Assembly (NCBI GenBank): GCA_033297075.1
Contig: MU858130.1
Location: 62,001-126,000, forward strand
Source: Rhypophila decipiens
Lineage: Eukaryota > Ascomycota > Sordariomycetes > Sordariales > Naviculisporaceae
Length of the DNA stretch: 64,000 bases
Reading direction: 5' to 3'
Of this stretch, positions 1-64,000 are shown piece by piece. The notes under the pieces are model-generated. The model made no database searches, was not told the origin of the DNA, and was given only the letters and a program-made list of their open reading frames with translations. Numbering within the stretch: the first letter of the stretch is position 1; every line of letters starts with the position of its first letter. Position numbers and translations under genes: made by a program.

Positions 1-608
1 TTACCTGTGCTCGCCTTTTTGTCTCAAGTACGATACCGATCATCGGGGTTATGGTATGTCCGTTGCTTGGGCTTGGCAGCAGGAATAATGGGTAATGAGA
101 CCAGGCATTCTTGCTCTGTCGGGCGGCCGCTCTGGTGGGAACACTGATCACTGTGGCTTGTTGCATGGGCAGTCTCGAGTTTATGTTGGTTTTTTCTTTC
201 TTTCTTCCTGCAGCCCACTCAAAAGGAAGATGCCGGGAAAGGATTTAGATTGGCGGAGACTAGTCCCTAATAGGCTTGGGGCACCAGGGCTTCCAGGTGT
301 CAGGGGAAAGGGGAAAGGGCGCACTACCTAGCCCATGCCCATCACTCAGGAGGAAGAGGATGATCAAGGATCCCATATAACTATGTACCGATTCAGTACA
401 GATCCAGGCCCATGACAAATGTGAATCCTGCTACTACCGTACGCGTGTTTAAAGTTTGACTGTACTACAGCACTTGCACTCTTTTGGACACTGACAGGAG
501 ACTCAGCATCCATTACATAACATTTGCAACGCCCAATATCAGATGCTATTTGCTTAAAGTTGCGTGGTAGAATATCAAGATTCCCGTCCCCGTTCTCTTC
601 AGCAAGAC
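1..608. other. Upstream region, no gene seen
   Basis: No open frame here has a recognisable domain or convincing splice signals. The 3' part is probably the promoter and 5' UTR of the Zn2Cys6 regulator. An in-frame ATG at 564 could extend that protein by 15 residues. Confidence 0.5.
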
Positions 609-2662
609 ATGGCCCCCCAGGTGCGGTTTGTTGACGACGGAGAGAAGTTAAGGACCAACAAGCGCAAGGATCCAAGGCAGCAAGCAATGCCCGGCAAAGT
701 CAAGGGGAAGCGAGAGCGTGCTGCCCACTCCAAGGCCCGGACTGGATGCCGAACCTGCAAGTAAGTTCCACATCGACTACCTTGAGTCTTGGCATGGACT
801 GACTTGCTCTGATCACAATCTCCAGGGCTCGCCGGATCAAATGTGACGAGAAACAACCGGCCTGTCTTCGATGCACGAGCACAGGGAGGACTTGCGAGGG
901 CTACGAACCACCGAATCCCACACGCTGGCTCGTCGTCACCGGCCCATCCCAACCGAAGCTTCCTCCTCCCCCAATCCACTCCATTCTACCGACAGCATAT
1001 CCAGATTGTCTCCTCGAGGACGGTTATGTCAAACTATCCTTTGACTTCTTTCGCAACGTCGCAGCCCCTGAGCTCTCGCACTTCTTTGGCAAGTCCTTCT
1101 GGTCTGAATCTCTCCTCAGTACCAGCCATCAGTTTCCGGCCGTCATGTCAGCTATCCTGGCCCTGTCGAGCCTCCATCGGCGGTTCAAGGACGGCCTGCC
1201 CATCAAGGGGGATGTCTTCGCCGGGAGGCAGTACGAAAAATCACTCAAGCAGCTGATCCGATCCATCTCGAGTACGACGGACAAGTCCCATTCTCGCATC
1301 ATGTCTCTCCTGTGCGGCGTCATCTACTCTGTTATCGAGGTGCTCCACGGTAGTTGCAACCAAGCCAGACGGCACTTGGACGGAATCATTCGACTCTTGA
1401 ATGAAGAGAAATCTGCCAAAACGGCGAACGGAGGCAGTGAGGAGGTCTTGGTTGCCGACAAAGTCATGAGAGATCTGCGTGCCATCATCACGCGCTTCGA
1501 TATTGAAGCTGCCACATACTCGAGCCGTCGACCACCGCAAATAGCACTGGAGCCACTCGAACCACTTGGGCCGCAGAGGTCACCTTCTCCTGTTTCGAAC
1601 CTTGATGAAATAGAGGCCGAGCTTTGCAGGCTCATGCTGCATACCATCAACTTGATATACGCAGCGAAGCCTTACCGCTACGAGGGACTGGGCGGGCCAG
1701 TTCCAGACCAGCTGCTCTACGATCAGGAAAATATCATCCGAAACATGTCCTTCTGGTGGGCAACTTACGAGTCCACCTTGAGAGAGGCAGCTACTGCTTC
1801 ACAGAGCAGCGATGATACTCGGCGTGCTGTATCCTTGATTGTTCACTATCATACAACTTGGACGTCACTCAACGGCTGCATCTATCCTAGCGAGACTGCT
1901 TACGACGCATACTTGTTCAACTTTTCCGAGATAGTGCATTACGCTTCCCTCCTCAATGGTGGTGATAGCAACCCACCGCAGACATATCACTCTTCATACC
2001 AACATATGGAGCCGGTCATCGACCCAAACATTGACCCAAACATTGACCCAAACCTAGACTCTTACATCTTCGAAAACTTGAAGATCGATACATCCCACTC
2101 GACCATACCAGAAAGCAGTAGCAACAACACATTCTTGGATGTTCACAACCTGCTCAATCCACAGTCTCGCAGCCCATCACCCTACCCTACCTCACCATCC
2201 TCAACATCATCTACTTCTTCCTCCCAACGTGGACAAAACTCACCATCCCCGTGTCCAAAACCAACGTCTTTCTCACCAGAAACAGGCCTCGTATTTCCTT
2301 TATTCTGGACAGCCCTGCGATGCAGAGACGGTTTTCTTAGAAGACAAGCCCTCGCCCAATTAACGCATTACTCCTTTCAAGAAGGAGTCTGGATACCGGG
2401 TGCTCAAGCTCGCGTGGCGTCACGAGTGATTGAGATTGAAGAGGACCTTGAGCCTTGGTCTGTACTGGAAGCTTGTGTTAATGGCTTTATTGGTAGTAGA
2501 GAGCTCCTGCCCAAGGTGCATGACATTGACGAGAGAAAGAGGTGCCATCATATTGCTTGGCCGACTGATCGTGTTGCGCGGGCTGGGGATATGGTATATT
2601 CTGTCCTGCCCCAAGGTGAAAAAGGTGCATGGGAGACGAGGAGTGAGAGTATTTCATACTGA
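609..2662 (+). CDS. Zn2Cys6 fungal-type transcription factor
   Basis: Join 609..760, 826..2662; 662 residues. It is a putative nuclear DNA-binding regulator. The intron (761..825, GTAAGT...CAG) splits a lysine codon inside the zinc cluster. After splicing, six cysteines (C47, C50, C57, C64, C67, C74) show C-X2-C-X6-C-X6-C-X2-C-X6-C spacing, the Gal4-type binuclear cluster (Pfam Zn_clus). A basic stretch precedes the cluster. The remainder looks like the helical fungal-specific regulatory domain, with a Ser/Pro/Thr-rich insert near residues 450-490 and a short tandem DPNI unit near residue 415. The start at 609 leaves a short basic N-terminus; an in-frame ATG at 564 is an alternative. The target genes cannot be told from sequence. 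The next gene is a secreted aminopeptidase 1.4 kb downstream on the same strand, which is no proof of regulation. Confidence 0.87.
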
Positions 2663-4079
2663 TTTGGGACATGAAATGAAGGGTTGCCGCGGTGGGCAAT
2701 ATCTTGATATATAGACGGATGGCCAGAGTTAATATTCTACATATTGACCCCACCCGAGCTGAACTAGACCGGTTTGCTGGTCTCTATCATGACGGCGGAC
2801 CTGAAAATATATGTAGAGTGGCTGACGGGCCAGGATTCATGATCTGTTGAATACAGCTCGTCTTGATACGGACTGATATATGCTTTCGAAGGACATGGAA
2901 CGCCTTCATTGTTCAAATCTCGTTCACTGATATCGGTAGGCAAGCAATGTAATTATGTAAGTCACCTATCGTTGCCTCACATGTCACGGCCGATCAGCCG
3001 CTGGAGCTAACAGTTCCACACATCCACCTGCCCTATCAGTGACGAAGCCTAGAACGCCTTAGAGAGGTCTTGGAAGCTAGAACAAGCAAGGAAGCTTCGT
3101 ACAACAGTGGTCCGTTCTTCGGTGTCGTCTTTCGCATTGAGGTTATCTCGTTAGTAATTCTCCCGGGGTGATGTAAATAGCACAGACTAGCCCGTTTAGG
3201 AAGGTGAGGTCAATTGGTGGTGTGCGGGGGTCATGTCGATTGTCGAGGGGATCGCGGGCGGGCCACTCCGATCGAGAAGCCCACAGTGCGGGATTTCAGG
3301 GGCGGAAGAAAGCCGGAGAGCCAGTCCGATGATTATTTTCCTCCCCCACAAAGCAACAAATTGGGTCGACGTCATCAAATAACATCGTAAGGACTGCATC
3401 TTGCGTTGCTTGCAATAAAACGGTACAAAAGTCAACAAAAAGATGCAATTCATGCCCAATCTCACGGAAGACGAATTCCACCTTGAAAGGTGTCAACGGC
3501 CTCACCTGCCCTTTTGAGGCGACGGTTGAGGGGCAGGACCAAGTTTCTCGACCAGAGTGAACGGGCGCCAAGACGGACGAAGCTACCCCAGGGTCGCCTT
3601 GGCGCTCAGATTCCCATCCTTGTCAAAGGCGAAATCACGAGCAAGTGCATCCAGTGCGACCTCAGACAGGGCCAGCCATGCGTTGTGAATCCATTGACTG
3701 CATCTGGTCACCAAGCTCCTGCCTCTTATCGCCAATTATCACGAAATATCGACGCCAAGGTGTCACCAAAGAACCCCAATTCGTTCCCATTCACCTCGAA
3801 CCCCCTTGCACGACCTCGGCTGCCCGCAAAGGAAACTTGGGACAATGTTAAGCTGCCCACCGCAAGCGGAAGCTGTGCTTGATGATCGACATGAGCTCAT
3901 CTTTCGGCATGCTACCTCCCGCGAATACATAAAAAGACGGCCACAACCTCCGTGGGCTGCATCTTCCAGGAACCCTTCATCACAGTTCCAGTTGCTCCCT
4001 CTCCTGCATCTGTCAGGTCCTTTAACCTGCCAGCCAAGACAAGTTCTCCGAAGTCGAAGCAACCCTCGAACCCGTCATC
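2663..4079. other. Intergenic region with one dubious small frame
   Basis: This stretch holds the 3' flank of the regulator and the promoter of the aminopeptidase. A 130-codon open frame at 3490..3882 (+) has one CxxC-x7-C patch but no family match that I recognise. Nothing else is supportable. Confidence 0.45.
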
Positions 4080-5685
4080 ATGAGGTTCTCCAGATTGGCG
4101 GCGACCTCTGCTGCCCTGTTCAGCTCGGCCGCTCTTGCCAATGATCCCCTCACGCCTGCAAAGCTCGTCGCTGACATCAACGAAGTCGAGTAAGCAGTTC
4201 CCATCAACCAATTGATCATGCTTTCTGGTCCTTCGCTAACACCTGTTTCTCCTCCAGACTCCAGCGCGTCCTCTGGGCTCTCAACAAGATCGCCAAAGAC
4301 AATGGCGGCACCAGAGCTTTCGGCACGCCCGGCTACAAGGCGTCGGTAGACTATGTCCTCGAGCGCGCCCAGACTCGTTTCGGCCGCGAGATGGACACCT
4401 TCGTCCAGCCCTTCACGTTTGTCTACGACGAGACCCTGGAGATCAAGGTCACAGGCCCCGACGGCGAGGACGTCTTCGTGGTCAGCCCTCAGTACAACCC
4501 CGCCACTCCTCTCCCAGGCGGAATCACCGCCAGCCTGCTCAACACCCCAGTTGACGACACGACCGGCTCCATGTGCTTGGAGTCGCAGTGGGACGGCATC
4601 GATGCCACCGGAAAGCTTGTGCTCATCAAGCGCGGCGTGTGCGCTGTCGCGGACAAGCTCATCTTTGCCAAGGCCAAAGGTGCTCTTGGTATGTCTTTCT
4701 CCACACTTCATTTGGCCTTGCAAGGCGGTTTCTAACATTCTTCCCAGGTGTAATCCTCTACAACCAGACCCCAGGAACCGAGATCACCACGCCCACCCTC
4801 AGCGCCGACAACATTGGCAAGCTCATCCCAGTGGGTATCATCCCCCTGGAAGTCGCTACCGGCTGGATCGGCCGGCTCGCAGCAGGCGAGGACCTCAGCG
4901 CCACCCTCCTCGTCGATGCCATCGCCGAGGAGCGTGAGACCTGGAACGTCATCTCGGAGACCAAGGAAGGTGACCCGAACAAGGTGATTATGCTCGGCGC
5001 CCATCTCGACTCGGTCCTCGAGGGTCCCGGCATCAACGACGACGGCTCGGGAACTGCCGCCCTCCTCGAGATCATGGGCTCTGTCAAGAAGTACAAGGGC
5101 TTCCCCCACAAGATCCGCTTCGGCTGGTGGGCGGCTGAAGAGGCTGGTCTGGTTGGGTCGTACCACTACACGCAGAACTTAACACCGGCCGAGGCGGACA
5201 AGATCAAGTTCTACTTCAACTACGACATGATTGCGTCGCCGAACCCCAAGTACGAGATTAGCAGCTATGAGAACTCGGGTATCGGTGTGTCTCTGCTCGA
5301 AGACTACCTCACTGCTGCAGGCAAGGAAGTCGAGTATGCCGAGTTTGATGGCCGCTCTGACTACGCTGGTTTTGTTGAGCTGGGCATCCCGACAGTCGGT
5401 CTCTTCACGGGCGACGGTGCCCCCTGGGACTCTTGCTACCACAAGGCCTGCGATGATATTGACAATATCAACTGGGAGGGCTATGTGCTTAATACCAAGG
5501 CTGCTGCGAATGCTGTTGGTATTCTGGCGCACTCGCTCGAGGGTGTTCCTGATAGACTGGTCACGACTCCTAACCTCCGTGGCCGTGACAAGATCAACTA
5601 CCAGTTCAAGAGGTGGGCTGCTCTGGCCCAGGAGGCGGGCTCGCACTCCCTTTGCTCGCACGGCAAGAAGAAGTCGACTGTCTAG
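4080..5685 (+). CDS. Secreted M28 zinc aminopeptidase (aminopeptidase Y / LAP2-like)
   Basis: Join 4080..4189, 4258..4688, 4748..5685; 492 residues. It releases N-terminal amino acids from peptides outside the cell or in the vacuole. A signal peptide occupies about residues 1-20. A protease-associated (PA) insert lies at about 110-230, and an M28 peptidase domain follows. Visible metal ligands are H266, D278, E312, D340 and H412, and E311 is the expected catalytic base; the motifs are AHLDS, NDDGSG, AAEEAG, NYDM and CYHKACDD. Both introns are GT-AG with consistent phase. The length fits the fungal LAP2 / yeast aminopeptidase Y group (about 490-540 residues). The tail of about 40 residues is basic and has two late cysteines. 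Fungal homologues are often regulated by nitrogen source or pH, but nothing in the promoter was read as such a site. Confidence 0.93.
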
Positions 5686-5800
5686 ACTTGAGGCATGTTG
5701 GGAGAGATCAATGTAATGACTGAATGAATGACTCACTATTAGGTTAAGGTCGAGTGCTGCTTGGGCATAGGGGTGGTTGGTTGTATGTAGGATGTATGAT

Positions 5801-5806
5801 AATAAA
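5801..5806 (+). terminator. Candidate polyadenylation signal
   Basis: AATAAA lies 116 nt after the aminopeptidase stop codon, in an AT-rich stretch. Fungal polyadenylation signals are loose, so this is a candidate only. Confidence 0.35.
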
Positions 5807-6020
5807 AATAATCATTAGTCTTGGCAGATATTTAATTCTTTCTTTTGTTTTCAGTATCACGACATGCCGGTGTGGAGCTGGCTGGAATGAACTAAAGGGA
5901 CTGATTCTGTGTGTATATATATATACTTCAAGAGAGTCATAGTTAGCCAGATAAAAGAGGGAGAAAAAAAAGTTGAAAGATAACCAACCTTCGGACGTCG
6001 AAAGCAAAAAATAACTGTGA

Positions 6021-6110
6021 TGCGGTTTATGTGGATCGAACACATGACCTTCAGATTTTATGAGTGAAGTGGACTTCAGTCTGACGCTCTCCCAACTGAG
6101 CTAAACCCGC
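6021..6110 (-). tRNA. tRNA-Phe (GAA) with 17-nt intron, copy 1
   Basis: Read on the minus strand this is a complete cloverleaf. The acceptor stem starts GCGGGTT and pairs with the 3' AACCGC end (with a G-T pair), and A is the discriminator. The D-arm has AGCTCAGTTGGGAGAGC, and the T-loop has GTTCGATCC. The anticodon loop reads CTGAAGA with anticodon GAA. A 17-nt intron (6057..6073) sits at the canonical position between bases 37 and 38. The mature length is 73 nt, and an A-run on the plus strand downstream gives a Pol III T-terminator. An identical copy, intron included, is at 52723..52812. Confidence 0.95.
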
Positions 6111-9100
6111 TGAACACGTGATTGACATCAAGACGTCAATTCCAACCCTATGTACGGACATTCCACGGCCAACCAACCCATTCGATCCTCCAACCCAGCG
6201 AATTCCGAACACAAGTATCGGAGAAGTTCAGCATCGTTGTAAGGTTGAGCAATACTAAACCCGTACTTTGTGACTTTCAATGTAAAGCAGTGCTATTCTG
6301 GTGTTGAATGGCTCGGGATAACTCAAGCTTTCACGTTATATCTCCCGTCAGAAACATCATTTACTTCCTGATATCCGTGCCGAAGCTCTTATTGGAGATC
6401 GAGATGTATTGTTACGGTGGTGGTTGTGTGAGAAGAATCCAATAGTTGAATACTTCTCCTCGCTCAAATGGGAATACGCATTGTCCCCACGCCCCTAGCA
6501 TTACCGTCATTACCTTCACATCTCACCACATGTATAATGTAGTGTGGTTTGACAATCGCTCTTGGAAATCTTCACGCCTGACATTGGAACCTACCTGGCT
6601 GGTTTGGTTGGGTCTGTCACAGTATCAGTGATATTCAAGTACAGGGAAAGTTTGCTTCGGTATATATATACCTCGTCGTTATACAGCGTAGATTAAACTC
6701 ATCCAGTTTGGTCTTGTGATGTGGAAACTTTTAGAAACATGACTGACTCCTGGCAACTAGCAATGGCTGCATAAACAGCATCCCGAAACAACGCTTCCGC
6801 AGTCGTTATGTCTGTACCGGCGGATACCATTCACATTGCAAGCTTTATTTTTCCTCCAAGGTTACTTTTGTCATGGGCATAGGTATCGTAAACTGACTAG
6901 CATTGCATCACATCATACGTGTCCATGCCAATGTTTATCGCTGTGTTGAATATCTGGTTGAGTGAGACTGTCATTCCCGAATAAGATAGAGTACCCTGTT
7001 ACTGGACCCATAAAGGATGTAAGATGAATCCAAATGGGGAGTAAATATCACATGCTATGATATTGCCGTTCGTAAATAGAAAGATAAGATCCCCAACCAC
7101 AGATCACATCGTCATGAAGACATGCAAGATAGAGCCATTAATGTGGTTAAAGACCCTTTCTGCTGTGCTAGGTCCCAAATAATCTGGTCATTCGGCAGTA
7201 ACCTGAACTGCGATGCATACGCAAGCCGTCATTTCAAGTTCGTCGAGTTCAAGTATCCTCTATCCCCAGATAACCTGTTCCAGTCAATCCCAGACAAGAA
7301 GAATTGTCCGAACATATATTACCCCCTCCACACACACACCGTGACATACACACACATTTGCTAGCGCACATGTCAAGTTGGAGCTATCTGCAGATCCATC
7401 TCCTAAAAATAGGCTTGCAGATATATCGAGATGGTGGTGTGCATGTAAGCTTATTGGTCGCCTGAGTTGGGTTGTCTCGATGGTCGTCTGCAGATCTGAG
7501 GCTCATTCCTCATGATGGATTCAGTCGCGGGTGGCATTAACGTGCCTAGCGGCTATTTCTCACTTTGCCATGTTGATCTTGAGAAAGATGTCCAAGACAT
7601 GAAAATTGTGCTGGTGTGGGTTGGGGGCCAAATCTCGAGCTCCCACCTCCACGCTCCATCCCGAATCCTCGGAGACAACTGCCGAGGCGGTTGGATCTTA
7701 GCGCCGTGTGGATTTCTTTTTTTGGACTGTGTTTGGAGACCGTTGCAAGTTGGTTGGCCGTTATGTTTTGGCTGCTGACCTCTGTGTGATGTGGCACAAC
7801 GTCGACAACATGCGGAGATTGACCGGTTGCTTGTTGACCGTTAGATAGGCCGGTCTGGACTTTTCATTGCACGACAGCGTGGCCATATCCATCGGCAGCC
7901 TCTCTGTTCACGGCTTCTCTTCGTAGGCACGGTTTTATGTTTTTGCGCACAAGTAACCAGTATCTAATCAAAATGTTATCAATGTTGACTGCCGGATCTT
8001 GTGTTATTGGGACAGATCTTGGTAAGACTTGGAGAGCGATTAATCTGTCAAGAGGTATTTGACTCGACTGCCAACACCATAAGGCAATAAAGACATGTAG
8101 GAGTCTGACATCTAACATCTTGGCCATCGTTAACATCGGATCCATCCGGCCGTCCGCCCGTGCCGTTGAGATTCAGATCTGACCAGTCATCCAAGATGCA
8201 TTCTACAAGAAGGGTTGAACAGATGAATGGCGGCCCAGGTAGGTTCAGAGGACTGAGCGAAGGCCAGAGTCAAGTGCGTCAGTTTCACAATTCTGATATA
8301 GTCGGTCAGATGGATGAGACTTGGGGGCGAAGGGAAGGTATGGGATGATTAGTATGGTCTCTCGACCTCGAGAGCACCATGTCTGCCAGGTGGTCGACCG
8401 GTCTGTTTTGTTTCGACTTTAGATTTCCATTCAGCGTGACCCCAGCCACCTCCGGTCAGCACAATTGAGTTTGACTGTCGAATTTTGGTCTTTTTCTATA
8501 GTTGGCTCTACGCTTTGAGGCCTCAAAACCCAAGCCTCGTGAGTGAGCTCAGTCGGAGTAAAGGCTCTGTCTTTCGGTCCCGGGGCGATCAAAGCCCGTC
8601 GGGGTGCCACTTGCCCTGCCTTCCTGTCTCTGAATACTTTTCACCGCCAAAGTAACACATGAGCAACACAACTGTAGTAAATCTTGTAGCTGTGCGGTTG
8701 AGATGATTCCAATCTGCAGGGCTTCGCAGTGTAGCCCGGCCACGAGAAGGACAGTGAGGGTGGAAGGTGAATGTAAATGGTATCACCTCGAACCATCCAG
8801 TCACCATGAATTCAATTGAACACCAACAAGGAAGTGAAAAGATACAGAAATCCCGCCCCCAAAATAGGATGGGCAAAATCATGAAATCTGCTCATTTTGC
8901 CCAACTTGGACAACCATATACCTCTGCTAGATAACCATTGATATGAACATTTTGACTCCTCGAAGGCCATTGGTCAAAGAGCACCGATGGTCTGGTTGTC
9001 AACTCGCTTGCCGAAGATAAGAAGCTGTTACGCGTAGTTGGCATCGTTCCCAGACCCCCTTTCTTCTGTTTTCCCGTTTTGACGAGAGCGTGGTATCCTT

Positions 9101-12100
9101 GATATGGCATTCAATATATCGAAATTGCCCAGGCAAGCAAACCGTGTGTTGGTTGATCGGTAGGTACCCTATCTTGTGAGAAGCAACCCATTTCTCCAAA
9201 TTCTCGACACGACATCTCCAGACTGGACACCGGGATGCAGAGGCATAGTCAGATTCCAAAGAGGCCTCTCTTGTTACTTTACATGTGCATAGAGACCTAC
9301 GGTGCTGCATACGGGCAATTGACCGGCCATTTTAGGGGTTTCCTTGGGGAGCATTACCACAGAGCTGAAGTCTGGTTGCCATGCAATGCCATGCCTTTGT
9401 TCATAATGGTCGGTCATTCTTTTGTGTGCCTGCCATTTTCTCTCTTGCTATTCCAATTTCTCGATTCTGGGCAATATGGGATGCTGACATGCATTGAAAT
9501 GTGCGCAAATAACCCCAAAGGGGGCATTTAGCACACCTTGGCAGATTACGGAGTACCAGATTAACTGGAGACTGGTTCTTACCATTCAACAGATGATGTT
9601 ATCCAAGTGGGTCGGAGGATATCCGTATGTCATTCTTCGTTCTTCATTTATTTGAGAGGCGAGGTTCTTATTATCCCATCTCAAGGTTCAATAACGATAA
9701 CCCCTCCCTATTCTCTCTTTGGCGAACTGTTCAATAATTGAGCGGTTCTCCCAATACGGACTGATAGGGGTTACAGTGGATGCATTCGGTACCAGCCGAT
9801 GGCCCATGGTGATGCCTGTCGTCGATGAGATGAACCCTGGCTCTGATCCAGGGAGGTCTTGCAGTCTCTCATGCTTCTTGTTTCCTATTGGTGACGAAAA
9901 CGAATGCCCTCGCAATTGGCAAGAGAAGCGAATTCCGTTTGTATCCTGGTCCTGGTTCAGGAACCGCAGTATAACCGAAGTATGTGTAGGTAAAAAGTGA
10001 GGGTTTTAATCCTGGATAATTCCAAGCTGCATTTCTCTCCTGTCCTGGTTTCCCAGCTGTCAGGTTCTTCCTTTGGCCTTTGATGAGTTAATAACTACGT
10101 TATGAACAGTTAATATCAGCGTTATTAACATCATGATCCATGGGAATTGCTACTCTCGGCTCTTTCACCCGGCTTTAACGCTGGGGTGAACCCTTGCTAG
10201 CAGGATCGCAGGCCTGGCAGCCACCGTTGTTTTTCTTTTCTTCTTCTTGTGAATATTGTCCGTTGGTTGATAGGTTGATGAACAACAAGGAATCCCCGAC
10301 CCGCTTGTCAGGATCAGTGACAATCCGGGGGCACTTTTCATGGTTCAACGTTACGGGGTAAAGTGCCCGCCCGCGCTGACCGTCCCCCGCCGCTTGCTCA
10401 CATCCGAGTTTTGCGAATACACGTATCGTAATGTGTTTTTCACTGGCTCTGCCTTTGGAATCATTATTTGGATTTTGTCGATCTGCCACGTGCAATTACC
10501 GCACAGACAATGAGCTCCAAGGAAGTTGACACCAATATCGAAAGGCAATCAAGTTGACGGTATTTGACCGCGAGCTCACGGGCTTCCGTCTGCAGTGCAT
10601 GTCCATTCTATTCATTGGCATAAATTCTCCAGGCAGCACACGGACAGTTATGATGTATGAGTGCTTTACTAGTCAGGAACCGATGAGCCCTACCTACCTT
10701 CCCGTTCTCCTCTCGTGCCTGCTCAGGCGATGGCTCCCGGGATGTCGGTTAGATGCAACGACGGGTGGATGGGTATTCTTTGAGCGCTTGAAGCCGGAAT
10801 TACTACACCAATGCCTGATTGAGTGGTTCAGGAGCAGTTATGTAAGCGGTGTTGTGTGAAGCACTGTAAGACTGCGTGACAGAACCAGCAAAATGTGCAG
10901 TTAATATCCCAGCTCTTATTGCTGACGAACGAGAAGCTCGGCAGCTTTGCTTTTTCCTCTTTCATTCTTCCTGCCCTCCTCTCGCGACACCTGCAGGGCG
11001 CGTCTCGCTTGTTCGGTCTGTTGGTCGGTCGGTCAACCCATGAGAGAATTTCTCGGAAAGAAAGAGACGGAAAAAAAAACATGCGACGAAAAACATGTCT
11101 ACAAGAAACAATGGCCATGTGGTCTGGGTCTGGTAAACAATGGGCTTTGTTTCATGAAACTTGAGCTGCCTTTTGTGGCTTTCTAGAATAGTCGAGGCGA
11201 AACAAAATGTCTTGGTTGAACCGCAATCCTGCAGCTGATGAGGATTGATTTCAGTTGAAGCGTGGAGACAATCCGAGCATGGCCGGGGAGGTTCCAGCCA
11301 CTCACAGTCTCACGAAAACACTGTTATACACAGGGCAGAAAAACATGGAGGAAAAAGACGGACAAAGGACAACGACCAGCGTGCCGTCCCTCCATCGGCC
11401 GCGCCATCTCCATCTCTTGGATCTAATCTCGGCACTTAACGAACATTCAATGAAGAAAAGAATGTAAAGAACCAGGCAGGAAAAAGTGGGTACCTGCCCC
11501 CCCCTATTCACGTTCTGGATAATATGATTTGACGACGCGAATCTTATATGCAGCATCCTGTTGCAGGTCCACGTTGCAACGGCCGCTATTTGGGGCGCGT
11601 TCAAGATCTGGTTCGAACCGAAGGCCAAGGCGGTGACCAATAAGGCATTCTTCCACCCGGCTATTTCTGGCCGCGTCTTGTCTTGTTCTGGTTTTTGGTG
11701 GTGTGCTGAGGTGGGAGAGGGACTGAAGGAGGGCAGCCACACATCAGCCATTCGAGCCGGTTTCTGTGAGTCTCGGCCCCCGATAGATAGCGACTGAGTG
11801 GGCGGGATATTGGTGCTGTGAGCACCGTGTAAAGAGAGAACCCGAAGGGGAAACAGCCACAGCGATATCCCCATTGCTTCACTGAGTGGGGGGAATCACC
11901 ATAAATCGTTCGATCAATATTGCAGCGATGAAAACGGGAACAATAAACAAAAAATGGCAGGGCCTCATCGACCTGCAGGAGTGTCCCCAACTTTCTTCAC
12001 CATATTGACAATTCAGGGCAAACATGCTGGCCTGCTCTCCCTCCCGTGCCCCCGTCTTGGTAATCCTGCAGAACAAGACCCTGGGCAAGCCCATCTGGCC

Positions 12101-12744
12101 ATTCATAGCTCCGATATGGCCCAAAATCTGCCCCTCTAAAAGAAGAAGTCTCCCATGATGCTGAGCTGCGGCGTCCGGCATTGGACTTGCACGAGTCTGC
12201 TGTCTCCCTTTCTTGGCTCCGTCTTCAACTGCCATTGATGTTCTTAGCAACTCTGCTGCACAAGAGAACCAACTGCATATCTGAGCTGTTTAACCTCAAC
12301 GGTGCGGTCTACGGATAAGGTCAGTCTGGAACTCTGGGGGTCGACTTGCCACGAGGGAAACAATCCGAACAGGGGTGCCAGAAATCTGGGTCCGCTTTTT
12401 TTGTTCCATTATTGGACTGACAGTACGGTTACACACGACTTGACCGTTGATCACCCGCTCACTTTATTCCCAATTCACCCACACTCGTTTTGACATCTCT
12501 TACATCTTTGACCAAAAATATCCCACTGGGCCAGATGCATTGTCGTCACTGACCAGACGAGCTCGTCATATCTCAGCTGCAGCATCGAGCTGTCAAGTCC
12601 AGCCATTGATCGTAGTCACTCATTAAGTACGATCAACATCCCGCACCACCCTCAGATGTCTACTTGAGCCTCCTGTCACTCGATCGACCTAACCCTCATT
12701 TCCTTTCCCTTCTTTCGCCAATAAAAGTCCATGGTTTTTACATC
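6111..12744. other. 6.6-kb stretch without a supportable gene
   Basis: Only short, mutually overlapping open frames occur on both strands; the longest is about 190 codons, at 11302..11874 minus. They lack recognisable domains and coding-like composition. A short CA microsatellite lies near 7329-7339. Several AT-rich patches occur but no clear transposon ends, tRNA or rRNA. Its 3' part is presumably the regulatory region of the MHYT-domain gene at 12745. Confidence 0.5.
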
Positions 12745-15700
12745 ATGGCGTCTTCAACAAGATCTGAGCTTTCCAGCTGGCTAGAGAGAGATGTGCCCGT
12801 CCGGTATAATCCCGTCATAGTCGCCCTCAGCTTCTTTGTGAGCTTTGTCGGCGCCTGGTCCACAGTCGAGCTGATCAACAGGAGGACGTCGAGGAAAGGC
12901 CGCCATAACCAGTATGTTCTTAGCTTCAGCTGCCCCTTCCACTTGACAGCCATGATAACATCCACCCTCTCCACAGCATACTCCTATTTGGAGCAGCGGT
13001 ATCCATGGGTGCCGTCGCCATCTGGTGCATGCACTTTATCGGCCTCAAGAGCGTCGTCCTCCTCAACGGCGAGCCCGAGCTCCAAGTATCGTACTCGATC
13101 GGCATGACGGCCCTCTCCTTCTTCGTGCCCATCCTCGTGCTTCTCGTCGCCTTTTATGTCGTCACCATGAGCACGACGGCCTGGTGGAATGTCGGGCTCA
13201 GCGGGAGCTTGAGCGGAGGAAGCATCTGCGGAATGCACTATTTGGGGAACGCCTCGATCGACAACTATCGGTGTCACTACAACATTGCCCACGTCGCGGG
13301 GGCGGCGGTGATTGCGGCGACGGCCAGTACAGTTGCTCTGGCGCTCTTCTTTGTCTTTCGAGCAACCTGGGCCAATGTTTGGTGGAAGAGACTTGTTTGT
13401 GCCCTCGTCCTGGCCGGCGCTGTTTCTGGTACGTTTTCCCTGAACCGATACCGTAATAACAGAAACATGACTGACTCCCGGTCCCCTCCACAGGCATGCA
13501 CTGGGTGGCTTCTTTGGGAACGTACTTCCAGCTGACCCGTCTCAATGCTGCTGGTGAGGATACTTCGAGCATGACCACCGTCATTGTGGTCGCCTGCCTC
13601 TCGATTGGCGCTTGCTTCGTCATGGCCGGCTTTGCTGTTTATTCTGCTCACGTCCGGAAGGGCTACTCCAAGAAGGCACAGAGAATTACGCTGGCAGCTG
13701 CCGTGTTTGACCGCCATGGCCGGATCCTCGTGACACCTGACGGCCACCTTCCCAGTGAAGAGATTACCAGCACCTTCCTCCAAAAGACACGGGACGATGT
13801 TTTCTCAACCGCACATCCACTTTTCCACTGGGTCTTCCAGGCCTCCCGCAACTGGCCGAGCATCACTAACCTGGTCGAAAAGATGGGCGATCACCTCACC
13901 ATGCTGGCCAACAATGGCAACGGACGCAATGCCCGACTCGGAATCGAGCTTGTCGACGACGACGGCCATTTTATCGAGAATTACCAGACCATCTTCAAGG
14001 AACTCTTTTGCCTCGCGGCTTCGAACCTTGCCGACAAGATGGACGAGATCCTCGAGGACGCCGGAATTCTGTGGGATGAGATCTTTGCGACGGGCGGTGA
14101 CCAGAAGCAGTTCGCCGAGGGCCCCAAGGTGTCACTCAAGAATCGACTCATCAAGAAAGCCAATGCACCAGGCACTGTCGATTCCGGCTCCGAAGACCTC
14201 GCCGAGAAGGGACTGGCGTACAAGACCGACTACCTCCGACACGGCTCGCTCATGTTCCTCGTCCGCCGAGTGGATTCGCCCCGAGCAATTGAGAAGCTCG
14301 AAGCGTCAGGATACTGCTTTGCCGACCTCCGCCAAGTAGCTCCCATCATTGGCTCCAGCATGCAGATTCGCACGCGCCGCCTTGAGGACCGTCTGCGCAG
14401 GATGGCCAATTACAACCACAACACCATGCAGGAGGCCGGAGTCCACGTCGGTCTCTTTGCCGTCCAACCCCGAATCGACGACAACGTTCTCTTCGACATT
14501 GTCGTCAAGCGACATGCCCGCAATCTTCTCCCTTCCGTCAAGCTGCCCCTCGAACGCCTCGAACCAGCCCATGTCGACTTTTTGCGCCGCTACGAGAACC
14601 TCACCCTTTCCGCTCTCTCTGACCAGCTGCGTAGAACCATAACCGCGGACTCGCCGGAAACAGATGGCAAGTTTGGCACTCTTCTCCTCGAGGCCATTAC
14701 CGAGCTGCGGTCCATCTCCCAAGATCCCATCTTCGACCAGGCCAAGCTGCTGGCCAAGATTACCCAGATTCCGTGCAAGGTCCAGTACTCGGATAGCGTG
14801 CGTCCCTCGTCGGCGCAATTCATTACCTTCTCCATGATGGTCCCAGTCCACGCCGTAGTCCACGCCCCCCAATGCGAGTTCATTCCGCTGCAATTCTTCA
14901 AGGTTCAGCAGCTCGTCTACCCCAACTCATCCCACCACGCCGCCTTTGCTCGCTCCGTCCACCGTGAGCTGGCGCCTATTCTCAATTCCATTCCCACGCC
15001 GCCATCCAGAGCAGCCATGTCGTCGTCATCGAGCAGTATCCGACGAATGGGATGGTCTTCTCGGGTGCGCCGAGCAGCCAAGACAACATCTTTTGCGACC
15101 CGTCGAACTAGCAAACGCGAAGACTCGGACAAGATTGTTCTGTCACCTAGCCGGGATCAATTCACCACCGCAAATTCTTCAAACCATAGCATGGCTTCCT
15201 TGCCATTGTATCAATCTGACGGCCGTAGATCCGTCACACCAAGCAGCACCCGCGCATTGGGACCTAATTCTCCGGCGCTGCCTCCGCAACCAAGATCTCC
15301 CCTGCCGTCGCCTTCCCTCGGCGGGGCAGAAAAGTCATTAACCATGAGCCTTGCTCGATCTCGCTCCATTCAACGGAGGGCACAGCAGGCCGCCCCAGCA
15401 TCGCCGCAACCTCCTCAGAGCCCCCTCCCCGGTTCACCATTAACACCGCCACCACCACCTCAAACATTCCTGGGAACCTCATACGGTGGTATCATGGTTT
15501 CCCAGGAAGTCACAGTGGTAGTCGACTCGGCACCAGCAGACCACTCGGATCTAGCGGCCTTGGGTCTGACATCTACATCCACGACATTGGCACCGAACCT
15601 AACCGGTCCAATCATCGCACCCGCAGTGCCATTACCACACCAAGACTCGATGGATACCATGGACGAAAGCTACCAAAGAGACAGCATCGAGATGGGAGAC

Positions 15701-15862
15701 GTGAATAACGTCTCGGCAGCCGCTGTCTTGGCAAGTGGTGGCATGTCCACTGTTGAGGTCAGGCGCGGGGATAATAACAATACATTTGTGGATGAGATTT
15801 TCGCCACGGTTATTGATGTCCCTGGTGGTGGGACTGCTATGATTCCTGTGGGCAGGCGGTAA
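12745..15862 (+). CDS. MHYT-domain integral membrane sensor protein
   Basis: Join 12745..12911, 12977..13428, 13494..15862; 995 residues. The N-terminal third (about 1-260) is a polytopic membrane domain of about seven helices. It carries three MHYT-type motifs: MHF at about 74-76, MHY at 142-144 and MHW at 208-210. In bacteria MHYT domains are thought to coordinate copper and sense O2, CO or NO, and are fused to cyclase or kinase outputs. Here no GGDEF, EAL or kinase domain is seen. The cytosolic part (about 270-720) is helical with no family I recognise, followed by a Ser/Pro-rich disordered tail with PPPPP runs. Both introns are GT-AG and phase-consistent, and the second MHYT-to-MHYT junction is rebuilt only by splicing. 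The ATG at 12745 directly precedes the first helix; an upstream in-frame ATG at 12664 is possible. Confidence 0.88.
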
Positions 15863-16621
15863 ATCACTTTCACGATGGGTATATAGAGCATCACATGTAT
15901 AAAGAATATTAACTGGATACAGAACTGGATAGGAAAGAAAAAGGGAAAGGAAAGGGCGTTTTCTGGATTTTAACTGGGCTTGGAAAGACTGCTCATTAGA
16001 CACGATCATTTTCTTGTCCGGCATTTGTTTTGTTTACCTTTTCTTGTTCGAGATACCATTCGATTCGTTCCTGTCTAACTATTCATTACCAAGACTAAGA
16101 GGTGGCCATAGGCTGGATTTTGTTCGTACTATATAGTAAAGCTAAAGTTTAAGACTAAGATTATTTGAATATTGAGCCACAGACCACCAGACTGAGCAGG
16201 AATCCTGATCTAGTACAACATTTGCAGTAGAATTTAACAAAAGGTCACTGCATAGCACAGATTATCAGTATGGTAAATACAAGAAAGCAATCGGTAATGA
16301 TCATACATTAATTAGAATAATGGTAAAGAAGCAAGCACCCTCGTAGGTGTTGCCGATAAGGTATTGGGGTGTTCCACTACGCAGGTAAACCTTATACTGT
16401 AAAGAACCTGCCCTGATGGCAGTGTGACCCTGTGATTCCATCTTCCATCACTGCCCGGGAAGAGCATCCATCACCGTCCATTACCGTTTCAGATTATCCC
16501 ATACAACATCATCTCAACCAAATAAATCCATCACAGCCTCATTAAATACCTCTCTTGATGTTGAAGGACATACCCAGCCCTTACCGTGACAGCCCATCCA
16601 ATCTGCAGCCAGTACGTCTTC
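15863..16621. other. Convergent 3' intergenic region
   Basis: This is the 3' flank between the convergent MHYT gene and the FAD oxidoreductase. It is AT-rich around 16080-16330. No open frame of note was seen. Confidence 0.5.
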
Positions 16622-18339
16622 TCAAGCAGGAATTTTGAAAGCCCCAGCAACCCTCCCGCTCTGCCAAAACCCACTCTTGTCGAACTTGCCCGCTGTTTTC
16701 CTCAAAAATGCGACGTTTTCGGTCCCATACCGTTTGATAGGATTCTCTTGTTCCGGATTGGCATAGTTGATGTACAGGTATGGATTATACCCGCCCTTTT
16801 GTTTCGCATAGCTCTCCATTTGTTGCACTGCCTGGGCAAGTTTTGCTGCGATGAGAGGTTGGAATTTTTTTGACGGCAAAATGACTTCTGGCTGGAGGAC
16901 GATACTATTCCGCGTGAGGGAATTTTGTAAGCCGAGGATGTTGCTGGTGGGATTGTGTTGGGAATAAGTCTTGGGTAAAGGGGTGAGGACGAATATGAGG
17001 GAGATGGGCTCGTCGATATTGTAATTTGTTGAGAGATCGGTTACGAGGGACTCAAAGATGGAGGCGTATTTCTTGACTAGATCCAACGTGTTGTGGATTG
17101 TGGAGGTGTACCATGTGTTGTAGAGACCTGTTGCGCCGGCCAATTGCTGGGTGAGACTTGTGAGTGGCATGGTGAAGCGGTAGTCTACCACTGGGTTGAG
17201 AGATTCCAGCCCGACAAAAGAAGTGGAATTGGTCACGCCGTCGGTGTTGGCAGTTATGTATGCCACGCTCGGGGCAGGATAACCAGGGGACCAAGACAGA
17301 GAAACAAAGCCAGTCTCGGCGGGGTTTTGCGCATTATTGTCAATCATGTTGACAAACTTGGCGAGGATCGAGTTTGCAGCGGTCCACGGGAAGGCCATCA
17401 CCCCGCCGTAAAGAAATTTGGAGGGGAAGGTCTTCATCTCGAACTTTGTGACGATGCCGAGGTTGTTGAGCCCGCCTTTGAGGGCTTTGAAGAGATCTGC
17501 GTTCTGGGTCCCTTTTGCCGTGACAATTCGTCCGTCCGAGAGGACGACTTCCATTGAAGCCAGGTTGTCCAGTGCCATGCCCCGTTTTCCAGAGTACCAG
17601 GAGAATCCCCCGCCCAGGAGGAAGCCCGCTACTCCGACGTGGCCTTCCCGTCCGCCGCCTACCATTACACCTTGGGACTCGAGGGCGGAATACACGTCGC
17701 CCCATCTTGCTCCGGCGCCGATGGATGCGAATCCGTACTGTTAAGGGGTCAGTATGGCAAGAAGGAGATGGATGAAAAGGCAAGGAGCCTACTTTGGAGC
17801 TGGGCTTGCATGCTCGGTATGAGACAGAGTTCATCCGTGCAAGGTCGATGGTGACGCCGTTCTGGACATTATTGGATGCGTACGGGGCGTGGCCGCCGCT
17901 CTTGACGGCCAGTTTCCACCCTTGGGACTGTCCCTGCGGACTGTTGAGCACCTTCATGGCCTTGGAGACATGCTCTGCCGTCGTCGGTTTGAGAATGCAT
18001 CTTGGCTTGACGTCCTGCACGTCGGCAGCGTAGTAGCCCGTTATGGTGGTGTTGTACTCGTTGTCAGAGGAATAGTAGAGCAGGCTTGCGAGACCGGCCT
18101 GGGCCAGAGCTTGACACTTTTATGGGGGCAGCATCATGTCAGTATGTGATGTGTGCATCGGGATGTTTCTTGGCATAGAGTTGTTTTCTTACGGCATTGG
18201 ATCCCGAGCCCTCGCTACCACCCGCTCTCGTGAGAAACACATTGTCTCCAGACACACCACCAGAAGGAACGGCAATCGTCAGACCGGCTTGCAAAAGAGT
18301 GAAAAGCGCAACAGCGCCGCAAGCCACGTTCAAAACCAT
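16622..18339 (-). CDS. Secreted FAD-linked (BBE-type) oxidoreductase
   Basis: Three exons on the minus strand: 18193..18339, 17793..18116, 16622..17737; 528 residues. A signal peptide spans about residues 1-23. The FAD_binding_4 (PCMH) fold follows, with SGGHAP; H125 is the expected covalent flavin-binding histidine. A glycine-rich VGVAGFLLGGG loop comes next. A C-terminal berberine-bridge-enzyme segment contains YINY and ends with a WQSGRVAG stretch. Such flavoenzymes oxidise sugars, alcohols or alkaloid-like substrates using O2; the substrate here is unknown. The second covalent cysteine of bicovalent members is not evident, so a mono-covalent flavin is likely. Introns are GTAAGA..AAAAG and GTAGGC..ACAG, both phase 0. 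No biosynthetic partners flank it, so there is no support for a secondary-metabolite role. Confidence 0.9.
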
Positions 18340-21300
18340 CTTTCAACCTCGGTGATGGTTTCTGCGGTGGTCGCGTTAGTTGGTGGGTTCAAAAGTGGTT
18401 CGGTTAACGAGCGTGTGAGGACGTGGCGGCCATGTGGGAAACAAGATCGAGAACGAAGGGAAAGGGAGGTGCCAGAGATGGAGGGTGAACCGTCCAACTT
18501 GAATGGCTGCGTGTAACCTCGGCCACGTTCAGTGCTACTACAGATATGGACGCCAGTTGCGTCGAGAGGGAGCGCAAGAAACCCGAGAGCCCGGTACGCT
18601 GGGGCCGGGGACCAGGGACGTTGTGGCACAGGCATATCAATAAATGAGCATTTGGACATTTGTTGCGAATCATGTTTCCTTGCGAATGCGAAAGTTGCGC
18701 CTACGTATTCGGGTGCGGAAGAAAAGGGGGAATCTGGCAGCAGATGTCAAGATGAAGCCATGTTGCCATGCCATCCTGCTTGCAAATCCAGTATCGCGGG
18801 TGCTAGCTCATCACTAGTTTCACGCAGATCAGATGGCAATGTCACCATGAACTTTTATATGAATTGATGATGAAGCCCATAATTTCTGCGCTTGTCTTCC
18901 CAGAGGTTCAGTTTGCGGAATCGCCTCCACTTGACAGTGTGTTGCGTGCTGAACTACCAGCCCTGAAAGAGGAGGCCGAGGACGGCGAAAAGGACCCAGA
19001 GACCACGCGAAAGCCGAAAGCTGCTTGGCCTAGAGATCGTACACTAGTACGCTTGAAGGTTGGTGAAGAGGAGTCCAAGAGACTGTTGGTCGCTAGTGCG
19101 CAAAATCACCATATGATCCGTGATCCGCTCTCCACTGTGATCAGAGATCTTATCTGGGCCAAGGCCTGTGCTTGACGCGTCCCTTTCCGTTTTTGACGAT
19201 AGCAAGGACCATTTTTGAAGCTCTGACGCTTTTTGGGTGGGGGAGAGCACGGGGCGAGTTGACGATCAGATCGGAGTCTGGGGGCGGAGAAAAAGAAGAA
19301 AAAGAAAGGAAAGAGAAACAAACCCTTGAATTGTTGAAGGAGAATTGGGCATATTATAATATTCCCGGTACGATATAGCTGACGTGGAAGGTCCAAGGCA
19401 TGATATGGGGGTGATATTTTTATCGAGTTTCTTATCGCAAAGCTGCAAGAAGCCTCGGTTTCGGCTCCAGAACTGAGGCTCAGAATGAAGGCTTTTCAGC
19501 CATCTGCAGTAAGAGCCATGATTCATGCAGGGCGCAACCGAGCTCGATGACCTGCATGTGAATGTGATGGGACAGGGAGCTATTGGACCGGGGGATTTAT
19601 CAATGAATCCCCGGGGCACCTGTGGCTGGTTGCACGTGATTTTGAGATATTCTGGAAGACTGGGGGGTCAATTGCGTGCTTGTTGCTTTTGAGCCTGCCT
19701 CGGGCTGTGAAGTTTTCGTCGAGGGCTCCCGGTTTGCCAGAGGAAAAGGAGGCACAAAAGTTGGGGGTCAACCACTCAAAATGTGCTCGTTCCTGCATAT
19801 TTGTCCACTATAATTTCAGGATGCACCTCGCATACGACCATGCCAAAATCTCGCCTAGTTTGATCCTGACCCAACAAGATAGGGTAGCAGTCATGCCAGT
19901 CTAGGGATATTGAATCTCGTTTACATAGCCAGAGACGAAAAAAAGCCGCAAAATGTCAGGGTAGAATGAAACAAACGACGTGGACGAAAGTGGAGGGCAA
20001 AGGAGCTCAATCATCATAGCCGGGCTGGCTGGGTCCTCTGGAAGCTTTTCCACTTATACGTAGAAGGGGATTTCTCTCAGGGTTCAAGAAGGCCGATCTG
20101 GTCCGATGATCCGATCCAGATCGGAGTCTCCATTTTAGGTTTAGCGTATTATGGGGTAACAACCAAGGGTTGCTTCCCCCGCCGGAAAGACGCAAAGAAA
20201 CGGGGCTTCCTATTCCAACTAACTAGCTGTAATCGGAATTTGCGGTAATTTTGAACAAGACAACACTCCTTTTTGTCTTTCTCGTCTTGCTCGTTGCCCT
20301 TCCCCTTTTCTCAGAGGCCTTGGCTGCTTGCTGCTCGAAGGTCAAGGTTAAGAATGTCTTCTCGGTATGCAGCAGCATGCAGGTCCAGGAATCTTGGTAA
20401 TAGTGTGTTTGGTCTTTCATGTGAACGGGGGCTGGATTTTTTCTGGGTGTAAAGCGAGGGAATGTGTGATTACATGGAACATATTCTCGGCAATGAACCG
20501 AAAGCGAAGGTTGAAAATAAACCACGTTTTGTGTTTTGTGCGGGCTACTCCTTACCATGCCGTCGTTCTTTCCCGGTTCTCATACAGGATGAGACCAGGA
20601 CGTGGCAGTTTGTGGAAAGAGAAGAACACAACAAGGAAACTCACAAGAATGGCCCCCATCTTTAAAGACCGGAAGATAAGCCCCATTTTGACATGACTAC
20701 CTAGTGTCAAATGTTGCGCTGATTTCCTAAAACGAAGAAAAGACACACAGACAGTGCCCTAAAAAGGCTCCCGCTGCCCAGTCTCCACGGGCACGAGTTC
20801 ACCGCGCCGGCCCGTCTCATGGCGGCGGCCGCCAGTGACGGGATGTGGATATTCGTTATGCTAAGTGGGAGAGTCAGAGAAGGGACGTCTAGAGATGGTC
20901 ATGATCCACATTTCTCCATGAATATGATACAATGCAATGCCATCCAAAAGACAGCTCACCCAGGAACTAACTTGAGGCAGCTTTCTTGCCAAATGCTATC
21001 AGCAGTCCAACGATTCTAGTTTCCTAGACGGCCTCGGCTCATCAGAAGAAGTGGGATGAGAGGAAGGATTGTGAAAGAGGCCAAGGGTCACAACTAGAGA
21101 CACCATAGGCACCAGATAAGACCCATTCTCAGTCCTCATCAGCCCCTAACGCGAAATTGTGATGGTACCTATGGATACTCTGCAAATGTATACTGGCTCG
21201 TACGGGTTGTTTTGAAGGCTTTGTTACAACGTGTCCCACGCTAAAGCATCAAGCTCGGTACGCTAACGATGAGCAAAGTTCCTTTCCGGCAGCTCCCCGG

Positions 21301-22524
21301 CTGGGCATCTCCTTCAAAGTCATGATCGTTAAACTTGTCAGAATTTTACCCACTTTCTTTATCTTTGGACTCTCACGGATTCCAAATAGGGTTGAAACAG
21401 GATGGCGACTCGCCTCGACATGCATCAGCCTAACTCTTTGATAAAATATTGAGCGCAAAAAAACTGTTGTTGGAACCTCAAACCCTAACAGGTATATCTT
21501 ACCGGGTCAGTGTTTCCTGCGCTGCGATTTTAGTATCCTCTTCGGTTAGGAGAAGAAGATTTTCAGATTCCGTTCCGTGGCTCTCTTCAGTTCAGAGGAC
21601 TCTGGGCGCATCTTTATGGTAGAACCGTAGTGTAAAGGTGACGTTCAAGGAAAATTTAGTTAGCGGACGTCCAATGTCTCGGCTGAGACCCGCCTTCTAC
21701 CGAAATACGGTGCAACACTGTAAAGTGGCCGTACCATGGTTTACATGACAGCGGTCGGCTTGACGGCTAACGGTCGGTTCAACTGGCAGGAGGAAGGGAA
21801 ATGGAAGGAGGAAACGGGCCACCAGAAAGACAGAGACGAGAAGAATGCAAGCCAGATTTCTCGGAACCAAGCGCCTTTCAGCCCAATCCTTCGCCCTGTG
21901 CCACCCTTTTTCCAGGCACATCCCTCCAAGTGCCCCCCTTTGCATCCTGAAGGCGGCTCCCCCACACAGCATCACCACGCACACATGCAAGGCAGAGACA
22001 CTGGCAGTGGCACAGAATTTCGAGTCCTATGCAAAGGTGAAGCAGGGCAACCGAAGTTGGTCGCCTATGGTACAGAGTCTACCGAGACGGGACTGCTACT
22101 ACCAAAACGCTGCACTGCACCCTTCTTTCTCACAAGCAGGAAGGAGACGGGGCCTCTTTAATATAAGGATTGCAACAGCCGTCGACAGAGGTCGTCTTCC
22201 CAGCCCCTGTTGTTGAGTGCCGCTGCTTCGTCGCCTCGATCCCGTCCTTATCATGCCACAGGGCAACATGATGGGAACCATCTGACCCGGCCCTGCCACA
22301 CTGCGAGTCCTGATCGTCTGGTTCCGATCTATAACATCGGTAGTTTGCGCCGCATCTCCAGTCGCACAAGATCTCAACTGCCACCCACCCACCAAGTTGC
22401 AACAGGCACAGCACGGGCACTGTGGCAGTCGATACAAAGATCCCGACACACCCACCAGACCTTTGAGGCATACACACCTCCCGTCGATCTTTGTCCCTTC
22501 CCATCCGCACACACCACCGTCGCC
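18340..22524. other. 4.2-kb stretch without a supportable gene
   Basis: Only short overlapping frames are present, for example 18864..19175 plus (about 100 codons) and 21736..22161 plus. None has a domain, signal peptide or splice pattern that convinces. The last few hundred bases are likely the promoter and 5' UTR of the rhodopsin-like gene; pyrimidine-rich sequence precedes its ATG. Confidence 0.5.
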
Positions 22525-23896
22525 ATGTCTTCCAACTCCTCCCTCGCCGGGGACGCGGCCAACCCGGCGCTGACCGACCCTCGTCTCATGGACCCGGCCT
22601 TCCTGGCAACCATCTACCCGATGCCCTCGGGCGATCCCAGCTTGACCACGACAGTCATATCGGCCATCTGGGTCATGTTCGCCATCTCGTCCATCTTTAC
22701 CACTCTCCGACTCTACTGCCGCTTCTCGCACTCTGGCTCCATCTGGTGGGACGACTACCTTCTCGGTGCCGGCTGGGTCGTCCTCTTGACAGGAGTCTGC
22801 TTGCAAACAGCCATCTTCAAGGCCGGATACCTCGTCACGGCCTTCACGGATCCCTTTATCGGACCCCGGAACCTGGCCTCGGATGGATGCATGAAGGTCG
22901 CTCTTGCATTGGTCAAGACGAGCTTCTCGCTGACCGTCATTCGTATTGCTGTCGGCTGGCCGAGATGGGTTGTGTATATCTGTATTGCCGTGGTTAATCT
23001 TACCTGCTTTGTCCACACGGTTCTGGTCTGGAGAGCCAATTGTGGAACCGAGGAGGCGTGGGCCTTCAAGCCATGCTGGGATCGCAACAGCGGTGTCTGG
23101 ATGGGTCTGATTGGAGGAGGTAAGTGGTTCTCCTTGTCGAGGTGTTTATCCTGATACTAACAATGGTCTTCCTTGTCCAGTCATCTCCGCCGCGACCGAT
23201 TTCATCCTTACCTTGGTGCCCCTGACCATCATCTGGGGCCTGCAGATGAAGAAGATTGAAAAGATTGGTGTTGCCCTGGCCATGTCGGTTGGTTTGTTGT
23301 AAGTATCGCAGACAAAACTCTTTATCCTGAGCACAACTGACCGTGTATAGTGCCGGCATCATCTCCGCCGTCAAGGCAGCCGAGTCCTACAACGTCGTCA
23401 CCGTTGTTGGAACAGCCTGTGAGTCCTCTCTCTGTTGCATCTCGCTTCACTCTCCCAAATACTAACTCTCCTGACCTCAACAGTCTCATACCGTCTTGCA
23501 ACCCTAAGCATCTGGATCCACGCGGAACCCAACGCAGCCATCGTTGCATCGTGCATCCCCGTGCTGCGCATCTTCTTCCGAGACGTGGCGCGCAGCTACG
23601 GCGGATACGGAAGATCGGGCGACAAGGGCGGCAAGTACCTCAAGTCGACCACCAAGAGCACCTTTCACGGCGACAGCACAGCCACAGCCACCGCCGTCGC
23701 CGCCGCCAAGCCCGACGACGACAGCGAAACCAGCATCTTGAATGACGATACAAAGGACGCCCCCAAGGGCCACAGAATCCATCAGACTCGGCAGGTTACA
23801 GTCGAGTATAATGGCAATGCAGCCGACGCTGAGAACCGGCATAATTGGGAGCAGGCGGATGCGATTGAGATGGGGAATTACGGGCGGGCGAAATGA
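22525..23896 (+). CDS. Rhodopsin-like (PTH11-related) seven-helix membrane protein
   Basis: Join 22525..23119, 23181..23298, 23351..23418, 23484..23896; 397 residues. It matches the fungal rhodopsin-like integral membrane domain found in PTH11-related receptors. An extracellular N-terminus of about 45 residues precedes seven hydrophobic helices. A WWDDY motif follows TM2, an acidic/aromatic hallmark of this family. The cysteine pair in the CGTEEAWAFKPC loop could form a disulfide. The N-terminal CFEM domain of some relatives is absent. The cytosolic tail of about 130 residues is Lys/Thr/Asp-rich. All three introns (61, 52 and 65 nt) are GT-AG and keep phase. Family members are proposed to sense surface or nutrient cues, but this one's ligand is unknown. 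Confidence 0.9.
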
Positions 23897-24794
23897 CGGA
23901 AGAAAGGGGCGAGGATTGAGTGGTTGAAGATGATGAGAGTCTGTGTGACTTTTGGTGAAGTACGAGGATGATGAAAACTTGATCGTGGGCTCGTCGTTGC
24001 ACTTGCAACAACATCATGACTTTAAGGTGTAAAAGAGCACTTGACAGCGATGTACGGATAACGGGGTTCAAAGAGACGTTGATACACCAGATAGATTAGA
24101 TACCACGATACCTCAACTGTATGTAAAATTTGATAGAGCTCGTGTTCTTTTGCGGAAAGGATCTGCGTCAACTCTTGAAGTCAAAACAACCGTTCTAAGC
24201 CCACCCTTGGCAACGGGAATCGTCGTTTTTCCCATCGGCCCAAGCCGCTAGAAAATGTCCACTGTGGCACTCGAGATCAGCGTTTTTGGCGTTGAAAGAC
24301 TACCTGGTAGGTCCCAGGATTGGGGAAGGGGGTCAGCCACATACTGCACTAAATTGGGGTACCTAAGCGCGTCCCGGACGCCACAAAATGCACATTTCTC
24401 TTGGTGTAAAAATTCATGGCGTGGCTCAAGCTCCTCATTGCATCATTATTGTGCCCCACAGCGCACTCCCGCGCTGAGCCGGAGCTGACCACCAGAGGAT
24501 GCTTTGGGTTTAAGAGAGCCTCTTGTTGATGGCATTCACAGGGGACGAGATAAAATCTTTGAGACTACTGCTTGGAATAAGACTTTATCTCTGACCAATA
24601 TATCCCCTTGACAGTTTTTATTTCCATTTGCTAAACCAATTCCCAAGCGCGCCTGAACAAAACCGCAAAAGTCGCGCGCAAAAGTCACGCAGGCGCAGGA
24701 CAAGCAACTGCATCCATCCATCCGATCCGAGCTGACCAAACGCATATAAACACACTCCGGGACGGGAGGCGATGCCTCTCGTCGACTCTTCACC
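23897..24794. other. Intergenic region upstream of ATM1
   Basis: It separates two plus-strand genes and holds the 3' flank of the rhodopsin-like gene and the ATM1 promoter. No open frame of note was seen. Confidence 0.5.
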
Positions 24795-26981
24795 ATGGCG
24801 CCCTCTCCCAAAATCGTGATGGCGACGCGCTTGCAGCATCGGGCAGCTCAGGGGCTGCCCTCCCTCTCGATATGGGCCCGATCTGCCTTGTGCTCGCAGC
24901 AGCACCACTCCCGACAAGCCTCTCTCCTCCTCCGTCGCCCTTTTCCCTCGCTCCGAGTATTCTCGACCACCTCTCCCTCTCTCTTTCGCGACTACAAGCC
25001 CTCGCCCCCAGAGGCACCACCAACAAGCAATGCCACCAAGATCCCGCCCTCCCTCTCCAAAGATGCCAAGTCGACCTCGCGACCGCCCCCCGTTGACCCC
25101 CTCGCGGCAATCGACAAGTCGGCGCAAGAGCAGCGCAAAGCCGACTGGGCCATCATGAAAGAAATGTCGCGCTACCTCTGGCCAAAGGACAGCTGGGGCG
25201 ACAAGTTCCGCGTCGTGCTGTCAGTAGGCCTCTTGATCGGCGCAAAAGTCCTCAACGTCCAGGTACCGTTTTACTTTCGCGAAATCGTCGACAGCCTCAA
25301 CATCGACTTTGCGACAACAGGCGGGACAGCAACCAGCGTCGCAGGCGCCATGATCCTCGGCTACGGTGCGGCCAGAATCGGCGCGGTAGTATCCCAAGAG
25401 CTGCGCAACGCCGTCTTTTCGTCCGTCGCGCAAAAGGCCATTCGCCGAGTAGCCCGGAATACGTTTGGGCATCTGCTCAATCTTGACCTGAGCTTCCACC
25501 TGTCCAAACAAACCGGTGGTCTGACTCGCGCTATTGACCGAGGAACCAAGGGCATCAGCTTCTTGCTGACGAGCATGGTCTTCCACATCGTACCGACTGC
25601 GCTGGAAATCACCATGGTCTGCGGAATCCTGACCTACAACTTTGGCTGGGAATTCGCGGCTATCACGGCCCTTACAATGGCAGGCTACACGGCCTTCACA
25701 ATCTGGACGACAGCCTGGAGGACGAAGTTCAGACGACAAGCCAACGCAGCTGATAACCGCGCGTCGACGGTAGCAGTCGACTCGCTGATCAACTACGAGG
25801 CAGTCAAGTACTTCAACAACGAAAAGTACGAAATAGGCCGGTACGACAAGGCCTTGCAGCAATACGAGAAGTCCTCCATCAAGGTGGCTACCTCTTTGGC
25901 CCTTCTCAACTCGGGCCAAAACATAATCTTCTCGTCCGCCCTGACGGTAATGATGTATCTCGGCGCGCGAGGAATAGCAGATGGTTCGTTGTCGGTAGGC
26001 GACCTGGTATTCATCAACCAGCTCGTCTTTCAGCTTTCTGTGCCGCTCAACTTTCTCGGCTCTGTATACCGGGAGTTGCGCCAGTCATTGCTCGACATGG
26101 AGACACTCTTCAACCTCCAAAAAGTCAACGTCTCGATTTCAGAATCGCCCACCGCAAAACCCTTGGCTCTACCCAAAGGAGGCGAGATCAAATTCGAGAA
26201 CGTCACGTTCGGGTATTACCCTGATCAACCTATCCTTCGCAATTTGAGCCTGACCATTCCCGCGGGCAAAAAGGTTGCGATAGTCGGACCCAGCGGATGC
26301 GGAAAGTCGACGCTTTTACGCCTCTTGTTCCGATCATATGACGTCCAGTCTGGCAGGATCTTGATCGACGACCAGGATATCCGCTCCATCAAGTTGGATT
26401 CCCTCCGTCGAGCTATCGGTGTCGTCCCCCAGGACACGCCATTGTTTAATGATACAGTGGAACATAACATCCGCTATGGGAACCTTGATGCCCCACCCGA
26501 GGCGGTGATTGCTGCTGCGCAGAGGGCACATATCCATGATAAGATTCTGAGTTTTAGAGATGGATACCAGACTATGGTTGGTGAGCGGGGCCTCATGATT
26601 TCAGGGGGTGAGAAGCAAAGACTTGCCATGTCGAGACTGTTACTGAAGGACCCGCCGTTGTTGTTCTTTGATGAAGCTACCAGTGCGCTGGACACACATA
26701 CCGAGCAGGCTTTGATGGCGGATGTGAACGGGATTTTGAAAGACAAGAGAAGGACATCGGTGTTTGTGGCGCATCGGCTGAGGACCATCTTTGATGCCGA
26801 TTTGATTATTGTGCTCAAGGAGGGACATGTTGAGGAGATGGGCGGCCATAGGGAGTTACTTGAGCAGGGGGGTCTTTACGCTGCGCTTTGGAGGGCTCAG
26901 GAGATGTTGCACCATAAAGAGGAGGAGGAGGGAGAACAGGAGGCAGTGGATGAGGATGCTGATGGGGAGCAAAAGAAGTGA
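24795..26981 (+). CDS. ATM1: Mitochondrial Fe-S ABC transporter ATM1
   Basis: Single exon, 728 residues. It is a half-size ABC exporter of the mitochondrial inner membrane that sends a glutathione-linked sulfur species out for cytosolic Fe-S assembly. An Arg/Ser-rich presequence (about 1-60) and a linker precede six transmembrane helices (about 135-430). The ATPase domain has Walker A GPSGCGKS (498-505), Q-loop PQD, signature ISGGEKQ (602-608), Walker B LLFFDE (622-627) and an H-loop His at 660. The signature begins Ile-Ser instead of the usual Leu-Ser, a conservative change. The conserved TM-domain segment around NYEAVKYF is intact. The C-terminus is acidic and Glu-rich. Length and layout fit fungal ATM1 (about 690-730). 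It is convergent with VPS54; the stop codons are about 245 nt apart. Confidence 0.95.
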   Translation: MAPSPKIVMATRLQHRAAQGLPSLSIWARSALCSQQHHSRQASLLLRRPFPSLRVFSTTSPSLFRDYKPSPPEAPPTSNATKIPPSLSKDAKSTSRPPPVDPLAAIDKSAQEQRKADWAIMKEMSRYLWPKDSWGDKFRVVLSVGLLIGAKVLNVQVPFYFREIVDSLNIDFATTGGTATSVAGAMILGYGAARIGAVVSQELRNAVFSSVAQKAIRRVARNTFGHLLNLDLSFHLSKQTGGLTRAIDRGTKGISFLLTSMVFHIVPTALEITMVCGILTYNFGWEFAAITALTMAGYTAFTIWTTAWRTKFRRQANAADNRASTVAVDSLINYEAVKYFNNEKYEIGRYDKALQQYEKSSIKVATSLALLNSGQNIIFSSALTVMMYLGARGIADGSLSVGDLVFINQLVFQLSVPLNFLGSVYRELRQSLLDMETLFNLQKVNVSISESPTAKPLALPKGGEIKFENVTFGYYPDQPILRNLSLTIPAGKKVAIVGPSGCGKSTLLRLLFRSYDVQSGRILIDDQDIRSIKLDSLRRAIGVVPQDTPLFNDTVEHNIRYGNLDAPPEAVIAAAQRAHIHDKILSFRDGYQTMVGERGLMISGGEKQRLAMSRLLLKDPPLLFFDEATSALDTHTEQALMADVNGILKDKRRTSVFVAHRLRTIFDADLIIVLKEGHVEEMGGHRELLEQGGLYAALWRAQEMLHHKEEEEGEQEAVDEDADGEQKK

Positions 26982-27226
26982 AGCCGTGATGGAAAGCGGT
27001 GTTGAAATGACATGGACAAGATCTATATCTATCAGTCTTTGATCTTCTTAGGATAGGAGTCACATAACGCATCACATCATATCACAGCTCAAAATAGTTG
27101 ACGAGGTGTTTGGGAGGTCGTCACTGGTCAGGCATTTGTCAATATCGTTACAAGGACCAAGAGAAATAACCTCTTCCTTTCTTTGCTTTATCGTCTTTTC
27201 TGCCGGCCACTTGTTGCTTATTATAT

Positions 27227-30200
27227 TCAGCTTTCCTCGTTCTCTTCCCTTTCTGTCTCGACGGCCGCAGCAGATGGAGCATCCAGCACTGCCATCTTGA
27301 CATGCTGGGCAGCCTTCACAATCGTCGTCAGGTATCCACCAGCATCATCAAAACCCCCTATCCTGCCGAGGTTGGATTCAAAATACTGGACATCAAGAAG
27401 CAAGCTACAAGATATACCAGGCTAGAAGGTCTTTCTGGGTGCAGTTATGCATCTTACCTATCCAGTCCCACTTCCGTCATAGAAGGACGACCGATAATCT
27501 CTTGAAAAGCCTGGCCGAGCTGGGCCTTGTAGGTGAGAAAGACGGGCACCATGACCATACTCACCACTTGTTCTTTTGGCATTATCTTGGTCAGGATGCG
27601 GTGCAACGACGTCGTGTCCTTGACTAATTCCGCCATGTAAGGATGTGCCTCCTTCTGGCCATCGTTCTCCCAGTCAATACCTTCCAACGCCCTGACGCGC
27701 GAGGCCAGCAGGCGACTCATGATATCGACCAACTTGTCATGTATGCGATTCTGGTGCTCTAGATAGAGGCCCTCGAGCTCGTCAAATTCCACGACACGTA
27801 AACCAGTCTTGCGTCGAAAAAGCTCGCGGACGTAGCTGGTCAGGATGGCGATGAATCCCAACGCCTGTGACGCGAGAGCAAGGTGCTTGGAGGTGATGTT
27901 TTTGAGTTTTGCGGCGGACTCTCTGGCCCCTGCATCCAAGACAAGTCGTGTGCAGCACGCGAGGAAATGGCGAAGATACGAGACCAGTAAGGCCGAGATG
28001 TCGGGGGCTATCGATGGCATGCCCGAGACGAGTTGCAAAAAGGAGGACAGACCGTTCATGCAGAGGATTGCAGAGCTGGGAAGGACATACTCTTGCTCGC
28101 CAATGCACGCTTTTGTCTTGGTCCTGGATTTGCTACTGCTGCTTCTGGATTGACCCTCGGGGGGGTCGCCATTGGAACCGCATGGAATCCAAACTTTGAG
28201 ACCGTCAGACCATTCTGGCGGCGGGTCTGTTGTACTGCAGGACGACAAGATCCGGTTGAGCTCGGCCGTGTCGTTCTCTGTAAAGTCCGTCGCCTCCCAC
28301 TGGTCAGATTCCATGCCCTGTGTGAGTGTTTGTATCTCCGTCTCGCCGTAGTGCTGGATACACTGTTTAATGTGTTTATTCACCACCGTCTTAAAGGCTG
28401 TACCGCTTCGCCCAGAGATGGATTCGCACTCGCTGACAAACCCCAGATTCAGAGAGAAGTATCGAAGGAACCAGGTTCGCGAGAGATGGGTACTCTGGTC
28501 GGAGCGAACCTCGAGCAGTTTGAGAATCCGACACTGGGCCACATCTACCGCTTCGGACAAAAGGCTTGGTAGGTCTATCGCTTTGTGGAGTTCTTGAGTC
28601 TGACGTGCGGCGATGGAGGAGTCGTGATGTATTAAGCTGGTAACCTCGAGCAGCAGCTTCACTTGTGTCGATACTCTCCTCAGCGTTTCCGTGATGCCGA
28701 CATAGATTTTAGCAAACATTGCTCCGGCATTGCCGGGCTCGAGAGCTCGTAGATTACGGGCGAGGATGGATGACTTTTGTGGGTGAGATAAATCCTTGTC
28801 ATTGGCGCTCGGTAGCGGCCGCTGGATGATGTTTCGAATCTCTTTCAGTACAGCCTCCCTGTAGGTCGAAACAATCATGGGTTGTTTCGCTCGGTGTAGC
28901 CCAGTCAAAATCTTGTGGAGCTCGGAGCTCAGGCCGCCGGTCGAGCTCAAGTAGGATGGAAGGGCCGGAACCTCTTGTGTATAACCGCCTCGTGGCAGCA
29001 CAAACGCACCGGTCCAGCGTATGAGCACCTCCTGCTTCGAGACAGCCTCAACGTGGCGCCGGAGGTCCCCCAAAAGGAGACCCAGACACCGTGCTTCGTA
29101 AGCTTTGCCGATACGGACTCGCAGAGTCGCCAAATCCTCATAAACGCCTTGCAATGCTGCTGCGCTGCTGAGGTCGCCAAGTTGAATGGTCTGTCCCTCC
29201 ATGATGCATGGCGTCCCTGATGAACTTGGCTCCCCGGAAATGAGCTTCTCGAGAGACGTGATACTGTCTACAGCCTTGTCGAGGTCACCGTTGTCAACGA
29301 GGGATTCGCAGGCGGCAAGGCCATCCACAATGTGTTTTAGTTGCAGGATGCAGTCCTGTAGCAGATGGAGATTCCGCAATCGTTGTCGCTTCTGGAAGAG
29401 GTCCCCATGGATGGCAATCTCGCCATCCAGAACATGCAGCTTGTCTCTCAAAGCCTTGATTCTCCCGACGGAATCGGTGACTTCTAGGTGCATGTCATGC
29501 AGCGAGCCTAGCGTAGTGGAGAAGGAGGCCGAAGCCAATGAAATAGAGGCTATGCGATGCATTTCGACCGTGTCGACATACCAAGATATATTTTCTTGAA
29601 GTATCGCATTCGTTGCCTGGGCTGTGCGTGGTGCTCCTCCAGTTGCGTGTGCTGGAACAAGCTCGGACCGCTCCGTAACCACGTCAAATATGCGAGGATT
29701 CTCTAGGTGAAAGTCTGAGTTGAAATAGACGGTAGGAATGTTGGTCAAACATGGTCCAGAGCTCATGATTGTTGCTGATAGCGGCTTTTCCGGCCCCGGG
29801 CTGTCGTCCTCAAGGATGCCGGCAGACTCATAAAATTTCCCAATTTTGTCCAAGTAGGGTTTGAAAACGGCTGCGTCCACTTGCGCAATGTTGGCCAATG
29901 TCACGGGCGGGATATCGAGTGAGGTTAGAGGTTTGTAAGCGCTTGATGCTGGAGCAGCGGCCTGTAGTCGTCCCGTTCGTACAATGGGCGGCTGTAATAG
30001 TGTCGATATTGCTTTTACGAGCTGTCAGCATATGCGTGTAAAAGACGACATGGAGGAAAGGCGTCTTTCAACCCTACCATTTCGCCCCGTTTCCAGCACA
30101 GCATTTGGCCAGCTCTCTGGTAACCCATCAAGTGAATAGCCGGAGCTTCCCACCAAGCCTTGTCCTTGAGGAAAGCCCACGCTTTGAGGCCTACGTCTTG

Positions 30201-30381
30201 GCAAGCAGTCAGTCAGTCGCTCCAATAATCTTCTGAAAAGGTACGGCCGTGATACCTTTGGAAAGGCAAGTCGGATCGACGTGGTAAACTGCCGACCGAC
30301 TTGTGTGAACCGGAATTCAGCATTGCCTTGAATTTGGTTAGAGAGGTCTGTAATAGCGAGCACCGCAAATCCAATGTGCAT
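27227..30381 (-). CDS. VPS54: GARP complex subunit VPS54 (5' end uncertain)
   Basis: Minus-strand exons: 30078..30381, 27458..30011, 27227..27404; 1011 residues with the start used here. VPS54 is a tethering subunit of the GARP complex for endosome-to-Golgi retrieval. The Vps54_N region is in the first half. The conserved VPS54 C-terminal region follows, with DQWEATDF, then LVLDAGA and IHDKLVDIMSRLL. The main open frame ends at a TAA that lies inside a perfect donor (GATAG/GTAAGA). Splicing over 27405..27457 restores the family C-terminus (residues near SNLGRIGGFDDAGGYL). At the 5' end, an intron 30012..30077 (GTAGGG...AAAAG) joins a short exon to the AISTLLQPPIVRTG segment typical of fungal VPS54. 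The ATG at 30381 is only the furthest in-frame choice; a further intron or a nearer start is possible. Confidence 0.85.
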
Positions 30382-30878
30382 GCGCAGCTTCGACGAGACT
30401 GCCCATGGAAGTGTTTACGGTATAGCAGAGCGTGTGTGGAAATTCAGCGCCTTCAACCACGTAAGCTCTCACTCCCGGAATGAAGCACAACAGCGCCTAC
30501 CGCTGATTGGACGGCTTCTCCCCCACTCAACCTTGTTGGTTCTGAAGCTGCGGGCGTTACGGCAGAGCTTTGTTCCGGGCTGCCTCGATGCCAATTTTCT
30601 ATAAATTTGATCTAGTGGTGTCTCATGTGCTTTGACTACTCGTTGAGCCATTACCAGTGATCTATCTTGTCATGGTCTTGTATATGATATGGAGCTTTAA
30701 TCATGGACGGTATAGCCGACAGATCAGATGATTCAGTTGAGCGTGCCACAGTAACGAGTTCAACAACTATATCTATCTCGAAAGTATCTCAGACTCGGAC
30801 TCCGAGTTGAATCGACATCATCCCCCCATTTCAGCACCGAAGGTTGTCAGTCCCATGAGTCAAGTGCTGACAGTGTCC
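30382..30878. other. Intergenic region upstream of VPS54
   Basis: Only short overlapping frames are seen. It may hold an undetected first exon of VPS54. Confidence 0.4.
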
Positions 30879-31838
30879 CTAAACCCCCTGCAACAACTTG
30901 ATGTAGTGATAGTGGAGAGTATCACTGCTAACTCTCTGGCTGGTATACCAACACCAGCACAGCGGACGCCCTTTTTTCGCGCAAATAGAACATAGCGTCG
31001 TTGGAAAGAAGTTGTTGCTTAGCAGTCCGGCAGCTGTGTTGATTTGGGCAGCTGTATTTTGAAGACAAGTATCCATAGCTAGCCTCTTCGCCAGCTCTAC
31101 CAGCCTTTTTGCCGAGACAGTGACAGGGAGTGGTAAAAGATGCAATTGGCGGCGTTGTGAAGATGACGTCTTCCGGCTAGTGAGGAGACTGTAGTAGAGC
31201 CCCCTAGCTATCTTCTTCGCCGCATTGGAGGATAAAGGCTCTGTGTATGCTGTAGATGTCTCCACGGCCCGTTCTAAAGCGTCGAGTAGGTCCATAGTGT
31301 GGTGTTTTGGGGTTACGAGGATCGCCATTCCGAAATTAACGTAGGTGGTAAAAGTTTCCTGTGTTGCTTGGATGACAAGAGAGTGTGCAAGGAAGTCCCT
31401 AAGGAAATTTCTTGCCGCGACGTAGCTGGCGATGCCTGCCATGGTGGCGTAGACGTGATACGGCTGAACCAGTTTCGGTTTGGCGCTGTCGCGCACTGTA
31501 GCCATGGTCCTGAGCACATTAATGATAATGGTCATGACAGCTTCCTTTAGGCGACGGCAATCATCCTGATTGGCTGATGGGCATGTTTGGTGATGATCGT
31601 GTATCGTCGACATGGCACTCGAGGGGGTGACGAGACCTAATGATATTGCATATGCGGTGGAGTCACCTTGAGCCAGCAACCGGGTGACCTCCATCTTGAC
31701 CTTGGGAGATCTTTGCCAGAATCTCTTCTTTTGGGCCGGCTGTGGGAGGGGCTGGTTCACCATCCTGGGATTCTCGTTTGGCTGTTCACTGCAAGGTTCG
31801 ATAGCAGTCTTTCCCGAGGAGATCGATATGCGTTCCAT
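30879..31838 (-). CDS. Hypothetical protein, orphan reading frame
   Basis: An uninterrupted frame of about 319 codons from ATG 31838. The frame stays open a further 50 or so codons upstream without an ATG, so a 5' exon is possible. I do not recognise the family. The composition is mixed, with no signal peptide, no clear transmembrane helix and several short cysteine patches near the C-terminus (SICAKKGRPLCWCW). The middle has helical segments and a HDHHQTCPSANQDDCRR patch that recalls, without proof, the C-terminal region of AflR-like regulators. I found no DNA-binding Zn cluster upstream. Length alone makes a chance open frame unlikely at this base composition, but a decayed gene is also possible. 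Confidence 0.45.
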   Translation of the reverse strand: MERISISSGKTAIEPCSEQPNENPRMVNQPLPQPAQKKRFWQRSPKVKMEVTRLLAQGDSTAYAISLGLVTPSSAMSTIHDHHQTCPSANQDDCRRLKEAVMTIIINVLRTMATVRDSAKPKLVQPYHVYATMAGIASYVAARNFLRDFLAHSLVIQATQETFTTYVNFGMAILVTPKHHTMDLLDALERAVETSTAYTEPLSSNAAKKIARGLYYSLLTSRKTSSSQRRQLHLLPLPVTVSAKRLVELAKRLAMDTCLQNTAAQINTAAGLLSNNFFPTTLCSICAKKGRPLCWCWYTSQRVSSDTLHYHYIKLLQGV

Positions 31839-32414
31839 CTTGAGGCCTTTAATGCTGAGCCTGGCGTACGAGGAGAAGTATCGGAGATACAAAGGCAGCT
31901 CGGGGCAAAAGGAGACGCTTGGTCTTGAAGAGGGAGCTTTGCGGGCAAGTCGAGCCTTTGAACATGCTTCGAGGTCAAGACTCGCAAGTCCACATGACTA
32001 GATTTCCGGATTGGCCGCAACTTAAACTTCTGTAGGTGCTGAATAACGTTTGGCGGGCGATGTGGGAATGGAGAGAGAAAAGTTCGCTCAGTCCCGATCA
32101 AGTAGACTTTAAGGGCAAGGTTTGAGATAAGGTGGCCGCACCTTCCTCTGGAAAGAGACATATCGAGGAGGGTACAAAACCTATCAGTGCTACCGCACTT
32201 GTAAGAACTGCATGACACCTTTCGTAGCGATACCCAAACCATTTCACCGGTACTAACATCAAAAGGACATTGATCCAAGTGTCCAACATGAACAGCCCTC
32301 TTATCAGCATCACAAGCTATTTGCTTGACAAAAGCTACACAACTATTAGTTTTTATATTTCAAGTAATACCTTGTTACTAAAATTCCGCAAAGATTGTTA
32401 CACCTTAATCCAAT
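31839..32414. other. Intergenic region next to the radical-enzyme locus
   Basis: No supported gene. The sequence at 32320-32410 is AT-rich and lies just 3' of the glycyl-radical enzyme stop codon. Confidence 0.4.
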
Positions 32415-34406
32415 TTACTTATCCCCTTTCGCATCCTCCCCAACACCTCCCGGATTCGCAACGCCCTCGTCCCAAGGGGTAAAATACCCACGACGCTGAT
32501 GCTGCCCCTGATGCGCAGGAAACATGGTAGCATAAAACTCAGTCCACCCGCCCATCCGTACCCGAACAAGGTTATACCGTTCCGGATCGGCAGTCGCCTT
32601 CTGGTAGGTATCCAAATCCGCACAAGTAAGCGTGATCAGATTCCCTCCAACAGCTCCATCCGCATATTTCCTCAGAAACGCCTGCAATTCTCGCAGGGGA
32701 AACCGCTCCGGGATATTCATATCTACCGGACTAGCATTCGACAACCCATGTTCGATACTCTTGTACGCTACGCTCTTCATCGACTGGTAAATGTTTCGGA
32801 ATGCTGGTGTGGGCGGTTTATCTTGAGGAGCAGGGACCGGGGATAGGTCGGAAGCGATTGGCATCCCATTTCGACGACCATCTGCTGATGCACCGCATGG
32901 GACACCATCGCCGACGTACCCCTCAAATGTGCCAATTCCGGGACAGACTACGAACTCGAAATCTTTGCCCAAGTTTTCGGGTTTCTTGATGTTATCCAAG
33001 AGGCTCTTGATTGGTCCGTCGGGGTCGGGATGGCGGACTGTATCGACGCAGAGACGGACTGTCTCGGTGACGAGCCAGTCACCTAGGGAGTTTACTTCAT
33101 CGTCGCCACTGCCCCACTTGGGGAGGGCGAGGGCAGCGAGACGGAGTTCTTCGTAGCGCAGGCCTCGTTCCGAGGCGTCGGCTGTGCCCGAGAGTTGGTT
33201 CTCAAACGGCTCGATCATGTTGAAGCCCCAGTCGCAGATTAGGCAGTTGAGAAGCTCGGGCAGGGTGACCCGGGCCGAGGAGGGGTCATAGACGAGCTTG
33301 TAGATGGCGTAGAGGGAGTCGATCGTGTTGGACATGCCTACGCAGAGGGGGGCGAGGATGTGGAACTTGGCACCGCCGTTGGTTAGGTCACGCCCCTTGT
33401 CGAGACAACCTTCTATGAGGGTTGACAGGAGCGGGGAGGGGCAGATGTTGGCCAGGTTGCCGTAGTTGGAGAGCATGATGTTGTAGCATTGCACTATCTG
33501 CCATTTGAGCTGGTCGAGGAAGATCTTTTGGAGCTCTGGGAAGTCGGCGATTTCGCTGGCGGGCTTGGAGCGGAAGGACATCTTGTTGCCGCGGAGTTGT
33601 TCTGGTCCTGCGACGCCGTATTGGGCGCCTTGGTTGATGGTCTGTTCGAGCGCCAGGAGGGGGGTCACGTTGTTGAAGGCGAACTCTGAGGCGCCGGCGA
33701 ACATGGGCTCGTAGCACCCGTCTGCGGCGTAGTTGCGGGACCATGCCGTGGTGACGGTGTTTCCCGAGTCCAAGAGAGCAGGGCAGAGCTTGTCGTCGTT
33801 GTACAGAATGGGCTGGGCGCCGCCAGAGAGAATGCCCCTGGCAGCTTCGTCGAGGTATTCGGTCGGCATGTCCTTGTATACGCGCAACGAGAGGGTGGGT
33901 GCGTTGACGGGGATGCGACGGGCAGCTTTGAGGCAGAGCAGGGTAACCTCGTTGGCAGCTCCTTCTGGCTTGTCATCATCGCTGGCCTTGTACCCCCCGA
34001 CGGTGATCTGCTGAACCCATTGGTTGATGCCACCTCCTTGGGGAAAGTTGCCGCCGACACCGCACACGGCTGTGGTGCCGTAGGTCACGTAGTCGTAGAT
34101 GAAAGCCCTGTTGACAAACGCATTCTCGCCAATCTTGACGAATAAGCAGTCGATGATGTCTTGAGCGCGGTCCAGGGGCGTGTCCTTGAGAAAGGCGTGG
34201 AAGATCTGGTCCAGACGGCCAAGCGACGTCAATTCACCGACAAGGTGAAGACAGCAATGAAAGGAAAATACTAGCTGGACTGCATCTTGGAAGCTACAGG
34301 GCGGCTGATTGGTCAACCGCACCAATCTCTCCGACACATCTCGCATGTTGTCAGCATCGTCCGCGTCACCGGCCTCTACTGCTTCAACGGCCGCTTTCGT
34401 TGCCAT
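32415..34406 (-). CDS. Glycyl-radical enzyme, main domain (PFL-like)
   Basis: An uninterrupted intronless frame of 663 codons from ATG 34406. It covers most of a pyruvate formate-lyase / dehydratase-type barrel. The thiyl-radical cysteine is in DGCYEP (codon 231, at 33714..33716) and is followed by the conserved Glu, as in the dehydratase-type members (GCVE) and unlike the Cys-Cys of pyruvate formate-lyase. The glycyl-radical loop near the C-terminus reads VRVRMGGWTEF, with the radical Gly at codon 620 (about 32547..32549), then an unusual AHQGQHQRR tail. The true N-terminus is not this ATG: the homologous segment continues upstream past an in-frame TGA at 34413..34415 and then into the DyP frame. 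The enzyme type is clear; the substrate is not. A radical-SAM activase is needed and none is in the window. Rare in fungi; bacterial origin is an inference from family and lack of introns. Confidence 0.82.
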   Translation of the reverse strand: MATKAAVEAVEAGDADDADNMRDVSERLVRLTNQPPCSFQDAVQLVFSFHCCLHLVGELTSLGRLDQIFHAFLKDTPLDRAQDIIDCLFVKIGENAFVNRAFIYDYVTYGTTAVCGVGGNFPQGGGINQWVQQITVGGYKASDDDKPEGAANEVTLLCLKAARRIPVNAPTLSLRVYKDMPTEYLDEAARGILSGGAQPILYNDDKLCPALLDSGNTVTTAWSRNYAADGCYEPMFAGASEFAFNNVTPLLALEQTINQGAQYGVAGPEQLRGNKMSFRSKPASEIADFPELQKIFLDQLKWQIVQCYNIMLSNYGNLANICPSPLLSTLIEGCLDKGRDLTNGGAKFHILAPLCVGMSNTIDSLYAIYKLVYDPSSARVTLPELLNCLICDWGFNMIEPFENQLSGTADASERGLRYEELRLAALALPKWGSGDDEVNSLGDWLVTETVRLCVDTVRHPDPDGPIKSLLDNIKKPENLGKDFEFVVCPGIGTFEGYVGDGVPCGASADGRRNGMPIASDLSPVPAPQDKPPTPAFRNIYQSMKSVAYKSIEHGLSNASPVDMNIPERFPLRELQAFLRKYADGAVGGNLITLTCADLDTYQKATADPERYNLVRVRMGGWTEFYATMFPAHQGQHQRRGYFTPWDEGVANPGGVGEDAKGDK

Positions 34407-34632
34407 CTTTGATCAGTTGATCAAATACTCTTTCACTCCCTGAAGCGAGTCTATGCCCGAGCGGTAAAAGTTGCCGACCCCTTTGTTCCTGTCAGACTTG
34501 GGAAGTTTGTCCAAACGGTGTTGGAGGTCTTCAATCATGCCGGCGATGCCAACCTTGACCAGACGCTCATAGTCGGGCACCACATGTCCCATGGCCGACC
34601 ATTCGTTGAGAGAGCCTTTGATCCACGGTTTT
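34407..34632 (-). pseudogene. Broken link between DyP and glycyl-radical frames
   Basis: This segment encodes the N-terminal part of the glycyl-radical enzyme in the same frame as 32415..34406 (NEWSAMGHVVPDYERLVKVG, then FYRSGIDSLQG). It is closed off on both sides: by TGA at 34413..34415 downstream, and upstream by a frame change at a four-T run on the plus strand (34629..34632). Upstream, the other frame already reads enzyme-like sequence (KELLVG, GRGKEVV). Skipping one base of the run would join the two. The TGA falls where dehydratase relatives carry Arg (an Asn-Arg-Tyr context), which fits a CGA-to-TGA change. I found no intron that removes both defects with correct phase. Either this is a recently inactivated gene or the bases are sequence errors. 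Confidence 0.6.
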
Positions 34633-36018
34633 GTTCAGATACGGCACAACTTCCTTTCCACGGCCGAGCGTAAAGTCCGGGATGAGGCCGACCAGGAGCT
34701 CCTTGGCATCAATCCGCAGCAGCCCATTGACACGAGCAATCTCGTTGGACGGGTGTGAAAGCAGACTCGCCAACGTGAACAGATTTGCCTTTCCCTTGCG
34801 GATTGGCACAGGAGCTCTCATGATACTGTCCCTCTCGGCGGCATGATGGATCAGGGTCTCCAAGTGAGGCAGCCGGGGAAAAGCCTGTCTTCTCATCCAC
34901 GAGTCGCGCCAGTGCGAGAAGGTCCTGGCCATAAGACTGAGGAGCCGTGGACTGGGTGGGTCACGGCCGACGTAATCAGGCCCTGCCATCTTGTGGAGGT
35001 AGTCTTGCGAGTTGTAAAACATGTATCCATTGGGACTAGCCACCTGCCAATGTGGATCCTCGTAGACATGCTCGGGTCCAGAGACAGACGCAATGCCGAG
35101 CTCAGCTGCAGATGGCACGTACCAATAGCTTCCGGCGATGCCGTGAACAACAGTCATAAGCTTGTCGACGGGACGCTCGATCTGGTCACCAATGAGGTGT
35201 TTGAGGATATCTTCGAAGCGCTGCTGGTCGTTGCAGAAGGCCACAAACATCAGGCCAAGCTCGCGACCAGCATGCTTGCCCGCGGAGCCGAAAGGGAGAG
35301 CCTGGCGAAGGAGCTTCCGTTGATCGCCGTTGCTGTCCCGGCTATGGGCCCGATGGACGTGGGAATGCACGGCATGTTGAGGAAGAGCGGCCCCATCCGG
35401 GTTGCGACCAATCATCTCGTCTTGGCTGTCGGCCGTCTGGGAGGCAATCCCAGGCCAGTCGAAGAGGAACTTTTGGGTGAAGCCAAAGCAGGAGCCGCGA
35501 TATCGGGCATCGCCGCCAATCAGGATATCCTCTGTGAGACTGATGGGGTCGTTTGGGTTGGTGATGCTGTCGAGGTACCGCCCGCCCATGATTCTGGCAT
35601 CTGGTCGCTTGCCGACCTCAACGGCGTCCATCTCGCAGGACAAGGCCTTGAGTCGGGGCATGAATGGCTCAAGAATCTTGTCTGCATGCTTATGTCGGGA
35701 CGCCTTGACGTAGATGAGGACATCGCCCCACGTCAAAGCAAACTTCTTGTTGCTGTTGCCCAGGACCTTGGTGCTGATGGGAATCTCACGACCTTTCCAC
35801 CGGCCCCATAGCTTTGGGTTGAAGGCAACGATCAGACCACATCCATCGTGGTCTTTGACAATGTGCTCGCTCAGGTCTTGGATGATCTGGACGGCCTGTT
35901 GGCAAATGTCGTCTCCTTTGTCTTGAAGCTTGATGCTTATGACTTGGCCGTAGATAGCGCGCATGAGGAGGCCGCGCTGGGCGCCGAGAAGGGTGTGGTT
36001 CTCCAGGATCGCTGCCAT
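34567..36018 (-). CDS. DyP-type heme peroxidase domain (N-terminal part of fusion)
   Basis: Intronless frame of 483 codons from ATG 36018. Residues 1-330 or so are a dye-decolorizing peroxidase. The distal GxxDG-type motif is GGRYLDS (D150; the usual second Gly is Ser). GGDARYRGS follows, then a proximal heme His in SHVHRAH (H220), R238 and the LMFVAFCND strand. DyP enzymes use H2O2 and heme to oxidise bulky substrates. From about residue 385 the sequence stops being DyP-like and becomes the N-terminus of a glycyl-radical enzyme (LLRIDAKELLVG). The frame therefore looks like the first part of a DyP-glycyl-radical fusion of about 1200 residues spanning 32415..36018. The last 20 or so codons before its stop are probably out of frame. 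There is no signal peptide. Confidence 0.78.
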   Translation of the reverse strand: MAAILENHTLLGAQRGLLMRAIYGQVISIKLQDKGDDICQQAVQIIQDLSEHIVKDHDGCGLIVAFNPKLWGRWKGREIPISTKVLGNSNKKFALTWGDVLIYVKASRHKHADKILEPFMPRLKALSCEMDAVEVGKRPDARIMGGRYLDSITNPNDPISLTEDILIGGDARYRGSCFGFTQKFLFDWPGIASQTADSQDEMIGRNPDGAALPQHAVHSHVHRAHSRDSNGDQRKLLRQALPFGSAGKHAGRELGLMFVAFCNDQQRFEDILKHLIGDQIERPVDKLMTVVHGIAGSYWYVPSAAELGIASVSGPEHVYEDPHWQVASPNGYMFYNSQDYLHKMAGPDYVGRDPPSPRLLSLMARTFSHWRDSWMRRQAFPRLPHLETLIHHAAERDSIMRAPVPIRKGKANLFTLASLLSHPSNEIARVNGLLRIDAKELLVGLIPDFTLGRGKEVVPYLNKTVDQRLSQRMVGHGTCGARL

Positions 36019-37108
36019 TTTCGTGTCTCGAGGACCGTGTAGGCTGCAAGATCAGGAGCAAATGAATAGAAAGGGGCATGACCAGAAGGAGAATATAGCC
36101 TGATATATGGGAGCAGAAGGCCTCTAGACGGTATCCGTAATCCACTGTGATGCTTTGAAACGCGGGCATTGTGGTATGCATGGCGTCGGTTGCGGTTGCT
36201 GTGATTCAGCTAGCCACGGGATGTGTCTGTTGCAAATCATGCACCTCAACGCCGACTGAGGATGGGCTCGAAGACAGCGTCAGTGTGGCAGGAAACCATC
36301 GTGTGGAGAGCTGAGCCTGCACCCGTCGAGAATGTCGGGCGTGGGGACGGGGCTAGTCTCCTGCAGCCGTCGGAAAAGGGAGAGCCAGAGCGGTCTGGAC
36401 TCGGCTTGTCAAGTGGAGGCGTGCATGAAGTCGTCTGTACGTCTTCGGGCCGGACCTTCCTCCTGATACCGCGATGCTGCCGTATCGACTCAAGTCAAGT
36501 GGGTAAAAGAAGATGTGAGACCGCAACATATTTCTCAACCCAACTCAGGGTCGAACCAACAAATTAAAACTGTGAGAAGAGGATCTGGAAGAAAGACCAA
36601 CTTTTATTCAATACCAATGCGCTCTATGTGACCCGCGGGTATCGAGTACAGGCAAGGAACTCGCAAGCAATCAACAGGCTGCTGGCAGACCGGGGCAGAA
36701 GAAAAGTAATACCTACTGACAAAAACAGAGGTATCCATCGCCCAAGCCAAGCCAAACAAGAATCCAACAAAACCGCAACCTGAACTCCCAACACCCAAAT
36801 GTAATATGTAGATGAAGAAAAACACCGTCCAATGCAAATGACCAGAATCTTATCCATGTTGGAAAAAGTCTGTCGACACAGAAAGCAATACATGCATGCA
36901 GGTAGGAAAGTGAACTGAACAAAACATGCCAGACACCGACACCGCGCTATACCATGATGCTGCCATCCAGAAAGACAAAACCCAACAGAGGTAAAGATAT
37001 CTCGACAGAAGAAAAATAATAAAGAAAAGAGAACCGATATTAAAATGATGGAGACCGAAAAAAAAAACCCAAACACCAGAAATGCAAACCTTGTAATCGA
37101 CAACATCA
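36019..37108. other. Intergenic region, likely kinesin 3' UTR
   Basis: A minus-strand open frame at 36624..37112 is rich in Phe and Cys and is downstream of the kinesin stop, so it is more likely 3' UTR than coding. The segment 36019..36300 is the DyP promoter side. Confidence 0.45.
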
Positions 37109-39424
37109 TCACACCACCAGTCCTTCGTAAGCCCTCTCAACAGTACGACTCCCCACACCAGGCAACATCCTCAACTGCGCCAACGAGCTAACAGAAGTCG
37201 ACTCCTCATCGCCCCTAAGAGTAAGGTAATCCACCAGATCCTGCGCCTTCTTGGCGCCGAACCCATGCAAGCTCTTGATCTTTGCCAAATCTCTCGAGTT
37301 GACGATACTGAGCAGTTGCTTTGCCCGTGGAGAATCTGGACCTTCGGCCTCCATCAGCCCAGCAGCCTTGGACTTGCTCTTTTTCGTCTTGCCCCGTCGG
37401 GGTGAGGCAATTGGCTTCTCGTCGGCAGCGTCGTCTTCTACATCTGCCTCTGTACCCTCATGGTAGGATGCCTCTTCGTCTGTTATCTTTAGGTTTTGCT
37501 CTCGTCTTCCACGCGACTTCTTTCTGGGCGTCCGTTTGACTTCCTCCACTGCAAATGGGTCCGCGACACCTCCCCTAGAAGCAAGCTTGAGCCTCAACCG
37601 CTCAATCTTGCCCAACAATTTCACCTGTCCAGGGAAATACGCCAGTGCTTGTTCATAAAGCCGCAACGCACCGGCATCATCACCACGCTCTTTCGCCTGC
37701 CTCGCCTGGAGCAAACACTGCAGTCCATCTGACCGAGCCTCATCCCCATGTTTCTTCTCGCTGTCGATCCGTCGCTCGAGCGCTTCAAGTCGTCGCTGAA
37801 CCTCGTCGCTAATTTGGTTCTGCACCGGCGCACTAGATAACTGAACCGTTACTGTGGGCGCGGCTTCTGCCTCGGCTTCGGCTGCTGCTGCCGCGCGTGA
37901 TGCCAAAATCTCGGCTACCTTCTTCTCCACCATGGCTTCGATCTGCGCTGCGGATATCGTAACCTGCGGCTCGTCTGGCGGTGCAGCTGGGCGAACAAGA
38001 GATTGTTGAGTCGGCCGGGCCAATTTCGAGGGTCGGACGGGAGACATATCAGATGGCCGTTTATGCGAATCCGGTTGTCGAAGCCGAGATGTGTTTGCCG
38101 TTGGGATGGGGATAGCCGCACGTGCTGGGGCGACGGGTCTTGCGACCTTGTCCGAAAAAACGGCAAAAGCCTTGATCGGCTTGTCCGGCTTCTCGGGCTT
38201 GTCAGGCTTGTCGCCTGCTTTGGCGGCAGGGTTCATGTTATGCGCGTTAGCTAAGGGACGCAGTGGCTGACGGATGGCAGCAGCGCCCAACCCAGAGTTG
38301 GTGCGCGGTGCCTGCTTGTAGACGACTTCGTTCTCGATCTCACGGACTTCGATGCGTTTGGCTCGGGAGCTGACGTTCAGACTGCTGAGTGTGTCGAGAT
38401 GATAGCTGCGCATGGGCGCGAGGTTGAGGATCATGACAGTGATGCCGTTGTTTTGGCCGAGGGAGAGAATGCGCGTCATCTTGGACTCGCGGTAGGGAAT
38501 GCGCCGGTCTCCGCGGGAGATGGCTTCGATGCACTGCCCGAGAACAAACAAGCTCTTGTTGATGGCCGCCGACTCGACCAGTCTCTCCTTGCCATTGTCG
38601 GTCCTGCGGTTGTCCTCAGATCCAGCCAGGTCAATGGCTGAAGCTGTGCTCTCCCTGATCATGTCGCCGGTCGTTTGGGTCACTTTGACACGGAGGATCG
38701 CGTGGCTTCGACTGCTGTGGGCGTTGAGCTTGGTCGACGCCGTGACGCGATTGTTGTTTGCCTCGATATACAGTCTCTCGAAATCCTTCAGATCCTCGCA
38801 CGACCGCTCCGATAACCCAACCACGATTGTCTTGCCGTCCTTCTCCCGGAGGGGCAGCCCAGATGGGGTTCGCTTCTCGGGAGGCTCCATCAGGTCAAAG
38901 ACCTTGTCGTTGTATATCTCGTAGTACGCCAGGGCGACCTTGACCGTCGTGTCGCCGCCCGTGTCCTTGGTGATCTTCTTCGCCCTACGGAAGACGTTGC
39001 TGAGCAGCCTGGGGATCACCCCGCGCTCGGCCAACTTGAGACCACCTCGCATCGTATGTGTCTTGCCGGTGCCGGTTACGCCGTAGGCAAAGAGCGTTAC
39101 ATCTAAGCCTTGGAAGAGAGCCTTCATGTGGGGAGCCACTGCAGGAGAGTGAATCAGTTCAGGTTAGCTTCCCGAGCGCGTCTTGTTCCGTGGAGGGGCA
39201 GGAGGGAGCTTGCCTTCAGCAGTAAATAGCTCCTCCTGCGTCGTGGACTGGTCGTAGACGCTATTGAAGGTGAACGAGAACTCTTCAGCCTCGTTCTTGG
39301 GACTGGGAATCTTGACAATCGTCAAGGGCTTCCCCTCCTCGGCGGAATCGGCTCGGACGATGACATCTTTGTCCAACTCTTTTTCAAGAAGAGGACGGAT
39401 TCTCGCAACGACGCGTACAGACAT
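37109..39424 (-). CDS. Kinesin-10 (Kid/KIF22)-like motor protein
   Basis: Exons 39214..39424 and 37109..39138; 746 residues. It is a plus-end-type spindle/chromosome motor by family. The N-terminal motor domain (about 1-350) shows the P-loop GVTGTGKT (90-97), switch I NAHSSRSH and switch II DLAGSED. A basic, Pro-rich linker with a KPDKPEKPDKP run follows, then a coiled coil (about residues 490-570) and two helix-hairpin-helix segments at the C-terminus (LHGFGAKKAQDLV and LRMLPGVGSRTVERA). Those HhH motifs mark Kid-type kinesins and suggest DNA binding. The intron 39139..39213 has a GC donor (GAAG/GCAAGC) and a TGCAG acceptor, phase 1. A CTGACC..ACAG just before the ATG suggests a 5' UTR intron. 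The gene is divergent from AIM24, which starts 540 bp away. Confidence 0.92.
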
Positions 39425-39964
39425 GACGGGAGCTGTTTTGGTCAGTATTAGGCTCTTCCCCTGACATGAGATAAGGAAAATAACAAAAAGAAGAATAAAA
39501 AAGCCGAAATCCAACGCCAATCGCCACACTCGCGAAATCCAATGCAGCAAATGCAAGAGAGGGATGCTTGCAAGAGATGGAGAGGAAGTCGAGGTGGTGG
39601 CCCTTGCTTCAATTTCGATGGAACGGTGCCGACGTGCCAGGAATTGCCGAATTGGAACGGTTTGGTTGGTGCGCCCCATCTTTGGCACTAAACAGTCACT
39701 GTAGCAACGGCCAGCAGCTGCCGTCAATTTTGAGATCCAGGGGTAAGCTCTGAAGTTTAGGTCCGTGCTCCATGGACCCAGTTTTGAATGCCCCGCCGAA
39801 ACCTGTTCCCGGGCCATTGCCTGCCGCCGGGAGCCAATTGCAGGCGCATCCATGGGAATTTCCGGGCCTTGAGCTTTTTCTGTATCCAACTTTCAAGATC
39901 CATTCCTCTGTCGTCATCTTTTCAACGTCTGCGACAAGAGAATCGACATCCATGCACCGCCGTC
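39425..39964. promoter_or_regulatory. Shared divergent promoter region (kinesin / AIM24)
   Basis: 540 bp separate the two divergent start codons. It must hold both promoters and probably a 5' UTR intron of the kinesin gene. No specific factor site is claimed. Confidence 0.5.
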
Positions 39965-41262
39965 ATGCATGGCCAGTCACCACTTGTCAGGGCATCGCGC
40001 TCTGCTAGATTGACGGCCGCCAGACGACTCATTGACAAGCCGAGCTTCGTCTGCCGACAGTGTCGAGCGATCCAGATCAGTGCAGCCCCCACCACCGAAT
40101 CGCGACCTGCGACAGATGCATTTGGGACGGCTTCAGCTAGGGACTCGGCAGGTGGGCAATTTCTCTCCTCTGGCCTCGGTGACTTCTTGACAATCGCTAA
40201 CAGTGCCTCTTCAGATGCCCGCTTCGAAGTCCTCGGCTCTCCCTCCTCCCTCCTATCCGTCACCCTCTCGCCCTCACAAAGACTCTATACCAGACGAGGG
40301 ACGCTGGTCTCGGTAGCGGGAAAGGTTGAAAGTGTACAGCAATCTTCGCTCTTTGTGCATTCTCGACCAAGCTGACGTATCCTCAGGCGCAATCGACCCT
40401 CTCCCTCCTCTCCCCTTTCCGACGAGCCTTCCTAGGCATCCCCTTCCTCTACCAGCGCATCTCCTCGACGACCCCAATAACCGCCCTCATAGGGACAAAG
40501 TCCCCCTCGACGACCTTTTCCGTCCTGCACCTCGACGGCACAACCGACTGGGTCGTGGCCCAGCGCAATGCCCTCCTCGCATGGACAGGACATACCCTCG
40601 CCCCGACGCCGCGCATTCAGCAAGGCCTGGCAGTTGCACACTGGGGAAACACACACCTCACCGGCCGCGGTCTGGCTGCTTTATCCTCGCCAGGCCAGAT
40701 CTACACCCTCACGCTGGAAAACGAGTCCGACGAGATAATCCTCCACCCGTCGCACGTCGTGGCCTACAGTGTGACCAGGTCCCCGCCCTTGCCGTTCCGC
40801 CTGCGCAGCACGAAACTCAATCTTTCGATCCCCGCCGTCCCGAGCACAATTTCTCTAGGAATCAAGAACATGGTACCGGACAGAGTAACAAAATTCATGC
40901 GCGCCATGCGGGACACGGACACCTACAAATTCATGGCAAGGATGTTGTACAGCCTTCGAACATCAGCAAGAAGATCAATCTGGGGTGATAGGTTATTTTT
41001 GCAGTTCAAAGGGCCGATGACGATATTAATGTCTAGCCGTGGGGTTCGGGTGTCTGATGTTTTGAGTAAAGAGGATGTTAATGAGATTGCTGATGCCGAG
41101 GCTGGAGTTGTTCCCAAGGCGGTGGAGCTTGCGTATCAACCTAGAGTGGAAGAGCCTGTTAAGAGGGTTCAGAAGCCTGTTGTTGTTCGGGTTGCGGCTG
41201 TGGGGAAGGATGGCAAGGTTAGTTTTGAGGATTCTAGGGGGTTGAACGAGTTTGTCAGGTGA
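39965..41262 (+). CDS. AIM24: Mitochondrial AIM24-family protein
   Basis: Join 39965..40333, 40387..41262; 414 residues. AIM24 is an inner-membrane protein needed for normal MICOS and respiratory-chain organisation in yeast. The N-terminal 40 residues are Arg/Ser/Ala-rich with almost no acidic residues, a likely presequence. The AIM24 beta-sandwich domain covers about residues 85-350 ([46 protein letters not shown]). The intron (53 nt, GTACAG..CTCAG, CTGAC branch point) is phase 0. The start was chosen because ATG 39965 is the first in the domain frame that gives a presequence; the ATG at 39952 is in another frame that stops quickly. Confidence 0.88.
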
Positions 41263-41917
41263 GCTCTGTCCATCCAGTGATGGTGATCAGGGGCTGAAAC
41301 GGGGATGCCTTGTTGGACCTGTATTCTTTTAAGCAATTAGATATGTGTATAACTTATATATTCCTTTTGTGGTTCCATGGCCTTTTCCTACGTAAATGGG
41401 ACAAGAAGACACCGTGGCCTGCCCATGCCTACCTCTACACTACACATTGTTCCCTTGTTCAGTGTCTGGTCACCTGGATCGTGGGAAAGAGTGTGACATG
41501 AACAATGTGGGATTACATACATTATATCCATAGCCGATTAAAAGAGAGGCTTCAAAGGCAAATAAAGCTGCATTAGGGTGTCTGATTATAAGGCCCACCA
41601 GTATTTTTATATTAAAGTTCACACCCTGACGCTAACTTGTTACTCGTCCCAACACGTGTTATCCGGGATCTTTGCCCACCATCGATATCCTGTTCTTGAT
41701 TACTACTACAGGCCATTCCAGTCACACATCGCCCAATTGAAGTCTCATGACAAAATAGTCCTTTCCATCCAAAGGTAAACAGAGCAAGAAAAAAAGATAA
41801 AAGAAACCACGAAGAAGGTAAACAAAAGCAAGTATCCAAATACAAAAGAAACGAGCACATGCGTCGGTATCCTTACACCTGCTAACATCCAAGAACAAAC
41901 AATCCAATCGCGTGTAT
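41263..41917. other. Convergent 3' intergenic region
   Basis: AT-rich 3' flanks of the convergent AIM24 and MutY genes. No gene seen. Confidence 0.5.
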
Positions 41918-44401
41918 TTACTCGGCAGCACCCAAGAGCTCCTCCTCAGTCCGCTTGACCATCTCCCAGCAACGCCTCATGCCCGCCCCCATGGTCATCT
42001 CGTCCACCTGGGCAGGCGTAAGCCACCTCTGCGTCTTTCCATACATGGCCCAGTGATGATGTCGCCTCGTCTCAGGATGCGTATCATCCAGCTCGAAAAA
42101 CTGAACATACATGAACATCTTGATATGCGAGAATGTCCAGGGGATTATTCCCAGCTCGCCGACGTGTGTTATCAGTGGCGGACCCCCTGCTTCGTCCCAG
42201 TAGCGGGTTATTTCGTTTGGGATCTCGTCGCCGTATTTGTCGTAGACGGGCTCTGGGCGGGGAGAGATCAAGAGCTCGGATTTGATGATTATCTCGTCTA
42301 GGAGCTCGCGTTCTACATTTTCCGTGGTGCCCTCGGAGTTGGGCTGAAGTGGCTTGCGGGCTGGGTGTCGGGGCCTGCCCGTGAATGGTGTTGCGTCGAA
42401 AGTCGTGCTGGGGAGCTCCCACATGTTGGGGAGGAGGCCCTTGGGGGTTCGTCGCTGGATGAGATAACGCCCGTCCGAGACACGCCGGAGGGCGAAAACC
42501 TGGGATTCCTGTTGCTTGAGAGTCTTTCTCGCTGGTTTGGGTGGGTATTTTGCCGTGTGGTGGTTGATCATGGCGAATGCTCGGGCAGAGTGGACAATCG
42601 TTCTCTCGTGGTCGAGCGTGAGGATTGATTTGATGCGGTAGGGGTGCCCGTTGTTGACCTCGCGGTATTTGACGTTGGTGTTTCCGTCTGTGCAGATGCC
42701 GGCTTCTTGAGACTGGCCCTCATCGCACCATGTGCACAAGTCCTCGATGTCTTGGAGGACTTGGCGTCGTGGTCTGAGAGCTGGGGCACGATAGTCGGTC
42801 GCTTCTGTGCCCGGGCCAGAAATGTCCTCGCTGTGAAGGGCAAGCGCGAACCCTTCGCTGTAGGCGCGGCAGGTGGAAGTGATGGGGCATGCTGTGCAGT
42901 CGGGTTTCGGTGTGCATATCGTGCTCCCCAGCTCCATGAGAGCTTGGCCCAGTTTTCCCGGTTTGTCGCTAAGAGGAAGTCCCTTATGCATCATAAAAAC
43001 ACGTCGGTTGTTTGGTTCTTCTTTCTTGACATGGCCGTCTTCCTCTCCGAGCCCATCGCCCTCCTCATCAGCATCGACCAACTCGATCCCTCTAATCTCG
43101 TCCCGCACAACCTGCTCAGCCAACTCTTCAGCGGCCTTCCAGGTACAGTGCCACGCATCTGAGTAGGTACTTCGAATTTCACCAAACAAGCCCATTTGTC
43201 TGCTCATCACCCGCAACACATTCCCATCCACCAAGGCGGCCGGCTTGCCATACACAATCGCCGCGATCGCTCCAGCCGTGTACCTCCCCACCCCTGCCAT
43301 TTTATTCTGCAAGACTTCCACGTCGGATGGAATAAGCCCGCCAAATGACTTGCAAACTGTCTTGGCTGCTTGATGGATCCTCGTCGCGCGGTTGTAGTAT
43401 CCCAGACCCCTCCAAGCGTCGAGAACTTCTTGCCTGTCCGCCGCCGCAAGATGCTGGATCGTGGGCCAGCGATCCATCCATCGATTCCAGTAATCGATCA
43501 CCGTGGCCACACGGGTCTGCTGGAGCATGACCTCGGAGATCCAGACCTCGTAGGCGCGCTTCTCGAGCATCTGGCGGAGATGGGCTGATCCGTGGGGGTA
43601 CAGGGCTGGGTTAATCCACGGTTTGCGCCAGGGCATGGCGCGGTGGGAGGTCACCGAGTCGAACCAGCTGAGCAGGTCCTGCCGAGCTCCGAGGTTGTTG
43701 AGAAGCAGTGGGTGGTGGTAGCTGCGTGAGTGTCCATTGGGATCCCGACGAGCTGGGGCTGCAATGATTTGCAGATTCCACAGGGAATTTCCTGCTAGGT
43801 CCTCTCTCCTGCGCTTGTTGTTGGCCTCCCGGTCCGGGATAGCTGGGGCTCTTCTCTTGACTCTTGGAACACCGGGCTCCTCCTTGATCTCCTCCTTGAT
43901 CTCATCCTTGACAAAGTGATGAGACTCTTCTTTGAGTTCAGGTGTCACGGCACGACTTTGTGCATCATCGTCATCGGACTCTTCCGCCTGGATGTCCTCA
44001 GATTTGATGTTCACGCTGGAGGCGCGACTTTGGGCATTATCCTCGTCAACCCCTTCATCGTCGACATCCTCTTCTTTCAAATCAGGGGACATGGAGCGGC
44101 TTTGTGAACCATCGTCATCCAATCCTTCGTCATGGACATCCTCTTCTTTGAATTCTGGCGTCATGTCGCGACTCTGTGCATCATCGTCGTCATCAGCCGC
44201 TTCGTCTTTGACATACTCTTCTTTGAATTCAGGCGTCATGTCTCGACTTTGTGCATCGTCGTCATTGGGATCTTCTGCCTGGATGTCCTCAATTTTAACG
44301 TTCACGCTGGGAGCAGCGCGTGCAGGCTCCTCGACTTCGGATTTGATCTCTTCCGCGCGGGCGGCGGCCCTTCTTGTGGCTTGTCTTGTAGCGGGCGGCA
44401 T
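41918..44401 (-). CDS. Adenine DNA glycosylase MutY
   Basis: Single exon, 827 residues. It removes adenine mispaired with 8-oxoguanine in base-excision repair. The HhH-GPD domain starts near residue 235. The catalytic Glu is E290 in SEVMLQQT, and the HhH hairpin AGVGRYTAGAI is followed by catalytic D392 in VDGNV. The Fe-S cysteines are C496, C502, C505 and C511. Their spacing is C-X5-C-X2-C-X5-C, one residue shorter in the first gap than the E. coli C-X6-C. A NUDIX-like 8-oxoG recognition domain follows (about 620-800; LPNMWELPS). The first 200 residues are an acidic tail of about five degenerate repeats and then a basic KRRREDL nuclear-signal-like patch. The length is well above the usual 350-560, due to the tail and an acidic insert near 445. 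Confidence 0.93.
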   Translation of the reverse strand: MPPATRQATRRAAARAEEIKSEVEEPARAAPSVNVKIEDIQAEDPNDDDAQSRDMTPEFKEEYVKDEAADDDDDAQSRDMTPEFKEEDVHDEGLDDDGSQSRSMSPDLKEEDVDDEGVDEDNAQSRASSVNIKSEDIQAEESDDDDAQSRAVTPELKEESHHFVKDEIKEEIKEEPGVPRVKRRAPAIPDREANNKRRREDLAGNSLWNLQIIAAPARRDPNGHSRSYHHPLLLNNLGARQDLLSWFDSVTSHRAMPWRKPWINPALYPHGSAHLRQMLEKRAYEVWISEVMLQQTRVATVIDYWNRWMDRWPTIQHLAAADRQEVLDAWRGLGYYNRATRIHQAAKTVCKSFGGLIPSDVEVLQNKMAGVGRYTAGAIAAIVYGKPAALVDGNVLRVMSRQMGLFGEIRSTYSDAWHCTWKAAEELAEQVVRDEIRGIELVDADEEGDGLGEEDGHVKKEEPNNRRVFMMHKGLPLSDKPGKLGQALMELGSTICTPKPDCTACPITSTCRAYSEGFALALHSEDISGPGTEATDYRAPALRPRRQVLQDIEDLCTWCDEGQSQEAGICTDGNTNVKYREVNNGHPYRIKSILTLDHERTIVHSARAFAMINHHTAKYPPKPARKTLKQQESQVFALRRVSDGRYLIQRRTPKGLLPNMWELPSTTFDATPFTGRPRHPARKPLQPNSEGTTENVERELLDEIIIKSELLISPRPEPVYDKYGDEIPNEITRYWDEAGGPPLITHVGELGIIPWTFSHIKMFMYVQFFELDDTHPETRRHHHWAMYGKTQRWLTPAQVDEMTMGAGMRRCWEMVKRTEEELLGAAE
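43928..44308 (-). repeat. In-gene tandem repeat: acidic units in MutY N-terminus
   Basis: Residues 32-158 of MutY hold about five copies of a unit of about 24 residues with the core DDDAQSRDMTPEFKEE. Copies one and two are almost identical, copies three to five are diverged. Lysines sit in psi-K-x-E settings (VKIE, IKSE, VKDE). The DNA repeats are visible as recurrent TGCATCATCGTC and TTCTTTGAATTC blocks on the plus strand. Confidence 0.85.
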
Positions 44402-45194
44402 CTTTGTTCCAATTTAGTTGCCAAAAAAGACTGACAAACCCAAAAAAGACGTCGAATTGCAGACTTTGTAAAATGTTGGAGGTTCGGCTGTGAATCGCGA
44501 AACCACTTAACGCGAACGACGCGTTTGAGCTGGTGAAGCTACCCTTACCCATGCCCTGTTGGGACAAGCGTGGCTGCTTGGTCAGCACTAACCCTGACCC
44601 TAAGATTGCCATGTCTCACGCTGTGAAATGTGTGAGCATCGCGATGTTGTGAAAAACTCACATTTTTGACGTGGAAGTTGGCAGTTATCCGAGCCGAGGC
44701 GATCATTTCTTCGGAAAGTGGGTGAGATTATGAGATCGGGCGTTTAAAGTACAGGCAAGGCACAATATTCCAACGTCCCTTGGCAGCAACCTGTGCATGG
44801 ACGCAAGATTAGATGAGTTGGAGAAACAATCAAGAATTATTTCCCCAGCTTGAGTATAGCTACCCTAGATATCAGCCGGCACTGTTTCCGGATTGGCATT
44901 ACAAGCGGGATAACCATCTTCACCTTCAGCTGATAAGACCTCTCGGCGGTTGATAGCCTAAACGCAGTTCTGGGCACTTGGGATACCACCCATTCGAGTT
45001 GAGAGATATTAAGTGTGGGGAATGGAAGTCTAATATACAAGATGGAATGAAGGCCATTCTTCCAGAACATGCGTACATACTATATTGCTGCTTGCTTTAA
45101 CATATATATCCCCCCCGTCTAATTTGCAGATTGAGTCTGGGTGACTCCAACTCGTAACGTCAACTCATTCCAGACACAACAACTGACCAGAATC
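44402..45194. other. Divergent intergenic region (MutY / small secreted protein)
   Basis: It holds the upstream regions of both genes. No open frame of note was seen. Confidence 0.5.
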
Positions 45195-45637
45195 ATGCGT
45201 CTCCTCGTGTCTTTGATTCCCTTACTAGCGGGAGTAGCCCTCGCCGTCGACTACGGTCCGTGCGATTACAACGGCAACGAGAACTGCCGCGAGATCATGG
45301 AGAACACGGCCTGCTTCCTCAACCCCAGGACACCCGAGCAGGTATTCAGCTGTATTACCGGCGGAGCATCAGGGGTAAGAATCACCTCGCATGAGACCAT
45401 GTCTCAAGCAGACTTTAACTGAGATTGTTACAGGTTTGCGCGTGTTACGGATGCTTGGGTTATCCGCCCGTCGGCGACCTGCTCAACAAGACAGGTGCTT
45501 GTGTGTAAGTGCCAGCTATACTAGTATTTCCGGCGATACGACTTTTGTCCTTTGACGATCCCACTGCTAAGACTTGAAACAATTGTCGTTGTAGGGGAGT
45601 ACCGACCGACCCTCCCAAGCCCTCTTGGGAAGAGTGA
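45195..45637 (+). CDS. Small secreted cysteine-rich protein
   Basis: Join 45195..45374, 45434..45504, 45595..45637; 97 residues. A signal peptide of about 17 residues ends near LAGVALAVD. The mature chain of about 80 residues has eight cysteines, including a compact VCACYGC cluster encoded right after intron 1, which would allow four disulfides. No known family was recognised. Intron 1 is GTAAGA..TACAG in phase 0. If intron 2 (GTAAGT..GTAG) is not used, the protein stops at TAA 45506 after 84 residues; both forms keep all eight cysteines. Small cysteine-rich secreted proteins often act as effectors or antimicrobial or wall proteins, but the role here is not shown. Adjacent to an MFS transporter on the other strand. 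Confidence 0.75.
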
Positions 45638-45844
45638 TGGAGCTACCAAAATAGAACAGGGATCAAAGATGACCGGATGAGTATCAAGCAAAAGCAGGAC
45701 AATAGAACTGAAGCGAAAAAATGGATCATACTCAGCAATAGGGATATACATAGGAAATCCAGCACCATTCTCTTTCCTGCTCTTTCACGTCTTCGATTCT
45801 TGACACTTCGTCTGGACAATCGAGCAAAAGCTCGCCTTCTCTCT

Positions 45845-47475
45845 TTAGACCTTCTTCAGAACAAGAAACCCAACTTGCACCCCACGTGCCGCTACAAACA
45901 CTAAAACACTTGCCAAAATGGTACATCCACAAAAGATCTGCAGTCCAAGATAACTTCCTCCTTGTGCCGACACAACAGCTCCAGCGATAGGCGATCCCGT
46001 CAAGGAGCCAAAACTCGCCACTGCAAACGCAGCCCCCGTACGAACGCCCATCTGACTGATTTCCGGTGACACCTGGGCAATAACCGCCGGCAATAGCGAG
46101 ATAAACCCGCCTGACGACAGACCAAACAAGACGGCATACAAAATTATGGCCGCGACGCTCTTCCCGGGGATCCAGATTCCCAATGTGACAATGCTCGACA
46201 AGGCACAGACGAGAATCATGACGTTGAACCGCCCGACCCTGTCCGCCGCGATGGCTGGAAAGATTCTTCCAATGATGCTGTAATTATCCCCAGTTAGCAA
46301 GGCATTCTGATGACCATGAAATAATGCTTTAGTAGAAAGAACTCACCTGACAGCATTGATAATGGGCAACAGATACTCCACAACATTCTCGTCCAGTCCC
46401 AAGTCCTTTGCCTGCAGTAGGATATAGCTGAGCGGCAAGAAGACGCCCCAGAAGAACAAGAAACTCGCCACTACCGTCAGGACAAACGGCAACTCCTTAA
46501 AGCCACCAATGACAGCCCCCCATGTGAACTTCTTCTTTGAAGTAGCAGCACCCTTTGTACCCTCTGGTGGCCTATTTAGCTCAGCATGATATCCACTCGG
46601 CAAGGAGCTTAGCTCTGGCAACACTGGAGCCTTTTTAACAGTAAGATAAGTAACCACCAATAGAAGCCCCAACAGTAACCCTACGGCTCTCATTGTCCAG
46701 GGGAATCCAACCCGCATAATCAACTTATTCATCATGATGGGCAGAACTACAAACCGCTGGACATGATACCCAGGGCCGTGGCTGTCATATTCTTTCTCTT
46801 CGTGCGCATGGGCGAGAACCACGCCGCGGCCGAGGAAATGCACGCGTTGAAAACGGCTGCCGATCCTACCGAAGCAAGGACTGCTTGTGCCTGGAAGAAC
46901 TGGTAATATTCTTTCGATACCGAAATCATCATCAACCCGGTTATGTACGCCAAACTACCGAGGATGAGCAGGTAGCGCGGTCCGTAAAGGTCAAAGATTC
47001 GGCCGAACTATCAACATGTCTTACGAATTAGTATTCAGGAACATTGGCACCAAGGGGCAGTTCAGTTGAAAGAAGGAGAATAACTAAGACGTACAAACAA
47101 TCCAAAGAAGACCATGCTCCAAACTTGAACGCTGGTGATCCAGCTGATTGTCGAAGGCGAGTAACTCGACAAGGGTCCCTCGGCATAGTAGGTCACGAAG
47201 ACCCCGATGCAGTTGGCTAGACCGAAGGTGCAGAATTGCCCACACCAGCCTCCGAGAATGATATACCAGGCTGAATATCCTGACTCTATTCGCTGGACCG
47301 TCTCGTTGGGGCTTTTCGGAGTTGCTCTTTGGATCTCGGGAGGTGGTTTTACAGAACCGGACTGGGTCTTTTCGGTGTCCATATACGTGTCGCTATTGGG
47401 GCTGACTGCCTCGCTGCTGTTTGATGGAAGCTCAGGATCGCGGTGAGCGTCGGACTCTAGTGACTGGTCCATCAT
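45845..47475 (-). CDS. MFS monocarboxylate-type transporter with apparent frameshift
   Basis: Exons 47095..47475, 46347..47007, 45845..46277. An MCH/MCT-like permease, about 490 residues, of the plasma or vacuolar membrane. A cytosolic N-terminus of about 60 residues precedes twelve helices. Family marks are [19 protein letters not shown] in TM1, [11 protein letters not shown] after TM2 and DRVGRFNVM between TM8 and TM9. The three exons sum to 1475 nt, not a multiple of three. In the middle of exon 2 (near 46747..46760) the first frame reads ALGIMSSG then TAG, while the second resumes with [11 protein letters not shown]. Relatives have a short SSxGG-like linker there, so about 13 nt seem to be missing. 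No phase-correct intron solves this. The gene may be inactive or the sequence faulty. Confidence 0.72.
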
Positions 47476-48539
47476 ATCGATCAAGTTGCTCGCTGACGTC
47501 CAGGCTGGATTGTAAGCAAATATACACGATGGATTCAAGTTGGCGTCTATGTTTGGAGGACGTGAATTTATTCTTTAAGGTACGGAGCAGTAAGAGACGC
47601 AAATCCTGGTCATGGAACTCTTTCTTTTATATATAATTAGGTCGACTGAACGTATCTCGGCCATGGAGAGGGTGATGCATGTTAACTCCGTTCTTCCCCG
47701 TTCTTCCCCGCGCCGCTCCGTGAAGACCGAGATTCTCCGGCCCGCTCCGGGCCCATGGGACCGCACAACGCACGACGCATCGCCCCTTCCTCCGGCTCCT
47801 GGCCGAGAATTGTCCGATATGGTCAGGCGCAATCCATGTTTCCCACCAACGGAACGCGGCCACTTTAACAGCTGAACAACTTTCTATCAATACGACGGTC
47901 CCCCTTCCCACGCATGGCATTGATATGTCACGGCTTTGACGTTTGTGACACTTCTTGCCTTGTCACTAGGTCTAAGAACCGGCACGAGGAAATGTAGTGT
48001 TCTGTACCCTGGAAGTGGCCACGGACCTCTACCTGCAAGCGTGGCTTGGCTTCCTACAAACTCCCCAACTAGACTTAACTCCGTGCTTAGCCCTTTCCTT
48101 TTGGCGACGCAAACTTATGAGCCTTTTAAAAAGCCCCGACTTTGGAAGGGGGTCTCTGGACCCCAGACCGCCAAGGATTTCCTCTTTGAGACACCGAATA
48201 TCCGTATTAAGCTTCTCTCCTTCTGTGTTCTCTCCCGGCTGTCAAAATTTAGTTTGCATATAACACTTGGCGACTCTGGCACAGCTACCCCTTAAATATA
48301 ATTCCAGCTTTCATCCAATCACAAGGTTGAGCTATTTCTTGGTGACACATCACTGCATGCGGCTGAAGGAACTTTTGTTTCGAGGTAGACCTCATACCCC
48401 ATCAGGTTCATGTCAACAATAGGGGTACGGGTATTCTTCAAAATTGCTTCACTGACGTCTTATAGGAAGTCAAACACTTTTCATTATTCTCCTCGTAGGT
48501 AGCCATACACGATATATACTTGCTTCTCAACGAGTCCAC
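47476..48539. other. Intergenic region upstream of MFS transporter
   Basis: It holds the MFS promoter side and unassigned sequence. A 10-bp direct duplication (GTTCTTCCCC twice) lies near 47692. No gene seen. Confidence 0.4.
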
Positions 48540-48930
48540 TTCAACTTTTAGGTACTCTCTTACTTTTTACAGCATCTATGCATAATCCAAAATGTTGTTA
48601 ACATATGCACTTCCGGGTCTGGCTACCCTCGGTCTACAGTCACTCCTATGGCTTCCTTAAATATAATAGATTAACTAGTTGTTATATACTTATAGCTATA
48701 GTAGTTACAATCCCCGTATTTAAGATCGTCTACTCTTACTAGTTTTACTAATATTGTATGACTAACTGCTGTAGCACTTGCTAATTATTTATGACTAAGC
48801 TACTGCTCTCCAAGAGCCCTACGGACAGAACATTGAACCTACCCTAGTAATAAGTAGCCGACGTCATCGGATCGTCCATAATACTTATAATAGGCACTTG
48901 CATGTAACAGCTAGGTAAATGTTAATACAC
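48540..48930. other. TpA-rich AT island, possible RIP-damaged relic
   Basis: The base composition shifts to strongly AT-rich with very dense TpA steps (around 48655-48740 and 48840-48920). No open frame survives. This is the look of repeat-induced point mutation acting on an old transposon, but no terminal repeats or coding traces are visible, so it is a suggestion only. Confidence 0.35.
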
Positions 48931-50141
48931 TTTAAGTTCAAGTTGTCTACCTCACCGGCGGGCGCGTCCCCGGCTAAACATCCAGTCCTACTCCCCCCCC
49001 CCAAAACCACCCATATCAACCACAATGTTCTCATAAAATGTATCCGAAAACTATCTCCCAACGAAACTAGGAATGGGCCTAACTGGTGCCAATTATATTT
49101 GCCGCGCCAGCGCAAAATAGACCCGTGATCAAGCCAATGGCTCGTCCCCTGGAAATTCTTTTATTCTTCCTCCCCTTTCTATATCGGAATTTCCTATCTG
49201 GGAAAGTAGTCTAAAAGTGGGCCTCTCTCCTCATCTCTACCACGAATCTCACACCCAGATCCGCCAGTCAGAATGACTAGCAGCGTTCCTTGGTGATCTT
49301 CAGAGTTTGGCTGCCTTGGCAGTCTCACCCTTTGCAGACGGATCAGTGTCAGACCCAGACAATACCGATATTCTCACTGATGTTATGCCAAGAAACTCCA
49401 CGGTATCTTAAGCTCACGTTAATTGTACGTCGATTTCAAGTCCTCAGCAGCTCAGAAGTCTCAGTCAATTTAGAACTCTGAGAGTGGAAGGAGTGTTCCA
49501 ACACTTCGACCCATCCAGGAACGCCTTGACTAGTGACTGTACCTTACCTTTCACCATGCGCCAATAACACTAATATTGGACCGCAGTCAAGTCCGAGCCC
49601 AATCCCGGTCTCACCCTTCCATCGGGTGCGGGTCAGATGGAAACATTGAACCTCTTCAAGACAGTTACTCGACTAAAACATCCAAGTTCCATCGAAGGAT
49701 CCGACCCCAAGTCGAGAACCGAACTGAAGATGTAAGCCTTAACCATACCCGTGGGTCTCCAGCGAGGGTGGGCTGCCTGTGATAGGTCAATCCTTTCCAT
49801 CTCTTCGGGTATCCAAGATTATAATGACGAGGCATCGCCGCCAATTTCCGCCGCTATGCCCGGCAAAGTCTAGATCATGGTTCCGGATATCAACACAGCT
49901 GCTTACAATGTAAAGGGGCCAACCTGATGCCTGATGCACCTCTGACAGAGAATCGTGAGATGCAACCCCATGGTCGGACAGTTGGGACGATGCAAGACCG
50001 AGATCAGTGCGAGAGTATGTATATCAACCATGGACTTTTCCAGGAGTCCATGATCTGGGTGGAAATACTTTCTGCAGTAGTGGTCAGTAGCAGTGTCCAG
50101 TCGTTCATTAATTTCCAGACACAAAGCTTCTAATCGTCATC
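48931..50141. other. Intergenic region upstream of GH71 gene
   Basis: Short frames only. Pyrimidine-rich stretches and the GH71 promoter are expected in the last few hundred bases. Confidence 0.4.
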
Positions 50142-52430
50142 ATGAGACTCGTTTTCCTACTCGCCACAGCTCTATTTGCCGCCTATGAGGTCCAGTCCAA
50201 GGCAGTCTTTGCCCATTTCATGGTACGAAACTCCTAGTACTCTTCAGACCATTCGATAACTGACAAAACTTACACGCAGCTCACCAATACCGCCAAGTTC
50301 AGGAAACACGACTGGAAAGACAACATCGAGCTTGCCCGGGAAGCCAAGATCGATGCTTTTGCTCTCAACATCCACAACGGCTGGCCATATCTCGAAGAGC
50401 AGCTTGACCTTGCCTTCAGTGCGGTCGATCATTTCAGCGACTTCAAGCTGTTCATTTCTTTTGACTACGCCGGCAATGGACCTTGGGAGAAGGCAAATGT
50501 CACACGATTGATCAACAAGTACAAGTCCAAGAAGGGCCACTACCGGTACAATGGCAAGCCATTTGCATCTACTTTCGAGGGACCAGACCGGGCCGACGAC
50601 TGGGTTGATATCAAGGCCGACACAGGCTGCTTCTTCATTCCGGATTGGTCATCCCGGGGTGCGTTTGGTGCCATTAATCTTGCCAACCAGGTTGTTGATG
50701 GCTTGTTCAGTATGTTGCACCAATCGTGTTCCCAATTGCTCCATACACTGACTTTCTTAGGTTGGGCTGGCTGGCCATGGGGTGACCAGAATATGGACAC
50801 TTACACAGACGCCTCGTACAACCTTGCGCTGGGACAGAGCAGTCCAAGAAAGCCATACATGATGCCTGTGTCTCCTTGGGTAAGCTTATAGACCCCTACT
50901 TGAACTCCTCATACTGATCCTGCCCTAGTTCTTTACCAACCTTCCGGGATACAACAAGAACTGGATGTGGAACGGCAACGACCTATGGTACGACCGATGG
51001 ACCCAGGTCCTCGGCCTCGACCCGCAGCCCGAATTCCTCCAGATAATCTCGTGGAACGACTTCGGCGAGTCCCATTACATCGGGCCCCTTGACGACAGAC
51101 AATACGAGGCTTTTCAGTACGGCGGAGCTCCCTACAATTACGTCAAAGACATGCCCCACGACGGATGGCGCAAGCACCTTCCTTGGCTGATTGACATGTA
51201 CAAGAAGGGAACGAGTTCTTCATCTGAGGAAAGTGTTGTGGTTGCTTACCGTCGCACTCTGCGCCATACTTGCGGCACTGGCAACACGACTCTCAACACG
51301 GCTACTCAGGTGCAGTATGAATTTTCTCCCGCCGAGTCACTGGAGGACCGTGTCCAAATTACGGCACTCCTGAGCAATCCCAAGGGGAACAGAAAGGTCC
51401 AGATTGAGCCCAAGGGTCGTAAGTGCACCACCAAACCAACCACTGCTATCCAATATCTTGACTCATAATCCATACATTAGACCCCAAGCGCACCACCGGC
51501 TTTAAAGACTGGGACTACACTCCCCAAGGCGGCATTGGTCTGCATCACGTTTCCCTACCCATTTCCGACCTCTCACTCTTTACTGCCTCCTCCGGCTTCA
51601 AAGTCACCGTGTCCCAAGCTCCCTCCCACAACGGGACCAAGCCCGGACCCGGACCTGGACCCGGTGACGGAAAAGGCAAAGGCAAATTCTCGACTGTCCG
51701 CCGACGAACCATCCATCATCCAACTCCGTCAAAGCCCATCGACTTGACCCTCCCGCCAATCTTAGAATCCTGCCCCCAAAACCGGGCAACAAACTGGAAC
51801 GCCTACGTCGCCTCCACCTCCCAACACTCCAAACGTTTCTCTCCACCCGCGCCTCTATCCTCCCAAGTGTGCACCTCAGGCTGGGGCCGCAACTCTTTCG
51901 ACCCAATCTGCGCCCTGACCTGCAAATACGGCTACTGCCCCTCAAGCGCATGCGTCTGTACATCCCTTGGCGATGCCACTCCCCCTCCAAAGGACGGCGG
52001 ACGTCCAGTTCCAGGCTATCCCTTCAACGGCGACGCAAACTACGGCGGCCTGTGCAACTTTGTCTGCAAAACCCTAGGCTCAAAATACTGCTCTAAAATG
52101 GAATCTCTCAAGATCTGTTCTACAACCGAGCAAGAGCCTTCCAACCCGCCAACCTCGCCATTCCAACCACCCTTTTGCGTTGGAGGCAAAGGAAAGGGCG
52201 ATGAGCAGGGCTTGTACAGCCAGTTATGCAGTTATACATGCAAGTACGGATTCTGTCCGATAGCGATATGCGAGTGTACTGCTACCGGCGGGTTTCCAGA
52301 TCAGCCTGCCTGGGTGGGCGGTGGTGGCCATGGAAATGTCACCGGCGCCGAGAGGACTGATCAGGGGCTGTGCAATTATGCTTGTGACAGGGGGTATTGT
52401 CCATCGAGTAGTTGTTCGACTGGGTGGTGA
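50142..52430 (+). CDS. Secreted GH71 alpha-1,3-glucanase (mutanase-like)
   Basis: Join 50142..50222, 50280..50709, 50761..50879, 50929..51418, 51481..52430; 689 residues. It hydrolyses alpha-1,3-glucan of fungal walls. A signal peptide (about 1-19) is followed by KAVFAHFM and the GH71 barrel to about 420, including the acidic motifs FDYAGNGPW, ASTFEGPD and ISWNDFGESHYIGP. A beta-sandwich-like segment follows, then a Pro-Gly/Gly-Lys linker (PGPGPGPGDGKGKGK). About four cysteine-rich repeats complete the protein, with the pattern LCxxxCxxGYCPxxxCxC. These tails occur in other fungal GH71 proteins and may bind wall glucan; this is inference. All four introns keep phase. Such enzymes serve in wall remodelling, autolysis or mycoparasitism. 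Confidence 0.92.
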
Positions 52431-52722
52431 TTGAGCATGTCGTTGAGTTAGACTTGGGAACGTTCCATCACTATCTATGGCCCCAGAAAAAAAGAGATGG
52501 AATGAAACTCGGGGTTTCTATCCATCCGGCCGTTTTGTTTACTTTGTTTACTTTGTTTAGACAAGAATATTAGACAAAGTTTGTAGAAATACCATTTTGC
52601 ACAGACAGCTTAAACCCGGATCTGAATCTTTTTTCCCGGGGAATAAAATGGGAAAGGCGACAGAAATATCAAGAGTAACTGGAAATAAAGTAAGAACAAA
52701 AAGAAAATGATGAAAAAGAAAG

Positions 52723-52812
52723 TGCGGTTTATGTGGATCGAACACATGACCTTCAGATTTTATGAGTGAAGTGGACTTCAGTCTGACGCTCTCCCAACTG
52801 AGCTAAACCCGC
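52723..52812 (-). tRNA. tRNA-Phe (GAA) with 17-nt intron, copy 2
   Basis: Base-for-base identical to the gene at 6021..6110, including the 17-nt intron (52759..52775) and the discriminator A, and on the same strand. Flanks differ apart from an A-rich plus-strand stretch that gives the T-run terminator, so this is a dispersed paralogue and not a recent block duplication. Confidence 0.95.
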
Positions 52813-53020
52813 TATGGGATGTTGATAATATTATTCGTCAATACACTCTATAAGGGCCCGGCGACCCCATTTCCAATCACACTCCCTTCTTCGTTGGATC
52901 TGGCACCCTTCTCAACCAACGCAACATGTATCTTTCTGAAGTTGAAAAACAGGGGAAGCTAATGCGAAACATATACCTAATTAACAATCTCTGTTAATGC
53001 TATGTCGACAAACTTGTGCC

Positions 53021-56000
53021 TTATTTGTCCTGTCCTTCCGACGCTGTCCGCCCATCCCCAACCCCATTCTTAGTTTCAGCACCCGTCTCTGCCCCATTAG
53101 TGCCTTCCACGACTTCATCTGAATTCGTTTCTCCATTTGCAGTAGTTTTTTCATCCGCATTCTTTTCTCCACCTGCATCATCTTCTCCATCCTTATCCTT
53201 GCTGTCGGGGTCACCCTCCTCCTTGCCTTCCTCCCCATTAGCTGCCTCACCGTCCCCGGATCCTGGTCCGATTTCATCCGCGGTTTCCTCAACAGGGGGC
53301 GGAGTCTTGACGTGATCCCACGTCTTGCCCGCCTCCAACCCTCCCCATGGCTCAGTCGCTTTAGTCAACCATTCGACGAGCTCCATAGTCTCGTCTCCTG
53401 GAACAAGAAGACCCCCCTCATTCATCTTGGGCGGGCGAACCACCATCCGGATGCTCTCGGCCCAACGCTCAGGCGTCCACTTTGGCATAAAGATCCAGTC
53501 GTGGGTAGGACTACAGACCGGGTGCCGGATCTCGGGGTTGCCAGACTTGAGTTCTTCATAGCAGGTCTCGCAAAGGTCCACGTCATAGCAGTACTTGCAC
53601 CCGTAAAAGTTAGTATCAAAGTCCCAGCTCTTGCGGGTGCCCACACAGGAGTTGCAGTGACGTGAGCCACCATCGTAACCCAGCATATCCTTGGACTTGA
53701 GAAGCATAAGAGTTTTGTGAATTTCAGTCCACGCCTCGCCGGTCCCAGCATCGTAGCTGTCTTCCAGGACCCCATCCGGGACTTGTGTACCTTCTGAGGG
53801 GGGATTTTCGTTCGCTTCAGTTCCATCCTGTGCCGGCGGTAAAACCCCCTCCGTCTTGCGGGCAATAGGAAGATTCTTGGAGGCTTCAGCTATCAATTTG
53901 TCCAGTATCTGCTCTGATTCCTGACCCGCGTTCTTCTCTGCATCGAAGAGCTGGAGCAACCTTCCGGCCGGGCTGTCATCTGGAATCTCAGACAGGCACC
54001 CAACCGGGTCAAGCAGCCTTGCGAAAACACTCCTCAAACGGTCTGGTACTTTGTCCCTGATGTGGCCGACATACGGTGGGCTCGTTAGGAAAGTGGCGGT
54101 TGTAGCATTTTCAAAGTCTCCAGAGGACAGCAAGATGGTTCTCAGCTTCGACAAGGCAAACGAGTCATTGCTCTGCTCGTCGTCGGACAGAGAGTTGATA
54201 ACCTGAACCATGTCGGGTTTGAAAACCCCCCTCGCCCCGCCGCCGTTGCCGCGAAGTGCAAGAAAAGCGGCCCTGTAGCACCTTGCATTATTCAGCTCCC
54301 CGTTGGGCACGGCCGCTTCATACTCAGCCGCCGTTTGTTCCATCTTTTGCATATACTGGAGCACCGAACTACGCATATTTGTCAACTCTTCGGGGCCCAG
54401 CTTTGGACTTGTTTGCACCATCTTCCATGCCTTCTTCGCTTCGTCAAAGTAATACCTTCCGAAATACGCTGTAACCTTGTCGTAAAATGCGTAGCTGGCG
54501 GTCTTGCCGGCTTCGTGGTGCTCCTGAGCGATATCTAGAGACTCCCTCCAGAACTGGAGAGCTAGGTTGATCTCCTCAGGACCGTCGTTGAAGAAATGAA
54601 CCAGGCCCTTATGGAACACTAGATTCGGGTAGGTTGTCGCGTTATCCGTCGAGTTCTTGGCTCGCAATATGGCTTCCCCGAAATCGGCCAACACGTTGTC
54701 GAGAAGTCCGGCATCCTTTGCGAGACTGATGAACATCCAAAATCTTTTATAGAATATTTCCCACTGTTGCTCTTCCACAACGGCTTCGATCAAGCCCACG
54801 AATGGATACGGCTTGCGTTCACCATCGCCCTCTGGGCTCATGTTCCCAGCTGCGATACTTTGGAGCAAAGCCTGAGCTTCCGCCGTCCGCTTGGTCTTGC
54901 TCAGGTAAGAAAAGAGGTTCTTTTGGGCGCCCGAGTCATCCGGTGCCAGGTCCAGCGCCAGTCTACGGTGCTTCAGCGCCCTGTCCGGTTGCTCAAACAT
55001 GAGCTCGCACCATAGAGCAACGTTTTCCAGATGCAGCAGTTTGTCTTCCTTTGCAATTTCAGACCCTTTGGGACCAAGATAGATCTCCAAGGCCTTTTCT
55101 TTAATGGCAATGGCCTCTTGTTGTTCTTCCTTCTTGCTGGCCATGTTCAGCAAGGCGTCTGATAGACCAACCATGGTGTGCCAAGTTGCCGGGTCTGGTG
55201 CAGAAAGCTCGGTCGACTTTTGGAAATTGGAAATGGCCTCCTCGAAGCGGGAGTAATTATGATATGTTCTCGCCAACTGTTCGTACCATAGTGCAGGAAG
55301 TGCGTCCTCGGACTTTCCAAGCTTCTGCCTGCACCAAGATTCAGCTTCGGCGATCTGGCGCTGGTCGGGTAAATCTTCGTCTTCGGCCTCTGGTTTATTC
55401 CAAACCTGATGTAATGTTAGCTGATCGTCCATTTTCGGACGACATACAACTTGATCGTACCTTTTCAACAAACTGGTTTATCCAAAGAAAAGCCTCGTCG
55501 TGGTATTCCTTGTCCTCGAGCCACAGTCCTGCTATCATGACCCCTAAATCCTTGACTAGGGCCGTTGTCTTATCATCAGAGTCTACGTGCTTCCTCAGCC
55601 ACTCCTCGTCTTTCGTCCCCAGATCCCTTGTTGCTGTCTTGTCCTCAAGCCATCTCCAGAACTCGGTCATGGATTCGTGGGACAAGAGGCGGCGACCACG
55701 ATACCCCGCAAACGTTTTGGTCCAGTGCGTTTCAATCACCCTGGGATCTGCGAACAACTTGTACACAAACTTTCCAATTTTGCTCTTGAGTTCGTCGTCA
55801 ATGGCGTCTAAACCGGTGGCCTCATACAATACCTTGAGGTTCCGGGCTAGGTTGCTCACCAGGCATGGTCCAATATCTTCAGTATCAGGTGTCGGCGCGC
55901 TGTTGAAGAAATCAAGTGTTGCCAAGACAATTGCCAAGTGAGCATCAACTGCGTTGACAGAAATAATTCCTTTCGAATTATTTGACTGGATATTGGGACT

Positions 56001-58217
56001 GTCCGAGGAAAAGTCGAACTGGTCTAGCGTGGCGTATTTAGCGAGGTCCCAGAAGAAGCGCCGGGCTGTTGGCAAATCCGCATTGACGATTTTGATCTCA
56101 AGATTAATCCTCGGTGGTTCAGCACGTCTAGCCATGGCACGAGGCTTGAGAATGGCCTTCCTAACCCCCTCGTCCAGAACAACGGTTCCCTCGGAGTCAT
56201 CAGCCATGTGCATCAAGCCTCTTGCACATCTGGTGACGAAGTTTGGTAGGCCTTCGATAGGCAGCTTCATCTTCCGAAGGCGAAAAGCCGACTCGAGAGC
56301 TGATACCTCAAACTCGTCCGCTTCGTCCCCCTCGTTTCCGAAAAGGACCCATATGAGAACCTCGTTGATCTGGTTGATCTGTAGCGGGCTAAGCTCTGCT
56401 TGCAGCTGAGCGAGGAGCTCCTTGACAACATCATCCTCGTTCTGGGTGGAGCGCTCCACGACACGGAACATGTCGTCTTCGTCTCCTGAAGTCGCTATTA
56501 CTCGCTCGATTCCCTTCATTGCGATGTCGATTGTGCGGAAGCTACACCCGGATGTTGAGAGCAACTTCTCTTCAAGTCTAGCTCTCCTATCTGCGCATGC
56601 GGGACCTGGTAGCATGTTTGGCGCATTGAGCTTTCGTCTGATGTAGACTCGAAGGTCCTCACTCATTGTGTCGACATCGAGCTTGATGACAGTATCAGGG
56701 TTCACCTTCCCTGGACTGAATTCCTCGGGTTCTAGATCGCCACAAACAAGGACCTTGAGAGGACATTGGTCGACATCACGATCCGACATGCCAGAGAGAA
56801 TCTTGGCCAACTGCTGGCGCGCCGGCTCCGAGAACTTGTCTACGTCGTCAAATATGAGGTAGTTCGTCGTCCTGGCCGATGGAGAGCCTATTTTCAGCAT
56901 ATCCCACAAGCCCAGAACCCCGGCCCTCTTGACCTCAGCGGCTTTGTCTGGCGTTGAGGCCAGTGCTGCAAGAGATTTGCACAGCGTATCGTCTTGTTCC
57001 GCTAGCTGAGCAGCAATCCATTTGAGTGCAGTTTCCGCCACGCTCGTCTGCTCGACGCCTTTGTCCTTCTGGGCTGGGACATAATGGAAGCTAACCAGAG
57101 ACCTATGATCCAATCCCGGAATGGCTGCTTGTTCTCGGAGATGATCGATAACAACCGAAACCAACGACGACTTGCCGAAGCCGGTGGGCCCAGTGAGGTA
57201 TAGCGTCGAGTCGGCCTCGGAATGGTGTCTGTCCGCCCACTTCTTGAATCTAACGTCGTCGATCAACCATTTCCCCGTATCTTTGAGACGGTTGCTCGAC
57301 ATCATCTCTTGTCTGGCTTTTGGGTTGGAATTGTCGTCCTCCTTGAGCCCCAGGAAAGCTTTGATGTCGGCCACCCAGGCTTTCTTCTTCTCGTCTTTCG
57401 ACCGCTTGTTTTGCTCGTCAACAAGCTTCTTGACGTTGGTTCCAACTCCATCTACACTTCGTTGGACATCAAGGACGCCTGCGCGTGTATCAACGACCAC
57501 TTCATAGGTAGCGGTGACCTGGATGCTTTGGAGTCCATTGACAATCCTCCTGAATTTGTCGAGTTCTTCCTGCAGATCCTTGTCTTCAGTGAGGGCTTGA
57601 ATGGTGTGTCGCTTGAACCGTTCCCACTTGCTTCCTTGTTGAATGCTTATGACTGTACCACAAAGGTGCACAAAGCTTGACATGACTTTGTGAATGGCTG
57701 TCTGAAGGTTGTCGTGAACGTGATGCTCCTTTTCCATCTTGATGTAGATGTCGAACTGAGACAGCACGGGCTCGAGCTCAATAAAGACCTGCTCGATGAA
57801 CTCGTGAAAGTCCCGCACCTTGCGCGGGATGCTGAGGAAGATTGAGAGGGCCCCGAAACAAATCTGGGCTGGTCCGAAAACCTAAATGCCAGAGCAGGTC
57901 AGTTCAGTTTACCCCGAGTAAGGAGGTCATCTGGACAGAAGCCAACATACCATACCAGCGGCCTCCGCAGCAACACCTCCAAAGGTCTTCACAACGTCGA
58001 TAACCTTCAGGCCGATGTCCTTGGCGCGTGATGTCTTTGGGTTCTTCTTCGCATCTGCTTCCGAGTTCATGGCCTCGATCTTCCTTCTCAGCTCCTCCGG
58101 GGTCGTCTTTTGGGCAAGATCCTTGAAGCTTTTGTCGGGCACCATTTTCTGAAATTCGGCCAAGGCCTCCTGCCACATTTCCGCAATGACCCCATTTTCC
58201 GCTGTTTGGATGCTCAT
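53021..58217 (-). CDS. NLR-like receptor: Goodbye-NACHT-TPR-ZZ
   Basis: Exons 57951..58217, 55461..57881, 53021..55405; 1690 residues. The N-terminal 150 residues match the fungal STAND Goodbye domain (IAEMWQEALAEFQK, then the helix FGALSIFLSIPRKV). A NACHT/P-loop ATPase follows with Walker A GPTGFGKS (about 320-327) and Walker B NYLIFDDVDKF (about 430-440). A helical part follows, then a TPR-like region (about 900-1250; YEQLARTYHNYSRFEEAISNFQKS). A ZZ zinc finger (about 1479-1531) has CNSC, CKYC and CETC pairs plus two late His. The C-terminal 100 residues are acidic and Glu/Gly/Asp-rich. Both introns are phase 0 (GTATGT..TTTAG; GTACGA..CATCAG). Fungal STAND proteins act in non-self recognition and regulated cell death; a ZZ C-terminus on such a receptor is less common than WD40, ankyrin or TPR alone. 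The ligand is unknown. Confidence 0.88.
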
Positions 58218-59439
58218 GTTGGCTGGGAAAAGGACGAGCCCAGGCGATGCTAGTGATTCGGAACGGCAATTTGTTGTGATATGGACGAGTTCGTGTGAAG
58301 TAGTCTCGGGTCGATATTCCAGTAACGAACATCCCGGCTGGACTGATGAATTATGGTTCCAGGACCACCATGAGAAAGAAGCCCAGCGACCGCACGTTGC
58401 ATTGGATGCGCGACGACGATGCCTGAATGGGGCGCAGGAGGGAGATCTGACGAATCAGGGCGTTTGTTCGATATTTCGGCCCCCAGCGCGTGTGATTACG
58501 GAAGCTAAAGTGGGATGTGTAAGCAGACCAGACAGTAGTGTGGCTGCTGCCTGATTGGCGAGAGTGCCCAAGCTGAATGCAGGTCGACGAACCGAACGTG
58601 GATTGTGACACAAGCCATCCACGATCTCGAATTCTTGATCTGTCTGAGGATGTGAAGGGCGCCGATAATGCCATAAATGGCCGCTGCGCCATTGAGATTG
58701 GCTTGGCGTCTGGGTCCGACAACATCTCTGAACGGTGTATTATTTGTTCAGTTAAGACGGCTCAGAAGTGCCTCACGGGTAGCATTTCCAGCCGAATGGT
58801 GGAACTATCGAGTCTATGCCTCGAAATAGCAAACGAGACTGTGATGGCGGTGGAATTGCAAGACAATACCCTCTTATGGGTATTCATGTTGAGCACGGGT
58901 CGAAGCTCGTGGTTTGGAGACGAGCTGGGAATAAACTTGCGAAAGCGGCAAGAAATCAATGTGGAAGAGTGCAAGAATGGAATCTTTTGCTAAGACTACA
59001 CAATGAACTGACTCATTTTGTGCTGACATGGCTGCGGGGAATATGACATTGACACCCGTGATTTGAGGTCGTGCTTTCCAGTTTCATTCTCACCGGTCGG
59101 TTGTGGTTTATCCATCACACAGTTTTCCCGCAATCCAGACGAACGGCCTAAGCAAGGAAGGAACATCGGCCCACATCCCAACGATCCCATGGCTTGACTA
59201 AAGCTGTCAACGACTGGCGACGATGACGAGTGTGGTATGTAAATTCTAGTCAAATAAACATGAGCAGCACTTATAACTCCAGACCCTTGGTAACATTTCC
59301 AAATTCTAGAATTTATATTAATTAACAATAAAGCTTTTGATGGAAGTATCTTTTAGACACTAAACAAACGAATCAAAAAGGTACCTAAAACTTGCAACTA
59401 AAACACCCTTGTATCCAAAACCTTCACCAAACACATATA
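58218..59439. other. Intergenic region
   Basis: It holds the NLR promoter and the 3' flank of the GH16 gene. A plus-strand open frame at 58577..58993 (138 codons) has no recognisable features. Confidence 0.45.
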
Positions 59440-61777
59440 TTACAACATCAAAGCAGCAAAACCGACCAACCCAGCCACAGCAACCAACCCAGCAGCACCA
59501 GCAGACTTGGCACTCCCGCTGACAGTAACCGGCTCGCTTCCTCCAGTAGGAGCAACAGCGGCATACTCGCCCGTTGTCTGAGCAGCGTTCTCGCCATAAG
59601 GATAAGACTTCACGGCCTCAACCTTCTCAGGATATGGAGCGGGGGGATACGGCGCAGGCGCACCAGCAGACGGATAAGGAGCGGGGACAGCAGGCTTGGC
59701 AGATTCGTACGAGCCAGGAGGAGGAGCAGGAGGATATGTATCAGCCCCTCCGGTCGGGTAAGCGTCGTCACCCTTGGAGGTAGGCTTGTACTCATCATCC
59801 TCGCCGGGACCGTAGGTGATGGTGTACACGGCGCCGTTGGGGGCGGTGGTGGTGTAGCAGTTCTTCTTTGTCGACGAGGTCGTGGCGGGGTAGTAGTGCG
59901 ATGTGAAGGTGCTGTTCTTGGAGAGCCACGGGTAGGGAATGCTGGTCACTGAGCTGCTGGTTGTGCATGAGGTTGACGTTGAGACGGCGGAGTATGGCTT
60001 TTCGGTGCTGGTGGTGCTGCACGATGTTGAAGACGAAGAGACCGGGTATTCGTCCTTTGTGGTGGTGCTGGTTGTGCAGGTCGACGAGGAAGAATCTGAG
60101 GGGACTGGGTACACTGAACCAGACGACACGGGGGCCTCGGAGGAGCTTGGGACCGCTGAAGAGGGGATGACTGAGCTTGAAGGGATAACTGAGCTGGAGG
60201 CGCCTGAGCTAGCTGCTGAGGAGCTTGGGATGGCAGAGCTCGAGGCAAGAGAGCTAGCTGCAGACGAGCTGGGGATAGCACTAGAGACGCTGGAGCTGGG
60301 GACGACGGAACTTGAAGAGATGCCGAAGCTAGATGAGGTGCCGGAGCTTGATTGGACAACGGAGCTGGATGGGACTGCAGAGCTCGATGGGACGGCGGAG
60401 CTAGATGGGACAACAGAGCTGGATGGGATGACGGATCTAGATGAGACGCCGGAGCTTGATGGGACGCCGGAGCTGGACGGGACGACAGAGCTCGATGGGA
60501 CTGCAGAGCTGGATGGGACAATAGAGCTGGCGGCCGAAGAGCTGGGAACGACCGACGAGCTTGGGTAGACAGAGCTGGACGGAACAGCGCTTGAAGAGGA
60601 TGGCTGCGGGGTCTGCTGCAGGCGATAGTGCTTGATTTCCTCGACCTCCCAGTAGACATCCGCATACTCGGAAGCATGATAGTTGACGTAGGTAGGGCAC
60701 CATGTCTGGCCAGTGATGCCGGAGCACTTGCTCGTGTCAGTGGCACTGTTCCCCCACAGCCCTTCGTTGCCAGCAGCGTCACCGCAAAAGGTCACGTCGA
60801 TGACTAATCTCATGTCCTTGAAGGCACTGGGAACGTCGCAGGTGTTTTCGTTCAGGAAAAAGTGAGGGTTCTGCCAGGTTGATGGATCCGGTGTGCCATC
60901 AACGATGTCTTGAGGAATGCTGTTGACAGGCCAGCTCCAAACCTTAAGGGCGCTTTCAGTCCACTCGACGGCATCTGATCATTCATCCGGTCAGTACAAT
61001 GGCTCAAGATGTTTAAGTGAGCATGTGTGACATGATATGTTCAGCTATTACTTACAGACACCACCCTCGGGGTTGCCCCATTGGCCGTTGGTCTCGGTGA
61101 CGGAGCAGCCTTCGTTGGGCCACTGGGTTGGAGACGAGATCCAGCAGTCAGAAGTAGCTGGACTGAGGGACTGGTCGAGGGTACAGGCCCCAATGTCATT
61201 CGGCCCGGCAGTGTGAGCCGTGATGGAATTGGTGGGAGACAAGTTCCACTTCTCATAGATGTCGAGCTCGCCACCATGGGGCCAGTTGGGTCCGTACATC
61301 CAGAAGGCAGGCCAGGCACCACAGACAGGCTTGGGGAAGTGTGTGAAGTGGGCAATGATCAAGCCGTCGTTGTACCGGGTGTGGCTCTCAAGTCTCACAC
61401 TGGCTCTGCCTCGGACGTAGTTATTCGTGCTGTCAACGCGGATGGCGATGTCCTGCCCGGGCGCGGTGATAAGACCAGCATCGAAGGCGTCATCTCTCGA
61501 GAGGTAGTCGACGAATCCATGGGTAGGGTCGACGGCCATATGGTCCTCGCTGAGGCGGTCAAAGTCCGACTAGTAGATCCCCATTGTGTCAACATGCGTA
61601 CCCTCACAATGTCTTCTTCATCCACCAGTATCATGAACATACCACAAAGAACTCGAACTTGTCAAAGAAGTTTGTTGCGTTGTAGTGCTCGGTCAGCTGA
61701 TACGACCTTGTCCCGGCGGCGAGAGCACCAGAGACCAAAGCAGCGGCCGTAGCCAGTTTGGAGAAAGAAGGGGTCAT
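59440..61777 (-). CDS. GPI-anchored GH16 beta-glucanase
   Basis: Exons 61643..61777, 61056..61569, 59440..60974; 727 residues. A signal peptide (about 1-21) precedes a GH16 domain (about 25-330) with the catalytic ELDIYE motif in GGELDIYEKWN and the flanking GAWPAFWMYGPNWP. This is the endo-1,3(4)-beta-glucanase type. A long Ser/Pro/Val/Ala low-complexity stalk (about 335-500) and a Cys/Ser/Thr and Pro/Tyr-rich region follow. The C-terminus ends in a hydrophobic tail (AGLVAVAGLVGFAALML) preceded by small residues, a GPI-attachment signal. It should sit on the plasma membrane or wall and trim beta-glucan. Introns: GTATGT..CTAG (73 nt) and GTAAGT..TCAG (81 nt); phases agree. A strong Ser-rich stalk suggests heavy O-mannosylation. 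Confidence 0.9.
60127..60606 (-). repeat. Ser-Pro tandem repeat stalk of the GH16 protein
   Basis: About thirty imperfect copies of the five- or six-residue unit (V/A)PSSS. The DNA on the plus strand shows recurrent GAGCTGGATGGGAC-type blocks. Minisatellite-like coding repeats of this kind commonly vary in copy number between strains. Confidence 0.8.
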
Positions 61778-63281
61778 GTTGGTAAGTAAGGAATGACTAG
61801 TGCAAATGAGTGCACAAAACTGAACGAATGACTGTCGACGTGCGATACGTCAGAGGACGAGCAAAAAAGATGCTCTAGAGATGATGAAGGCTGATGCTAG
61901 CATACATCACAAAGAAAAGATAAAGAGGAAAAGATCGTCAGCAAGAGGTGACGCTGGGCTTTTGTTCAAACCTCACTTCATCAGGCACCAAGCTAGAATG
62001 AACACGGTCGGCCGCCGCCAGCCCAATCCGCCGCGCCCTCGGTATCGCCAGGATGCAAATGGTTCCATTGAGATGTCCAAAACGGGCACTGGATGCCTGT
62101 CAACCCTGCTATCCAAGCTGCCATTATTGACTTCATCGGTCTTGGCCATGGTTGTGATCGTGCGGCTCTCAGGGGCTCCTTGACGGACTTGTTGGACTAG
62201 GCCAATAACGGGCAAGTCTCGGCTGTCAGTCTCTGGGTGCTTTTGGGGCGGGTGGTCAGGGGTAAAAATTCCAACGCCCAGGTCCTCGGTGATGTGATTG
62301 GTCCCCCCTGGGCGGCACAGGCCCTGGAAAAGGAAGAATTTTGCAGAATAATTTCCCCAAGTCATTGTGCAGCAAACAAGAGCGCGAAAATACTCATTAC
62401 GTGTAAAATTGCGCGTTGAATGCCGTCTGAGCCGACGCGGCGACATACATGATCGTCGTCGAATCCTGGTTTGAAGTTGGACCCTTAGGCATCCATTCGC
62501 TTTGATCGGCCTCAGCCCTATCGGGGGAAAAATGTTGATCATCGTCATGGTGTCCACACTACACTACATCTTTAGCAATGGCAAGTCACGGACTTTGACC
62601 TTCCACCCCGTATACCCGTGAAGTTCACTTTTCCGTGGATTGGGCATCGCGAGGTTTGTGGAGTGCTTATGAGAAGTTTCTTACGGGTTAGAGGGCAGTC
62701 AGTGTCATGAGCTTGAGCTCTTGGCATCAATATTCAGCACGCCACAGAACGGGGACCCTAACCCCAAATCATCTAGGTGGTGACAACGTAATTACACCAA
62801 GATTTCTTACGCTCTCCCACCCGTCCATTTGTATTCATGTTCATTGACAAAATGGTGAAAAACTAATGGATTGCCTTGCCTGTATCCGTAATGTGCAACG
62901 TTCGGAGCCTCTGAACTTGTACATCGCACTCACCACACATAGAAGAAGCTCGGCTCAGTGTTGTAAAGTTGAAGCTTCATATCGTGAAGTCCAAGGGAAG
63001 CTTTTGTCCACTGATGAATATGATATTGTTTTGCCGCTCATATTCCCCGAGAAGTGTGTGATGTTGAGTACTAGAAGGCCATGACTCAACTGCGTTGGCT
63101 AAGATTGCTTCTTAAAGTTCTTATCATCTGTTGTTTACCCGGGCTTAATGCTTTGACCAAACACATCCACGAGCAAACACTTGTCTTCTTGAAAACCGGA
63201 TAGTCGATCGAAGATTCAAGGAAGCTTGCCGATGATATACCCCGTGTATATATATAAAAGGCACCCGATCAACCTTTTCAG
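61778..63281. other. Intergenic region
   Basis: It holds the GH16 promoter and the 3' flank of the aldolase. A minus-strand open frame of 194 codons (61973..62557) has no domain or splice support. Confidence 0.45.
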
Positions 63282-64000
63282 TCAAGGACGTTCATGGTTG
63301 GAGCCAGATAACATCGCCTCCTCGTCGATGATACCACTCAAGAACAGCCCCTTGGCCTTCTCCCACTCCTCGTCTGACATGGAACCCGTGATAGGCAGCC
63401 TGCCGCTCCCCTGGGAACCAATGCCCGTGACCCTCCAAACAGCCTCCTTGATACCCACCAGTCCGTGCCGAACGACAAACTCCTCTGCACGGCTGACAAT
63501 GAACTGCAGTCTCCACACCTCCGCCTTTTGATGCTCATCAAACCTACCCTGTTGAAATTGAGTCACCAAATCAAACAGCTGCACCACTGTCCGTGGATAA
63601 AAAGCCGCCATCCCATCAATGACGCCTGCAGCGTTGAATGCGACAATAGGTCCTAGTTGTTGGCCGAACCCGCTAAAGACTCGAAACTGGTCATGGTCTA
63701 TCTTTGGGTCGAGGGAGACCTGAACGTGATGCGAGACGTTACCATGGGACCTGTCCATCATAAAGTGAGCATATTACGAGCTGGAGCCTGGAGGATAGCC
63801 TGATAGGGCGAAAGAGCTGGGATACCAACATTTTACAACCAACAATATTTCGATCTTGCGCCAAATCCGTATACGTCTCTGGCATCACCATGACCCCATT
63901 CGTGACACCTGGGTAATTATAAACCAGTATCGGGATCTCGCTTTGAGATGCAACAACCTTGTACCACTTTAACAAGTCTGCTTGACTTGAAGCTGCCCCG
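63282..64000 (-). CDS. DHDPS-family aldolase, partial at window end
   Basis: Only the 3' part is inside the window: exon 63830..64000 (continues beyond) and exon 63282..63750. It belongs to the dihydrodipicolinate synthase / N-acetylneuraminate lyase superfamily of class I aldolases. ILVYNYPG is the Tyr-containing motif. The Lys in VGCKM is the expected Schiff-base residue, and it sits two residues before the intron. The intron (63751..63829) has a weak GTTGGT donor and a GACAG acceptor; it is the only phase-2 choice that restores the family's KxSHGN stretch. Fungal members include 4-hydroxy-2-oxoglutarate and deoxy-sugar-acid aldolases; lysine biosynthesis is unlikely because fungi use the aminoadipate route. 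The N-terminal part of the barrel lies outside. Confidence 0.85.

Follow-up and report, generated by a model that had tools for sequence, protein, structure and literature searches.

The window, i.e. the whole 64-kb stretch of DNA analysed here, carries on its minus strand a disrupted fusion gene in which a DyP-type peroxidase domain lies upstream of a PFL-like glycyl-radical enzyme (GRE) domain. ORF 1 (34567..36018, 483 aa) comprises the DyP domain, the interdomain linker and the first ~110 GRE residues, with its final ~20 residues out of frame, and a pairwise alignment gave 73% identity to residues 11–459 of P0003, an intact relative of 1208 aa. A Pfam profile search confirmed the DyP-type peroxidase recognised in the preliminary description, with a Dyp_perox_C (PF20628) match at 35104..35577 (ORF 1 residues 148–305, E 1.3e-20, 74.3 bits against a cut-off of 20), and the translation contains the Asp motif GGRYLDS (35566-35586), the proximal His motif SHVHRAH (35344-35364) and the distal Arg motif LLRQALPFG (35287-35313). 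The GXXDG region reads GGRYLDSIT, with the Asp retained and both motif Gly substituted. The GRE fold begins at about residue 352 in the structural model of a relative, and in the window its N-terminal part (34630..34956, by alignment with P0003) keeps the DyP frame. At 34626..34629 the frame changes, with 4 bases in place of 18 in P0003. The remaining GRE domain (32415..34625) is read in a second frame with one stop inside; it matches PF02901 at E 1.3e-94 when the stop is written as X, and is 78% identical to P0003 residues 466–1194. The stop is an in-frame TGA (34413-34415) where the relatives have a conserved sense codon, and ORF 2 downstream of it (32415..34406, 663 aa, PF02901 E 2.4e-79) encodes the Cys-x-Glu active-site loop DGCYEP (33705-33722), with the presumed thiyl Cys and the Glu, and the radical loop VRVRMGGW (32544-32567), which was aligned with canonical GREs and in which the second Gly is the presumed glycyl radical.

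The PFL-like enzyme with a Cys-Tyr-Glu site and an RMGGW loop therefore stands as originally described, as does its intronless character, neither ORF requiring an intron. The single DyP-to-GRE frame proposed at the same time does not: the DyP frame tracks the relatives down to 34630 and then shifts, with the TGA following, so that the ORFs do not share a frame and no single ~1200-codon frame exists at this locus. Of three profile models suggested as a check, PF02901 matched; PF04261 was absent among the window matches at E ≤ 1e-3, the C-terminal DyP model alone being matched, and nothing in the source fungal genome matched PF01228 at E ≤ 1e-3. The HMM E-values and the 73–78% identity to intact P0003 exclude a chance origin.

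Most probably the window copy is either a recent pseudogene or the product of an assembly error. As the frame change and the stop sever the Cys and Gly loops from the DyP protein, at most a peroxidase with a GRE fragment would be made from it. Sequencing or assembly errors in a gene that is intact in the living strain seem rather unlikely as the explanation of both lesions. They would agree with the good conservation of the remaining sequence: at positions conserved to ≥95% across 109 relatives, the DyP ORF departs at 0/89 and the GRE part at 5/216, the stop being one of the five. However, one gene would have to carry two separate errors, one of 14 bases, and the four non-stop departures, compared with 0–3 in the nine closest relatives, give a weak hint of relaxed constraint, in a comparison biased by the fact that the conserved positions are defined partly by these relatives themselves and without the window. 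An intron at the junction or the stop was rejected, as the flanking residues align closely with P0003 and excising an intron of normal size would delete conserved residues. Programmed frameshifting or TGA readthrough is unsupported, since the intact relatives read require neither.

Intact proteins of ~1200 residues with the same domain order, which the preliminary description had named as supporting evidence, are common in ascomycetes and bacteria: 109 of the 120 homologues listed (of 590 found) combine PF02901 and PF20628 in one protein of 1051–1252 aa. These 109, out of the 119 other homologues listed, were aligned with the two window ORFs, the 10 without PF20628 being excluded. All 44 loci retrieved by GRE-part patterns extend back into the DyP part (44/44), and hosts of the fused or paired family include fungi, actinobacteria, myxobacteria and cyanobacteria. 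In a tree of 60 rows (22 fungal and 7 bacterial P rows, 30 loci and one window ORF), the fungal fusions form one clade nested among bacterial ones. This fits the suspected transfer and the acquisition of the fungal gene from bacteria related to the Janthinobacterium/Collimonas/Chromobacterium group, a direction that is inferred. A lone transfer was also seen between Paracidovorax and P. cichorii, in which 92% DNA identity is confined to the gene. These comparisons draw on genomes that are not mutually independent.

Whether the fusion had been described, left open at first, can be answered: the accessible part of PMC5041501 describes a DyP-PFL fusion in Chaetomium cochliodes and C. globosum, reports horizontal gene transfer between proteobacteria and ascomycetes for the fused clade, and has 'none' in the presumed intron column of its table. 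It was the sole paper on the fusion found in a search from which most subscription journals and preprints were out of reach; the main text of PMC9064869 is without 'formate', 'PFL' or 'fused', and the fusion was not found in the accessible parts of PMC4420034 and PMC4619462. The fusion itself is thus already published, and the additions made here are the radical-loop type, the activase survey and the unfused sister family.

The radical loop of the family is R[MQ]GGW, compared with RVSGY/RVAGY in canonical GREs, and the window RMGGW aligns with these motifs in four of them (three of PFL type and one other; the dehydratase Cys-x-Glu type is not represented). Residues were counted in 50 fusion rows (20 P rows and 31 of the 44 loci, minus the wrong-strand ORF L037, which was dropped from the tree and the counts) and in 17 unfused rows (a protein from genome G023 and 16 of the 119 other unfused proteins listed). 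The catalytic-loop residues Cys, Glu, Arg, Trp and both Gly are present in 50/50 fusions and 17/17 unfused rows. The same holds for W1165, which adjoins the Gly, W938 and W373 (P0009 numbering), where the four canonical GREs have Tyr, Phe/Tyr and a gap or Leu, respectively. Weak PF01228 matches that fall short of the cut-off are found at the position expected for the loop in L033, in L045 and in the unfused protein of G023, to which a 22-bit match in that genome belongs, and one fusion, in G036, scores slightly above the cut-off. On the DyP side, the proximal His column is occupied in 50/50 rows and the distal Arg column in 46/50, and the distal Asp is replaced by Glu in 10/50. Both distal residues are lost in 4/50 (L019, L026, L030 and L045), with Asp to His and Arg to Gly/Ser changes and the proximal His kept. 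Three of these four genomes (G012, G023 and G036) are also without an activase. In G023 a second GRE has a complete DyP next to it, which leaves G012 and G036 as exceptions.

The activase survey covered the genomes of 40 of the 44 loci (L041, L044, L047 and L050 were excluded), 16 of the 40 being titled MAG. In 36/40 no PFL-like protein outside the R[MQ]GGW family was found. A canonical GRE activase (TIGR02494, E ≤ 1e-20) occurs in 4/40, exactly those with a canonical GRE (PF01228 E ≤ 1e-18, with PF02901), and in 0/36 without one. At E ≤ 1e-3, TIGR02494 matches rise to 33/40, with 2/40 over the curated cut-off and a best value outside the four of 8.3e-14. As a control, 19/19 Pseudomonadota genomes with a canonical GRE have TIGR02494 at E ≤ 1e-20 (14/19 over the cut-off), within ~4 kb of a GRE in each. 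An NrdG-type activase (PF13353 ≥90 bits) is present in 7/40 fusion genomes, and neither a canonical nor an NrdG-type activase was detected in 30/40, or 18/24 of those not titled MAG. The CxxxCxxC motif occurs in no protein of the fusion alignment, and within up to 10 kb of the 44 loci in only four ORFs at three loci. The source fungal genome gave six radical-SAM matches (MoaA, LipA, BioB, TYW1, Elp3 and one orphan). A partner radical-SAM activase of the canonical families, such as GREs usually have encoded nearby, was not recognised for the fusion, although other radical-SAM proteins are present in every fusion genome searched.

An unfused sister family with the R[MQ]GGW loop also exists, which together with the unfused second GRE in G023 refutes an obligate fusion. 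In both unfused loci read (2/2; Acidobacteriota and Bacteroidota), a separate DyP gene follows directly after the GRE and no CxxxCxxC ORF lies near. These neighbouring DyPs carry the distal Asp, proximal His and distal Arg motifs, with the frame of the Bacteroidota copy breaking before the His and Arg. In viral contigs the unfused family has no relative, and in phages there is one unannotated 26% match. DUF2608-type ORFs adjoin seven loci (one checked by Pfam), PF04185-type ORFs adjoin six (three checked by Pfam; one on the opposite strand, 1.9 kb off), and PLD-like ORFs lie beside fusions L026 and L045 and the unfused Hymenobacter gene. These neighbours may point to lipid head groups as substrate, in a crude clustering with no neighbour family in more than 7/44 loci. 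A defence system was rejected, as PADLOC was null for fusion P0038, the unfused GRE and the DyP; the matches that it returned for PLD and HAD ORFs were of weak to moderate strength.

As many genomes with intact fusions lack the usual activase, the peroxidase may do the starting, and we give a probability of roughly 0.4 to the reading that the heme peroxidase with H2O2 primes the GRE radical. The DyP domain would react with H2O2 to form ferryl heme (compound I), and a protein radical on conserved Trp/Tyr would then reach either the R[MQ]GGW loop at the C-terminus or, without that step, the catalytic Cys within GC[YF]E. In the PFL-fold domain a small hydroxylated substrate would then undergo the thiyl-radical chemistry usual for GREs. 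The heme peroxidase, whether part of the same protein or encoded by the next gene, would substitute for the radical-SAM activase and generate the radical on demand, when peroxide is available. Tentatively, R[MQ]GGW enzymes, whether DyP-fused or DyP-adjacent, might constitute an activase-free thiyl/glycyl radical class. Besides the missing activase, priming is supported by the DyP–GRE coupling in fused and unfused form, by the transfer of the gene on its own between Paracidovorax and P. cichorii, by the conserved Trp and by the accessible part of PMC5041501, in which expression of the Chaetomium fusion gene rises 3-fold with H2O2 and 18.5-fold with peroxyacetic acid. In the accessible part of PMC8165797, DyPs are described as oxidising bulky substrates via surface Trp radicals. 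Against priming, four fusions are without both distal DyP residues, the conserved Trp/Tyr could be structural, activation could be due to a radical-SAM protein from a family without a model, and the DyP–GRE pairing also fits a guard role.

In such a role, the DyP would remove peroxide near the radical, which would be installed by a radical-SAM enzyme that is encoded elsewhere in the genome and belongs to an unrecognised family. The usual poison of glycyl radicals is O2 rather than H2O2, which counts against this explanation. It is consistent with the pairing of DyP with the GRE even when unfused, the weak radical-SAM-type cross-matches in the genomes searched, the peroxide induction in the available Chaetomium data (PMC5041501) and the description in PMC11528403 of GRE radicals as installed by a dedicated radical-SAM activase. 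However, no strong activase-model match was found in 30/40 fusion genomes, compared with a neighbouring activase in 19/19 ordinary-GRE genomes. As guarding leaves this absence in most fusion genomes unexplained, we rank it below priming and consider it unlikely. A GRE fold that no longer carries out radical chemistry and instead binds substrate for the peroxidase or supports it structurally would agree with the missing activase, the altered radical loop and the unmatched PF01228 in the source genome, but it is improbable, since the fully conserved catalytic-loop residues would be needless for a scaffold and the sub-cut-off PF01228 matches lie at the expected place. About equally improbable is the published view that the fungal GRE part is activated by an annotated PFL activase (of the CHGG_03160 type, to which L007 1357-2268 of the source genome perhaps corresponds): the accessible part of PMC5041501 names such a radical-SAM protein in C. 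cochliodes, and homologues of the L007 ORF are partly annotated 'pyruvate formate lyase activating enzyme', with PFLA at 24 bits among its NCBIfam matches. However, that score is far below the PFLA cut-off of 231.75 bits, the 120 homologues listed (of 7,998; 70–98% identity) include Neurospora, Trichoderma and Colletotrichum, names that no named row of the 120 listed fusion homologues bears (many rows are nameless), and relatives at about E ≤ 1e-48 were detected in 2/40 bacterial fusion genomes, namely G012 and G019, the additional match in G029 being the canonical activase of that genome. This assignment therefore seems highly doubtful, and our findings question it as far as the available text of PMC5041501 sets it out.

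Among known systems, the closest is the Chaetomium fusion, which in the accessible part of PMC5041501 has the same domain order as the window locus but is assumed to use an ordinary activase; the window copy, by contrast, is disrupted. Chaetomium/Chaetomidium fusions P0005, P0006 and P0008 are 73–76% identical to the window GRE part. Compared with the glycerol/diol dehydratase and choline TMA-lyase GREs (1r8w, 9rco and 5fau), P0003 scores far below the NCBIfam equivalog cut-offs (CutC 117 of 1050 bits), and the present family differs by its R[MQ]GGW loop, the lack of a canonical activase in most genomes and the fused or adjacent heme peroxidase. From DyP peroxidases such as DtpB (8pws) it differs by the GRE fusion and by the substitutions at the distal residues. 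GREs are treated as anaerobic and radical-SAM-dependent, and a widespread, peroxidase-paired and mostly activase-less family would break both rules. The fungi, actinobacteria, myxobacteria and cyanobacteria that host it are mostly aerobes, although Candidatus Scalindua (L019) is an anaerobe, so not every host is aerobic. If priming by the peroxidase is true, it would give oxygen-era access to C–O, C–N or C–C radical chemistry. In class I ribonucleotide reductase, the thiyl radical of a 10-stranded barrel is supplied by a separate generator that depends on an oxidant. As a working analogy only, the generator there is a di-iron/Tyr subunit and here would be a heme, which would make peroxidase priming a third route for a GRE/RNR-type barrel, besides radical SAM and the metal/Tyr/cobalamin RNR generators.

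Two minus-strand reading frames make up the gene: ORF 1 (36018..34567; 483 aa) matches Dyp_perox_C (E = 1.3e-20), and ORF 2 (34406..32415; 663 aa) matches PF02901 (PFL-like; E = 2.4e-79, or 1.3e-94 for the second frame extended back to 34625 with X at the stop). The first ~110 residues of the glycyl-radical enzyme (GRE) domain still lie in the frame of the dye-decolorizing-type peroxidase (DyP), as in relatives. The preliminary description had named DyP and GRE motifs, which are found in the window, and had read them as one continuous frame. Both enzymes are present, and fusions of this kind form a genuine family, but the copy here is broken by a frame change at 34626-34629 (minus; 4 bases versus 18 in P0003, an intact 1208-aa relative) and by the single in-frame TGA of the GRE frame at 34413-34415 (minus). 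At positions at least 95% conserved among 109 relatives, the DyP ORF shows no departure (0/89), and the GRE part shows five in 216, one being the stop, compared with 0–3 in the nine relatives closest to it and 2.4 on average across all 109. The simplest reading is that the gene was probably disrupted recently, with its DyP part well preserved; an assembly error could also account for the lesions.

The neighbouring ORFs encode an ABC transporter (24795-26981, plus), a Vps54-like protein (27454-29904, minus), a kinesin (37109-39139, minus), an HhH-GPD plus NUDIX protein that we take to be MutY-like (41918-44401, minus) and an NPHP3-type NTPase (55395-57818, minus). No radical-SAM model matched any of the 10 window ORFs scanned. 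The fungal genome (45.7 Mb, 408 contigs) yielded no second PFL-like gene; a separate standalone DyP lies elsewhere in it (G000:C1:1145154-1145672, 172 bits).

Intact proteins of about 1200 residues with the same domain order, which the preliminary description had proposed to look for, are common. The GRE part has 590 homologues. Of the 120 listed, 109 combine both Pfam domains in a single fusion protein of 1051-1252 aa and come from ascomycetes (Bombardia, Cercophora, Chaetomium, Fusarium, Xylaria and lichen fungi) and bacteria. The remaining 11 comprise the window's own ORF plus ten proteins, 525-930 aa long; seven of the ten sit on contigs under 6 kb. Two GRE-part patterns, run against the 84,980 bacterial and archaeal species of the genome_contigs collection, hit 44 loci, all bacterial, and the DyP part was reached in all 44. 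In three of these loci the long ORF is short or in pieces (736, 774 and 909+457 aa in L031, L046 and L051), reflecting either draft errors or more broken copies. Actinophytocola fusion ORFs (L036, L038) reach 1565-1571 aa, with ~280 extra residues, counted from a putative start, before the matched part; Pfam found nothing in this stretch of L036 (L036:9155-10000).

A gene resembling that of a DUF2608 protein, a PF04185 phosphoesterase or a PLD-like protein directly follows the fusion in some bacteria (L022:13711-16160, similar in L021 and L023; L018:13574-15109; L026:13891-15756; L045:13365-15305), and a DUF2608-type ORF alone is found in L020, L028 and L049. These labels, from Pfam runs on some members only, possibly hint at lipid head-group substrates.

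In a 60-row tree (quick method, LG+G4, midpoint root), 23 fungal rows form one clade (SH-aLRT 99) within the wider bacterial tree, although joined long branches and an uneven composition of the bacterial rows drew warnings from the program. Cercophora and Bombardia proteins are nearest to the window's GRE part, and eight proteobacterial rows (Collimonas, Janthinobacterium, Massilia, Andreprevotia, Chromobacterium, Azohydromonas, Paracidovorax and Pseudomonas) stand beside the fungal clade. The suggested tree test of bacterial transfer thus agrees with a single transfer into fungi, which would have come from bacteria because the fungal clade is nested among bacterial rows. Between bacteria, the fusion genes of Paracidovorax anthurii (L010:1383-5061) and Pseudomonas cichorii (L014:9845-13524) are 92% identical in DNA, with ~160 bases before the gene also shared and no further similarity in the flanks, compared over only ~1.4 kb on one side of the Paracidovorax contig. 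By its sequence, this is evidently a recent one-gene transfer.

GREs are described as depending for their activation on a radical-SAM activase whose gene usually lies close by (PMC11528403). The GRE-activase model TIGR02494 matches at E<=1e-20 in only 4 of the 40 fusion genomes (G001, G002, G019, G029), the best match elsewhere being 8.3e-14; 33/40 have some match at E<=1e-3, and 2/40 exceed the curated cut-off. Exactly these four genomes also contain a canonical GRE (PF01228 at E<=1e-18 plus a PF02901 match that begins where the profile begins), and a PF02901 search of the other 36 found no PFL-like protein outside this family. Each of the 36 has one fusion locus except G008 (two fusion-length frames), G040 (a split one) and G023, whose PF02901 matches are the fusion and an unfused relative. 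For comparison, 120 control genomes were taken from the phylum to which G001 belongs; PF01228 occurs in 20 of them, 19 besides G001, and all 19 have TIGR02494 at E<=1e-20 within ~4 kb of a GRE, 14 over the cut-off (activase in 0/36 versus 19/19, Fisher's test 3.6e-15, the genomes not being independent). NrdG-type matches (PF13353, at least 90 bits) occur in 7/40 fusion genomes, and 30/40 have neither activase kind, including 18 of the 24 not titled MAG. Among the ORFs of 150-900 aa flanking the 44 loci, only four, in 3 loci, carry a radical-SAM motif, and none occurs in any aligned fusion protein.

The fungal genome, searched exon by exon so that a split gene could escape, gave six radical-SAM matches: MoaA, LipA, BioB, TYW1, Elp3 and the orphan L007, whose PFLA score is 24 bits (cut-off 231.75). 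Elsewhere in the fungal genome, a radical-SAM protein shares 98% identity across 88% of its length with a Rhypophila sp. PSN 637 protein, which, with the position in the tree, fits a Sordariales fungus close to Rhypophila. L007 homologues, some annotated as PFL activase, are present in Neurospora, Trichoderma and Colletotrichum, and strong relatives in 2/40 bacterial fusion genomes. L007, probably of the same family as CHGG_03160, is a poor candidate for a dedicated GRE partner, contrary to the suggestion in PMC5041501.

DyP and GRE are not always fused: besides its fusion, G023 encodes another GRE (888 aa; L067 7290-9956) that has the RMGGW loop but lacks a DyP part, followed after 40 bases by a separate 443-aa DyP gene with PF04261 and PF20628 (pair L067:7290-11327, G023:C44). 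A Hymenobacter cellulosilyticus plasmid (NZ_CP095048.1, L098:9088-12427) carries in order a GRE split in two CDS, a DyP CDS with a broken frame, a PLD-like and a HAD-like gene; both enzyme copies look broken. GRE then DyP is therefore the order in 2/2 readable loci from two phyla, the loop being checked directly for L067 and, for L098, through its 63% identity with one of the aligned members. This unfused family (~770-890 aa, 444 found; PF20628 in none of 120 listed) includes, among matches listed, Pedobacter, Flavobacterium, Mesorhizobium, Hymenobacter and Lacipirellula, and all 17 aligned rows keep the Cys, Glu, RMGGW and Trp equivalents of W373 and W938 (P0009 numbering). The unfused pair ties DyP and GRE together more firmly. 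The flanks read contain no CxxxCxxC ORF at either locus, and the best activase match in G023 is not strong (1.4e-5). TIR, CHAT and STAND-type NTPase genes occur in the vicinity of the two pairs (L067:4550-6073 and 13467-15563, L098:3971-6337, all minus) and may reflect a conflict-system setting; PADLOC matched only the PLD and HAD ORFs.

Because DyP is fused to or next to the GRE, the canonical activase is mostly absent and one transfer involved a single gene, we tentatively propose that the GRE takes its radical from the peroxidase (probability about 0.4, raised from 0.38 by the unfused pair). H2O2 would generate compound I of the DyP heme, which would form a Trp/Tyr radical; in the GRE part, Gly or Cys would take it over and pass it to the substrate. 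We infer every chemical step; the architecture, conserved residues, canonical-activase absence and unfused pair are directly observed. In DyPs, oxidising equivalents pass between heme and surface Trp (PMC8165797, in its available text). A guard role of the peroxidase, put forward in the preliminary description, fits the pairing as well. Against priming, four loci (L019, L026, L030, L045) keep the proximal His and the GRE motifs but lack both distal residues, Asp being replaced by His and Arg by Gly/Ser, a double loss that should cripple a normal DyP; the activase is missing in three of the four genomes. Of these three, G023 has the complete DyP of its unfused pair, while the other two still count against priming. 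In ten rows Glu replaces the distal Asp. As far as sequence can tell, the activator may also be a radical-SAM protein of an unmodelled kind.

The DyP–GRE fusion itself is already published, in Chaetomium cochliodes (PMC5041501); the paper reports horizontal transfer linking proteobacteria with ascomycetes, induction by peroxide and a candidate activase, and terms the significance of the fusion elusive. The literature searched, to limited depth, makes no mention of the canonical-activase absence, altered loop or unfused DyP neighbours, which together open a specific hypothesis on this known fusion to testing.
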